From: Tridacna crocea
Lineage: Eukaryota; Mollusca; Bivalvia; Cardiida; Cardiidae
Assembly (NCBI GenBank): GCA_943736015.1
Contig: OX031057.1
Span: 42,370,501 to 42,434,500, forward strand
Direction of reading: 5' to 3'
Length of the DNA stretch: 64,000 nt
Below are positions 1-64,000 of this stretch, one piece after another; within the stretch, counting starts at the first letter, position 1; the number at the start of each line of letters is the position of its first letter. The notes under the pieces are model-generated. The model worked only from the letters and a program-made list of their open reading frames with translations, had not been told where the DNA came from and made no database searches. A program made the position numbers and the translations under genes.

Positions 1-44
1 ACGGCAGCTGAGTATTGAAACCTACATGCAGTGCTCTTTTTTTT

Positions 45-1357
45 AGCTCCACTGACCGAAGGCCAGCTCATGTCATGGTCCGGTGTCCATCGTGCATGTG
101 TGCGTGCGTGTGTGTGTTATAAACTGTTATTTCAAACATCTTGTTTTCTGAAACTACTCATCCAATTTTGATGAAACTTCGCAGATATGATCCTGCCATG
201 GTCCCCTTCAGAACTCCTTGAAACAATTTCATTCCTTCAAAAACTCTGGTTGCCATGGCAACAAAACTGAAAAATTTTAATTTTCTTTTTTTAAATCTTC
301 TTCTCTGAGACCATGCGGCCTAGGGCTACCAAATTTGGCATGTAGCTTTATCTAGTGGACCTCCACCAAGTTCCTTCAAACAATAGCCCTGGGGTCAAAA
401 TTGGTCACGGAGGTCACAAGTTTTGTATGGGCTTATGTAGGGAAAACTTTGAAGTCCTCCTGGTACCAAGCCATAGGGCCTACGGCTACCAAATTTGGCA
501 TGTACCTTTATCAAGTGGTTGTCTACCAAGAGTGCCCAAATTGTAGCCCTGGGGTCAAATTTGGCCCAGCTACAGGGGTCACAAGTTTTATATGGGCTTA
601 TATTGGGACAACTTTAACAATCTTCACATACCACGCCATAATGCCTAGGGCTACTCAATTTGGCACCTAGCTTTATCATGTGATTGTCTACCAAAGGTGC
701 CCAAGTTATAGCCATGGGATTAAATTTGGTCCCATCCTGGGGGTTACAAGTTTTACATAGGCTCATGTTTGGAAATTTTTAAAAATCTACTTGTACCTAG
801 CAATAAGGCCTAGGACTACCAAATTTTGCATGTAGCTTTATCTAGTGGGCCTCTACTAGGAGGGCCCAAATTATAGCCTTTGGGTCAAGTTTGTCTCCAC
901 ACCAGGGGTCATAAGTTTTACATGGGCTTTTGTGGTGAAAACTACATAAGTCATCTTGTTACTGACCATGATAAAGACTTAGCTACTAAGTTTACCTCTG
1001 TCTCATGGGTCTCATACTTTACAGGGCCTTTAGTGAGAAAACTTTATCTTCTTGTTTATAACCACATATTCTAGACCTGTGTATGGGGGCTTGATCTTGT
1101 GGACCTCTACCAGGATTCAAGTAATTTTAGTTTTTCGGTCAAATCGGCTTTCCCCTGGGGCCATAACTTTCTCTTTGGATTTTACAGAAAAAATTTTGTA
1201 TGTCCCCAAGTTAGAAACCAATTGGCCAAATTTCACAGAAAAAATTTTGTATGTCCCCAAGTTAGAAACCAATTGGCCAAATATTGTAATGTTTGTCTTG
1301 TAGTGTTTTTACCTATTATCCATTGGAGCGATACAGGGCCATCATGGCCCTCTTGTT
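45..1357 (-). mobile_element. Tandem-monomer element, family D
   Basis: The GGCTACCAAATTTGGCATGTA-type phrase recurs at 324, 484, 649 and 813, a period of about 163 bp. The right end carries AGGGCCATCATGGCCCTCTTGT (1336-1357), the reverse of the head seen in plus-oriented relatives. The left part holds an exact GTTGCCATGGCAAC palindrome (250-263) and a short TG run (~100-118). A 50-bp direct duplication sits at 1184-1282. Non-coding; the small frames within it arise from the monomers. Confidence 0.7.
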
Positions 1358-1395
1358 TTTTCACAGGAGTGTCCCTCAGCAAGACACTTCAGAGC

Positions 1396-1502
1396 CTAGC
1401 CTAGTACTGGTGAAACCCCGGAAACATGAATATGTGAGCTGTTGCTGCTATATAACTGAAATAATGTTGAAAGCAGCATAAAACACCATTTAGTCATTGA
1501 GA
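1396..1502 (+). repeat. SINE-like tail fragment
   Basis: Contains ACTGAAATAATGTTGAAAGC followed by a CATAAAACACCATT-type end. A closely similar piece lies at 50245-50337, ending in CAACCAACCAAC. The shape (conserved tail plus short 3' tandem) suggests a molluscan SINE 3' region; no tRNA-like head is visible here. Confidence 0.45.
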
Positions 1503-2580
1503 AAATGGTCATGAGTTTGATCTAGACTTGGCCAATTTCTTGAGGAGGACTGATGATTTGTCTCCTCTCAGTTTTATAAATACCGGTAACTTTTACATCA
1601 TATTTTTTAAAAGAAACAAAATTAGCACTTTTCAACAGCATGGAAAATGTTGTTAGAAATGGAATGATTCTTGGAGTGCAGTTCATGATCAGACTCCACA
1701 GAATGAGCAATCTGATCTTCATCTACACTGTCGATACCCCAAGTCTAGCTTAGTAATCTACATTAGATAATTTCTGTGGAGCTTGCATGAAATCGCCCAT
1801 TAGACTATGAGCATTCTCTCCACCCCCACACACACACCCCCCCCCCCCCCCCCCCCCCCATTCCCGAATTTTTGACACTGACTTTTTTAAGCCACAAGGC
1901 CTCCTGAACGATGTCACTTTTTCAAGCCACAAGGCCTCCTGAACAACGTCTGAAAGTCTGCCACCTGGTGAGTGGGGCGTGGTTCAAGCTTCCAAAACAT
2001 CATGATCTGATGACACTACATGGATATTTTTCAGATATAGCACATTTTCACATAAAATGACTGAATGTATCCTAGAAGCAACCAAAATGACATTTGATGA
2101 TTTATCTTGCATCAGTTTGTCAAATTTGTGGATAAAATGGAAGCATGTATAACCAAAGTTCATAAATACACATTTTAACTTTTTATATCAGCTGCTGAAA
2201 AGTCATCAACTATCTGGTTCATTTCTTTATTTTAGACAAAAAAAGTTCCACAATTTTATAGCATACTTATTTTCATGATCTTAATAATTATATTCATTAC
2301 AGTAAACAGAAAGTTTTAGTGCATATCAAAGTACTGGAGTTACTGATAAATTGTGTACCAATTTAAACATCTTGGATCTTAAAAAAAAAAGTTTAAAAAG
2401 TAAAAGATATCTTGATCTTATTTAATAAAAAGACATTGTATTATGCTATGTACAGTGCCATCTCTTGTTTTTTTTTTTTTTTCATTAATTCTCTTCTCTC
2501 GGCTGATATCAAAATACAAAATTTAGAACTTGTAATGACATAGTAGTAAAGGTATAACCTACAGTCATATTCACAATTTT
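1503..2580. other. No gene; simple repeats and a short duplication
   Basis: Holds a half palindrome of the GATCAGACTGCA family (1685-1735), a CA/poly-C tract with 23 consecutive C (1837-1859), and a 35-bp-period duplication of AAGCCACAAGGCCTCCTGAA (1888-1950). The remainder is AT-rich with no coding signal. Confidence 0.6.
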
Positions 2581-3306
2581 AGCTCACCTTAGTACAACTT
2601 GCTCAAGGGGAGCTTTTAGGATCACCCTGTGACTGTCATCCATTGTGTGTCATCAACAATTCTTTAAACATCAACTCCTTAACCGCTGGGCCAATTTGGA
2701 TACAACTAAGCTAAATGGTTCTAGGGAGGTCTTCTTTAAAATTGTTCACAGAATTTGCCATGGCAACCAAATGAAATTTTCTAAGAAATTCTTTAAAAAT
2801 CTTCTCAGAAACGGCTGGCCAGATTTTAAAATAATTTCACAGAAATGTTCCTTGGGTGACCCTTTCCGAAAACTGTTTGCGAAAGTTTGATCCGTCTAGA
2901 AACATGGCTCTGGTGAATGGGGGCTAGTTGCACTATACAGAAATGAAGAAATTCTTAAAAATTCTTCATCTCTCGAATGGCAGGTCAGATTTTGAAATAA
3001 TGTCACAGAGATGTTCCTTGAGTGACCCTATTTAAGAGTTGTTTGTGAAAATTTTGATTTGTCAAGAAATATGGCTCTGGTGAATTGGGGCTAATTGCAC
3101 TATATACAGAAATTAAGAAACTCCTAAAATTATTCTTTTCTGAAACTGCTGGTCAGATTTTGAAATGACTTTTACAGATGACCTTTTGAAAATCGCTTGG
3201 CAAAATAATGATTTTGTTTCCAATGTTTCAATACCTCAAAAAGAAACTGGCTATGGTCCTCTCAAAAATTTAGGTGAGTGATCCAGTGCCATCTTGGCCC
3301 TCGTGT
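2581..3306 (-). mobile_element. Tandem-monomer element, family A (minus orientation)
   Basis: Starts AGCTCACCTTAG, then CTTGCTCAAGGGGAGCTTTT, the reverse of the tail of the plus-oriented copies at 15.8 and 19.8 kb, and ends GCCATCTTGGCCCTCGTGTT. Two to three monomers carry the phrase for ATGGCTCTGGTGAATGGGGG. A near X-box palindrome lies at 2755-2768. Confidence 0.7.
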
Positions 3307-5051
3307 TAGTTAAATACAGGAAACAGAATTATGCGTGAATTGAAATCTTTTGAAATCTTTAAATGCTATGGGCTAAAACAGAGAGGTTTTTGCAGAGGAC
3401 ATAAATCAAGATCAGACTGCACAGAACATGCAAACTGATCCGAGATCTCTTGACGTCTCCTCGTTTAGCCAAGCCTAACATTATAAAACTCTTTCCGAGT
3501 TTCAGCCATATTTGTGTCTTTATGTTTTTGTTACAAATTTTTGCTTTCCCTTTCTTACTTGTTCAGAATTATGCCAAGTTAATTGCTTGGCATTAAGAAA
3601 CAAGTAAATAACATGAAGCATCCTACCATGACTATAATAGAAGGCTACGTAGAAATATTGGAGACATGATGCATTGGATTTGATATAATATGCTTAATCC
3701 TTAAATTATGCAATGAAGAGCCCTTGTTTTCTGAAGTCTCTGTAATTCAACAAAAGTAAATCCTGTTTTGGAAAACGCTACCTTGGAATCATTCAGAGAA
3801 TAACAGGTCCGGATTGTTACAAAAACAGTTCTAATCAGACCCTCTTTGTGTACATTTTAATGGTTTTTTTTTTTTTTTTTAATTTTGGTAAAAATGTCAT
3901 ATTGTAAACATAATTGCAACTTTATTGAATGTTCCCATTGTTTACTGGGTACTTCTCCATGTCATTGACATACAATACATGCAGAAAATAATAAAGAGTA
4001 TAAATCATAGCAATGATTTTGTTAACAAAGTGAAATGTATTCTAACCAGGCAATAAGGAGGACGATAACAATGCTGACTGCATTAATGTAGTCCATGGGT
4101 GATGTTGAAAAGACTTTCATATAGCATGGAATGATGTTGTAAACATCCTTGTTATCATTTCAATGAAAGGGGGACTTCACATTAGTCTGAAACTTTGTAA
4201 AGGGGCACCATCAAGAAAAATGTCTGAACAGCTTATTCACTGGGTTTAATTCGATACCAATCATTGTGTTGATTATAGAAGTGATAAATACAATCCTGAC
4301 GTCAACGGAGTTCTCATGGGTCAACAGCAAGAAATATATTTGGGTACCAGCCGTTTTACGTGACCAAGAACAGTTCTGTCGGTACTTTGATTCAGCCGAA
4401 ATTGGTTTCCTTTTCTATAAAACAGCTGTTTTGACATTAGATATGAGTGTATAATCCCATCTGAACATGTTTCTGACATACTAAATGTACAAAATGAAAT
4501 GAAAATTTAACCTATGACTTTGACCTCTTTTACTTCCAAATGCCCCGCTTCTTAGGTGGCAGACTTTGACAAAGTGCTCAGGAGGCCCTGGGGTTTCAGA
4601 AAATAATAGTGCCGAAAATTCCCCATGTGAGAGGGTGGGTGCTAACTAATAACTTAATAGATTTCGTTTTATAGAAAACATCAGGCCTTAAGAAACCAGC
4701 GGAGCAAAGGGGAAAATGCTCGCTGCTATTTTTTCCATGTCTGTGTAATCGCAGCTCAGGTTAATTATCCAGTGTTTTACAAGGATGTTTCAAATATTTT
4801 AGGGAAGGAAGGATTTTGTTTTACATGACATAAGCGGTAAATACTATCGTTATCCCCGCGTTGCCATCATCATGTATCTGTATCGTCCAGTCGTGTCTTT
4901 GACCTTCAGTGACGATTACTCTCTCATTCAGTGGATTCGTGTGGTTTCTTTTTTCTTAGCACCTAAGTTATGGGTACCCGGAAATAGGTGTACTTCACCT
5001 ACCTCTTGTATCGTGGATCATTCAGTAAAGTTCAGTTCCACATTGACTCTT
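3307..5051. other. No gene recognised
   Basis: AT-rich sequence with T runs (3866-3882). A degraded GATCAAGATCAGACTGCACAG palindrome lies at about 3405-3465. A segment at 4555-4600 resembles, in reverse, the duplicated unit at 1888-1950. No splice-flanked exon was seen. Confidence 0.5.
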
Positions 5052-5278
5052 TTAACCCTTTCCCAAATGACAAACTTTTGGAATAGACCAAATTGAAAAC
5101 ATTTGCGGACGACAATTCAACTCTTCCTGAAAAGATGATTTCTGTCAATGATGGGGTAGAAAACACTGGGAAAAAAAGAAAATGCTGGTTACCAGCATTT
5201 TCTCCTTTTCCCACAATGTTTTCAAAAGGCTACTATTTCAGACCCGTAAAAACCAGGGATTGTTTGGGAAAAGGTTAA
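5052..5278 (-). mobile_element. TTAA hairpin MITE
   Basis: TTAACCCTTTCCCAAATGAC start and GGGAAAAGGTTAA end, 227 bp. The right hairpin arm is intact; the left arm has decayed (CACTGGGAAAAAAAG). Central GGTTACC is present. Confidence 0.75.
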
Positions 5279-5426
5279 ACCTTAGGTCATTAAGCACGAG
5301 TCGCTCCTTTTTTGCAGACTAAAAATTCAGATTAGACTGCTCAGCTCAGGGATCGTATACATACAGTGTATATACACGGATGCTTTCCATTCTGAATCTA
5401 CATTGATCGATACATATCGAGGATTA

Positions 5427-5899
5427 ACGGATGTTTCGGTAACAGACGAGTTCGGTAATATAGACTTTTAGAGTAAATCAATTGGATGTTTCGGTAACAA
5501 AGCAATTATACGTATATGTGACATTCTTTACACCCAACGTATGGCACTGTATTTTTATCAAACGTTCGTTATTTCAAACCGTAATTTGTAATTTCCATTA
5601 TGTTTCATAAATAATATTTTTGTTATGTACATGTACCTCATTTCATGCTGTATGTATTGATCATGTGGAAATGCCTTTCAAGCGAAAAAGGGTAGAGAAT
5701 GAAAAAATAAAAGGTTGGAACCTATCTATCAATGGGTGAAAAGTGTAAAAGTAAATGGTGTGAACAAAACAAAGCCATACATTAGGTGTAAAGAACGTCA
5801 CTGAACATAAACACAATAATAATTGCTTTGTTACCGAAACATCCAATCGATTTACTCAGTAAGTCTATGTTACCGAACTCGTGTGTTACCGAAACATCC
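5427..5899. mobile_element. MITE with ~85-bp terminal inverted repeats
   Basis: ACGGATGTTTCGGTAACA at the left is mirrored by TGTTACCGAAACATCCGT at the right. Each arm contains GGATGTTTCGGTAACA twice, about 60 bp apart, around a GAGTTCGGTAAYATAGACTT core. Arms agree at roughly nine of ten positions. The 290-bp middle is AT-rich and non-coding. Confidence 0.8.
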
Positions 5900-6350
5900 G
5901 TCACCCAGGTCGAGTTATGTATTTTATCGGTTAAATTTAACCCCTTACATGGCGCCAAAATTTAAGAGTCTATATTCAAAACACGTGCAAAAGACACTGA
6001 TTCTAACACTGAAGTTGGTTTGGCATAATACGGGGAAAAACGCCCCGCCATAAATCGCGAAAACCCATGAAAATCGAAATAATTTGTCCAAAAATTAAAA
6101 ATTCTTGTATGGATTCATTTCGTAAACATAAAATACAATATTTGTCAGCAGGATGAAACTGAAAATGTCATTAAATTTCTTCTGAATCAAAAGACAATAC
6201 CACATGTATGCATTGACTTTATATAGCGAAGTGGAGTTTGTCGATATTATTACTAAATGTCGGAAAATTCCGAATGAGACTTCCTGTTTTCTTTTCATGA
6301 CGTCAATGGTCAAAATTAAATAGATAATTTAAATACATTCTAGCATGTAC

Positions 6351-6419
6351 TGGTGTGGCCGAGTGGTTATGTAGGTTGACTTCGGCCAATGCATCCCAGG
6401 ATCGAGTACCACCATAGGA
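6351..6419 (+). repeat. tRNA-like SINE head or tRNA pseudogene
   Basis: A-box-like TGGCCGAGTGGTTA (6356-6369) and B-box-like GGATCGAGTACC (6399-6410) with Ser/Leu-type spacing. The stems do not pair as a real tRNA and an A-rich stretch follows (6433-6445), which favours a SINE. Confidence 0.5.
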
Positions 6420-8977
6420 GAGTGGGAATATAAAAAAAAAAAATAATAGAATTAGTTAATTGGTGCATTACCTTGAGCAGCATGAGGGATTTCCGTCTCA
6501 GCCAGTAAAGGGACGGTTTGTTACAAAATTGGAACTGATATAGAGAGGGGGTTTTACTCTTTTATTGCAAAGTATTTTTGAACATAGTTAAAAAAAATAT
6601 TTTATAAAATGTAGAAGGAAAAAGTGTCGGCAACCACAAAAACCAGTGTCAAGGGAGACAACCCTCAATCCAGGCAAGAATTCCCAGTTATTATTCCCCT
6701 TTGAAATGATGTTTTATTTTTCAGTTGAATTTTAGAAAGTCAGCTCAAAGAAGGGAATGCAATGATGTGTACTTACACAAAACAAATGTGCACTTCTGGT
6801 AAACCGTAGACAGAATGTATTTTCTTTAGTTTAATTGTTTGATTACAACTCTAAAGGCCCCAGAGTATTAGTACAAACTGGGTTCCAAGATTTGGAGTGA
6901 GGGAATGCTCCGGGTCAGCCCCAATAGCATCCTTACCTAGAGAGGCCACACACAATATTGGAGTCAAGTTTCAACAATGGGTTAATAATGCATAATTTGT
7001 GATAATTAGAAACATCAAAGTGTTTAAGCTGCATGTCCACCGTCTACTATCTAAGGAGCTTACAACATTGCTCATCACCAACCAATTTCATACTTTGTTC
7101 TTTATTTCTGTCTTTAAAATAACTGTTTCTGTTCCATTCAAAAACATTTTCTTTTTTTTTTTTCAGATAAAAAATTTTGCTTTACAGCTTCAATAGAATT
7201 AATTTCAGAGACAAAAATAATATATGAACATAGATTACTAGACAAATTTTGCTGAAATTTCTAAAATATTTTATAACGACTCTAGGAACTGATACAAACT
7301 AAATACCTGATGTAAAAATAAACTTATACATTGTTTTCTGTACTTTTGTTGTTTCATTATTATTTTCCTCCCTTATGGCTCTACACTCTTATTTTTACAC
7401 CCTATTTTTAATTTGCCTTATGGTATTTGAAAAGTTAAAAACAGTGTGGAAAATGGAGCAATTACTTGGTTCCTCCAAGTAACACAAAATGTGTAAAATT
7501 TGAAAGCTGTCCCAAAAATAGTGTAATAGTGCTTAAATTATCAGTAATTTTGTGACTAAAGGGCATCTGTTTATTTTCTCTAGTATTTAAAGTCATTTTC
7601 AACATTATTCCAGTTATGTCACTGTCAGGGGACAATTTTATCAAAATTTAGGGGGGAGAGGCTGTAATTTCAGAGAGTACAAACAAAAGGTATTGCACAC
7701 AACCCAAGTGATTGTTTTGCCATAAATTAGCCTGTGAAATAATGGGTTAGACTCAACATGTATAGGAAAGAAAGTCAAGTCAGTAGAAATAAAATCCTTA
7801 AAACAACAATCACTGCTATTGACCAAACAGAGACCTATTCCGTTCTTAATTTAATTCTTTACCTTCTAACTTTATTCTTTACCAGATAACTTGCATGTTG
7901 AAAGCATTTGGTGACAAATCAAATTTGGCTTAGGCGATGACATTTGCCTTTAAAACTGTAGAAACATTGTGCTAAATGGAAAGAATGCTGTTCCTAGTGT
8001 ATCTCTTTGTTTTCTTTCAATGTTTCCTAACAACATGAAGTCAATAGAGTGACAGATGTCCATTTCTGATGATAAACTTTTAACATTTTTTGGCTCTGCA
8101 CTCTCCTATATTCCATAAGACATTTATAACGACGGTTTTCTCTCCCTCCCCCATCCCTCCCCTCCTTTTTACTATTTAACTCTCTATCACACAATTCTGA
8201 GTTTAAAATGGCTTTTTTTCCCCTATTTTTCTTTTCATTAATTATTTTTATATACTTTAGTTATTTAATCCATTAAGAAGTGAAAGCATTTTTCCAGCAC
8301 ACAGAGAACATTAAAAGCACATTAAGATCGTGAAATATACCAAAAATGCAGTCTTATCTTCGAGTTAAATTTTAGGATTCTAGAGGGCCATTCACTTCCA
8401 AAAGCAATACAATTCTTGCACAATAAAGATTTTTTCTATTGAGTCTATTCATTTTTCTTCCGAGTCTAAAACTTCATTTCTTGTGTAAATTTATTTCCAG
8501 CACATGATTTTTAGTGTCTCACTAATTTGGCTATTGGAATTTCTTGGAGCTCATTATTTGGTTTTCTTTTCATTATCATAACTTTCACTCTTTTTTCAAC
8601 CATTTTTTTTTGCAAGATATGAAGACATCAAATTAATGGCATCTCTTATACAAAGTTGAGTTTTTATTTTTTTTTAACATTTCGGATTTTTTTTTTTTTT
8701 TTCTTCAAATCAATCTGAATCAGCTGTTTTTCATTCTACGTTTTATCTATTTTTTAAAATATTTTTCATGCTTTTTTTTTTTTTTTTTTTACTCAGAGTT
8801 TTTTCTTTTTTTTTTAAACCATACAGTAAATACTTTTTTTCTCCAACTCAATCAGCTCTGTATATCAACCAACACCTTATTAACCCCTATAGTGCTAAAT
8901 ACATAAAATAGACATTCTTAGGCAGCAATAAGGTACATATATTGCAGTTTCAAAGCCGTTGATATCAAAATATCTGA
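6420..8977. other. No gene; AT-rich, T-homopolymer-rich
   Basis: The segment 6598-6672 recurs in reverse at 11625-11695 (it includes AGTGTCAAGGGAGACAACC). From 8570 to 8850 there are repeated T runs of 9-20. No coding signal. Confidence 0.5.
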
Positions 8978-10565
8978 CACGAGGGCCATTGGCCCTGGAA
9001 CGCTCACCTTAGACTATAGCTTATGAGTGAAAATGAATTCTTTGAGCAACTTTGGTAAAGCTTCACCCAAGGAACATCCCTGCCAAGTTTCATAAAGATT
9101 GGCTCAGTGGTTTAGGAGAAGAAGATGTTTAAAGAAATTGACGACAGACGCCGGACATACAGCAATCAAATATCAAAGCTCTACACCTTCCAGTTTCAAA
9201 GAAGAATTTCAAATTTTCCTTCTTTGTTCCATGTTCAAACTTGTGGTTCCCAGGGCTAGGCCAGTTTTGACCAAAGCAGTATCCTTGGAACAAATTTGGT
9301 AGAGATCCACTCAAAGATGCTACATACCAAATATCAAAGCTCTACACCTTCCTGTTTAAGAGAAAAAGAAATTTAAAGTTTTCATTCTTTGTTCCTATGT
9401 TCCAACCCATGACCTCTGGGGCAGGGCCAGTTTTCATACCAGGGACATCATATGACCAAACCAGGTAGAGGTCAATTAGAAGATTCTGCATACCTAATAT
9501 CAAAGCTCTGCACCTTTAAGTTTCAGAGAAGAAGATTTCTAAAGTTTTCCTTCTTTGTTGCTATGTTCGAACCTGTGACCCCCAGGGCTGCGCCAGTTTG
9601 GACCCGAAGGACATCATATGAACAAACTTGGTAGAGGTCCACTCGGAGATGATTCATACCAAATATCAAAGCTCTATGCCTTTTAGTTTTTGAGAAGAAG
9701 AATATCAAAGTTTTCATTCTTTGTTCCTATGTTTGAACTTGTAACCCCTGGGGTGGGACCAGTTTTGACCCCAAGGGCATCCTGTGAACAAACTTGGTAA
9801 AGGTCCACTAGGAGATGCTATTTACCAAATATCAAAGCTCTAGGCCTTCAAGTTTCAGAGGAGAAGATTTTTAAAGTTTTCCTGTTATGTTCCTATGCTC
9901 AAACATGTGTCCCCTGGGGCAAGGCCAGTTTTGACCCCAGGGGCATCATTTGAACAAACTTGGAAAAAGTCCACTAGGAGAAACCACAGACCAAATATCA
10001 AAGCTCTACGCCTTCCAGTCTTAGAGAAGACTTTTAAACTCTTCCTTCTTTGTTCCTATGCTCAAACTTGTGACCCTGGGGTGGGGCCAGTTTTGACCCC
10101 AGGGCTATAATTTGAACAAACTTGGTAGAGGTCCACTAGGAGATGCTACATACTAAATAGTTTCAGAGGAGAAGATTTTTAAAGTTTTCCTTCTTTGTTC
10201 CTATGCTCAAACTTGTGACCCCCAGGGTGGGGCCAGCTTTGACCCCAGGGGCAGACTTTGAACACACTTTGTAGAGGTCTACTAGGAGATGCCACATACC
10301 ACATATTAAAGCTCTACAGCTTCTAGTTTCAGAGAAGAAGATTTTCAAAGATTTTGTATTTTTTTCCTTTTTGTTGCCAAAGCAACCAGAGTTATGGGTG
10401 GAATTCAATTCTTTGATCAATTTTAGTGGAGCTTTACCCGAGGAACTTCCCTGCCAAGTATCATCAAGATTGCCCCAGTGGTTTAGGAGGAGGAGATGTT
10501 TAAAGAAATTGTTGACGGACAATGGACGCCGAACATAGGGCGATCACAACAGCTCACCTTTAGCT
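8978..10565 (+). mobile_element. Tandem-monomer element, family B, about eight monomers
   Basis: Head ACGAGGGCCATTGGCCCTGG with GCTCACCTTAG; tail ACAGCTCACCTTTAGCTAA. The phrase GCCAGTTTTGACC recurs at 9261, 9427, 9593, 9759, 9925, 10087 and 10232: four exact 166-bp steps, then 162 and 145. Before the tail lies a degenerate X-box (10373-10386) and a unique 3' module (TTTAGGAGGAGGAGATGTTT). Frames of 60-119 codons here reflect monomers free of stops, not genes. Confidence 0.75.
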
Positions 10566-10662
10566 AACCTAATTCTAGGTTAAGCACTAAAAGTATTTCA
10601 GTTTTCCCTTTAATTTCAATTTTAAAACATTTTTTAATTTTAATACAAATTTTGTTCCTTAT

Positions 10663-10884
10663 TTAACCTTTTACCAAACAACTTGGTCATTTTAATAAGA
10701 TTGAAAATTAATGCATTCAAAACTATGAGAGGAAAGGGAACAATCTTAATAAAAAGCATTTTCTCCTTTCCCACAGAGTTTTCCACACTTTCATATACCT
10801 ATACCATCATGTGAACCACTGTTTTTCTCTGCAGATGTTCTAAATATTGACAAGTATAGAATTTATTGTCTGGTAAAGAGTTAA
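10663..10884 (+). mobile_element. TTAA hairpin MITE, degraded
   Basis: TTAACCTTTTACCA to TGGTAAAGAGTTAA, 222 bp. Terminal repeats survive, but the left hairpin arm is largely lost; AGCATTTTCTCC remains. Confidence 0.65.
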
Positions 10885-11106
10885 GCATGGTTGGTAAAAT
10901 CTAGCACCCTACTGTCATTGATACATGCCTGGTTTATTCCATCATTTTAAAATCATACAGATTAATTATTTTTGTTTCAGAGAATGCTTCAACGAAAAAA
11001 TTAAGCCCTTTAATTTAAAATTGTACTTTGTGTATAAACTGCAATGGGAGGTGTTTGCCAAAAAAAGGTGACCATTTAGAACTCAAATTTTAAAAAAAAT
11101 AACCTT

Positions 11107-11195
11107 CCAAAAGGCTCCTACATAACTTAGTAGTTTACATGCCAAAAGACTCCTACATAACTTTATAGTTTACATAAGGTATCGATTAATTTGTA
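11107..11195. repeat. Short direct duplication
   Basis: CTCCTACATAACTT.TAGTTTACAT occurs twice about 44 bp apart, the second copy with a few differences. Surrounding sequence from 10885 to 11822 has no recognisable gene. Confidence 0.6.
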
Positions 11196-11822
11196 ACTTA
11201 GTTCAGACAGCCATACAAAATCAGTTATTTTTCAAGACCAAAAAAAAAAAGTACCAAAATGGGGCAATAAGCAACATCTGCCATAGCGTAAACAGTGGAG
11301 GTCAGCAGAAACAAAATGGCTTCATATCACAAATTGCAGCATAACAATCCAAAACTGAAAATACCGCATGTTTATCTCTAGGACGAACGGTATATGGGTA
11401 CCCATGCAGCCCCCAATTGTGCCGGGCACACACCACAATCTGTATATAAACCAGGCTTTATTGTCGTAATCACCAAAGACTATACACCCTATCCTAGACC
11501 CACAAGTTTTACACACTGTTTCATGTAAGAACATATTACATTCTCTTCTTGGACTTACTTTCCATCAGCATTTCAACTGAAAAGTAACATCATTTCAAGG
11601 GGAATAAATCACTGAAAAACCTTGTCTGGACTGAGGTTGTCTCCCTTGACACTGGTATTGTGGTTGCTTGACACTTTTTCCTCCTACATTTTATAATTAC
11701 AAAAAGAATTGACCCGCATATAAAAATACAACAGTTACATACAATAAATATGTATACATGTAATAGAGATAGCAAAAAGTACTTGTCAAAAGCCAAGGAT
11801 TTCATTACTCTAAAGATTTTAC

Positions 11823-12051
11823 TTAACCCTTTACTCCATAGATACTCATTTCTATGCATTGCTTGTATGAGCCTTTTGAAAACATTGTGGCAAAAGGTGA
11901 AATTGCTTGCGAAGAGCAATTTCACCTTTTGCCACAATTTTTTCTATGCTATCAAAAGGTGTCATATACACATAAGAAACAGCTTCATCCTTGCTGTTAT
12001 TTAGGGTCAATTAGAGATATCATAGAAATGCCTTACAGGGTAAAGGGTTAA
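11823..12051. mobile_element. TTAA hairpin MITE, variant subtype
   Basis: TTAACCCTTTACTCCATAG to GGTAAAGGGTTAA, 229 bp. The hairpin reads GGTGAAATTGCTTGC / GCAATTTCACC with a GAAGA-type loop, not the GGTTACC centre of the main subtype, yet both arms match each other. Near-identical in layout to 17723-17951. Confidence 0.8.
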
Positions 12052-12435
12052 AAAATTTTACCCTATACGAATTTAAAATCCAATAGAAGCTTTTTTATTT
12101 CTTCTTTTACCTGCAAAAGAAATCAGCATTTTCACAAAATTGTGTTCTTGTAACCTATAAAGATGACCAAAAAAATTATGCGATAAAAGATTTTCAAGGA
12201 ATTTTTTGAAAGTTTTGGTTTTGCTCTGAGCAAGGCCTCGCAGACATTGAAAAAATTCTGTATTTGAAAGAAAAAAATAGCGATAATATTTCAACTTTTG
12301 ATACACAAAACTGCATTTAACAAGGTGATACTTCTTGCCATCCAATGTATTTACAAAAGATACATAAAAACATCAAACATTTTAAACCATTTATATTATA
12401 TGGTTGTTAAATCATTCTAAATGTGAGCCAGATTA

Positions 12436-12645
12436 TTAAACCCTTTACCCAAAACCTGCAGATTAAAGCTTCTGAAAACATAGTGAGAAACAAGGAAAAG
12501 GCTGGCAACTAGTATTTTTTTCTTTTTCCCACAATGTTTTGTACTTTCACAGTCAAATTTCATTGTTTGAGCAACAATTGTCATCTGCAAAACCCTTTCA
12601 AATTTGAGGACTCCAAAATTTTGTCCTTTGATAAAGAATTATCAG
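12436..12645 (+). mobile_element. TTAA hairpin MITE, decayed
   Basis: Left end TTAAACCCTTTACCC; hairpin remnants GGAAAAGGCTGGCAACTAG and TCTTTTTCCCACAATG. The right end (TTGATAAAGAATTATC) is eroded. Confidence 0.55.
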
Positions 12646-13079
12646 TGTTTGATTTTCTATTATTTTTTTTATCCACATTCCATTTTGATTATTTACTCAA
12701 CACAAATGCTCTTTAAGTTTTTGTGACTTGCAGTTTTTGTTACGTTTACCAAAATGAATGATATAAATGTTGCTTTGACAGAGAGAGGGGCATATTCACA
12801 AAAAAATTAAATATGCACACCTCTTTCTAATTTCCTACAATGTAAGCACAAATGGTTTAAAATATTACAAGAAAATAGGTAATAAAGCAAACCTTTAAAA
12901 CAAACTTATCTTTCTTGAAATTTAGTAAAACAAAGGTCTGTATTGCACAAATACATGTAATCTTAATTCTGAAACTAAGCCCCACAATTGGTGAAATCAA
13001 AAACATCTCGGCCAATCAGAAGGGCTGGTCTCAAAAATAATAATCAAAGTTAGTATCATTTTCACATTAACCATGTAGC

Positions 13080-13290
13080 ACTCATCCCTGAGTTTCAACC
13101 ACCCCTGAGAAAAGAGGCTTCTGAAAAGCACTGTGGGAAAAGGAGAAAATGCTGGTAACCATCATTTTCTCTTTTCCCCACAATGTTCTCTACCCTATCA
13201 ATGACAGAATCATCATTTGATCTACTTTAAACGTGTCATCTGTAAATGGTTCAAAATGGACCAGCATGAAATTTTGTCCTTTGGTAAAGT
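13080..13290 (+). mobile_element. TTAA hairpin MITE, ends eroded
   Basis: Hairpin GCACTGTGGGAAAAGGAG ... CTTTTCCCCACAATG with centre GGTAACC; right end TTTGGTAAAGTATTAA. First of six copies in the 13.1-14.7 kb cluster. Confidence 0.65.
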
Positions 13291-13361
13291 ATTAATATTG
13301 TGTTGAAATTTCCAGTCAAAATGTTACTATTCAAAGGTGCACAAAGTTCCATCAATGCTCT

Positions 13362-13545
13362 CTTGCCCTTTACCACACAACCACAAGATTTTAAAACCCT
13401 GAGAAAAAGGCTTTTTGAAAGCACTGTGGGAAAAGGAGAAAATGCTAGTTACCAGCATTTTCTCCTTTTCCTACAATGTTTTCTCCACTCTCAAAAGCAA
13501 ATCCCACTACTTGAACCAGACTTAAATTATTGTCTTAAATGATTT
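13362..13545 (+). mobile_element. TTAA hairpin MITE, right side shortened
   Basis: Left part CCCTTTACCACACAACC; hairpin arms match over about 30 bp around AGTTACC. The right flank lacks the usual terminal block. Confidence 0.6.
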
Positions 13546-13971
13546 GCTTTCAATTTTGGTTTATGAATTTGGTTGTGGGGTAGACAGTTAACTCTATACA
13601 AAACATTAAGAATATGCTCATATTGAGAACATTTGACAATATGTTGAATGTGGCCCACACAGATGTGATGCTTTTGTCATTGAAAGGGTACAAAACGTTG
13701 TATGTGAAGAAGAAAATATTGGTAACCAGCATTTCCCACTTTTTGAACCTTTTTATGGGTCTGCTTCCACATGGCTCTTTGCTGAAGGAACAAGTATTTC
13801 AACAAAATATTATCAAGCAACATGAAAATCATTCAATTACCATACTGTCTCTAATAAACACCAAAACAATGACTCTATTGAGGGGTTAAATACTATTTTC
13901 TAACCTTCCAATAAAAAAAATATCTGTATTTCTAAAGATATTGTAAATGCTCTGGTTGTTGCAATTAATGT

Positions 13972-14200
13972 TTAACCCATTACCACACAATCCCTACTTT
14001 TGACGCCCCTGTGAAAGAAGCCTTTAGAAAACACTGCGGGAAAAGGAGAAAATGCTGGTAACCAGCATTTTCTCCTTTTCCCACAATGTTTTCTACCCTT
14101 CACAAAACAAATTTCAATTTTTCAGTCACTTTTATTTTGTTGTCTGCAAATGCTTTGGATTTGGACCAGTCTAAAATATTGTCATTTGGTAATGGGTTAA
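13972..14200 (+). mobile_element. TTAA hairpin MITE, intact
   Basis: 229 bp, TTAACCCATTACCACACAAT to GGTAATGGGTTAA. Short flank (~80 bp), hairpin centred on GGTAACC, long flank with TTTTGTTGTCTGCAAATGCT. Its right TTAA is also the left TTAA of the next copy. Confidence 0.85.
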
Positions 14201-14323
14201 CTCTTTGCCACATTTCAAAATTTTGGACTGGTCGAAATTGAAAGCATTTTCAGACAACAAAATAAACATGACTCAAAAATTTGTTTCCATAAATATTCAA
14301 ATATCAATGCTGGTGTTTATTAA
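14197..14323 (-). mobile_element. Half MITE between two intact copies
   Basis: Only the long-flank half of the element (GACTGGTCGAAATTGAAAGC) is present, with no hairpin. Its first four bases and last four bases are the TTAA ends of the neighbours at 13972-14200 and 14320-14547. Confidence 0.7.
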
Positions 14324-14547
14324 CCCTTTACCACACAATCCGGACTTTTAACGACCTTGACAAAGAATCCTTTTGAAAACATTGTGGGAAAAGGAGAAAA
14401 TGCTGGTAACCAGCATTTTCTCCTTTTCCTACAATGTTTTCTACCCTTCCCAAAACAAATGTCAAATTTCCAGTCACTTTCATTTTGTCGTCTGCAAATG
14501 CTTTGAATTTGGATCTGTCTAAATTTTGTCGTTTGGTAAAAAGTTAA
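14320..14547 (+). mobile_element. TTAA hairpin MITE, intact
   Basis: 228 bp; hairpin arm CATTGTGGGAAAAGGAG matches its partner except for one T in CTTTTCCTACAATG. The right end is TTTGGTAAAAAGTTAA. Confidence 0.85.
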
Positions 14548-14659
14548 GAGACATTATGGTTTTACAGTTACACAGTCTACTCTCTACATCTAGTCTCTAC
14601 CAAATGATAGAATTAAAGATCAAAAGAGTTTGCAGACAACAAATTAATTGTTGCTCAAA

Positions 14660-14727
14660 TACATTCTCCTGTCAAGCATTTTATCCCTGAGAAAGATGCC
14701 TGCAGGAAAACATTGTGGGAAAAGGAA
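14660..14727 (+). mobile_element. MITE remnant cut by a family A element
   Basis: GAAAACATTGTGGGAAAAGGAA runs directly into ACAAGAGGGCC, the head of the element at 14728. The MITE stops in the middle of its left arm, giving the insertion order: MITE first, family A element later. Confidence 0.65.
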
Positions 14728-15798
14728 ACAAGAGGGCCAAGATGGCCCTGGAACCTTCACCTGAATTTTTGAGAGGACCATAGCCATTTTTTTTTTGAGG
14801 TACATGTATTGAAACATTGGAAACAAAATTATTATTTCGCCAAGCAATTTTCAAAAGGTCACCCATAAGAATAATTTCAAAATCTGACCATCAATTTCAG
14901 AAAAGAATTTTTAAGAATTTTTTAATTTCCATATCGTGCAAGTAGCCCCAATTCACCAGAACCATGTTTCTTGATGAATCAAAATTTCAGGAACAAGTTT
15001 AGAAAAGGGTCACCTAAGGTACATTGCTGTGAAATCATTTTAAAATCTGACCTGAGGTTTCAGAGAAGAAGAATTTTCTTAATTTCTTCATTTCCATAAA
15101 GTGCAAGTAGCCCCCATTCACCAGAGCCATATTTCTTGATGGATCAAAATTTCGCAAACAGTTTTTGAAAAGGGTCACCCAAGGAACATTTCTGTGAAAT
15201 TATTTTGAAGTCGGACCAGGGGTTTCAAAGTAGAAAAGTTTCAAGAAATTCTTCATTTCCATATAGTGCAATTAGCCCACATTCACCAAAGCCATGTTTC
15301 TTGACCTATCAAAATTTTGTGAACAACTTTTGAAAAGGGTCACCCAAGGAACATCTCTGTGAAACTATTTCGAAATCTGACCAGTCGTTTCAGAGAAGAA
15401 CAATTTTTAAGAATTCATTCATTTCTGTTTTGTGCAAGTAGCTCCATTCACCAGGGCCATGTTTCTTGATGGATCAAAATTTCACAATCACATTTTGAAA
15501 AGGTTCACCCAAGGAACATTTCTGTGAAATTATTTTAAAATCTGGCCGGTGTATTGGGAGAAGATTTTTAAAGAATTCTTTAGAAAATTCCATTTTGTTA
15601 CCATGGCAACCAGAGTTTTTGATGGAACCAAAATTTGTGAAGAAGTTTTAAAAAGGACCTCCCAAGGAACATTCCAGCCAAGTTTGGTCCAAATTTGCCC
15701 AGCAGTTTAGGAAGAGTTGATGTTTAAAGAATTGTTGATGACGCAAGACGGACAATGGGCGATCCTAAAAGCTCCCCTTGAGCACGTTTTGCTCAGGT
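14728..15798 (+). mobile_element. Tandem-monomer element, family A, complete
   Basis: Head AAGAGGGCCAAGATGGCCCT; tail GCTCCCCTTGAGCACG ... TGCTCAGG. The GTGCAAGTAGCC phrase recurs at 14936, 15101, 15266 and 15432, steps of 165, 165 and 166 bp. A near X-box (15597-15610) precedes the unique 3' module. No protein frame. Confidence 0.78.
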
Positions 15799-16030
15799 TT
15801 CAACCCTATCCAAGTCAAAAATCTTCATATTAACAAAATTTAATTTGTTGTCTGCAGATGCTTTGAATTTGATCCAGTCCAAAAAGTTGTTGTTTGGTAG
15901 AGTTAAACAAAAGACTGTTTTGTACAGAGTGAAACATTCTAAACAAACTTACAGGCTTGACAAAATTAACCCTTTACCATATGACAAAATTCTAAACTTG
16001 TTCAGACTAAAAACAGTTGCATATAATAAA

Positions 16031-17004
16031 CAAGAGGGCCATGATGGCCCTGAGGTCGCTCACCTGTGCCTTTTGATCAATCATTTTGATCCAATCTCTT
16101 CAGAGATATTAAGACGAACATTCGTTGGTACTGGGCTAACAAATATGGCCTCTAGAGTGCACACAAGCTTTTTCTAGAATTTGTTTCAGCGGCCTACTTG
16201 ACATGTAGAAAATATTTTCTGAGGTTTGACCTTGTGACCTAGTTTTTTATCAAACATGACCCATTATCATATTTGTCTAAGAAATTATCGAGACAAACAT
16301 CTGGAATTTCATGATTATTGCACTGAAAATGTGGCCTCCACAGCTTACATAAGAATTGAACTGGTGACCTAGTTTTTTACCAGAAATGACCAATTTTCAA
16401 ACTCATCCAAGCTAATATCGTGAGAAACATTCTGACCAACTTTACAGAGCACTGGGCTGATAATGTGGCTTGTGGTGCATACACAAGGTTTTATAAAGAT
16501 ATGACCTAGTGACCTAGTTTTTGACCCGACTTTGCCCACTTTCAAACTCGTTTGCGATATATAAAGACAAAATTCTGACCAAATTTCAAGAGCTTTGGAC
16601 TTAAAATATGGCTTCTAGAGCATACACAAGGTTTTTTTAAGATGTGACCAAGTGATCCTGTATTTAACCCGACATGGCCACTTTGTAACTTGTCCGAGAT
16701 ATCATCAAGACAAACATTCTGACTAAGTTTGAGGAGTATTGGACAGAAAATGTGGCTTCTAGAGCAAACACAAGATTTTTCTAAGATATGACCTAGTAAC
16801 CTAGTTTTTGACCTGACATGGCCCATTTTTAATATCATTTGAGATATTTTCAAGATTAAGATTCTGGCCAACTTTCACAGGAATCAGACTGAAAATGTGG
16901 CCTCTAAAGTGTACCCAAGGTAAAAGTTGATGACCCACGACAGATGCCAGGCACAGCACAATCACAATAGCTCACCATGAGCACTTCATGCTTAGGTGAG
17001 CTAA
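16031..17004 (+). mobile_element. Tandem-monomer element, family C, complete
   Basis: Head CAAGAGGGCCATGATGGCCC with GTCGCTCACCTG; tail AGCTCACCATGAGCAC ... TTAGGTGAGCTAA, a near-perfect terminal hairpin. The monomer phrase GACCTAGTTTTT recurs at 16236, 16366, 16511, 16654 and 16797, about 143 bp apart. Monomer sequence is unrelated to families A, B and D, although the head is shared. Confidence 0.78.
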
Positions 17005-17034
17005 TAAAATATGGCTCAAATTGTAGGGAAGTCG

Positions 17035-17110
17035 TCTTTGAAAGGGTATTAAACATTGTGGGAAAAATAGAAAATGCTGGTTACCAGCATTTTCTCTATC
17101 TCCTTCTTTG
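17035..17110. mobile_element. MITE hairpin fragment
   Basis: ACATTGTGGGAAAAATAG ... GCTGGTTACCAGC ... CTATCTCCTTC; no TTAA ends. It abuts the foldback element that follows. Confidence 0.55.
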
Positions 17111-17119
17111 TTTACAAAT

Positions 17120-17582
17120 GTTTTCTCTCTCAAGGTGAATAAAACTGATTATTTCATGCTTTCCGGTAGGATATCGAGAAATAGCAGTGAAAATATTTTT
17201 CAATCTTACACTGGTACCACTAGTGAAAATACCGATTTTCACGTTCTTGTTGCCTAGGTAAACTGTGCGTGCCAAACAAGCAGATGAGAAATATGATGTC
17301 ATATACCTTACAATTCTCTCCCTTGGCGTAATGTTGCTATGCAGGAGGGGTACGCCACAGGGAATAAGGGAAAAGAACTGTACTGAATTTTCATAAAGCT
17401 CCTCCCAGAAAGGGTTAAAAGCATAAAATAAATAGAATATTTGTTGTTTTCAGTAAAAGATCGAAATTTATTTCATCTCGTGAACACCATCGGTAATATT
17501 TTCACTAATGGCTGCACCACTCGTGAAAATATTACCGATGGTGTCCACTCAATGAAATAAATTTCGATCTTTCACCGAAAAC
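17120..17582 (-). mobile_element. Foldback element with GATCGAAATTTATTTCAT hairpin
   Basis: A ~124-bp hairpin at 17455-17578: GATCGAAATTTATTTCAT ... ACCATCGGTAATATTTTCAC mirrored by GTGAAAATATTACCGATGGT ... ATGAAATAAATTTCGATC. The other end carries CATGCTTTCCGGTAGGATAT. Three relatives lie at 48990-49440, 54378-54825 and 60735-61165. Confidence 0.75.
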
Positions 17583-17722
17583 AACAAATATCCTCTATGT
17601 ATTGTGGTAAAGATAAAAGTAAAACATTGTACACCAATCTCAGGCAGAACAAAAATCCAATAAATAATATCATTTTGTGCACTGCAAATGCAGAGCATAT
17701 TAGCAAAAAAGATTTTTAATCA

Positions 17723-17951
17723 TTAACCCTTTACTCCATAGATACTCATTTCTGCATATTGCTTGTAGAAGCCTTTGGAAAAGATTGTGGCAAAAGGTGA
17801 AATTGCTTGTGACGAGTAAGTTCACCTTTTGTCACAATGTTTTCTACGCTATCAAAAGGCATCATTTACACATAAGAAACGGCTTCATCCTTGCTGTTTT
17901 TTAGGGTCAATTAGAGATGCCATAGAAATTACTTATGGGGTAAATGGTTAA
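17723..17951. mobile_element. TTAA hairpin MITE, variant subtype
   Basis: 229 bp, same variant hairpin as 11823-12051 (GGTGAAATTGCTTGTGACGA loop region) and the same right flank (AGGGTCAATTAGAGATGCCA). Arms differ by single changes (ACCTTTTGTCACAATG). Confidence 0.8.
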
Positions 17952-18081
17952 CCTTGTAGCCCAGAATCTAGACTTTAACTTTTTATACATACAGTACTGA
18001 TTAAGATCAGGATGCATAGAACATGCAGCCTTGCCTTCAATCTACACTGTCTGCTTTTCTTTTTTGCCACAAAAGAGCTTT

Positions 18082-18310
18082 GCATCCCATTACTACACAA
18101 TCCCTACTTTTGATGCCCCTGAGAAAGAAGCCTTTTGAAAACACTGTGGGAAAAGGAGAAAATGCTGGTAACCAGCATTTTCTCCTTTTCCTACAGTGTT
18201 TTCTACCTTTCCCAGAACAAATTTGTATTTTTCAGTCACCTTTATTTTGTCGTCTGCAAATGCTTTTAATTTGGACCAGTCTAAAATTTTCTTGTGTGGT
18301 AAAGAGTTAA
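18082..18310 (+). mobile_element. TTAA hairpin MITE
   Basis: Left end CCCATTACTACACAATCCC lacks TTAA (TGCA instead); right end GGTAAAGAGTTAA is normal. The left arm reads CACTGTGGG and the right CTACAGTG, so the C/G change is present on both arms. Confidence 0.8.
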
Positions 18311-18679
18311 TTCTGACAGAAAATGTGCATTTATCTTATGCTCTATCAAACAGCAGATTTTTATTTTGAAACATGCTGCAGCCCCATCTTTGCTCTACAC
18401 TGTCTGTTTCACTGAAACACAGAAGCCAAAAGCAACCATGTGACTGAAATTATTTGGTTCATATTTCTAGGATGAAGATTACTGACAAGTTCAACCTGCA
18501 CTCTAAGAGTTAAAAATAGATTTGTGAAGGGTAAATATGACATCACTCTAAACTAAAATTCTACAGACAAAAAGTAGTAAACTCCAGAGAATGAAAAGTA
18601 AATTGTCCTAGTTCATTAATTTTTTACCAAACAACAAAATTTTAGACTTGTCTAAATTCAAAGCTGATGTTTTACAGCG

Positions 18680-19792
18680 GATAAAAATTTTCCTAACACT
18701 TTTTGAAAAGGGTCACCTTAGAAACATTCCTGTGAATTTTTTTCAAAATCTGACCAGCTGTTCCTGAGAAGAAGAATTGAGAAATTCCTCTTCATGTCCC
18801 TACAGTGCAAATTGCCACCACCACCAGAGAAATGCTTCTTGACAGATCACAACTTTTTTTAACAAATTATGAAAAGAGTCACCCAGGAATAATTTCTGTG
18901 AAATTATTTCATAATCTGACCTGATGGTGTAAATAGCCCACAGCCATTAGAGACATGTTTCTTGATGGATCAAAATTCCTAGAACACTTTGCATAAAGGG
19001 TCACCCAAGGAACATTTCTGTGAAATTATTTCAAAATCTGACCAGCTGTTCCAGAGAGGAGAATTCTAAGAATTTCATGTTAAAGTGATGCAAATACCGG
19101 TAGCCTCCTCCCGACCTCCTCATCAGAGCCATGTTTCTAGATGGGACAGATCAACATTTCACAAACAGTTTTTGAAAAGGGTCATCAGAGAAATATTTCC
19201 GTGAAATTATTTCAAAATCTAACCAGCCATTCCAGAGAAGAATTTTTTAAGACTAGTACCAGAAGCCCCCCGTCACCAAAGCTATGTTTCTTGATGGATC
19301 AAAATTTTGCGAACAATTTTTGAAAAGGGTTGCCCAAGAATCATCTCTGTGAAATGATTTAAAATCTGTCCAGCAGGACCAGAGGAAAAGAATTTCTTCA
19401 TTTCTGAATAGTGAAAATAGCCCCCATTCACCAGAGCCATGTTTCCTGATAGATCAAAATTTCATGAACACCTTTTAAAAAGGGTCATTCAAGGAACATT
19501 TCTGTGAAATTATTTCGAAATCTGACCAGCCGTTTCAGAGAAGAGGATTTTCAACAAAATTCATGGAAAATTCTATTTGGTTGCCATGGCAACCAGAGTT
19601 TTTTATAGAACCAAAATTTGTGAAAAATTTTTAAACAGGACATCCCAAGGAACATTCCAGCCAAGTTTGGTCCAAATCGACCCTGTGGTTTAAGAGGAGA
19701 TGTTTAAAGAAATTGTTGAAAACGGATGACGCACACAGGACACACGGTGATCGTAAAAGCTCCCCTTGAGCATGTTGAGCTAAAGAAGTTTA
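18680..19792 (+). mobile_element. Tandem-monomer element, family A, head missing
   Basis: Begins mid-monomer after a half MITE (18620-18680). Monomers carry CACCAGAGCCATGTTTCTTG and AAGGGTCACCCAAGGAACAT. An exact X-box palindrome GTTGCCATGGCAAC is at 19580-19593. Tail AAAAGCTCCCCTTGAGCATG. Confidence 0.72.
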
Positions 19793-19844
19793 ATTCACAA
19801 GGTTTTCTGAAACATGTTTTAAGATTTTTAAGATGATTTGTAGT

Positions 19845-20050
19845 TTAACCGTTTACAAAACAGTTCCTGGTTGTTACAACCCAGAGGAAGAAGCCTTCTC
19901 AAGACACTGTGGGAAACGGAGAAAATGCTAGTAACCAGCATTTTCTCCTTTCCCCACAATGATTTCTACTCTTCAAAGGTCAAGTTTCAAAATCACATTT
20001 ACAGGGTTCAACATCAAAGTCAGACCGAACACCACTGTCTGGCAAAATAT
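19845..20050 (+). mobile_element. TTAA hairpin MITE, right end decayed
   Basis: TTAACCGTTTACAAAACAG start; arms CACTGTGGGAAACGGAGAAA / TTTCTCCTTTCCCCACAATG around AGTAACC. The right flank is not recognisable beyond about 20050. Confidence 0.65.
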
Positions 20051-21554
20051 TGGCTTGGTCTAGCACAGACTGCGTCCAGCTAGCCGGAACGGTCTAAAGC
20101 AAAAATAGACACGATTAGTTAAAGTATCGATTTCAATGCTTTGCGTAAGTGACAAAAACTGAACTCGTTGAAAAAGATCGCTTACGTAGCTTGTGATTCT
20201 GTTGAAACAGCGATAATTTGTTGTTAATTTCTAAATCGCCAACAGGAAAAATAGTCACACATGTGCGATAGTCGATTCTTCCATGGGAAAAACCAAATTG
20301 AAACGTAGATTTAGTAGACCAGAGTTCATGGGCTATTCTGTCCTCAAATATAGAATTTTATATTTTGTAATTGTTTTCATTTTGTCAGAGTATATGATTT
20401 TTAAGCAAGATTTTTTCTTTAATATCTAGCTCTTTTCTTGGAATACCCAAGTTTCATTTTGATGACAACTGAAAATGAGACACCCAGGTGTTTTACACAG
20501 ACAACAGAGTAGACGACCAGGGAATATGCCAACCTTGCACTTCAGAATAACATCTGATCAGGGAGGTGTGGAGTCATGGTATAAAGCTAAAAAAAAAAAA
20601 GAAATGGATCAAAACAAAAACAGATCTAGACGAAAACAGCTAGACCTAGTTCACTTTCAGACTGAGCGAAAAGCTGGTTTGTGTTTGATCAAGAGGAAAA
20701 TGTCACATTTTCTTTGCGTACAGTTTAAAAATGAAGATTTGTTGAAAGATCTGATAACAGTATACCACAATGTTCCTGTTCTTTAAAATTCAAATTCTGC
20801 TATTTGAGCTGAAGTTACACTAATCTGCTGTCTGTGATTGCTTTCCAAATGGGCAAGTCTAAATTGTTGTCCTCTTGTATAGAAGCCATAAATGAAATAA
20901 TTAACAGGGAAACATTCATTGATCATTACTTAACATGGCACTGTCCTTTTTTTAGGGTATTTGCATATATTAACAAGAAAAAGTATCATAGATTTTGATC
21001 TATCTTATATTTTTCTTCATTTTGTAGAAACAGTGTAGTAGAAATCTGAATTGGTCTCAGTAAAGATTTCAAGTTACTGGTCCACAGGTCTAGGTGAAAA
21101 ATGTGTTAATGTCAAACCCTGGCTTATTTTGTTGCCTGCATAAATATGCTTTCAATTTGGACAAGTCTAGAATTTTGTTCAGGGTTCCCACAACTTTCTG
21201 CTTGCAAAATTCCAGACTTTTTCCAGACTTTTTCCAGGATTTTTTTTCAAAATTCAAGGTTTTTTTGCGATAGAAGAACTGGAACTGCAAAATCTTTTGA
21301 AAGTTACTTTCTTACATACATTCCTTGTTTTAATGAAAAATTGAAATTGAAAGAACATTCTAACAGCATGATAGTTATTTCAATTCTTTACTTGGCCAGT
21401 TACAAAACTACAAAGGACCAAATATAGATTCAGATCAGCCTATCCATACAGGCAGTTAATAAGGATCCATGCTGTTCTTTTAGAGTTCCTACTAGTAATG
21501 AAGAATTTGAAGGCAAATAGTATAGATCCTTATAAGACTACATAACCAGGCAAA
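20051..21554. other. No gene supported
   Basis: A 103-codon frame at 20475-20786 (HPGVLHRQQSRRPGNMPTLH) is not recognised and spans an A12 run, so it is probably chance. A half MITE (21118-21185) runs into a CCAGACTTTTTCCAG repeat (21186-21265) that recurs, diverged, at 23690-23825. Confidence 0.45.
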
Positions 21555-22937
21555 TTGGGAACAATAAGACCATGATGGTCCCATATCACTCACCTGAGTA
21601 CTAAGCAGTAAAGGTCTACAGTGAAGATAAATACCAAATATCAAAGTTCAAGGCCAAATAATTCTGACGGTATGTAACTGTGCAAAAAGCATTTTCTTCT
21701 TTTCCCAAAATGCTTTCACAACCCTTCTTCTTCAAGGTCATTGAAAGTCAAGATTGTATAGTAAGGGATTGAATTAACTTTCAGAGTTAAGGCATTCATT
21801 TCCTGGTCAAAATGGTGGTCGAATGACAGATTAAAAAACATCACTCGCTCATTGTTAAGACACAAAAGACATGTATGCCAAGGACTTTAGAAGATAACCG
21901 TCAATGTGGATGGATGGGCCAACTGACTGTAATTGGTCCGTAATGAAATTGTACATTTAGTCCCCTTTTTTGATAGTATGTTGTTTCATGAAATAAACTC
22001 AAGTAACTATTGTCTGTGGCCTAACAAGATGAACTTTAATTACATTTTGTCCTGTAATGAAAGAGAAATTGGTCCACAGTAGATATATATACACCAAGCC
22101 CCCTTTTTCCATGACATGACATTTAATGAAAAAATGTAAAATATTGTTTATAGTGGCAAACTATCATAAGGAACACATGTACATAAATTCCATCTTGTTT
22201 CACTGCAGAAGAATTTTAAAGATTTCCTTCTTTGTTTCCATGCTCAAACTTGTGACCACCAGGGCTGGGCCGGTTTGAACCCCTGGGGCATCATATGAAC
22301 AAACTTGGTAGAGGTCCTCTAGAAGATAGTACATACAAAATATCAAAGCTCTAGGACTTCCAGTTTCAGAGAAAAAAAAAGTTTTCCGTCTTTGTTCCAA
22401 TGTTTCAAATTTGTGACCCCTGGGGCAGGGCCAGTTTGAAGCCTGGGGGGCATCATATGAGCAATCTTGGTAGAGGTCCAATAGCAGATATTGCATACCA
22501 AATATCAAAGCTCTACAACTTTGTGTTTCAGAGAATAGATTTTTCAAAGTTTTCTTTTAATATTCCCATGTTCAAACTTGTGACCCCTGCAGTGGGGCCA
22601 GTTTTGACCCCCAGGGGTATTATATGAACAATCTTTGTAGAAGTCCACTAGGAGATGCTACATACATGTACCAATTATCACAGCTCTATGCCTTCTAGTT
22701 TCAGAGAAGATTTTCAAAGATTTTGCTCTTTTTTTTCTTTGGTTGCCATGGCAACCAGAGTTATGGGTGGAATAACCTTGGTAGAGATTCAAATAAGGGA
22801 CATCCCTGCCAAGTTTCATCACGACTGGCCTACTGGTTTAGGAGAAGAAAATGTTAAGAAATTGTGGACGATGCACGACAGACATAGGGCTATCACAAAA
22901 ACTCACCTTGAGCACTTTGTGCTCAGGTGAGCTAAAA
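21555..22937 (+). mobile_element. Tandem-monomer element, family B, interrupted
   Basis: A head-like AAGACCATGATGGTCCC ... CACTCACCTGAG at 21566 is followed by one partial monomer, then about 500 bp of unrelated sequence (21700-22195). Monomers resume at 22200 (TGGGCCGGTTTGAACCCCTG). Exact X-box at 22742-22755. The tail GCTCACCTTGAGCAC TTT GTGCTCAGGTGAGC (22901-22933) is an almost perfect 15-bp-stem hairpin. Confidence 0.65.
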
Positions 22938-24094
22938 GTGTGTTGTTTTTTCCAATATTGGGTATTGTTTTCTTTATGATTTAAGACACAGTATCAAGTA
23001 TGTGCATATCATTTACTATCATAGTGCACGACAGTTTTGTTGCAAGCTTTCAAATAGAGGTTCTTTTCCCTCTTCAGTCAATGAAACTAATACCCAATTC
23101 AAAAGTACCATGTTTTACTTTCACTTTAATAGTTCAGTATTCATGACCTGAAATACAGGAATGAATAAACTGGTCGTTTCAAAGGGCAATATCCCTGGTT
23201 TTAAAGTTTCTGAAAATACGAATAATCGTAACTTTGTTAGATTTAATACTTGAAGTGTTTTGATCCATGATTGCAGACGAGCGCTTACTTTCAGTTTCCT
23301 CTGGCTCGTGACACTCGTCAACCTCATTCCGACTACAATCATAACACGGCTTCATAAAGATATAGTCTTTTAACCTTTTAGACCCCTATGGATATAAATT
23401 TTCAGTAACATTTACTGTTGTAGCTCATTTTCACGTCAATTCACTCACAGCTGCATTGTATTTTAGGATAAGTACCGAGTTCTCCGAAATCAATACGCTG
23501 GATCCCGGTTTGTTAAAATGTTAGAATAACTATTCCGGGACCAGTGAACCTACAAAAAGACCGTATGTATTTGAAATTCACCTTCTTCGGTCTATATATC
23601 TATTGTAGAAAATATTAGATCTTTATCAAAAAAAAGGAGGACGCAGACCGCAGATTAATATGGTCCTGAATTCTTGTTTCATACCCAAAACGTTTCGTAC
23701 TTTTCCCGGGTTTTTCCCGACTTTTCATAGATATAACAAAATTCCCGACTTTTTCAAGACCGGGAACGAGTTTTACGAAATTCCCGACTTTTTCCCGTTT
23801 TCCCGACTGCGTGGGAACCCTGTTTGTTGTTTGGTAAAGAGTTAAAAGTCCCCCCCCCCCACACCACAAAAAGGCCAACCTACAGTTAGTTAAGTAATTC
23901 TACAGTTAAAAGTAATTAAATTCCTAGAAATAACCTCTCTCTGTCATCCTATCCCTTATAATTATACAGATGTATACAAAGATATTTTCAATTAAAAACA
24001 ACGGACCTGAACTCAGATTTTCATTCCCTTTACAAATATACAGTTCTAACTATAGAACCAAAAATAATACATAAGTCCGACTTTTTCTACCTCA
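22938..24094. other. No gene; repeat of CCCGACTTTTTC type and short poly-C
   Basis: 23690-23825 repeats TTCCCGACTTTT several times in both senses and ends GGGAACCCTG, then joins a MITE end (TTTGGTAAAGAGTTAA, 23828-23844). A C10 run lies at 23850-23860. Low coding potential. Confidence 0.45.
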
Positions 24095-24140
24095 TACAAT
24101 CAAAGGCTTTTGAAAAACACTGTGAGAAAAGGGCAGCTGC

Positions 24141-24368
24141 TTAACTCTTTACCAAACGCCAAAATTTTGGACCAGTCCAAACTGAAAGCATTTGCAGACG
24201 ACAAAATACATGTGAATAGAAAATTGAAATTTGATTTGGAACAGGAAGAAAACATTGTGGGTAAAGGAGAAAATACTGGTTACCAGCATTTTCTCCTTTT
24301 CCCACGATGTTTTCAAAGGCTTTCTTTCTCAGGGTCGTTAAAAGTTGGGATCGTGTGGTAATGGGTTA
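24141..24368 (-). mobile_element. TTAA hairpin MITE
   Basis: TTAACTCTTTACCAAACGCC to GTGGTAATGGGTTA. The left arm CATTGTGGGTAAAGGAG pairs with CTCCTTTTCCCACGATG, with two mismatches. A partial second copy (24095-24140) abuts its left side. Confidence 0.8.
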
Positions 24369-24451
24369 TTTAATACAAGCATCATTCTGTTCCTTCTCTC
24401 GAAATGTTCCCTGTATCAATTAAACTGAAAATTTTACATGAAAAGGCACAA

Positions 24452-24669
24452 CTTGACCCTTTACTATACAATCCCAAAAGGAATGGGGCTTTTGAAAAAA
24501 AACTGTAGGAAAAGGAGAAAATGCTGGAAACCAGCATTTTCTCCTTTTCCCATGCCATTTTCTATCTTTTTAAACACCAATTCCAACCTTTGAGCCCCAT
24601 TTCAATTTTCCTCTGAAATGCTCTCAATTTGGGAGAGTTTTTAAGATTTTGTTACGTGGTAAAGCATAA
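24452..24669 (+). mobile_element. TTAA hairpin MITE, diverged ends
   Basis: CCCTTTACTATACAATCCC left; right TACGTGGTAAAGCATAA. The hairpin centre is GGAAACC rather than GGTWACC, so the loop has lost its own palindrome. Confidence 0.7.
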
Positions 24670-24756
24670 TTTAATCTGTCTAAAATTAACCATTTTGGTT
24701 TTTTCACAAGTTTTCTTACCAAGGGTCACTAAAACTCTGCATGGTGAGAAACAGAG

Positions 24757-24976
24757 TTAATGCATTACCACACAATCCCGGCTTTTAACATCCCTGAAAA
24801 AGAAGAGTTTCAAAAACATTGTGGGAAATGGAGAAAATGCTTGTAACAAGCATTTTCTCCTTTTCCCATAATGTTTTCTACCTTTCCCAAACCAAGTTTA
24901 ATTTTTTCTGTCACATTTATATTTAATGCTTTCAATTTGGACCAGTCTATAATTTTGTTGTGTGGTAAAGAGTTAA
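24757..24976 (+). mobile_element. TTAA hairpin MITE
   Basis: TTAATGCATTACCACACAAT to GGTAAAGAGTTAA, 220 bp. Arms read GGGAAATGGAGAAAATGCTT / AAGCATTTTCTCC around GTAAC: the last arm base changed on both sides (T/A in place of G/C). Confidence 0.8.
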
Positions 24977-25068
24977 GAAGTAAAAGGTTAATCACCAAAG
25001 CTTTGAATCTTCAAATTGGTGTGATCTTGAGATTTTGTCTATGCTTCACTCCACCCCATCAAATCTGA

Positions 25069-25298
25069 TTAACTCTTTACCAAACGACAACATTCTAGAC
25101 TTGTCCAAATTGAAGACACTTGCAGACGAAAAAATAAATGGGACTCAAAAATTGAAATTTGGTTTTGGAAGGGTAGAAAACATTGTGGGAAAAGGAGAAA
25201 ATGCTGGTTACCAGCATTTTCTCCTTTTCCGACAATGTTTTCAAAAGCCTTTTTTTCTTAGGGTCGTGAAAACCAGGGATTGTGTGGGAAAGGGTTAA
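25069..25298 (-). mobile_element. TTAA hairpin MITE, intact
   Basis: 230 bp; TTAACTCTTTACCAAACGAC to GGGAAAGGGTTAA. Arms CATTGTGGGAAAAGGAG / CTCCTTTTCCGACAATG with one mismatch. Confidence 0.85.
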
Positions 25299-25534
25299 GT
25301 GTAGATCAAGGATCAGAAAGCATGTTTTGTGCCATATGATCCTGATACTGCCCACACAAAAAATGCCAATTTATTCTTCTTGGATATTAAAAGGCACCAA
25401 TAGCACCTTCACTGAGTAATTTCATGCTTCAACCATTTACTGCACAATCCAACCTTTTAACAACTAGAAAGCCCTGAAATCACTCTACTGGCAGAGATTT
25501 TGCTTTTATGCCATCATACATTATGAATTCATGA

Positions 25535-26250
25535 TGCAAAATGAAAACCGGTAAAATTAGTGTGAAGGAAAGAACTTATAAACAAGAAATTGAAAATTTC
25601 AGCTTTGAATCGCTACTTCTCCCATACAGTCAGATGTTTTTCAAAATCAATTGGGTTCCAGCTGTTGATGAGACAAAGCAACTGTGTAAGTTTCATAAAA
25701 ATTCGACAACAAATGCTGACTTCATCATGTAAATTAAAAATTGAAATTTTCAACTCAAAAAGACTACTTTTTCATTACTGTTTGTTGAATTTTTTCAAAG
25801 TCAAAAGCTTAAAGCTATTGATGAGATAAACAAACTAAGAAAAAGGTAAAAAATTCACAAAAATCTGATCACAAATAAATACTATATGTAAACAAGCAAT
25901 GAACAGCTTGAAATGGCTACTTTTCCCATACTGATTGTTGGATTGCTTTCAAAATCATCAATAAGCTAGTTTCATGAAAATCTGATCTCAAATGCAGACT
26001 TCATCGCAAAAACAAGAAATGAAAATTTTAAACTTGAAAAGGCTACTTTTCCGATACTGTTCGTTGGATTTTTTTGAAAATCAATAGGGTAGAAGCTATG
26101 GATGAGATAAACAAGCTGTGCAAGTTTCATGAAAATCTGACTACAAATGCAGACTTCATTGCGTAAACAAGAAAAAGACTAACAGAAGGACAGACAACAG
26201 AAACCACGCCATGACATAAGCTCTGCTGGCTTTCAGCCAGACTGAGCCAG
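25535..26250 (+). mobile_element. Tandem-monomer element, family E
   Basis: GGCTACTTTTCCCATACTG-type phrases recur at about 25612, 25762, 25913 and 26041, roughly 130-152 bp apart, with AAAATCTGAYYNCAAATGCA at each unit end. The tail has GAAGGACAGACAACAGAAAC then GGCTTTCAGCC. Monomers are unrelated to families A-D. Confidence 0.65.
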
Positions 26251-26253
26251 TAG

Positions 26254-26430
26254 AGTTAAAAATGAGTAATAGAAATTAAAACATTGTGGGAAAGGAAGAC
26301 AAATCTCATAACCAGCATTTCTTATTTTTCTCAAAAATGTTTTCTGCTCTTCGGATGCAAATCTAATCATTTTTACTACATGTGTCATCTACCCATCTCT
26401 CTTAAATGCTGTGGTTTGGTAAAGAGTTAA
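26254..26430 (+). mobile_element. MITE remnant
   Basis: ACATTGTGGGAAAGGAAGAC and GTTTGGTAAAGAGTTAA are recognisable; the hairpin is no longer symmetric. Confidence 0.5.
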
Positions 26431-26433
26431 CAA

Positions 26434-26630
26434 TCTAGAAAAAAAAAAAGCTTTGTGGACAATGTGAGGGAAGAAAAATATGCTGGTCACTAGTGTTTTC
26501 TCCCTTTTCCCACAGAGGTTTCTGCCCTTTCACAGACAATTTTCATCATTTGAATCACTTTGCATATTGATACAACATGCTTTCAAATTGGACAAGAATA
26601 AAACTTTGTCATTTGGTAACGAGTAAAACC
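26434..26630 (+). mobile_element. MITE remnant
   Basis: Hairpin remnant ATGCTGGTCACTAGTG and right end CATTTGGTAACGAGTAA. Lies 4 bp after the previous remnant. Confidence 0.5.
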
Positions 26631-26641
26631 CCAAGGTCAAG

Positions 26642-26870
26642 TTAACCCATCACCACACAATCCCTACTTTTGACGCCCCTGAGAAAGAAGCCTTTAGAAA
26701 ACAGTGTGGGAAAAGGAGAAAATGCTGGTAACCAGCATTTTCTCCTTTTAATACAATGTTTTCTACCCTTCACAAAACAAATTTCAAATTTTCAGTCACT
26801 TTTATTTTGTTGTCTGCAAATGCTTTCGATTTGGAGAAACCCAAAATTTTGTTGTTTGGTAATGAGTCAG
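26642..26870 (+). mobile_element. TTAA hairpin MITE, intact but for right TTAA
   Basis: TTAACCCATCACCACACAAT to GGTAATGAGTCA. The right arm CTCCTTTTAATACAATG has lost the CCC that pairs with GGG on the left. Confidence 0.8.
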
Positions 26871-26953
26871 TTGACATGCTGCATAATATCTGTGTATCTA
26901 AAACATAATCCATCAGTCCTATCTGATAGCTGGGTCGGTATTCACAACCATTC

Positions 26954-27150
26954 TTAACTCTTTACCAAATGACATAATTTGAGACTAGTCCAAACTGGAA
27001 GCATTTGCAGACAACAAAATTAATGTGGCTCAAATATTGAAGTTTTTTTGCCAGTTTGGTTACCAGCATTTTCTCCTTTTACCACAATATTTTCAAAAGG
27101 CTTCTTCCTTAGGGTTGCAAAAGCCAGGGTTTGTTTAGTAAAGGGATAAG
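26954..27150 (-). mobile_element. MITE with left hairpin arm deleted
   Basis: TTAACTCTTTACCAAATGAC, then the long flank, then directly GGTTACCAGCATTTTCTCC; the left arm is gone. The end is AGTAAAGGGATAA. Confidence 0.7.
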
Positions 27151-27547
27151 GGCACTCTGGATCTTAGTCTAGATTTACAAAGCAACTCAGCCTCCGGCTC
27201 AACCACATGGTTTAGCCAATCTGAAGTTGTGTTACTTTCAAATTTACAAAATTCTAGAGTCAAAGACTAAGAGTTGTCATGCAAATGGTTGGTGAATACT
27301 CTGAACTCACAAACTTAACAGTTAACACTACACTGTTTGTCCTCAGCAAAGTCAATGTCAAGTTTATCTGTACATCCTGAATGTTGCTTGTGGTAAGCAA
27401 TCAAGTCCAAGCGATCAACTAAGTCCTAACTCTTAGTTTTGAAATAACAACCTTCTTTCTACTGCACTTAGTGTCCACGTCAACCATTCATGCTGTACTG
27501 TCTATGATACAAATTATTAGTCCAAAAGGGTCGGCAATTAGCTCTAT

Positions 27548-27772
27548 TTAACCCATTCCCAAAAAAACCTGTGTTTTTACATGATTGCAGTACAACTCTT
27601 TTGAAAACATTTTGGGAAAAGGAGAAATTGCTCATAAAGAGCAATTCCTCCTTTGCTCACTATGTTTTATACCCCATTAAAAACCTTTCTACTATTTTCA
27701 TCAAATCAAACATTGTCATCTGCAAACTTCAGTTTGGAAGAGTCTAAAATTTGTTGTTTGGGAAAGGGTTAA
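27548..27772 (+). mobile_element. TTAA hairpin MITE, third hairpin type
   Basis: 225 bp, TTAACCCATTCCCA to GGGAAAGGGTTAA. Hairpin GGAGAAATTGCTC ... GAGCAATTCCTCC. The inner arm differs from the main subtype, but both arms changed together. Confidence 0.78.
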
Positions 27773-28362
27773 AAGTTCTGTAAGATGAAATAGAGCAATT
27801 CAGTCCCAATCCATACTGAATAAAGAAACGTCATTCAACACTTCTGTCGGTATATTTAGTTACCGACGCTGACAAACATCCTCTGGCGGCCTGTTAGACA
27901 TCCCACATACAGCTTGCATGTTTAGGAGGAAAAGATTTAATGCTCATTGATAACTCATCCATCAAACAACACTGCACTCTTCTTTTAAGGAACAGTGTTG
28001 TCATGTTATGAGCATCCAGTGAATTTGTAAACATATCTGATCACTCCAAATTCATATGCCAACCCTCGAACTTCACATTGTTCTGTTCTGCCACAGCAAG
28101 GTCAATGTTAGGTCTGGTCAACATCAAGTGTTACGTGCATGGTCATCATCATTATCGTCTACCTGAATACAAACAGAAATTATAACTGAGTTCAGTTCAA
28201 CTCATTCACTACTGAAAAAAAAAAACGCATTGTCTCAAACACAGTTCTGCATAGTTGGATTTGTTTAGTCAAGGTTAAATTGACTGATATGGTGATGAAT
28301 TCCATTTTTAACAGAATTGCACTTATATGACCATCCATGCTTTCCTAGGCTTGCTACCAGTA
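27773..28362. other. No gene; retrotransposon target region
   Basis: No coding frame over 60 codons or other recognisable element. Ends in the CAGTA target duplication of the Gypsy insertion. Confidence 0.5.
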
Positions 28363-28557
28363 TGTTGTGTTTGTAGTTTTATAATACAATACTATATGTA
28401 CATCAGTAAATGTATGCCTTACCAGCTTTAGCCACACCTCTTAGCTAGAGTATCTTATTACTATATATACTCTCTCTTGTATGCTGATCTTTGTTAGTAT
28501 TAAATATTCTGTTTAGCTTAATAGTTGTTGTTTCCATGAATACCCACATATATAACA
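28363..28557 (+). repeat. 5' LTR of the Gypsy element
   Basis: Begins TGTTGTGTTTG and ends TATAACA. It contains a TATATATA motif at 28462-28469 and an ATTAAA polyadenylation-type hexamer at 28499-28504, in the order expected for U3, R and U5. Length equals the 3' copy exactly. Confidence 0.95.
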
Positions 28558-28560
28558 AAT

Positions 28561-28570
28561 TGGCGACGAG
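28561..28570 (+). promoter_or_regulatory. Primer-binding site, tRNA-Ser type
   Basis: TGGCGACGAG lies three bases after the LTR. It complements the 3' end of a tRNA with acceptor end CTCGTCG-CCA, which I recall for animal tRNA-Ser(GCT). Ten bases match; the next expected base does not. Confidence 0.7.
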
Positions 28571-28635
28571 TTTATGGATTCTATGAGAAATTAATTACGT
28601 GACTTTGGACTGTGATATTTTGTGATCTGAACATT

Positions 28636-29454
28636 ATGGCTTTGTTAGGAGCTATTAATCCATTTGACATAGATAGGGACAACTGGACAGTATACCAAGA
28701 AAGGCTTGAACAATACCTCGCAGTCAATAATATCAGAAATGAAAAGAAAGTATCTGCTTCGTTAACTCTGTTAGGTGATAAAACGTATGCGCTAGTGAGG
28801 AATTTAACATCTCCGGAAAAGCCGGCAGAGAAGTCTTTTGATGAACTGTGTACAATATTGAGTCAGCATTTGTCTCCAAAGCCATTACTTATTGCAGAAA
28901 GGTTCAGGTTCCACAAAAGAAACCAGTTACAGAGTGAGTCCATCAGTGTTTTTATAGCAACATTAGGCAAAATGTCCAAACATTGTGAATTCGGAGGGTA
29001 CTTAGAGGACGCATTGAGGGACAGGTTTGTTTGCGGATTAAAGGACACAAACATCCAAAAGAAACTGCTATCCACTAAAGAATTAACCCTGATAAAGGCT
29101 ATAGAAATTGCAACCGCCATGGAAACTGCTATTAAAGATGCTGCAGAGTTAAGTAATACTACCAATTTGGGTACTGTCGAAAAAGTTTCTAAAAGAAAGA
29201 AACAAGAAAAATCAAAGAAGAAATTTCAACAGGATCGACAGAATTCAAGCCAATCAAGCTGTGACCACTGTGGGAAAAATAACCACAAATCGCAGAAGTG
29301 CAGATTGAAGAATGCCGCTTGTTACAAATGCAATAAAAAAGGACATATTGCTTCGATATGTAAAGCTGTCAACTGCATGGAAGAAAGCAGCAGCAATGAC
29401 ATTCTTTCTGTGCATTCTTTGAATACAAGTACGGTAAATCCAAAATCACTGTGA
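28636..29454 (+). CDS. gag: Gag polyprotein of the Gypsy element
   Basis: ATG at 28636 is taken as start (MALLGAINPF), giving 272 residues; the in-frame GTG 24 bases earlier is less likely. The N-terminal two thirds resemble a retrotransposon capsid (DNWTVYQERLEQYL, then DALRDRFVCGL). A lysine-rich linker follows, then two CCHC zinc knuckles at about residues 209-222 (CDHCGKNNHKSQKC) and 229-242 (CYKCNKKGHIASIC) for RNA binding. The frame is intact. It ends at TGA 29452-29454, two bases before the first pol ATG. Confidence 0.92.
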   Translation: MALLGAINPFDIDRDNWTVYQERLEQYLAVNNIRNEKKVSASLTLLGDKTYALVRNLTSPEKPAEKSFDELCTILSQHLSPKPLLIAERFRFHKRNQLQSESISVFIATLGKMSKHCEFGGYLEDALRDRFVCGLKDTNIQKKLLSTKELTLIKAIEIATAMETAIKDAAELSNTTNLGTVEKVSKRKKQEKSKKKFQQDRQNSSQSSCDHCGKNNHKSQKCRLKNAACYKCNKKGHIASICKAVNCMEESSSNDILSVHSLNTSTVNPKSL

Positions 29455-31196
29455 CAATGGACATATGGGGAAAACCAATAGTTATGGAAGTTGACACTGG
29501 GTCTTCTGTAAGTCTTATGAGTTATAGAGATTTTGTACGACATTTTGGGAAGATAAAGCTAGAAACCCCGAAATCCGTGCTGAAGACGTATTCAAATGAA
29601 ACGATTGAGCAGGTTGGAGTAAAAACAGTTCACGTAAAATACAAAGGTCAAGAGAAAAATCTTTGTTTACATGTTGTCAAAGGAAATGGGTCGACATTGT
29701 TGGGATGTGACTGGTTATCGGAAATCCAACTTGATTGGAATAACATTCTGTACGTCAAAACTGTAAGTACAAATGAGAAATTCAAGAATATTCTGTTGAA
29801 ATATGGATCAATTTTTTGTGACGGAATTGGCAAAGTGAAGGGTATCAAGGCTTCACTTACATTAAAGAAAGATGCTAAATCCAAATTTCTGAAGGCAAGA
29901 CCAGTACCATATGCTCTCAAGCCAAAAATAGAGCAAGAATTAGAAAACCTTGAAAAGCAAGGAATAATTTCAAAGGTTAACACAAGTGACTGGGCAACAC
30001 CTATCGTACCCGTCGTAAAACCAAATGGACAAATCCGAATTTGTGGAGATTTCAAGGTAACAGTAAACCAGGCTCTGGAAGTGGACAAATATCCATTACC
30101 ACGGGTGGAAGATGTCTTCGCCAATCTATCTCCAGGTCAAAAATTTACAAAACTAGATTTACGGCAAGCATACCTACATTTGGAAATGGACGAAGCAAGT
30201 AAAAAAGTGCTCACTATCAACACACATAAGGGATTGTATTGTATGGATAGACTTGTGTATGGTGTATCGTCAGCGCCAGCAATTTGGCAAAGAACTATTG
30301 AACAAATATTACAAGGAATTAATGGTGTTCAATGCATTCTTGATGATATGGTAATCACAGGTGAGACCGACGACAAACATTTAAAAAACTTAGAAATGGT
30401 TTTGTCAAGACTAGCTCAGTATAATTTGAAACTGAATAGAGATAAATGTTCTTTTTTCCAAGACCATATAACTTACTGTGGTCATGAAATTGATAAGCAT
30501 GGGTTGTGGAAAAGCAAAGAAAAAGTTGATGCTGTACTAAATAGCCCGAGACCGCACAATGTCACAACTCTTCGTGCATATCTAGGTCTTCTGAACTATT
30601 ATCATAGATTTTTGAACAACCTTTCAACTGTTGTCAAACCTTTAAATGAGCTTCTTGAGAAAAATAAGAAATTTGAATGGTCAAAAAAGTGTGAAACAGC
30701 ATTTCAAAAGTCAAAAATGTTGATTACATCTGAACCAGTACTGACTCATTACAACCCCAAACTGCCAGTTAAACTAGCAACTGATGCAAGTCCGTATGGT
30801 GTGTCTGCTATTTTGTCACATGTCATGCAGAATGGTGTAGAAAAACCAATCGCTTATGCTTCAAGATCGTTGACTCAAACGGAGCAACGATATGCTCAAA
30901 TAGACCGTGAGTCACTTGCAATTTACTGGGGAGTAAAGAAATTTTACCCATATCTATATGGTAGAAAGTTTACTCTTGTAACAGATTGTCAGCCTCTGTT
31001 ATCAATCTTCAATCCAAATAAAAGCATTCCAGCTACGACAGCTGCGCGTGTCCAAAGGTACGCATTATTTTTGTCAGGTTTTCAATACGATATTGAGTAT
31101 AAAAAAACAAAACAGCATGGAAATGCTGATGGATTATCAAGATTGCCTCTAAAGTCTCAAAGACAAAAACAGGATGATGATGATGATGATGATTGA
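29451..31196 (+). CDS. pol: Pol, first part: protease, reverse transcriptase, RNase H
   Basis: The 581-codon frame lies -1 relative to gag and overlaps it by a few bases; its first ATG is 29457. Aspartic protease: DTGS at residue 15, with LLGCDWL near 84. Reverse transcriptase: about residues 160-330, with catalytic aspartates in KLDLRQAY (236) and ILDDM (298-299, leucine replacing the usual tyrosine or phenylalanine before DD). RNase H: D445 (ATDAS), E487 (DRESLA), D512 (VTDCQPL) and D560 (HGNADGLSR). All catalytic positions are present. The frame ends in a (GAT)n run encoding seven aspartates and TGA. Confidence 0.93.
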   Translation: MTMDIWGKPIVMEVDTGSSVSLMSYRDFVRHFGKIKLETPKSVLKTYSNETIEQVGVKTVHVKYKGQEKNLCLHVVKGNGSTLLGCDWLSEIQLDWNNILYVKTVSTNEKFKNILLKYGSIFCDGIGKVKGIKASLTLKKDAKSKFLKARPVPYALKPKIEQELENLEKQGIISKVNTSDWATPIVPVVKPNGQIRICGDFKVTVNQALEVDKYPLPRVEDVFANLSPGQKFTKLDLRQAYLHLEMDEASKKVLTINTHKGLYCMDRLVYGVSSAPAIWQRTIEQILQGINGVQCILDDMVITGETDDKHLKNLEMVLSRLAQYNLKLNRDKCSFFQDHITYCGHEIDKHGLWKSKEKVDAVLNSPRPHNVTTLRAYLGLLNYYHRFLNNLSTVVKPLNELLEKNKKFEWSKKCETAFQKSKMLITSEPVLTHYNPKLPVKLATDASPYGVSAILSHVMQNGVEKPIAYASRSLTQTEQRYAQIDRESLAIYWGVKKFYPYLYGRKFTLVTDCQPLLSIFNPNKSIPATTAARVQRYALFLSGFQYDIEYKKTKQHGNADGLSRLPLKSQRQKQDDDDDDD

Positions 31197-32569
31197 TGTT
31201 TTTTATACATCACAAATAGAGCAACTCCCTGTTACAAACGCTGATTTAGAAGGGAAACGCAGCGTGAAAACATTTTGTCACGTGTGCTTGAAAATGTCCA
31301 AAATGGATGGGGATCTCTCGTAGAAAATCCATTGTTGAAAGCGTTTCACAATCGCAGGAATGAATTATCAATACATAGAGGATGTATAATGTGGGGAATA
31401 CGTGTAGTTATACCTGTTAAACTACGTAGGCAAGTTTTAGATTTGTTACATGCAAGTCACCCTGGAATTGTTAAAATGAAATTACTTGCAAGAAGTTACG
31501 TATGGTGGCCTGGAATTGACAAAGATATTGAAAATTTGGTCAAACAATGCTCAGGTTGCCAAATGCAACAAAAAGAGCCCCAATCATGTAATTTACATCC
31601 ATGGGAATGGCCGAGTTCGCCATGGGAACGTATTCATGTTGACTTTGCAGGTCCGTTTTTGAATAAAATGTTCTTCGTCGTGGTAGATGCACATTCAAAG
31701 TGGCCCGAAGTTGTTATCATGAATTAAACTACACCCGAAAGATCAATTACAGAATTGAGAAATATTTTTGCTAGAAATGGATTGCCAAAACAATTAGTAT
31801 CAGACAATGGAGTTCAGTTTACTAGCGATGTATTTCAAAAATTCATGAAAGATAATGGAATCTTACATTTAAGATCCGCACCTTTCAAACCAAGTACAAA
31901 TGTTTAGCAGAAAGATTCATTGGCACATTTAAGTCTAGCATGCGAGCTATGACTATGTCTTCAAATGACTTGAATTTGAAAGTTAATACATTTTTGATAA
32001 GGTACCGTAATACGCCTCACGCTATTACAGGGGAATCTCCTTCAAAATTGTTTCTAGGTAGAAATCTCAGGACAAGGTTAGATTTGCTTAAACCTGATAC
32101 GAAACAAGTTGTTTCCAATTCGCAAATGAAATTAGCTTTAAATGATGACAGAAAGCTACGCGAGTTTGAAATAAGGGATAATGTATTGGCAAGGGATTAC
32201 AGAGCAAAGGGTAAATGGTTACCAGGTTCTATTGTATCTCGTGAAGGGCAAGTCATGTATAAAGTTGATGTAGGTAATAAGATCATTTTGAGATGACACA
32301 TAGACCAACTTAGACGGTCCGAGTTTTATGAAATTCCAACGCAGTCTTCTCACACTGATAATGTTTTACCTACACCACTCATGTCAAGTGAACAAATTCC
32401 AGAAACTGATAGTCAACCATCTAATGGCAATAATCCACTGCCATTATCTGAGAAAACTCATGAAAAGGACAGCACACCCATAATTACTAATTATGATAAT
32501 CAGGTGGACATCCCAAGTAGTGGTGATAAAAGATATCCCAGAGAGTACGAAAAGCTCCAGATAGGTTAA
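31197..32569 (+). pseudogene. pol: Pol, integrase part, interrupted
   Basis: Between 31190 and 31250 the coding frame changes and returns: frame-0 TGA codons at 31194 and 31242, while another frame is open between them. From 31275 the integrase is readable: the HHCC zinc finger (HASH, then CSGC at residues 92-95), YVWWPGID, and the first catalytic aspartate in HVDFAGPF. Breaks follow: in-frame TAA at 31725, a single-base frame change with TAG at 31905 just before the expected catalytic glutamate, and TGA at 32294. The frame from 31940 then stays open to 32569 as the integrase C-terminus. As read here the element could not make integrase itself. Confidence 0.88.
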
Positions 32570-32810
32570 ATCTGTAGTTTATCACTAAGACAAATATTTG
32601 TTAGTTGATATGTACTGTTACAGCAGATAAAGAAATTGTTAATGTTAATTGAATGAAACATCGTTTTTGTGGATCCTAATTAACATGACAAAGAATTTCA
32701 TTCATGAATTTCTGTTGTTAAAGCAGTATGTGCATAGTTTTCAAATGTGTTGGTTTTCTGTTCAAATTTTGAAATAAAATTTTCATTTGAATTTTGATAA
32801 CTTTACATTT

Positions 32811-32822
32811 GAAGGGGGAGAG
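32811..32822 (+). promoter_or_regulatory. Polypurine tract of the Gypsy element
   Basis: GAAGGGGGAGAG directly abuts the 3' LTR, the position used for plus-strand priming. Confidence 0.9.
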
Positions 32823-33017
32823 TGTTGTGTTTGTAGTTTTATAATACAATACTATATGTACATCAGTAAATGTATGCCTTACCAGCTTTAGCCACACCTC
32901 TTAGCTAGAGTATCTTATTACTATATATACTCTCTCTTGTATGCTGATCTTTGTTAGTATTAAATATTCTGTCTAGCTTAATAGTTGTTGTTTCCATGAA
33001 TACCCACATATATAACA
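32823..33017 (+). repeat. 3' LTR of the Gypsy element
   Basis: 195 bp, one difference from the 5' LTR (c at 32972). ATTAAA at 32959-32964. Followed by the target duplication CAGTA at 33018-33022. Confidence 0.95.
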
Positions 33018-33368
33018 CAGTACTATGCAAAATATTCATCTACAGGCACTGACTACTAATCCACAAAGTCATCAGGGAAACATTGATAAAAATTTTGAGA
33101 AAAATAAATCATGTGGCAATCAATATCATCAGTCCTTGTAAAGAAATTGGCCATGCCATGAATCAAAAGCAGTGACCCCCCCTCCTATTCTCAAGTCTTG
33201 TATGCTACTGACTGCCACCAGAGCTCTACACACATTTCATTAGTCAACAGCAATTTATGCTTGCAATTCAGACAAGTTTAAAACCTCTCTTGAACAGAAT
33301 TAATACACAAATTGCTGTAGAATTTCTCTTGAATATAACTAATGCATTCATATAAATGCTATAAAGAT

Positions 33369-33602
33369 TTAACATTTACCACATAATCCTGAGTTTTAGC
33401 AAACCTGACAAAAAAGCTTTTGAAAACATTGATGGAAGAGGAGAAAATGCTGCTAACCAACATTTTCTTTTCCTGCATTGCAGCAATATTTTCTTACCTA
33501 TTAAAGGCTATTTGCACCATTTGAACCAGAATGAAATTGCCATCTGTAAATCCTTTCAACTGGGACAAGGTAAGAATTTTTGTCATCTGGTAATGGGGTA
33601 AA
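33369..33602 (+). mobile_element. TTAA hairpin MITE, decayed
   Basis: TTAACATTTACCACATAATC; arms ACATTGATGGAAGAGGAG and CTGCATTGCAGC-type insertion near 33475; end CATCTGGTAATGGGGTAA. Confidence 0.65.
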
Positions 33603-33714
33603 TTACCTCTGAGCTTTCCAGGAGTCTGTTCACCATGTCATTGCCAGTCATCTCATGAGGGCCCAGGGTGGGTCCTTATCCACTGTAATCTGCACAAGGA
33701 AAAAAAAATATAAC

Positions 33715-34032
33715 CAGGGTTATCACTAGACGTGATTATAGCCCCCACCAGCTGTCAAACAGACCTGTCTTTGTCACAGAATGCAGAATGATTTAGTACA
33801 AAAATAAGAGTTGAAAAAAGTTCAATGGGAGATAATTTCACAAAAAATCTTAGCAGGGTCATGAAAATTGCACATGGGCAACTTGATATATAAAGGGACT
33901 CTGTAAATAAATTTGAGTTCAGTACATGAAAAACCACTGGATTACTGCTCCGGACAAATTTGTGTCTACGGACGTACAGACAGACAGACGAATACACGGC
34001 CATGGCGATTCCAGTATAGCCCCCTTCCACTA
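33715..34032 (-). repeat. Dispersed repeat ending GGGGGCTATACTGG
   Basis: Carries AGACAGACAGACGAATACAC and GGCGATTCCAGTATAGCCCC; a shorter relative lies at 51001-51150 (ACGGACAGACTGGCTGATTCC). No protein coding is evident in either. Confidence 0.5.
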
Positions 34033-34034
34033 CC

Positions 34035-34263
34035 TTAACCCATTACCACACAATCCCTACTTTTGACGCCCCTGAGAAAGAGGCCTTTTGAAAACACTGT
34101 GGGAAAAGGAGAAAATGCTGGTAACCAGCATTTTCTCCTTTTCCCACAGTGTTTTCTACCCTTCCCAGAACAAATTTCAATTTTTCAGTCACATTTATTT
34201 TGTCGTCTGCAAATGCTTTCTTTTTGGACCAGTCTAAAATTTTGTCGTGTGGTAAAGAGTTAA
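34035..34263 (+). mobile_element. TTAA hairpin MITE, intact
   Basis: 229 bp. Arms CACTGTGGGAAAAGGAG and CTCCTTTTCCCACAGTG are perfectly complementary and both carry the C/G state where most copies have T/A. One of the cleanest copies in the window. Confidence 0.88.
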
Positions 34264-34358
34264 AGGGGGTATAATAAAAGGGCCATGATGGCCCCGTGTT
34301 GCTCCACTGGCTTAAGTACAAACCACCAAACATAATAACTTTAGGCTAAATGGTTTTA

Positions 34359-35617
34359 AACAAGAGGGCCATGATGGCCCTGGATCGCTAACCTGAATTT
34401 TTGAGAGGACCATAGCCAATTTTTTTCAAAATCTAATCAGCCATTCCATAGAAGAAGAATTTTTAAGAATTTCTTCATGTCTGTATAGTGTAAATAGCCC
34501 ACAGCCATCAAGGCCTTGTTTCTTGACGGATCGCAATTTCTCGAGCACTTTTTGAAAAGAGTCAGCTAAGAAATATTTTTGCGAAATTATATCAAAATCT
34601 GACCAGCCCTTTCAGAGAAGAAGAATTTTAAAGAATTTCTTCATGGTCATATTGCAAGTAGTCCCTATTCACCAGAGCCATGGTTCTTGACGGATCAAAG
34701 TTTCACGAACAGTTTTTAAAAAGGATCATCCAAGGAATATTTCTGTGAAATTATTTCAAAATCTGATAGGTAGTTTCAGAAAAAAAAGATTTTCTAAGAA
34801 TTTCTTCATTTTCCTTTAGTGCAAGTAGTCCCCATTTACCAAAGCCATTGTTCTTGACATATCAAATTTTTGCTAACAAGTTTTGAAAAAGGTCATCCAA
34901 GGAACATCTCTGTGAAATTATTTCAAATTCTGACAAGCGGTTTCAGAGAAGAAGCATTTTTAAGAATTTCATTTCTGTATATTGCAAGTAGCCCAATTCA
35001 CCAGAGTTATGATTCTTGACCGATCAAAATTTTGCTAACAAGTTTTGAAAAGGGTCATCCAAGGAACATCTCTGTGAAATTATTTCAAATTCTGACGAGC
35101 GGTTTCAGAGAAGAAGCATTTTTAAGAATTTCATTTCTGTATAGTGCAAGTAGCCCCCATTCACCAGAGCCATGATTCTTGAGCAATCAAAATTTTGCGA
35201 ACATTTTTTTCAATTAATTCCTTCATTTCTTTGTAGTGCAAGTAGCCCCCATTCACCAGAGCCACGTTTCTTGATGGATCAAAATTTCACAAACAACTTT
35301 TTAAAAGGGTCACCCAAGGAACATCTGTGTGAAATTATTTTAAAATCTGACAAGCGGTTTTAGAGAAGATTTTTAAAGAATTTCCTAAAAAATTCCATTT
35401 GGTTGTCATGGCAACCAGAGTTTTTGACAGAATCAAATTCTGTGAACAATGTTTACAGAGGACCTCCCAAGGAACATTCCAGCCAAGTTTGGTCCAGATT
35501 GACCCAGTGGTTTAGAAGGCGTTGATGTTTAAAGAATTGCTGACGACACACGACGGACGACAGACACCGGGTGATCCTAAAAGCTCCCCTTTAGCACGTT
35601 GCGCTCGGGTGAGCTTA
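34359..35617 (+). mobile_element. Tandem-monomer element, family A, complete
   Basis: Head ACAAGAGGGCCATGATGGCC; tail AGCTCCCCTTTAGCACG ... GCTCGGGTGAGC. Six or seven monomers; two neighbouring ones (near 34,890-35,160) are almost identical, indicating recent unit duplication. X-box variant GTTGTCATGGCAAC at 35402-35415. Confidence 0.78.
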
Positions 35618-37698
35618 AAAGAAAACAGTAGTTTTCTCAATAACAGTCCAGGTGAAAATTTTGACCCAATGGCAAGGCCATTCTTTACCACAAAGCAATA
35701 ATTACTTTAATCCTGTTTGAGGTTCACAAAATAAAGCCACATTCCAAATAATGTATACAAATCTAAGCGACATGGTTAAAAACAGGAAGGTAATTTTCAG
35801 AATTTCTTACTTTCATATAAATATAATGCCCCTGTAAAACATGAGGCTAATATCGATCCAAGGGCTACAATGTGAAACAAATTCAGAAATGATCCAAAAG
35901 ATTATGTTTTTTGCCGAATTTTGAAATTTCTAATATTATCAACATATCTGTTCATGGCTATCACTCATGCCAAATCATTTTGAAATCCAACTATAAACAT
36001 CAAAGTTAGATTGGCATAAAGGCAATTAATTGATGCTTCAAAGAAAATAACCCTCCCAGGACCGATCTAAGAAACTAAATTTTGTGTTTGCTAGCAAGTG
36101 ATTTTTAGCAAAGAATCTAAAAATCAAGAAAAATATGTCTTGCTGCACTGCTGATCATCTTCAGATAAAGAATACGCAAGAAAAACAGTCCAACACTTGC
36201 ATCAGAGTTATCCTTGTGTATCATACACTCACTCCTATTTGGCTTGCAACATGCAAAATGGAATATTTGGACATTGCATTAAGTGGTGTCTCCAATCAGC
36301 CTTTGCATGCTGTGCAGGTTAATCCAGGATGTTACTTCATGACTATGTTAGATTTTGAGCTGCAGTCAACTTGCAAATCAGAAAATTATATAGAAACGGA
36401 AAGTGTTGTTTTGGATTAGCCTGCACGGACTGCGGAGTTATTGTGTATTGCAGGCCAATGCGTGTTCTTAGCAGCTCTCACTACAATTAAAATGACTAAA
36501 CTAGTCAAGGACTTTTTTACCACCAGGGGGATCACTAAAACTAGACGGAGTAAGTTAGGGTTATAATTCTTCAATGACCTCTTTTTCTGAATAACCTAGG
36601 CATTCCTGGCAATTTTCACCAAAATATCTCAATTGTAAGAGCAGTTTTGACCTCAAAATTTAACAACCATGGAAAAGACCTTCAGAGTTGTCTTTCTTGC
36701 ATGCAACCATACCTACTTAGTAACCTTTACAGCTTGATGAAGTATTATGAAAAAATAAGGACAAATTAAAGGGTTATGCCTTATGGCCTGCACAAAATTT
36801 GACAACTATGGGAGATAACTCATGGAGTCAACAGAGAATTGTGACCCTGATTTTCAACTTTGGGACATGGTTTAAGAATGTGATGTGTTATTGTCTATCA
36901 ATGGTGATCTTTTGTGCCAATTTATTTGGAAATCCATCACAGGAACAACCATCATTATCATAAATGTGACTAAACATTACAAAAATTGACAAAATTCTAC
37001 TGAGCGATCAAGCTTTGTGACCTTGACCTACAAGCTGGTAGTACAGTTGTTCAACAAAACATGTCATCTATCCATCATGGACTAAAAATTGGAACATGCA
37101 GCTGGAAGTTATTCATCATTAATATAAACACAGGTCAGAAACTTCATATTCAGAGCCAATGGCTCTGACGAGAAAATGTTGTGATCTTCTGTTTCTGAAG
37201 AGGTCACAGTGCTCAGTTAAATTTTGTCAATTTTTGCAACCTTTATTAGGGGTAGGAAGCTTCATATTTCAAAGGTTGTGTTTATATTCCTTTTCTGAAG
37301 ATGTCAGCTGAAAAACAACCATAAAACTTGTCAGCTTGTCATTATTTGTAATCCTGTGTTCTTATGTCTTTGAAATTCCAAAAAAAGGAGAATATCATGT
37401 AATGCTCTGGTCTTTCAACATGTTTTCTACACTACAGAAAGTTGTAACAAGTGTATGATGTTGTCTGAATCATTTGTGGTGTGGGTTGACCTCAGCTAAA
37501 ATAATATGTCACAGACCTAAATTCAGTCTACTATTGTTATATAATTGGCAATTAAAAAAGAGTCTTACTGTCCCAAAAGTGTGAATTAACATCAAAAAGT
37601 AACATCGCCTTTGGGGACAGTTATCTGTACTATCTCTGTACCCAGAGGCGACCTGTCAAAAAAATTTAACAGTGCCTTTGGGGACAATTATCTGTACT
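35618..37698. other. No gene recognised
   Basis: A 94-codon frame (36135-36419) overlaps a degraded CAGCCTTTGCATGCTGTGCAGG palindrome (~36297-36327) and is not convincing. 36540-37320 has recurring phrases such as TTGACAACTATGGGAGATAA, typical of an old dispersed repeat. A MITE end (GGATTGTGTGGTAATGGGTTAA) lies at 37701-37721. Confidence 0.4.
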
Positions 37699-37722
37699 AG
37701 GATTGTGTGGTAATGGGTTAAC

Positions 37723-39590
37723 AGTCAGATCATGCACCTGCAACTTACTGACCAGACATGAATAAGTTATTTTAACAGACACATATGTTGACATGTACTC
37801 ACATGGTGGCATACAAAATTTTAATATGATGGGTCCTAATACTGGCAAATGCCCAGCTACTATACAGTCTGTGTAGATCTATACAATGCATGAATTAAAA
37901 GACAAAAAAAATATTGAAATTTTCAACTTCAATCAATTGACATTTTTATTGTATTTGATGTGTTACAAAATGAATCTGTGAAACAACTGCAATTTTCTTT
38001 CGATGCATAATTTTGATTTTGTGGGTTTTTGCTACATATGGCAGGCATTTTCCAGCATTATGCCCATGACAGGATGCCCGTTGGCATTTTGTGGTAGAAG
38101 CATAAAAAGCAGATGCTCCTTACCAGCATTTTCTCGTTCCGCACAATGTTTAATATCAACCCTTCCATGACATGACTACAACTTTTCTACACATTTTAGA
38201 TTTATATTTGTAGATGGTCTACCTCATGGAAATTTAGACGAAGGCTGTCACTTAAACCCTTAATCTGCATTTAATAAATCAGATTTGAATCTGTCACCGG
38301 ATGTACGAAGAAGAGCGGGAAAAATTTATCAATTCAAGGGCGAACTGGACATAGGGCGAATGTAAATGAGGGCTCAAACTAACCTAGAATAGGTTATGGC
38401 GAACTAACTTCAAGAGTTCGTTAACATAATCCCTGATACCATACGCATTACTGAAATTTCACGAGGCGCCATGATCGCCGTAGATCTGTCAGCAATAACC
38501 AAGTGCATTTCTGCGAAAGAATTAGTTTTTTTTTTTGCAATCCCCCGCCATGCCGTTTTGCTTGCCTCGTTCTGGTTATCGAAAATATCAAGGGAGACAA
38601 TTCCTGTAAGTCAAATTTAAGCGATTAATTTGAGTAATTTCTCTTGGACCATTACTCATTCGTTGACATCTTGAACACCGATATGAAATTTGAAGTTGGG
38701 ACGATTTCCATAAAATCTATTTGATGACGATTTCGCTACCTTAGGGACGATTTCTCCTGACACCCTGAACATGGCTGCAAAAATTTTTTCTAGATACACT
38801 TGTTTTTGTGTCAATATTAGTACTGATCGAGCATCTCTGTGTGGTTAAGTAGGCGTACATTTTTACGCTGAACTTTTATGCTGTGATTTCAATTTTAGTT
38901 CAAATGGTCGTAAATTTGATTTAAATGAGCTGTAAATTATAATAACTAAGGCCTACGTCTATAGTACGGAAACTCCCTGCTTATACAGACGTAAATTGAA
39001 TTGCGGACAATTTTAAATATATCAGTAGATCTAATTATAAAAAGATTGAAAATTAGTGACAAAATATATTTTCTTGGTAAATCCATTCTTCATTTTAAGA
39101 GCTGTACCATATAATTTTTGTTCACTGCCATAAATGAAGTCGAGCAATTTCTTATAGGACGAAAAGGCCTAGGTACGAACTTTTTCTAAAATGCATAAGG
39201 GAGGTTACTCAGACCTGCTCTTTGCGATAGGATATGTACGGGTTTTCTCCCTTAGACCATAAATTTCTGCAAACGACGAAAAACTAATATCGCTGTCAGA
39301 GTACTAATAATATTAAGCAGACAAAAAAGGCAATTAAAGTGATTTTTTCTCTTTTTTTTCAGGAAAAATGCAAATCAATTACGCATTCATACTTCAGTAT
39401 TATAAAGAATGAGAAAAGTTATTCAAAGATTCTTTGTAGGACACTTAAAAAAAAATATTGTGACAAAAGGCGAACTAGATCTACTCAGGGATCACATATG
39501 TGTATACCCCTGATCTACTGAAAACATAATGTCACTTGGGTTTTCCACAAATTATGTTATCCATGCAGAATATACTTAAGAAACACATAT
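37723..39590. other. Comparatively repeat-poor; no gene supported
   Basis: Only a MITE core fragment (38105-38150) is recognisable. 38280-39340 looks closer to unique sequence than most of the window, but no frame with splice sites was found. Confidence 0.4.
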
Positions 39591-39803
39591 TTAACCCCTT
39601 ACCACAGAAATTTTAGGCTGGTCCACATTGAAAGCATTTTCATACAACAAAATCACAGTTAAGTAAAAGATGCTGTCTGCCTTTAAAATAGAAGAAAACA
39701 TGATTTGAACATAACACTCATACCATTCTGTTCTACAACAAATTCAGCATTTTCCCCATTTTCCCAAATTGTTTTACAACATCTGCTCTTATGGGCCACT
39801 TTT

Positions 39804-40023
39804 AACTCTTTAATCATATGAGCAAATAATAGACTTGTCCCCATGATGATTGAAGGCATAAATGTAGACATCAATTTACATGTAAATATGGCTTAATAGA
39901 TGGACTTTGTCTTTAATAAATTAGAAAACATTGTGCGAGATGGAGAAAATGCTGGTTACCAGCTAGCATTTTTCCACAATGTTTTTCAAAGGCTTCTTCT
40001 GGGGATGTGTTGTAATGTGTTAA
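39804..40023 (-). mobile_element. TTAA hairpin MITE, decayed
   Basis: TAACTCTTTAATCATATGAG to GTAATGTGTTAA. Hairpin GAGAAAATGCTGGTTACCAG is followed by a 4-bp insertion (CTAG) that breaks the right arm. A half copy (39590-39660) precedes it. Confidence 0.6.
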
Positions 40024-40380
40024 CCTGCTACAAAAGGCATCCACTAAATGGACAGGTCTTTAATTTTGCCATTAGGGACCAAGAGGAAAAATCAATTTTA
40101 GAAAACATTGTGAAAGAAGGTGACAAAACGCTACTAACCAATTTGTACAATATTTTCTATCCACTTAAATCATCGTTTGAATTATATATACATTTTATGT
40201 TGTCATCTGCAAATTTTTTCCATTTGGTCAAGTCCAATGAATTAATGATGATGGTATTTTATACTGCAGCAACATCTAGGGTCATGTAGCGCACAGAAAA
40301 AACAGAGTTGGCGAAGTTCAAAATTTTCTCATTTTGTAAAGAGGTAATAAGCAACACAGGTGCATCTACACTTGTGTGAA

Positions 40381-40614
40381 TTAACCCTTTACCAAACAAT
40401 CCCTGGTTTTTATGACCCTGAGAAAGAAGCTTTTTGAAAACATCGTGGGAAAAGGAGAAAATGCTGGTAACCAGCATTTTCTCCTTCTCCGACAATGTTT
40501 TCTACCCTGCTGGAAACAAATTTCAATTTTTTGCGTTATTTTTATCATGTTGAACATCTGCAAGTGCTTTCAAGTTGAACCAGTTTAAAATTTTGTCGAT
40601 TGGTAAAGGGTTAA
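40381..40614 (+). mobile_element. TTAA hairpin MITE, intact
   Basis: 234 bp; TTAACCCTTTACCAAACAAT to TTGGTAAAGGGTTAA. Arms CATCGTGGGAAAAGGAG / CTCCTTCTCCGACAATG, three mismatches. Confidence 0.82.
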
Positions 40615-40821
40615 GATCAGACTCAAAAAGTGCCATTAAAACTTTGATATACCTTCACGTTAAACATTTATTTTAAATTACAAGCCCAAAAGTTACATGG
40701 TACTTTGGTCAGTTTCTGGTTATCAGTATTTTCTCCCTTTCTTACAATATTTCAAAAGGCTGTTTTCCTTGTGATTGTATGGTGAAGGGTTAGCACGTTT
40801 ACCTGCTTTGAGACTGTCAAT

Positions 40822-41045
40822 CATTTCCCAAACAACATACTTTTGGACTAGACCAAAATGAAAGCATTTGTAGACGACCATTCAACACTTGCTGAAAAGA
40901 TGATTTCTGTCTATGATAGGGTAGAAAACATTGTGTAAAAAGGAGAAAATGCTGGTTACCAGCATTTTCTCCTTTTCCCACAATGTTTTCAAAAGGCTAC
41001 TATTCCAGACCTGTAAAAACCAGTGATTGTTTGGGAAAGGGTTAA
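40822..41045 (-). mobile_element. TTAA hairpin MITE
   Basis: Left TTAA lost (CAATCATTTCCCAAACAACA); right GGGAAAGGGTTAA. Closest in flank sequence to the copy at 5052-5278 (both have TTTCTGTC.ATGAT.GGGTAGAAAAC). Confidence 0.75.
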
Positions 41046-41320
41046 CAGAGCAACAAAAGTTTTTTAGATGCAAAAGCATTTGCAGATGACAAAATGTTAT
41101 CAAATATGGTTCATATCACATTTGTTTGGCAATGAAACAAAATGGGAAAAGAAGGAAATTCTGATTTACTTCCCTATAACTTTTGCAGCCAGCCTATTAT
41201 TTAGGCTGATTAAAATTTGGGTCTATTCAGCAAGTGGATAAAGAAAAGTAATCATAGAGAAATTTCTCCTATCAGCACACTTATTACATACATGTACATG
41301 TAACTGTATGAAACCATTAC

Positions 41321-41760
41321 CAAATTATCCTGTGTTTGAAGGACTCTTACAAAGAAGACTTTTGAAAACATTCTATAAAAAGGAGAAAAGGCTGGTAATC
41401 ATCATTTTCCCCTTTCCAACAATACTATGTACCCTTTCATAGCAAAATCTCATTATGACTAACAGTCAATTATCATTCTGTGGATACCTTCAATTTGACC
41501 AGCTGGTTTGATTTGTATTGGAGATTAATGCCATTTTAACAGGTAAGGTTATATCATGGCTGTCACAATCCAGACTTTTAGCGAGAAGCCTATAAAAAAC
41601 ATTGTGGGAAAAGGAGAAACTGCTGGTAACTGGCATTTTCTCACAATATTTTCTACCCTATCAAAATCAGAAACCATCATATCAAGATTTCATTTGTTGT
41701 CTGCAGATGCTTTCATTTTGGTTCAGTCCAAAAATTTGTCATTTGGTAAAGAGTTTTAAA
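41321..41760 (+). mobile_element. Two decayed MITEs in tandem
   Basis: First: ACCATTACCAAATTATCCTG ... GGAGAAAAGGCTGGTAATCATC. Second (from 41560): TCACAATCCAGACTTTTAGC ... ACATTGTGGGAAAAGGAG ... TTTGGTAAAGAGTTTTAA. The second has lost about 20 bp of its right arm. Confidence 0.55.
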
Positions 41761-42411
41761 GGTTTGAAAGTGTTTAAGAAATGACAAAGCTGAATTCAGA
41801 CTTGTACAAATTTAATTCAAAGCATTTACTGACCACAAATTATTTATAGTTGGTTCAAATGACAGACTTTACCTTTGATGGGTAATAAAGCATTGGGGGA
41901 AAAGGAGAAAATGCTTGTTTCCAACATCCTACCCACAAAGATTCTAAAGGCCTTTTGCTACTAAGGGTTCTAAAAAATTTGGCATTGTTATCGGCGATTT
42001 TCAACAATATGGAAAAAATCAAATTAAAAAAATAAAAGAGCAAGGACTTGCCACATGCAACTGCTCCTTTTCCCACCACAATTCTGATTGTTGCCTTTCT
42101 GCATTAATATTTAATTCTTCTACAAAAATGTAGACTTGTCCAAATTCGAAGCATTTCAAGATGACAATTTCATTGTATCATTGTGGGAATAAAAAAGAAT
42201 GCTAGCTGGTTTCCAGCATTTTTTTTTTTAAGGTTTAAGGATTGTGTGATAGACAACGTTGTGTAGGGTATAAAAAGGGAGTCTAGTGGATCTACAGTAA
42301 GCATTATGGCGAGCTATTCATCACATAAAATTATCAGCTGTGACACTGGTTTTTACATTCTAATTAGTTGGTCACAAAACTTTGGTGTCATTTGATTCAT
42401 AGCTTGCAAGA

Positions 42412-42640
42412 AAATGGGTGGAAGAAGATTTGGACCCAAGAAGATTCGGCTCAAAGCAAAAAGTTGAGAAGATTTGGATCCAAAAAGATTTGGCCCACAT
42501 AGAAGCATCTTCGCAAGCCAAGTTTACGATCACTACATGGATCCTAAGATCCACGTAGTGATCATAAACTTGGCTCGCAAAGATGACATAGGAGAAGATT
42601 CGGCCCAAGTGAGAAGAAGATTTGGCCCCAATTTTAGATT
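42412..42640. repeat. Palindrome flanked by AAGAAGATTTGG-type short repeats
   Basis: 42503-42585: CATCTTCGCAAGCCAAGTTT ... GATCCTAAGATC ... AAACTTGGCTCGCAAAGATG. On both sides AGAAGATTYGGMCCMA recurs several times. The same arms flank a 390-bp element at 58613-59001. Confidence 0.7.
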
Positions 42641-44045
42641 ATGTTCATTGTGTTGATATTAAGAAAACTAGGATAGATCTAGTCTTATATCGGCAACAGA
42701 TCTGCCGACGGTAGAAAACACAAAAATCTGCGCTCAGTACTTAACTGCATCTATAAAAAGTATCGATCCACACCAGCCTGCACAGTGCACACCAGCTGGC
42801 CTAGGTCAAAACATTTTGCTTAGTGTAAAATTTTTGCATGACAAAGTATCTACCAAATGATCAAAATTCATTTTTTTTTGACAAAATCGATTCTTAGCAT
42901 GCAACACCTTGATCAAACAATGCACCAAAAACATTATTATATATTTTAAATGGTAAGCCAAATAATAATCCTCATAACTACAGCTTGTTTCAAGCTGTAG
43001 TTACTAGGTTTTTTGATGTAAGCCAACGATACATGTATGTTATCATCTGAGACGTAAAAATAATAACATTCTCTGATTTTAACCAAATGACTTAGGTTTC
43101 CCTCCATAAAACTTGTTCCAAGGTGTAGTTACGAGGTTTTTGAAGTAAACTGATAATATGTTATCATCTGAGACGTAAAAGTAATAATATTCTCTGAGTT
43201 TAATCAAATGACTTTTGTTTCCATTTTTTAATCTTTTTATTCTTTATTCACAAATGTATTTGTGTGCTCAGAGGGAGGGAAGCACTGAACTACTGAACTG
43301 CAAACTAATATTCTGGTTTAACAAGCTATACCAGTTGTCTGATTTTAATTGAACAAGAAGGAGCAATATAAACCTGTACCAAAGAATTCCATTTTTTGAC
43401 GCCCCGAGGTAACATACATGCTTTTGAAAACATTGCCGAGAAAAAAAGAAAACGCTGGTTTGCAGCATTATCTCTTTTACGCATAATGTTTTCAGAGAGG
43501 CAAAACCATCCTTTTATTCATATTTATTTTACTGTCTGAAAATGCTTTTTAACTGAATAAGCCAAAAACTTTGTAATCTGGTTAACAAGTTATTAAAGGT
43601 GGCCCTTAAAATTTTGGGACAAAAATTTTACAAAATACAAAAAAAATCATCCTTATACTCCTAAAGCCTTTTTAATTTTCATTCATAAAACACAAGTAGT
43701 CAAAAGCCATCTGACAATAAGAGAAATTAAAGATTTACTTCAGCCCAGGTGACACAGACAGGAAACATGGTCTATTTTTACCTGAGTAACTCGCTCATTT
43801 ACATACCCGAAATACACAGATAAAGCTTCAAACATAGCCTCCGAAGAAGACATTATGGAAAATAGTTACATGCTTGTTATGTTATGGAATTTAAGCATCA
43901 TTAGTCTCGTGCTAGTCACTTGACATTCCCACAAAACTTGTTTTTTTTTTTTAATTTCTGGTGCGAATTTCTAAAAATACCTTAAGAGGCTACGTAGCCT
44001 TATAAGGGAACATCATCAAATTTTTTTTTTGTAATTTCATGACTC
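42641..44045. other. No gene; duplicated block and MITE remnant
   Basis: A unit with TAGTTACKAGGTTTTTKAWGTAA plus TGTTATCATCTGAGACGTAA occurs twice (42990-43093, 43118-43213). A MITE core fragment lies at 43377-43600 (AGAAAACGCTGGTTTGCAGC). The rest is AT-rich. Confidence 0.5.
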
Positions 44046-44273
44046 TTAACCCTTTCCCAAATGACAAATTTTGGACTCTTCCAAACCAAAAGAGTTTGCA
44101 GACGACAATTTCACATTTGGAGAAAATGGCAGAAGGTTCTCAAAAAGTTTAGAAAACACTGTGGGAAAAGGAGATATTGCTTGTTAAGAGCAATTTATCC
44201 TTTTCCCACAGTGTTTTCAAAAGACTTTTACTGCAGACAAGTAAAAACCAGGGCTTGTTTGGGAAAGGGTTAA
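44046..44273 (-). mobile_element. TTAA hairpin MITE, third hairpin type
   Basis: 228 bp, TTAACCCTTTCCCAAATGAC to GGGAAAGGGTTAA. Inner hairpin GGAGATATTGCTTGT ... GAGCAATTTATCC, with outer arms CACTGTGGG/CCCACAGTG perfectly paired. Confidence 0.8.
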
Positions 44274-44372
44274 TTATTGATGATTTGTATTGTTTTTTCA
44301 TATATAAATTTCAGTGATATACTGGTACATCTTTTTTAATTTGGTGAGATGTGAAAAATCTAAATACCCGCC

Positions 44373-44568
44373 TCTAAAGGTCCATATTGACAGGCCATTC
44401 TTAAAAACATTCTCAGTCTTACTCCCCAAGATTTCCTGAATTTAAAAGTATCAACTTTTGATTGGCTAAATCATTTGGTATAGCTTAGAAGTTGTATTAC
44501 TTTCAGAAAATTCCACAGAAAAAGACTGAGAACACAATTTAAGCATGGTTGATAAATACAGAGCCTTG
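44373..44568. mobile_element. MITE of the GATTGGCTAAA family, diverged
   Basis: Layout as in 44843-45039: CATTCTCAGTCTTACTC near the left, TGATTGGCTAAATCATTTGG in the middle, AAAGACTGAGAACAC near the right. Confidence 0.6.
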
Positions 44569-44618
44569 TACATTGTATTATAACCCTTAAAGCGCTGGGA
44601 CCGAATTAACTTGTCTTT

Positions 44619-44665
44619 GTGGACAGTGTAGATCAAGATCAACATCTTAGATCTACACTGTCCAC
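44619..44665. repeat. Palindrome GTGGACAGTGTAGATC type
   Basis: GTGGACAGTGTAGATCAAGA ... TCTTAGATCTACACTGTCCAC, about 21-bp arms. Relatives: 46825-46897, 58424-58468, 61518-61581, 62058-62122 and older ones near 1700, 3430 and 18030. Confidence 0.7.
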
Positions 44666-44842
44666 TGTTTTGTTAATACTCTGGCAAAAAAAAACCTTTG
44701 GTACAGCAATATTACATATGTTTTTCCTATTTGAAAATATCTCTTGTTTTAATCCAGCATTTTAAGGGATAAACTTTGTTCTGATTCTACATTAACAAAC
44801 TTGCCATGTGAATGACTAAAACAGAACATTTCCACAATCACT

Positions 44843-45039
44843 GGGCCCCTATTCACCGACCATTCTCAGAACGTTCTTAGTCTCTGTCTCCAGAATTTTC
44901 TAAATTTGAAAATAACACAGCTTCTGATTGGCTAAAACAAGTGGTATAGCCAATCAGAAATTATGTTACTTAAAATGCAGAAAATCTTTGAGAATTAGAC
45001 TAAGAATATTCTTAAGAATACTTGGTGAATGCAGGCCCA
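44843..45039. mobile_element. MITE of the GATTGGCTAAA family, best copy
   Basis: GGGCCCCTATTCACCGAC to TTGGTGAATGCAGGCCC; inner arms CTTAGTC / GACTAAG and a central TGATTGGCTAAA ... TATAGCCAATCA. About 197 bp. Fragments elsewhere: 27150-27300, 44373-44568, 51411-51523. Confidence 0.72.
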
Positions 45040-45120
45040 GATACCTGGTTCTTGAATTTGGATTTTAAATAGACTATGTGTGGTATATGTAGTATGTAAC
45101 AGTTCTCACAAGCAGCTGTC

Positions 45121-45183
45121 ACTGGCAGGGTTTGAACCCTGGACCTCTGGGTCTCAAGGTGAATACTCTACCACGCCGTTACA
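45121..45183 (-). repeat. tRNA-derived SINE head
   Basis: Minus strand: A-box GCGTGGTAGAGTATTC (45176-45161) and B-box AGGGTTCAAACCCTG (45140-45126) at tRNA spacing. The acceptor stem does not pair, so this is not a functional tRNA gene. Confidence 0.55.
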
Positions 45184-45639
45184 AAAGCTAGCTTTATAGC
45201 AAGGCGCAAGTGTTCCCTTATACCAACACATGCTATACATTTATATGTATCTGTAGGATAGACCAGTATACTACAGGTATATTTCATGAACCCTCTTCAA
45301 CAATAACAATAGAAAGAAAACAATATATCTCTAAGAAACAACACATTTTCTGTACACACAAAATTAAACATCTCAATAATACAACCTTTCATTTAAATCT
45401 TCATATGGAGCTTCAACAAAGTTGTGAGTCTTTAGTAACTTTAAATGTATTATTCAACCTCCAATCTTAGATCTTCTCACCCCCAATGAAGGAGTGCGCT
45501 AGCCAGGGTCCAGGCAGTGATAATCTTTGAATCACTCATGGCGGTTTCCTTTCACTGTCCATACAGATCTGTCTCAAAATGGCTCACCGCTTCCGTAATT
45601 ATTCCTCATTCTTGACACAGTAACGTCCAAATTGTATTA

Positions 45640-46355
45640 ATGCTATACCAAATGACAAATTTTAGACTGGTCAAAATTGGAAGCATTTATTGACGACAAA
45701 ATAAACATAACCTAAAAATTGAAATTTGTTTCAAGCAGGGTAGAAAACATTGTGTGAAAAGGAGAAAAAGCTGGTCACCAGCATTTTCTCCTTTTCCCAC
45801 AATGTTTTCAAAAATGCTTTTATATCAGGATTGTGAACACCAGGGATTGTTTGGTAAAGCATTGAAGGAAAAATGATCTGGCTGGAACTCAGGGTAGGGT
45901 ACCCCAATTTTTACTATTGAAAATATGATTGGTAGTAAATGTAATTACATCAGAGCTTCTAATTTTATAGGTAAAGAGGGGCTACTTAACTGGTTTTCTA
46001 TCTAAGTGCATATCATGTTCTTTGCCAAGAGCTTGGCAATTTTCAACATATTACAGTTCCACCAAAACATTTCAATGTCCTGTCATATATTTCTCCTTAG
46101 AAACGATATCGGATAAGAAACAAATGCTTGCAAAGAGCAATTGTTTGTTTTCCAGCAAAGTTTGCCGTATCATTTGAAAAAGAACATTTTTCCATTTCCT
46201 GTACATGCTTTTTTTTGCACTTGCTATACACAGACGGTTAAATATTACATTTAAACCACAAATCTTGTTCAACCTTCACTGAAGTAACAAATCAGTGCAA
46301 AAACTGAAAGTACATTATTTGTTGATTAATTAATTAATTCTCAGTTAATTGGTAA
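45640..46355 (-). other. CCN 3' flank and probable 3' UTR
   Basis: About 700 bp after the CCN stop have no coding signal. No AATAAA was found between the stop and 45692. The first canonical signal on the minus strand is at 45691-45686, inside a TTAA-type MITE (45645-45865). An AGTAAA variant occurs near 45908-45913. Where transcription ends cannot be decided from sequence alone. Confidence 0.35.
45645..45865 (-). mobile_element. TTAA hairpin MITE near the CCN 3' end
   Basis: GCTATACCAAATGACAAATT to TTTGGTAAAGCATTGAA. Arms CATTGTGTGAAAAGGAG / CTCCTTTTCCCACAATG, centre GGTCACC. TTTATT at 45686-45691 supplies an AATAAA on the minus strand. Confidence 0.72.
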
Positions 46356-46619
46356 CTACAGCTTATCGTCATGGTCTTTTACATAACACTGTCTGTCACA
46401 GCGACAGCTTTTGATCCACATCAATGCAAACATCTGTCGTCTACCGTCGCCACATTCGAACTCCACCCTCCGCCGTGTTTTTGTTCTTCTAGGATAACAA
46501 CATCTGGTCTTCTTACAGTTAGTGCAGAACTTAAAGTTCAGTTCTCTAACACTTACACAGTCCTCATACTTGATGCGCTTTCTCTGCTTTGTTCGTGTTG
46601 TTGGGGAGCATTTTCCATG
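46356..46619 (-). CDS. CCN: CCN exon 6: C-terminal cystine knot and stop
   Basis: Acceptor CTCTACAG precedes CATGGAAAATGC, phase 0. The 87 codons end at TAG 46358-46356. Ten cysteines have CT-module spacing: HGKC, EDC, FCTNC, RCC, FEC, SCRC and RQC. The stretch is strongly basic (KTRRRVEF, KQRKRIK), consistent with heparin binding in family members. The tail after the last cysteine is short (YVKDHDDKL). Confidence 0.94.
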   Translation of the reverse strand, partial: HGKCSPTTRTKQRKRIKYEDCVSVRELNFKFCTNCKKTRCCYPRRTKTRRRVEFECGDGRRQMFALMWIKSCRCDRQCYVKDHDDKL

Positions 46620-49600
46620 CTGTAGAGAGAAACAAAGGCAAGGGGCATTGCCGGAAACATCATGTGAAGCTTGTTTGACTGGAGATCATTGTCAACACCA
46701 ATTGATCCTTATCATGCTAACTAATTAAAATGAAATTTTCAATAATTCAATGACAAATGACAATATTTCAATGAAATATTGCTACTCTAAAGGTATGTTT
46801 TCAGAAATTAATTCTCCTATTCGGACAGTGAAGATCCAAGATCAGAGTACACATTGTGTGCAGTTTGATCTTCATCTACATTGTCTGCAAAAAGTCAATG
46901 AGTCACGCATTGCAGCCAAAGGATTAATCGCGGCGGCCAGTACACCAATTAACTCATTACCAAATGACAAAATTTTAAGATTGTCCAAATGGAAAGCATT
47001 TGCAGACAACAAAATAAAAGTGACAGAAAATTTGCAATTTGTTTTGTGAAGGGTAGAAAAGGAGAAAATGCTGGTTACCAGCATTTTCTCCTTTTCCCAC
47101 AATGTTTTCTTAAGGCTTCTTTCTTAGGGGAGTCAAAAGTAGAGATTGTGTGGTAATGGGTTAATCTATTACTGGAGTTTCTTTTACCAATACTTAGCAA
47201 CATATTTTTCTGAAGCCAACAGCTGCATTTCCTGATAACAAAATAATGATAAAATAGAGATGAGACATGAAAGATTCCATTCGCAATAACCAGGATCATT
47301 TATCGGAGTGACCTTGACTGAGCTAATGAACTGATCCAGCGACACCACCCCACCCTATTGTTTCAAGCCCAGTTTGATAACTCTTTACTAAAGGACGTAA
47401 TTTAACACTGCATGATCAAAACTGAGAGCATTTGCAGATGACAAAATGGATATCACTCAAAAATTGATTTGTTAAGGGAGGGCAGAAAACATTGTGGGAA
47501 AAGGAGAAAATGCTGGTTACCAGCATTTTCTCCTTTTCACATGATGTTTTCAAAAGTATTTTTTTTTTAGGGTCATGAAAACCAAGGATTGTTGGAGTTA
47601 ATGGCTTAGGTACTGGACACGAAGAGCCCAGTAGGCTGTCTGTAGCATACAAGACTTGAGAACATAAGGCCCGCTGGTTCTTTAACCCATTCGGAGAATT
47701 TCTTGGGTTGATGATAGTAATTGCATCAGGATTCTTTCATCCATCACCACTAATTGTTTCATCAATAGTTGTAAGGGAAAGCAGCCAAGGGCTCAATATT
47801 GCTCAAGAATGGCTAGATGCACTGGCATGTGCAACATACCTGACCTAATGTTGAATATGCCTACCAGGCTGGTAAATTTGGTTCATTTGAATATTAAGAA
47901 CGGCATTAAGCATCACACAAGGAAATGAAGAAAATAAAATCCAAAAAGAGCGGCAAACTGTCGCAAGATACGCCCGTCTTACCCCAAGTTGTAAAGCTGG
48001 GGCATGCACTGGACAAAATTCAAGTATGAAAAACAAAAATAAAGCGAGCAAGAGTTATGATTCCTGTGCACTGCACTCCCCCTTGATGAGATCTATCCAA
48101 CTATGAAATTTCATAACCCTAGCTAGTATAATTTTGGAGATATGCTCCGGACAAAATTCAAGTATGAAAAACAACAAAGGGCAATAACTCAAAAATTAAG
48201 TAAGCAAGGGTTATGATTCCTGTGCACTGCACTGCCCCTATGTGAGATGTATCCACCTATGAAATTTCATAACCCTAGCTAGTATAGTTTTGGAGATATG
48301 CTCCGGACAAAATTCAAGTATGAAAAACAACAAAGGGCAATAACTCAAAAATTAAGTGAGCTAGAGTTATGATTCCTGCGCATTGCACTACCCCTCGATG
48401 AGATCTATCCACCCATGAAATTTCATAACCCTAGGTAGTATAGTTTTGGAGATATGCTCCGGACAAAATTCAAGTATGAAAAACAACAAAGGGCAATAAC
48501 TCAAAAATTAAGCAAGCAAGAGTTATGATTCCTGAGCACTGCACTCCCCCTCGATGAGATGTATCCACCCATGAAATTTCATAACCCTAGCTAGAATAGT
48601 TTTGGAGATATGCTCCAGACAAAGAACTGGATGCCGCCCGCCCGCCCGGACGCCCGCCAGCCCACCCGCCCGCCCGCCCACCCGCCCGCCACGGGTGATC
48701 CCATAATACGTCCCGTCTTCGACGGGCGTATGAAAAGGCGTAAAACCTACTAAAATGAAATTTAAAAGAAACTAGATTTACCTTTGGTGCCAAGGTCACA
48801 TTACAAGGTCGTAGATAACAAAGCCTAATTTCCTCTCTTTGTTTACAGTATTTGTCCCTATATGTCCGCCTAGACACGCCCACATCGCAAGTTGTGGAGC
48901 ACTTGCTCCATTCTGAATAGTTCTGACTACATTCTGGCTGTGAGTTCTGATAGCTGTGAAGAGCCGCTGTAATAGATATAGAGCATATATTTTGTTTTTT
49001 CTTTGTTAAATATTGAAATTTATTTCATCGAGTGGACTTCATCGGTAATATTTCATGAGTGGTGTAGCCACAAGTAAAACCACAAGTGAAAATATCACTG
49101 ATGGTATTCACTCGATGAAATAAATTTCGAACTTTAACCACAAAAAAACCCCCAAATATTCTATTTACTTCATGCTTTTAACACTTTCTTGGAGGAACTT
49201 GATCAAATTCTAGTACAGTTCTTTTCAGTCATTCCCCATGGTGAACCGCATAGCGACACGTTACAATAAATTACATCAAGCTCAAGAAATGTTAAGGTAA
49301 ATGACTTCATATTTCCATCTGATTGTGAATCATGCACATTTTACCTAGGTAACTAGAAGATAAAATTCAGTATTTTCATTTACAAAATATTTCACTGCTA
49401 TTTCTTGATAACCTACTGGAAAGCATGAAATAAGATAATTTACCCACTTAGTCAAAAAGATGGGATAATAATGCATCTCAAAAGTACCGACCCATTTCAG
49501 CCTGTGCAGTCCACGCAGGCTGATCTGGGTTGAAACTTTTCGCTTTATAGAAATTTCCTGCCCTTTAGAGAACCATTCTACCTAATGATTATGTTGATTT

Positions 49601-52600
49601 TCTGACAATATTGATCCCCATCATATGAAGACTTGCTTGATATGATATATTGACTTAGGTGCATTCATTCACCTTTAGCCAGAGCCTTAACTCATTACCA
49701 AATGACAAATTTTAGGTTTGTCTAGATCAAAAGCATTTGCAGACGACAAAATAGAAATTACTCAACGTTTGAAATTTGTTTTGTGAAGGGTAGAAAACAT
49801 TGTGGGAAAAGGAGAAAATGCTGGTTACCAGCATTTTATCCTTTTCCCACAATGTTTTCAAAAGGATTCTTTCTCAGGGTCGTCAAAAGTAGGGGTTGTG
49901 TGGTAATCGGGTTAATTATTATATATTTGTTTATTTATTTATATCTCATAGATGTTTTTGTAAAACTGTTACAAGGAGAGTTATTATCTCTTATTTTCTA
50001 CCTTTCACAAATCAGATTTCTTTGTTGTTGGTGTTTTGAACTGCTGCTACAATGTTCTATGAATGACTCATTACATAAATGTTTTCACATTAATTAACCA
50101 TTTAAATTTACAATATCTTACATGGATGTTTTCTAGGTTGAAAACGTAAATCTAAAAATTACTTATCATCAATCATCAACTTGTTGCGCATTTTCATAGC
50201 AATATTAGGTATGTGATACAACCTCTGATATAGTAGTCTAGTACTGTCGAAACCCAGGAAAATATAAGTTCGTCAGCTGTCGCCCTGATATGACTGAAAT
50301 AATGTTTAAAGTGGTGTAAAACACCATTCAACCAACCAACCAACTGATAAAGTATTTAGAACAGATCCAAATGTGGACAAGGGAAGTAATTAATTTTGAG
50401 GAAAATCCACACGTAAGAAATGTTTATCTCCCCTGTTAATGGCTACTAAGTGAAGATCAAGATCAGGCTTCAAAAGGCTGAATTCCACTCTAAGATATAC
50501 ACTTTACGATAATTCGTAAAAGGTTGTTGACAAACAGCGTGAAAATGTAATAATTACTAGTTTTTCACCATCTTAGAAAATGTCTTTTCTTCTGAAAAAA
50601 GACCCAAATATTCGGCAGCGGTGTATTTTGTTCAAGACAAATGTGATAATTTTGCTTTTTGGCATTCTAAGGCAAAAACCCTTTAAAGTTTATACATACA
50701 TCTATGACGTGAATGGGCTGCTCTAAGTTCCATACTCTGTGGTCCAATTAGATGTCTCGGACTTTTGCCCGTGCCATATTCCAATCTTCTCGGTTCCATA
50801 TCACATGTCCATTGTTTACAACATTGTCCGGGTACAGACATCAGTCGAGGCTTCCTGCAATTCATTTGTTATTATCTAGCTTAACCCCTCACCAGATTTC
50901 AGAATTCTAAATTTGTCCAATTTGAATTGACTTGTACAGGACAAATTGAATGTTGCCTTATTGACAAGATTTGTCTAAGTAATGCAAGATGACGAAACTA
51001 GAGCTGTCACTGAATGTGACTTTTTACCCCTGCCAGCTCTTTGACAGTCTTTTGCACACAGACGGACACACGAACGGGCGGAAACACGGACAGACTGGCT
51101 GATTCCAGTATAACCCACGAAAACATTCGTTTTGCGGCGGTATAATAATACTAGCATTTTCTCCTTGTCCAAAAACATTTTCAGTTAACCCTTTATCACA
51201 CAATGACGACTTTTAACGCCCCTGAGGAAGAAGCCTTTTGAAAACATTGTGGGAAAAGGAGAAAATGCGGGTAACCAGCATTTTCTTCTTTTCCCACAAA
51301 GTTTTCTACCCCATCAAAGCAAAACTGCACCATTTGAGCCACTTTGAAATTATCTGCAATTACTTTCAATTTGGAGAGGTCTAAAATTTTGCTGTGTGGA
51401 AACGTGTTTAGCCTTATCCCAGATGGTTTAGCCAATCAGAATTTGTTATACTTTGAAATCAAGAGAATTCTTGACAATTAAGACTAAGAATACAAATAAG
51501 AATTGTTGGTGAATAAGAGCCTAGATTTACCGGCAGTGGGTTCTCGATGGTGTCCTGTACTCGTCCGGGCATAAATCAACACAGCCGTAGTTTCCATTCT
51601 GGCACGTACAGAGGCGGGAGCATTCTGGTTTGAATCTCTCTCCGTCTTTGTATTTCTTGCCGTTAACTTCACATGGTTTGGATTCTTTGGCTTGATAAAC
51701 GAAACATGCAAAGATGGATAAGTAAAATAGACATATGGATAAATGAAACAGGCATATAGAAGAAGTCAACTGCATTTAAATTACAAAAAGAGGAACAGTC
51801 GTTGATTTTATGATGAAAGTTCAGGATATGTGTTCCTTATATGCAAGTGATACTACCATAAAAGCTCTGCATGTTTTGGTTCAGCGAACCCACATAAAGT
51901 ATGAGTGCGACTCACGATACATTACACTACGGTCACAATGTGAACCTTCCGCCTGCCGATTTTCAGACATCGGTGGATTCTTAAGTTACATGCCACCGGC
52001 CGACTCTTTACAAATCGGTGCCAGTGGTCATAAATAACTACAAGTATATAAAAGGCCGCCTGACGGGTTCCCGGCGCCGCCAGGCAGTTTCATTAGTTCG
52101 ACGGTAGTGGTACGTCATCAGTGTGTTGGTCAGTTATGGGACAGGCCGGCAGCCGTCAGATTTTACCTGCCACCGCCCGGCGACCTCGCGGACACCGGCC
52201 ATTTACACGTGACACTGGCCGGCGATCGGGCATTCGAACTGCCACCGGCCGGCACCTGCCCAATAATCTGATGGCGACAGGCTGATTTACGGAGGATAAA
52301 TAAACCTACATTTCTCTTGTATGACTACAAAGTGTTCATTATTATGATAACCACAAGATAACTAGATATAATTTTTAATATTTTTTCCTTCCACAAGCTG
52401 TCCCCTAAAGGCAGTGGCAAGGGGAAGGACAAGGCGCCAGCATCGTAGCGCAAGAGACCAGAGCCCAAGCCCCTGCAATATGCAAGTCTCTGAGTCGCTC
52501 TGGTGCAATTAGAATCGCCATGAAGACTATTTTGTACGATGGATGGCCTTGGATTTATTTTCAGGGGCCCGGGAGGCTGCACTCGACAGATCGCTGTCCT

Positions 52601-55600
52601 GCTACCTACCAACACCGACAGTCGCCTCGTAGCTGCTTTTCAATCTCCTCCCTGCCGCCGGCAGATATTTTGAAATCGTACGGTGGCATATCAGTAGCAT
52701 AACGGCAGAAGGACGGATGCTGGAGAGTGGCAGTTAGTTCCTACCGATCGCCGGCCGAAGTTTGAAGGCCCCCGAACCGCAAGACCGAGTAAGGATCGCG
52801 CTGCAGCCCGTCTGCCACATGATAGCCACCGCGCGACTATGAAATGCGCCCGGCAGGGGCCTGACGACAGGCACAATTGGAAGAAATTGGCCTGTGGCAG
52901 ACAGAATTTTAACTTTTTCTTAAAACTTCAGCAGCGTCCTAGCGGCGTCTAAAATGCCGCCTGCCGATTGTGCCTGCCACCGGCCGAATTTGAGTTAAAA
53001 CTGGCAGTTACCACGCCTGCAGGCGACATTTACTTATTTGTGACCTTACTAACGTTATTAGCCAAGTCTTTAAAAAAATTGTTCCAATATTTGCACTATT
53101 CATATACTCGGTCTACTTCGAAACCTCGTAACTACGGCTTGTAATAGCTGTAGTTACGGGGTTTTCGAAGTAAACCACCGATGTATGCTTTCATGCGCCA
53201 AGTTTATTGTGCCGAGTACTCCCCTAACTTCCATTTTTTCACTGTTTGCTCTAACGACTAAAGCTATTAGATTGTCGACAAATTTTTGCACAAAAGTGGT
53301 CCGAATCTAGCAAGTAACATTGTCAATATTACCGACGATTATGTTCAAAGTATTTTTGGACAAAAGCAGTTTTTTTCACAAACAGATCTTTTGTCCACAT
53401 TTTTTTTCAGCGTGATCTTTACATTTATCCTTAACTGCAGAATCCTGAGTTTTAAGGACTCTCAGGAACAAAGCTTTTAACCTTCTACAACAAATCCTGA
53501 ATTAAAACGACCATGTAGAAGAAGATCTTTGAAAGCATTGTGGGAAAAGGAGAAAATTCTGGTTAAGGAGTTTTCTCATTTTCCCAAACGCCATAATTTA
53601 ACGAAGACAAAATTCATAATTCAAAGCACATTTTGCAAATTATTTCACTTTAGACATGTCTAAAATTTCGTGGTTTAGTAGAGAATAAAAAACATTAACA
53701 CAAAATGAGACATAGTGAATTATTACAATACATAGGTATCGATGAGCAATCAAATCTCCCATTACCTCTACATATTCCTGTACCGGGCCCCCGAATCTGA
53801 TTCATGTCACAATAGAGTCCTTGTTTGGTGTCACATACGTCCTTGACATTACACAGGTCACCATGTTGTCTTGCACACATGTAACAACAGTCACAGCCAT
53901 CTTTCAACGTTGAGATTCCCGGAGAGCACTTTAATTCTCGTACAGGACATTGACAAGGGTATTTACATCTCTGAAAATATACCAAAATCGACATGACTTT
54001 AGCTCTCGAAAGCAACAATCGAATATTTACATGTATAAGATCTGACGTTAAATTGGCATTTCAGATAGGCCTATATAGGATCTGACATGAGTCGGCTTTT
54101 GAGAGAAGATTTTATTAAACGAGTATAGGGAAATGTTATTAAGCGAGCCTTTGGCGAGCTTAATAATATTTTCCTGGACGCCCATAAATGTCAGATTCTT
54201 TTTATCACATAACGATATTTCACAAAATATAGATCAGATGATGAAAAAACATTCATGAATGCACTCGCGGTATTTTCCATGAGACCCATTCACTAGTATA
54301 AAATGCGTGCAAAATGACGTCACACAAATGTGATATAAATTATCAAATGTGTATATATACATAAGATATAGATTTTTCTTTTTTCGGTAAAAGATCGAAA
54401 TTTATTTCATGAAGTGAACACCATCAGTAATATTTTCACGAGTGGCGCAGCCACGAGTGAAAATATTACCGATGGTGTTCACGAGATGAAATAAATTTCG
54501 ATCTTTCACTGAAAAAAACAAATATTCTATTTATTTCATGCTTTTATCCCGTTCTGGGAGGAGCTTTATCAAATCCAGTACAGTTCTTTTCTGTTAAATT
54601 CCCCGTGGCGCACCCCTCCCGCATAGCAACATTACGTCAAGCGCGAGAAATGTAAGGTATATGACGTCATATTTCCCATCTAGTTGCGAGGCTCGCACAA
54701 TTTACCTAGGCAACAAGAATGTGAAAATCGGTATTTTCACTGGTCGTACAAGTGTAAGATCGAAAAATATATTCACTGCTATTTCTCGATATCCTACCGG
54801 AAAGCATGAGATAAAAGAAAATTCGTAATGGGTATATTACACTGAAAACAAGAGAGGTTATGTGATAAAAATTTTCATTAACACGACTAGAAAAATGTCA
54901 AGAATGGGTAGAAGAGTGAATTTTCATCTCTAACGCCAACGAATATCAGCTTCTTCTTTTTACCTCTTTACCAAAAGTTTAGACTGGTCCAAATTGAAAG
55001 CTCTTGCAAATGACAAAATGAATGTGACTCAAAAATTGAAACTTCTTGGGCTCAGGAAGAAAACATTGTGGGAAAAGGAGAAATTGCTATTTTCAGAAGG
55101 CTGCTTTCTCATGGTCGTGAAAGTCAGGAATTGTTTGATAAAGGGTTAACTTTACCATGAATTTTACAGAAACGATAGATCAAAATATGTGAAAGCATAG
55201 ACTACATTCACACGCAGGAATTTTCATGAATAAAATCTTATAGATCTATTCATTTTTTTTAAAGTTTTATCAAATGCTGTAACTTATGCCCTCAAATTAC
55301 GCTTGTCTCTAACGTTTGTTTGTAAGAAACAAAATTCGTTTTGTCTGTTTCTTAATTTACACTGAAAACGAGGAGATTTACATGATAAAATTTGGATCTT
55401 AAATATGAATGCTAATAGGATCGCGTTGCTGGACTTTACCACTACCAGATGACAACATTTTGGACTTTTCCCACTACCAGATGACAACATTTTGACTTTT
55501 TACCACTACCGGATGACAACATTTTGGACTTTTTACCACTACCAGATGACAACATTTTGGACTTTTTTACCACTACCAGATGACAACATTTTGGACTTTT

Positions 55601-58600
55601 ACCACTACCAGATGACAACATTTTGGACTATTCCCAAAATATACTATACAATGTTACCAGCATTTTCTCCTTTATCCACAAGTTCTTTCAAATCACTTTT
55701 TCTCCTGGATTATTAGACATTACGGATTGTTTGGTGAAACTTAAATGAAAGGCTAATGCTCCCTCTGTAGGTACTTAGAAATAAGATTGGAAATAGCTTT
55801 AACTTTTTAACTCTGTACCAAACGACAAAAGTTTAGACTTGTCCAAATTTAAAGCATCTGCAGACAACAAAAACGTAACTGAAAATTAATTTTTTCCCAG
55901 CAGGGTAGAAAACATCGTGGAGAAAATGTTGGTTACCAGCATTTCCTCCTTTTCCCACAATCTTTTCAAAAGACTTCTGTAATAGGGTCGTAAAAAGCCG
56001 CGATTGTTAAAGGGTTGACTGTATAATAAAGTAAACAAAGCTTTATATCTAGAAATGAAAGCCAAATATTGCGGTTTCATAGGTCTTTTCGATGGAAAAG
56101 TTCAATCATTTATGAGAGTGTAGGTCCAAGGCCGGAATGCACAGAACGTGCCGTCTGAAATTAGCCTACACTGCCAATGAAAAGTACTTTGAATCTCATA
56201 AGAAGCAAGTCTAAGGGTTAAACTGAAATTTAAAAGGCCATTATCAGATTCGATTTCACTTAATACGGTTTAGAAATATAATGAACATACGTTTGTAACA
56301 AACAACGTATTAGAGCGTGATGGATCACAGATTTATGTATCCATAATTGTGTGATGACTCTCTTGCTATAATGCAATAATGCAATACGGAAAAGTATGGA
56401 AACTCCTACCACAGCGTGCCCCGTTTATAATATTTTGTGAGAAAAGGCAAAAAAAAACCTAATTCAATGAAAACATTGATTGATATCAATATCGAAACTT
56501 GATATAGATTTGTATTAAGACTTTTGAACGTAGGAGATATTGATGTTCCAAATATTGATATAAATATTGATGTTGCAAGAGCTAAAGATAGAGGGAGTGA
56601 TTTTGATTTCAAAATTGAAAATATTCATGATTTCTCCACTAAACCCTATGTTATGGGTACTCATTAGAATCGTCTCATCGAGACGATTCTAATGAGTACC
56701 CACAACATAGGGTTTGAAAGAGAAGTAATTGATTTAGAATACCATTACTCCCTCTTATCTGGAGCTCTGTACAGTAACAGGACCATTATTGAAGTTTGGT
56801 AATATTATCCCTTTGCTTTGTAAGAGCAATGATTGCTACTGGGTAGATCAAGATAAGACTTTACAGAAGATGCAGTCTGATCAAGTACTCACATTTTTGA
56901 TAGCTTGTGAGATCATTCGGTCAAACAAAGCCCCATTAATTTTGATATCTTATTTAGGATCAAACCCTGGACCCCGTGTTCTCACGTCCTGCACGCTACC
57001 GTTTGAGCTACCGTGGCTCGGCAATATAAAAGGTACGGACTATTTTGACAACAAACGTTGCGAAAATCACATGCGCGGATCCAGATATCTTTCTCAAGGG
57101 GGGGTCCCACCGAAAACGCACTCGTCTTTTTATATGATACTTTGATTTCCGGATTTCAGTGGATGTAAGCCATTTACAAGAAAAGTCAACGTTTCCAGTT
57201 CTAACCATGAGGAGGTCTCCACATTTAGAACCCTTTTTTTTTTAATTTATGACTGTTTTTTACATAAATGCCGTGCAATATCAAACCAGTACCATTTCAC
57301 GAATCCAATAACCACATTTTTGCCAAAATTCCAGGGGGGGGGGGCCGGACCCCCGGTCCCCCCCTCTGGATCTGCCCATGAATCACATCCATTATGAATC
57401 AAAACAGAGATATCATCGTTCATTAAGAGATCTAAACATCCCTTGTCAATGTAACTTGAGACTTATTTCCGCAATATTGTTAGACTCGTGACATTTAATA
57501 GACATTACAGGAAATAAGATAGGTATAAAAGGCCTCATCGTTTTATCCCATTTATGTCGTGGATCTTATTTCAATAGAATTATCGTTGTGAAGTCCGGGT
57601 TTGAACGAATAGTACGGACAGATCTTTAGTCATTGACAGCTTAGTGTATGAAAGATAGGAACTGTGCTCCATGACAAGGGGGCTTGTTGCATCTGCAAAA
57701 AGTTTCGACCAGGTCAGCCTGCGCACTTCGCGCAGGCTGACCTGGGCCGAAACTTTTTGCTTGTTGTTTAATTTTTCGTATGTTAAAGGACCAGTTTACC
57801 TTGTGGTTAAGTCGGCTTTTAGACTAAATGGATTGATGACATGTTTTATAATATCATGCAACATGGAAATGCATTAAGCCCCCTTTTGTCAGAGCATGGC
57901 TCAATTATACTTTCATTTAGCAGGAAAAAAACCCATTTATAGTAAAGTGAGGGCTTGTTTCAGTACAATGGCCAACGCAGATCACTGATCATAATAGAAG
58001 TTTGTGAAGTATAATCTGAATCTACAATATTGGCAAAAATAACCACCGTAATCTTGGCATACGGGTACTATGATTCGAGATTTTGGAACACCGTTACTAT
58101 CAATACTGTACGGGTAACAAAGGCTCTCTGTTCGTAAGATTTTTCATGCCCTGATTTTTTTCTGTCAATCTCTTCGAGCTTAAAAGGGATTTTTACAATG
58201 AGTCGCTGAAAAGAGGCTGAGCTGGTCGATTCGTTGCTGAGAGAGTTATTCATGTATTCGTGGAGTTACTTCTGTCTTTGTTTCACTTCCAAATCGATAG
58301 GTGAGTGCAATACTATTATCTAAGTGCCTGTACGTTGTACAGGCACTTGGAATAGTATTGAACTCACCTATCCAAATGATTATTAATCTTTAGACTGTGC
58401 GGCTCAATGACCTTTTTGAGAGAGTGTAGATCAGAACGTGCATCTGATCTTTGATTTACACTGTCCGATAACGAATTGTCATTTCCCTAGACACAACTTT
58501 GAACTAGCAATACTTGGTTTTTTCAACTATTGAATTGGAAATTTCATTTTCCTTATTCAGTAGGATAAACGTTAAAGGTATAAACAATTTCAGGCATCTT

Positions 58601-59510
58601 CTGGCACACATCTTCGCAAGCCAAGGCCGACCATTCACTACATTACTCTACCCTTGGCGGATCGAGCTTGATTTTCACGTTCAGCCGATACGCTTTTTCA
58701 TTGGATGCAGCCAGCTGTAGCTGCAACGAATGAAATCGCTCGTAGCATTTCATCTTTGATAAAAATAGAACAACGTCTCTACCTTTCGAATAAAAGGTAA
58801 AACATTGAAACCCACGTGGATGCCTGCATATCGCTTCATGTGTATTCGTAAGCGATATTTGCTTATAGAAACATGATGTAAGGGGGGGGGGGGTAATAAC
58901 CAGCATCCAATGGAGGGCGCATCGCAGGAATCTCGAAATCGGGCTCAGTCAGCCAAGGTAAGATCCACGTAGTGATCGTAAACTTGGCTCGCGAAGATGC
59001 TGGCACAAGCAGTTTAATGTATCTCTGTGATGCATTATAACAAGCAAGTTATCCCACAATTATGGATCCACAAAATCCATTTGTTTAACAGCCGATTAAA
59101 TCATGGAGTAGAGTGGTTTTCGACATGCAGAAAATTGAATAGAAGCAAAAAGTTTCAAGACAGATCAGCCTTCGCTGATTGCGCAGGCTGACCTGTGTCA
59201 ATACTTTTTGGAAGATGCATTTACCTTTATTCATACTCGAGTATAATGCGGCCCATTATAACAGCTGATCGAAAGTTTATGAGTTATGAGCCCTAACTCA
59301 TCGGTAAATATCGTGTAATATCGACGGTTACGTACAGGGTATTCGGTCGATCTCGACAGCTTCCGTCTTTAAATATGAGAGTTAGAAGCCCTAGACCTAA
59401 AAAGGTTCAAAACAGTTTAAAGACAAACTCACCTGCCATCGCCTATGAAAACTTGTTACTCCACCAAAGAAAGCACAAATTACCAATAGAAATAACACTC
59501 TAATACCCAT
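46356..59510 (-). CDS. CCN: CCN-family matricellular protein (CYR61/CTGF/NOV-like), six coding exons
   Basis: Join of exons 59510-59433, 53970-53766, 51690-51531, 50854-50700, 48966-48782 and 46619-46356, read on the minus strand: 1047 nt, 348 residues plus TAG. Intron phases 0, 1, 2, 1 and 0 all match, and every intron is GT-AG. Domain order, with rough residues: signal peptide 1-20; IGFBP 28-93 with 12 cysteines and the diagnostic DGCDCCYMC motif; VWC 101-165 with 10 cysteines; TSP1 212-254 with 6 cysteines and WSKCSTTC; C-terminal cystine knot 265-339 with 10 cysteines. Vertebrate CCN proteins have this same four-module order and a length near 350 residues, so the gene looks full length. 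CCN proteins are secreted and bind integrins, heparan sulfate and growth factors in the matrix; that role is inferred from the family. The gene was assembled by eye from splice sites and cysteine spacing. Orthology to CCN1, 2 or 3 cannot be resolved here. Confidence 0.95.
46949..47164 (-). mobile_element. TTAA hairpin MITE in CCN intron 5, left outer arm deleted
   Basis: TTAACTCATTACCAAATGAC to GGTAATGGGTTAA, 216 bp. The 13-bp shortfall is a clean loss of the AACATTGTGGGAA part of the left arm (GTAGAAAAGGAGAAAATGCT). Confidence 0.82.
47376..47601 (-). mobile_element. TTAA hairpin MITE in CCN intron 5
   Basis: Left end ATAACTCTTTACTAAAGGAC; arms CATTGTGGGAAAAGGAG / CTCCTTTTCACATGATG; right end TTGTTGGAGTTAA. 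Confidence 0.72.
48090..48720. mobile_element. Tandem-monomer element, family F, with CCCGCC tail
   Basis: TTTTGGAGATATGCTCC recurs at 48137, 48292, 48448 and 48604, steps of 155-156 bp. Each unit contains AAAGGGCAATAACTCAAAAA and ACTCCCCCTCGATGAGAT. After the last unit comes a pure C/G tract (GCCCGCCCGCCCGGACGCCC..., 48634-48692), then CCCGTCTTCGACGGG, a perfect 15-bp palindrome. It ends about 60 bp from the donor of CCN exon 5. Confidence 0.75.
48782..48966 (-). CDS. CCN: CCN exon 5: TSP1 domain
   Basis: Acceptor CTATTACAG precedes CGGCTC (phase 1 in); donor GTAAAT at 48781 (phase 0 out). The translation includes PECSQNYSEWSKCSTTC, then YCKQREEIRLCYLRPC, matching the six-cysteine thrombospondin type 1 repeat of CCN proteins, including their RLC-x3-RPC ending. 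The exon is hemmed in: a tandem-monomer element ends about 60 bp downstream of the donor, and a hairpin element begins about 25-45 bp upstream of the acceptor. Confidence 0.94.
48990..49440 (+). mobile_element. Foldback element in CCN intron 4
   Basis: Hairpin TTGAAATTTATTTCATCGAG ... ATTCACTCGATGAAATAAAT, then the family body (GTACAGTTCTTTTCAGTC, TTTTACCTAGGTAAC) and the end CCTACTGGAAAGCATGAAAT. More diverged than the copy at 54378. Confidence 0.72.
49493..49553. repeat. Palindrome of the CAGCCTGCGCAGGCTG family, diverged
   Basis: ACCCATTTCAGCCTGTGCAG ... CACGCAGGCTGATCTGGGT. Better copies at 57695-57760 and 59146-59213. Confidence 0.6.
49687..49915 (-). mobile_element. TTAA hairpin MITE in CCN intron 4
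   Basis: 229 bp, TTAACTCATTACCAAATGAC to GGTAATCGGGTTAA. Arms CATTGTGGGAAAAGGAG / ATCCTTTTCCCACAATG, one mismatch. Confidence 0.85.
50245..50337 (+). repeat. SINE-like tail fragment
   Basis: TGACTGAAATAATGTTTAAA ... GTAAAACACCATTCAACCAA, with a terminal CAAC tandem. Sister of 1396-1502. Confidence 0.45.
50700..50854 (-). CDS. CCN: CCN exon 4: end of VWC domain and linker
   Basis: Acceptor TTGCAG precedes GAAGCCTCG, giving phase 2 in. The translation KPRLMSVPGQCCKQWTCD supplies the last three VWC cysteines (CC-x3-C), then a 34-residue basic linker with no cysteine. The donor GTATGT at 50699 was chosen because it is a strong match and leaves phase 1, which fits exon 5. Without splicing the frame runs only four more codons to a stop. 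The exact 3' boundary is the least certain in the gene. Confidence 0.87.
51001..51150 (-). repeat. Dispersed repeat, short copy
   Basis: AGCTGTCACTGAATGTGAC ... GATTCCAGTATAACCCAC; relative of 33715-34032, in CCN intron 3's downstream side (intron 4). Confidence 0.45.
51185..51411 (+). mobile_element. TTAA hairpin MITE immediately downstream of CCN exon 3 (intron 3)
   Basis: TTAACCCTTTATCACACAAT to TGTGTGGAAACGTGTTTA. Centre GGGTAACC; arms CATTGTGGGAAAAGGAG / TTCTTTTCCCACAAAG. Adjoins the GATTGGCTAAA-family fragment at 51411-51523; together they fill about half of the 676-bp intron. Confidence 0.75.
51411..51523. mobile_element. GATTGGCTAAA-family MITE fragment next to a splice donor
   Basis: GATGGTTTAGCCAATCAGAA ... 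AGACTAAGAATACAAATAAG, then TTGGTGAATAAGAGCC, the usual terminal block. The block ends around 51522; the exon 3 donor GT is at 51530-51529. Confidence 0.6.
51531..51690 (-). CDS. CCN: CCN exon 3: first part of the VWC domain
   Basis: Acceptor TTTATCAAG precedes CCAAAGAATCC; the exon is phase 1 in and phase 2 out, with donor GTAAAT at 51530. The translation AKESKPCEVNGKKY continues through PECSRLCTCQNG and YGCVDLCPD, the front part of a von Willebrand factor type C module (seven of its ten cysteines). The donor lies only about 8 bp from the end of a dispersed MITE fragment (51411-51523). An open frame extending upstream of the acceptor is intronic read-through, not coding. Confidence 0.93.
51930..53010. 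repeat. GC-rich repeat block in CCN intron 2
   Basis: Variants of GCCACCGGCCGGC and CGCCTGCCGATT recur at the start (51945-52030), middle (52140-52265) and end (52955-53000), in both orientations. Composition differs sharply from the AT-rich surroundings. Frames here are not supported as coding. A dispersed element with subterminal GCCRCCGGCC motifs is the simplest reading. Confidence 0.5.
53475..53690 (+). mobile_element. MITE remnant beside CCN exon 2
   Basis: TTTTAACCTTCTACAACAAA; AGCATTGTGGGAAAAGGAGA; end GTGGTTTAGTAGAGAATAA. Right arm decayed. It stops about 75 bp from the exon 2 donor. Confidence 0.5.
53766..53970 (-). CDS. CCN: CCN exon 2: IGFBP-like N-terminal domain
   Basis: Acceptor TATTTTCAG precedes AGATGT; donor GTAATG follows at 53765. 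The 205 nt are phase 0 in and phase 1 out. The translation opens RCKYPCQCP and contains DGCDCCYMCARQHGD followed by C-x5-C-x7-C spacing, ending GPGTGICR. All 12 cysteines expected of the CCN IGFBP module are present. The family's usual GCGCC core reads GCDCC here, a conservative variation. Confidence 0.95.
54120..54180. repeat. Short palindrome
   Basis: AATGTTATTAAGCGAGCC ... GGCGAGCTTAATAATATT, 15-16 bp arms, in CCN intron 1. Confidence 0.5.
54378..54825 (+). mobile_element. Foldback element in CCN intron 1, best copy
   Basis: Hairpin 54387-54506 with 50-bp-class arms (GATCGAAATTTATTTCAT; GTAATATTTTCACGAGTGG mirrored by CCACGAGTGAAAATATTAC), then CCGTGGCGCACCCCTC, AATTTACCTAGGCAAC and the end ATATCCTACCGGAAAGCATG. 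Non-coding. Confidence 0.8.
54958..55149 (-). mobile_element. MITE remnant without right arm
   Basis: ACCTCTTTACCAAAAGTTTA start; left arm CATTGTGGGAAAAGGAGAAA present, then jumps to TTTTCAGAAGGCTGC; end TTTGATAAAGGGTTAA. Confidence 0.65.
55431..55741 (-). repeat. Minisatellite grown from a MITE end
   Basis: Six units of about 31-33 bp (ACCACTACCAGATGACAACA + TTTTGGACTTTT) run from 55431 to 55633. They are followed by the rest of a MITE (TTACCAGCATTTTCTCCTTT, GGATTGTTTGGTGAAA). The unit is the MITE's own terminal TTTACCAAATGACAAAATTTTGGACT segment. Frames of ~70 codons here are repeat artefacts. Confidence 0.8.
55806..56020 (-). mobile_element. TTAA hairpin MITE, shortened
   Basis: TAACTCTGTACCAAACGAC; left arm cut to CATCGTGGAGAAAATG; right arm CTCCTTTTCCCACAATC; end GATTGTTAAAGGGTTGA. 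Confidence 0.65.
56641..56715. repeat. Near-perfect 75-bp palindrome
   Basis: AAACCCTATGTTATGGGTAC ... GAATCGTCTC, 3-bp loop ATC, then GAGACGATTC ... GTACCCACAACATAGGGTTT. 36-bp arms with one mismatch. No other copy noticed in the window. Confidence 0.85.
56957..57020 (-). repeat. tRNA-derived SINE head
   Basis: Minus strand: A-box GGTAGCTCAAACGGTAGCG (57012-56994) and B-box CCAGGGTTTGATCC (56970-56957). Overlaps a 118-codon plus-strand frame, which is therefore not credited. Confidence 0.55.
57695..57760. repeat. Palindrome GCAAAAAGTTTCG...CAGCCTGCGCA
   Basis: GCAAAAAGTTTCGACCAGGT ... ACCTGGGCCGAAACTTTTTGC with GCGCACTTCGCGC-type centre; about 30-bp arms with two or three mismatches. Confidence 0.75.
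58296..58372. repeat. 77-bp palindrome ending in AGGTGAG/CTCACCT
   Basis: GATAGGTGAGTGCAATACTA ... GTGCCTGTAC GT TGTACAGGCAC ... TAGTATTGAACTCACCTATC; arms about 37 bp with a few mismatches. In CCN intron 1. Confidence 0.8.
58613..59001. mobile_element. Element with TCTTCGCAAGCCAAG terminal inverted repeats
   Basis: Left CATCTTCGCAAGCCAAG, right CTTGGCTCGCGAAGATG; inside the right end GATCCACGTAGTGATCGTAA. A G10 run lies at 58883-58892. The arms equal those of the compact palindrome at 42503-42585. Confidence 0.65.
59146..59213. repeat. Palindrome of the CAGCCTGCGCAGGCTG family
   Basis: CAAAAAGTTTCAAGACAGAT ... AGGCTGACCTGTGTCAATAC ... TTTTTG; lies about 220 bp inside intron 1 from exon 1. 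Confidence 0.65.
59433..59510 (-). CDS. CCN: CCN exon 1: start codon and signal peptide
   Basis: The 26 codons start at ATG 59510-59508. They give a short basic N-terminus, a hydrophobic core (VLFLLVICAFFGG) and a probable signal-peptidase site after VTS, then FHRRWQ. The exon ends at CAG followed by donor GTGAGT (59432-59427), phase 0. Vertebrate CCN genes likewise have a small first exon holding only the secretion signal. The first intron that follows is the longest, 5462 nt, and is full of palindromic repeats. Confidence 0.9.
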
Positions 59511-59699
59511 CTTTTTATCAGTAATTTTTCTTTTTTAAAAAAATCCAAGTTTACTCTTTCAAAACAGAATTTCTTATTGTTCAAGAAATCTTGTAAATGC
59601 ATCGACAGAGAAACATTTGTATGCTATGAGGTAGTAGACAACACACCCTTTGAATAAGCAAAATTCAATTTCAAATCCACTCTCATTGTTCGTTACACA

Positions 59700-59800
59700 T
59701 AAATCAAAGCTATATACTTTTTTGTGATTCAGAACCCCACACGTGACGAGTAATTTCTTCCTCCAGCAAACCCATTCCTTTTTCTACATTTACACAATTA
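59700..59800 (-). promoter_or_regulatory. CCN: Putative CCN core promoter: TATA motif, E-box, TEAD/M-CAT motif
   Basis: Read on the minus strand, a TATATA motif (59716-59711) lies about 200 bp upstream of the ATG, a CACGTG E-box is at 59745-59740, and a TEAD-type CATTCCT (M-CAT, plus-strand reading) is at 59773-59779. Vertebrate CCN1 and CCN2 are classic YAP/TEAD targets with such sites in their proximal promoters. The motifs are seen; promoter function is inferred. The space is bounded upstream by a MITE starting at 59801. Confidence 0.4.
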
Positions 59801-60031
59801 TTAACCCTAAACCACACAATCCCACGGTTTAAGGACCCTCAATGTTAAGGCTTTTGAAAACAGTATGAAAAATGGAGAAAATGCTGGTTACCAGCATTTT
59901 CTCCATTTTCCACACTGTTTTGTACTCTTTTAGCCACATTTTCTAACGTTTGAGCCACATTTAGTTTGTCCTCTGACAAATGCTTTCAGTTTGGACAACT
60001 CTAAAAATTTCGTCGTCAAGGAAAAGATTAA
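59801..60031 (+). mobile_element. TTAA hairpin MITE abutting the CCN promoter
   Basis: TTAACCCTAAACCACACAAT to GGAAAAGATTAAA. Both arms show a shared change: AAAATGGAG on the left and CTCCATTTT on the right, where the main subtype has AAAAGGAG/CTCCTTTT. It begins about 290 bp upstream of the CCN ATG. Confidence 0.78.
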
Positions 60032-60734
60032 ATCCTTATTCACATTAATTGTTCGTGTCCTATAGGGGTAACGCAACCCTTTTGCAATTACGCAGTCTCC
60101 ATAGATCAAGATGAGACTGCAGAGAACGTGCAGTATGGTTTTGGCTCTAAACTATCCTCTCATTTAGCCGACCATAATTATTGATTAAAGACCATCATCT
60201 CAAGCTAGATGGCATTCTACAAATACTCATCTAATATGGGCATTCTGGGTACAGAACTGGACTACTTTTCGACGCGATAACCGTTACTTTGAATTTCAAT
60301 CCAAAATGCACGTTTACTAAATAAAACTCTGTCTGGTGCAATCCATGCAGCTATGATCTGTTAAAGCATGTAACCTATGCACCAACCATTTATTAAAACA
60401 GCCCCACAGGCTTTGATAACAGCTCCGGTGTAAGCCCTACTTTTCCCTAGTAATTGGGGGTGGTGAAGCGTCACAGCAGACAGGTCGAATCTTCGAAGTG
60501 TATGACATGCGTAGACAGCGAATTAAAGACAGTACGAGTTCCAGTGAATTGTATTTTCAGCCGCCTAAAGAAGTAGACTTTATATACTTTGAATTGAAAC
60601 AAGGATAGTATATGAAAAATCTTTCTTGCATATGTTGGCCGAAGGCCTAAAATACGTTATAAAACATCAGCGCGGTCCGTTCCTTCACTTACTTCATTAA
60701 GGAAATAAGTTGAGTCTGACCATTTATGGTTAAT
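60032..60734. other. No gene recognised upstream of CCN
   Basis: A degraded GATCAAGATGAGACTGCAGAG palindrome lies at about 60103-60165. Otherwise no frame, repeat or splice-flanked exon stands out. Confidence 0.45.
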
Positions 60735-61165
60735 CGTTTGTCCTATACTTCATGCTTTCCGTTAGTTTATCTGGAAATATCGGCGAGATGGTTTTCGATA
60801 TTTCATGGTTACGACCTGTGAAAATACCGTATCTAGGACAATTGCTCCCCTGACAATTGCCCCCGGACTATTGCCCCCTCGTGGACAATTCCTATTGAAG
60901 GCGGAAGCAGTTGTTCCCGCGCACTGCTTACCTAGGTAAAATGTGTGCCTCACAATCAGGTGGAAATATGACGTAATTCACCGTACATTTCTCGCGCTTG
61001 ACGTATTCTGGTAATGCGATTCTATGCGGTGAGGGTACGCCACGGGGAATATCTGAAAGAAAAGAACTGTACTGGATTATTTTTCGAGCGGGTCGTGAAA
61101 ATATTACCGATGATGTTCACTCGATGAAATAAATTTCGATCTTTCACCGTAAAAAAAAAAAACAA
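60735..61165 (-). mobile_element. Foldback element, hairpin half-deleted, with insertion
   Basis: Ends CATGCTTTCCGTTAG and GATGAAATAAATTTCGATCT match the family, but only one hairpin arm remains (61090-61147). A local tandem of GACAATTGCYCCC-type units (60838-60895) sits inside, absent from the other copies. Confidence 0.65.
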
Positions 61166-61517
61166 ATATTCTTCGATATAAAATGTACACCACGTTCCCT
61201 TCTAATTAATTCACAAATAAGAGTCACTTATTCCTGACATAAAGCGCTTTGATATGCTTTCTTTACATCGAACTTTACATACTGATAGAAAACTTGTAAT
61301 TCGTGTTAAAAAGAGTTGTTCAATATTTATAAAGAAACATGCTATCCGTATTAAATAAAGTAATTCAATGATCAATGAATACTTGTTATTCGTGTCTTGC
61401 ATAGACCGTTATTCAACGTAAATTATGTGATCAAAATAACGTTTCGTTTCATTAGACAAACTCATAAGGAAGAGAGTTCATCCTTAGGATGCTAGGCGCG
61501 ACCCAAGGAACTTTTGT

Positions 61518-61581
61518 GGACAGGTAGATCAAGATCAGACTGCACGGAACATGCAGTCTGATCTTGGATCTACACCGTCCG
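61518..61581. repeat. Palindrome GATCAAGATCAGACTGCA, best copy
   Basis: GGACAGGTAGATCAAGATCA GACTGCA ... TGCAGTC TGATCTTGGATCTACACCGTCC; arms about 29 bp. Confidence 0.75.
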
Positions 61582-61618
61582 ATAAGAAGAAATTTTGATT
61601 TAAAAAAAAAAAAATCTT

Positions 61619-61847
61619 TTAACCCATTACTACACAATCCCTACTTTTGACGCCCTTGAGAAAGACGCCTTTAGAAAACATTGTGGGAAAAGGAGAAAAT
61701 GCTGGAAACCAGCATTTTCTCCTTTTCCCACAATGTTTTCTACCCTTCACAAATCAGATTTTAGATTTTCAGTCACTTTTATTTTGTCGTCTGCAAACAC
61801 TTTAGATTTGGGCAAACATAAAATTTTGTTGTTTGGTAATGAGTTAA
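61619..61847 (+). mobile_element. TTAA hairpin MITE, intact
   Basis: 229 bp, TTAACCCATTACTACACAAT to GGTAATGAGTTAA. Arms CATTGTGGGAAAAGGAGAAA / TTTCTCCTTTTCCCACAATG perfect; centre GGAAACC. Confidence 0.87.
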
Positions 61848-62123
61848 AGAGCAACATTTGAGTTTTTAATTTATATCAGCTTGAAAGTTACATTAAATTC
61901 ATTTATTAGGTTAAGAGTTTGATCTACGTAATACGAAATGTATTCCGCAGAGGCTTGCCTAGTATATGAATCATTTCATCTTTTTAAGCCCAGCATTACA
62001 TTTCCAATTTTTTAATTCAAACATTTTTCTTAAATAAACCGTTAAAATGAAAGTGAGCGTAGATCAAAGACGCAGACTTAATATTCTGAGTAGTTAGATT
62101 TCGATCTACACTGTCCACAAACA

Positions 62124-62350
62124 TTACCACACAATCCCCATGATCCCGAGTTTTAACGACGCTGAAGAAAGAGCCTTTAGAAAACATTTTGGGAAAAGGA
62201 GAAAATGCTGGTAACCAGCACTTTCTCCTTTTCCCACAAGGTTTTCTATCCTCCCCAAAACAAAATTTCAATGTTTTAACCAAATTTATTTTGTCGTCTG
62301 CAAATGGTTTCAATTCGGAAAAGTCTACAATTTTGTCGTTTGGTAAAGGA
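62124..62350 (+). mobile_element. TTAA hairpin MITE, ends without TTAA
   Basis: ATTACCACACAATCCCCATG with a small local insertion, to GTCGTTTGGTAAAGGA. Arms CATTTTGGGAAAAGGAG / CTCCTTTTCCCACAAGG. A 113-codon plus frame and a 135-codon minus frame cross it and are repeat artefacts. Confidence 0.75.
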
Positions 62351-62601
62351 AAAATAATCAAAGCACTGAAAGCACTTGGGTCTTGGGCAAGTAAAAAGAG
62401 CATACGAGCTCGTATATGGTGCAAAGCAATTTGTATTCAATCATTAACTATCCACTTAAAAAGAAAAAAAAAGAACATGTGGATGCCAATGGTCGGCTAC
62501 AGTGGCTTTAAGCGAAAAATATTAAGATGAAAAGCCATGCATTACTGTGTCAAACGTATTTAGAATGTTTACCTGCCCCTGGTTTATGGGTTGCCTTACA
62601 A

Positions 62602-62915
62602 TAAATGAAAAATAGCCCAATAATGAATTAAATAGAGGATATTCAACTGGTTATTTTTTATATGAAAAATATCTCACGAGGATGCGTGGTTAGGCGTTGA
62701 AAAAAACGAGTGCGCAGTAAATGAAAAATAGCCCAATAATGAATTAAATAGAGGATAATCAACTGGTTATTTTTTATATGAAAAATATCTCACGAGGATG
62801 CGTTGTTAGGCGTTGAAAAAAACGAGTGCGCAGCACGAGTTTTTTTTAAACAACTTACGACGCATCCGAGTGAGATATTTTTCATATAAAAAATAAACAG
62901 TTGATTATTCTAATT
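62602..62915. repeat. 116-bp tandem duplication plus inverted third copy
   Basis: Units 62602-62717 and 62718-62833 are nearly identical (TAAATGAAAAATAGCCCAAT ... AACGAGTGCGCAG). From 62834 the sequence reads back: GCACGAGTTTTTTTT ... GACGCATCCGAGTGAGATATTTTTCATATAAAAAATAA. It is a foldback element with one arm doubled. Confidence 0.8.
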
Positions 62916-62925
62916 ATTATATACC

Positions 62926-64000
62926 TTATTAACATTATTATTTTTACTTTTTCGTTTGAAAGTCAAAATCAATACTTTGGATAGAGAGAAGAAATCAGCG
63001 ACATAGTGCGGATGAATACAAGAACAAAACGAGACTTCACAAAACTTACAATTAACAGTATCTATAAGTGCTTAATGAAAAAAAAGGAGTTCCTAAATAT
63101 CGGCAGGAAGTGAAAGTGAAAATTGATATCGTCACTAGTGATGATATCAAAATTTGTTACACTTGGAAATTCCAGGATTTCTCTGCTATGTATATAATAA
63201 ATATGATGATCATCAATTACTTCAAGCATGAAGTTAATTTCTTCCTTAATGACAGTAATGGCAAAGATATAATAAGATATCAAAATACTTGAACACTCAA
63301 AGTTAAAAAAAGGACATTAATAAACGTTTGAAAAATGCTTTGATAGATACCTGTCCCTTTTGAATGGGTTTCCCTTTTGACAGCTAACACCAGCCCCAGT
63401 TTGAAGTAAATATCTTGATTAATAACAGATATATTACAGCCTTATCTCTTGCAAAGTCTTCTTCTGTTTTTTGCTTACTTGAGTATGTTCAGGTTTTCCC
63501 AATTTCATTGTCAAATAATTAAAGTGTAAACAAGGGTTTACATCGTATCTTGAAATCCATTCTGGTTCAACCCAGTCTGTTCCGGTCCATTCCGGAATTT
63601 CCATACACCAAGAAAACACCTCTGCTCCACTCGTACATGTCTTACGGCTGACAAGTTAATGGATTTTGTCTTTTTACACACCATGCGTAGATGCACTAAA
63701 TACAAGATTTATAAATCAAATGTCGATTTCGCCACGTTCCATCTGCATCAAAAGGTTTGCATACAGCGAATAGCTAAGGTGAACATGGGTGTTGGTTGTG
63801 TCATACTCTGCTTGTGTAGTTTAAAAGTTTGAAATTAACGGGAGAATTTCTCTCCGTTTACAGCATTCTCATTTAAAATTTATCACGCCAACAAACACCG
63901 TTAAAAACGTTTGCTTTGAATACAATTTTCTTTGGCATTTTCTCGGTAAATGTATACACCGGACCATCTTTCAATTTCTATTTTACATCACGGATGAATA
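62926..64000. other. No gene recognised
   Basis: AT-rich. A segment near 63550-63600 has a TTCYGG-type run (TCTGTTCCGGTCCATTCCGG) that translates to Trp-rich peptides in both directions and looks like a degenerate tandem. No splice-flanked frame. Confidence 0.4.

Follow-up and report, generated by a model that had tools for sequence, protein, structure and literature searches.

According to the available sections of PMC6610741, vertebrate CCN genes are built of five exons: the signal peptide has an exon of its own and so does each module, the VWC exon measuring 252 bp and the TSP1 exon 212 bp. The same sections give eight exons for the CCN genes of ascidian and fly, so departures from the vertebrate exon count are known outside vertebrates, and they report one CCN homolog in the oyster (Crassostrea gigas). 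For clams, the accessible part of PMC5712350 describes seven genes that were raised in the gills of fast-growing Ruditapes decussatus and resemble five zebrafish proteins. Of these five, three belong to the CCN family. The name NOV-like is given to two of the seven clam genes. No paper on the CCN family in Tridacna was found in a literature search, most subscription journals being outside its scope. The window analysed here, a 64-kb stretch of giant clam DNA taken in its whole length, carries a gene that is, judged from its sequence, a member of the CCN (CYR61/CTGF/NOV) family and an ordinary form of this known animal family.

The gene lies on the minus strand, and its six exons run from 59510 down to 46356 (Table 1). 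The span given in the first-pass annotation was exact, the first base of the ATG being 59510 and the last base of the stop codon 46356. Relocating and joining the exons confirmed that they connect in matching phases into 348 residues, encoded by 1047 nt including the stop codon. All five introns are of the GT-AG type, with phases 0, 1, 2, 1 and 0 and sizes of 5462, 2075, 676, 1733 and 2162 bases in gene order. In introns 2 and 4 the donor agrees with the consensus at only 6 of 9 positions. An intron precedes each of the IGFBP, VWC, TSP1 and CT modules, and one extra intron lies inside VWC. When bases were shuffled within exons, none of 2000 shuffles retained an open frame. Intron 3 (from 51530 downwards) and intron 5 (from 48781 downwards) share their first ten bases, GTAAATCTAG, which is probably a coincidence.

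Table 1. Positions in the window of the CCN gene parts, of a candidate polyadenylation signal and of repeats and mobile-element pieces
Feature	Position	Strand	Description
Exon 1	59433..59510	-	Start codon and predicted signal peptide, residues 1-26; donor CAG/GTGAGT, 9/9 consensus
Exon 2	53766..53970	-	IGFBP module, 12 cysteines, residues 27-95; Pfam IGFBP 37.6 bits (cut-off 28)
Exon 3	51531..51690	-	VWC module, first part, residues 95-148
Exon 4	50700..50854	-	Remainder of VWC module and hinge, residues 148-200
Exon 5	48782..48966	-	TSP1 module, 6 cysteines, residues 200-261; TSP1_CCN 49.7 bits (cut-off 27)
Exon 6	46356..46619	-	CT cystine-knot module, 10 cysteines, stop codon, residues 262-348; Cys_knot 26.7 bits in exon 6 alone (cut-off 24)
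Candidate polyadenylation signal AATAAA	45686..45691	-	664 bases past the stop codon; pattern match only
Palindrome GGAGAAAATGCTGGTTACCAGCATTTTCTCC, examples	47061-47091, 47503-47533, 59874-59904		
Retroelement pieces	28603-32293	+	gag/pol type, in separate frames
G+C-rich stretch in intron 2	51931-53045		Roughly 1.1 kb; boundaries GGTCACAA and TTGTGACC, identified by eye
Tandem array in intron 5	48034-48690		156-base unit, 3.8 copies, 92% matches

The first-pass annotation had also stated that no single frame in this span exceeds 110 codons. This is correct for ATG-started frames, the longest of which has 99 codons, but not for stop-to-stop frames, which reach 145, 135, 123 and 121 codons. 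The TSP1 exon is contained in the 145-codon frame and the IGFBP exon in the 121-codon frame. Frames of 121 to 145 codons say little by themselves, because Markov shuffling of the window, done 20 times, gave longest frames of 118 to 195 codons. The window has 34 stop-to-stop frames of at least 100 codons, three of which contain CCN exons. Seven non-CCN frames (131 to 598 aa) were scanned against Pfam; three matched retroelement families and four had no match. The claim that this is the sole supportable host gene in the 64 kb was checked only as far as these seven frames go.

Three Pfam families, IGFBP, VWC and TSP1_CCN, exceeded their cut-offs in the joined protein, with VWC reaching 29.7 bits across exons 3 and 4 (cut-off 27.6). 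Cys_knot was absent from the joined-protein listing at E ≤ 0.1 and exceeded its curated cut-off when exon 6 was scanned alone; in the full-length Mercenaria relative it scored 24.9 bits. The IGFBP, VWC, TSP1 and CT modules are present in the order of the family, CT being recovered only via exon 6 alone. A scan of NCBIfam, a library for prokaryotes, gave no match. The 38 cysteines of the CCN modules (12, 10, 6 and 10 across IGFBP, VWC, TSP1 and CT) were all present, as had been claimed, and one more in the signal peptide brings the joined protein to 39.

The protein search returned 44 homologs at E ≤ 0.001 among 234 candidates. Alignment to CCN families had been proposed as a check on the model, and its outcome was clear: CCN family member 1-like isoform X2 of Mercenaria mercenaria (P0001) matched best, with 59% identity over 99% of the query (E = 5.4e-133). 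CCN family member 2-like of Ruditapes philippinarum (P0005) followed with 56% identity over 98% of the query, and further identities were 55% for Mactra, 54% for Dreissena and for Mya, 52% for the freshwater mussel Potamilus, 48% for scallop and 46% for pearl oyster. The names "1-like", "2-like", "3-like" and "5-like" would reflect the best vertebrate match of each protein, not one-to-one kinship. The Mactra homolog is named a Tigger element protein by its source, which is presumably a mislabel. For some close relatives the source is a contig of 1 to 2.4 kb in which the whole frame is uninterrupted, and from the contig size we infer that these are spliced transcripts of other animals.

Eighteen of the 44 relatives were aligned with the window protein. 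All 38 module cysteines were in register in 16 of the 18; in P0023, 37 were aligned with one gap, and in P0034, which ends early, 32 were aligned with six gaps. The residues flanking junctions 2 and 3 aligned well with the relatives. Insertions and deletions occur at junction 4, in the hinge, and at junction 5, directly ahead of CT; they lie in the variable linkers that precede TSP1 and CT. The gene is complete, as described earlier, having all four CCN modules and six coding exons, and around its junctions the joined protein aligned with full-length relatives. In the 19-row tree, the window protein was placed, to fork level only, inside a ten-row fork with support of 99/97 that includes Mercenaria, Ruditapes, Mactra, Dreissena and Mya; long branches were flagged elsewhere in this tree.

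Comparison of the window with itself (blastn, E ≤ 1e-5, matches of at least 40 bases) marked 39% of all bases as repeats. Repeats covered 36% of the 12,108 intron bases of the CCN gene and none of its 1047 exon bases. These percentages are lower bounds, since only repeats with a second copy in the window were counted. The gene had been described as hidden in repeat-rich DNA. The repeat content bears this out, but it is not unusual: the available text of PMC11700175 gives 67-69% repeats in three giant clams and 38% in cockle, so that a gene amid repeats is expected.

Copies of the near-perfect 31-base palindrome GGAGAAAATGCTGGTTACCAGCATTTTCTCC, with at most three mismatches, were located at 25 places in the 64 kb, from 5175 to 62228. 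The search gave 49 rows over both strands and none in 100 shuffles. The CCN introns contain five of the copies, and the exons are free of them. The palindrome resembles the core of a hairpin-type mobile element, one that is very abundant. Among the retroelement pieces on the plus strand are a zinc knuckle, an integrase H2C2 domain and a reverse transcriptase accompanied by RNase H and a sub-threshold aspartyl protease match. The G+C-rich stretch in intron 2 is perhaps a non-autonomous DNA transposon. In intron 5, a CCGC-type simple repeat follows the tandem array.

The genome searched comprised 1,048,827,098 bases in 31 contigs. IGFBP was detected at four places (five candidates scored), Cys_knot at two places (seven candidates scored) and TSP1_CCN at five places among the 150 of 251 candidates that were scored. 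The search with the joined protein at E ≤ 1 gave 15 places, six of which were its own exons, and the next best had E = 0.014. No second CCN locus was detected in these whole-genome module and joined-protein searches, and no two places with different modules outside the CCN locus were less than 7.6 Mb apart. Exon 6 itself was absent from the genome-wide Cys_knot listing; searches of this kind can therefore miss a CT exon. For this reason, and because the searches score only the best candidates, exon by exon, a very divergent second gene could escape. Within this scope, the window gene appears to be the sole CCN gene of the giant clam genome. The mitochondrial contig of this genome has 29,009 bases, against 24.95 kb in T. 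derasa and 25.34 kb in T. gigas as given in the part of the published record available. Its COX1 shares 94% identity with COX1 of Tridacna derasa and 80% with Lymnocardiinae, which places the host among the giant clams.

As candidates for a second copy, frames covering nine further IGFBP, Cys_knot and TSP1 places were read, and in none of them did another CCN module share the frame. When the joined protein was compared with nine loci by tblastn, L003 gave a weak match to residues 3-96 (E = 1.1e-4), and its frame contains one IGFBP-like domain. A single IGFBP domain preceded by a hydrophobic stretch was observed in the frames at 1417-1836 of L003, 1399-1848 of L002 and 1354-1782 of L004, which look like small secreted IGFBP-domain proteins. 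An upstream duplicate was sought by tblastn in L028 and L029 (20 kb, about 4 kb of it shared with the window), where the best match had E = 2.1.

Exon 1 is the least conserved part of the gene, with one to eight residues identical to each of the 18 relatives. Signal peptides diverge, and the low conservation is attributed to this. The ATG is followed by a hydrophobic run with a 10-residue mean hydropathy of 3.42, predicting an N-terminal signal peptide. It is unlikely, but worth considering, that the CCN gene is real and its model partly wrong, with another first exon, 5' non-coding exons or alternative isoforms: exon 1 sits 5.5 kb upstream and is unconserved, and the source names of several clam relatives contain "isoform". 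However, when the minus strand of 53971-64000 was scanned for an ATG start, hydrophobic residues, phase 0 and a good donor, exon 1 with its full-consensus donor was the sole candidate, and the same scan on 100 shuffled copies gave a mean of 0.22 candidates.

The repeat-rich surroundings and one extra arginine codon in CT, relative to all 18 aligned relatives, could also be read as signs of a recently silenced CCN gene whose exons are intact and whose transcription is lost. This is highly improbable, as the frame is open, the splice sites and the 38 module cysteines are all retained, and no other CCN locus was found in the genome as a replacement. The only point in favor of a chance assembly of unrelated short frames is that no long single frame is present. 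That explanation has a negligible probability and is already refuted by modules that exceed their cut-offs in family order and by the match to a clam CCN protein over nearly the full length; the 2000 shuffles, the four Pfam families and the 44 homologs together exclude it. The window gene is almost certainly a giant clam CCN (CYR61/CTGF/NOV-type) gene that is intact and most likely functional. This reading is supported by the GT-AG introns, the open frame, the four Pfam families, the homologs, the aligned cysteines, the single candidate for exon 1, repeats that occupy introns and spare exons, and the CCN-like genes raised in fast-growing clams. Counted against it are the two 6/9 donors, the lack of a Cys_knot listing in the joined-protein and genome-wide searches, and the poor identity of exon 1.

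The encoded protein is predicted to be secreted and matricellular, based on its CCN family membership and signal peptide. By analogy with the family, it would be exported, disulfide-bonded and retained in the pericellular matrix, where its modules and basic CT knot may bind growth factors, integrins and heparan sulfate. Such binding would tune growth, adhesion and repair. Support for a growth role of CCN proteins in clams is correlative and comes from gill expression in another clam, Ruditapes decussatus. That the gene has taken on a lineage-specific role in growth, be it of mantle, shell or symbiont-bearing tissue, is quite improbable; its being the only copy found is all that speaks for it.

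The window gene leaves the knowledge of CCN proteins unchanged. A checked model of what is apparently the only CCN gene of a giant clam will aid annotation and comparisons of growth-related gene families among molluscs. The case also shows that a correct reading of a spliced gene with six exons is possible from raw, repeat-rich sequence.

Compared with its closest relatives, the window protein has the same four modules in the same order as P0001 of Mercenaria, with 38 of 38 module cysteines shared, and the same four modules as P0005 of Ruditapes philippinarum. It differs from both in the signal peptide, the hinge, the C-terminal tail and the extra CT arginine, which is the window protein's own. 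Vertebrate CCN1 to CCN6 have the same modules; identity to the vertebrate proteins is 35-38%, and the three that were aligned carry all 38 cysteines. Sequence matches were also obtained to two solved chains, the CCN3 VWC (5nb8) and CCN3 TSP1 (6rk1) modules. VWC occupies one exon in vertebrates, whereas in the window gene it is split at residue 148, just past cysteine 147, and this intron accounts for the count of six exons. The TSP1 exon has 185 bases, shorter than that of vertebrates. Mammals have six CCN loci; in the giant clam one was found, the same number as the single homolog reported for the oyster.
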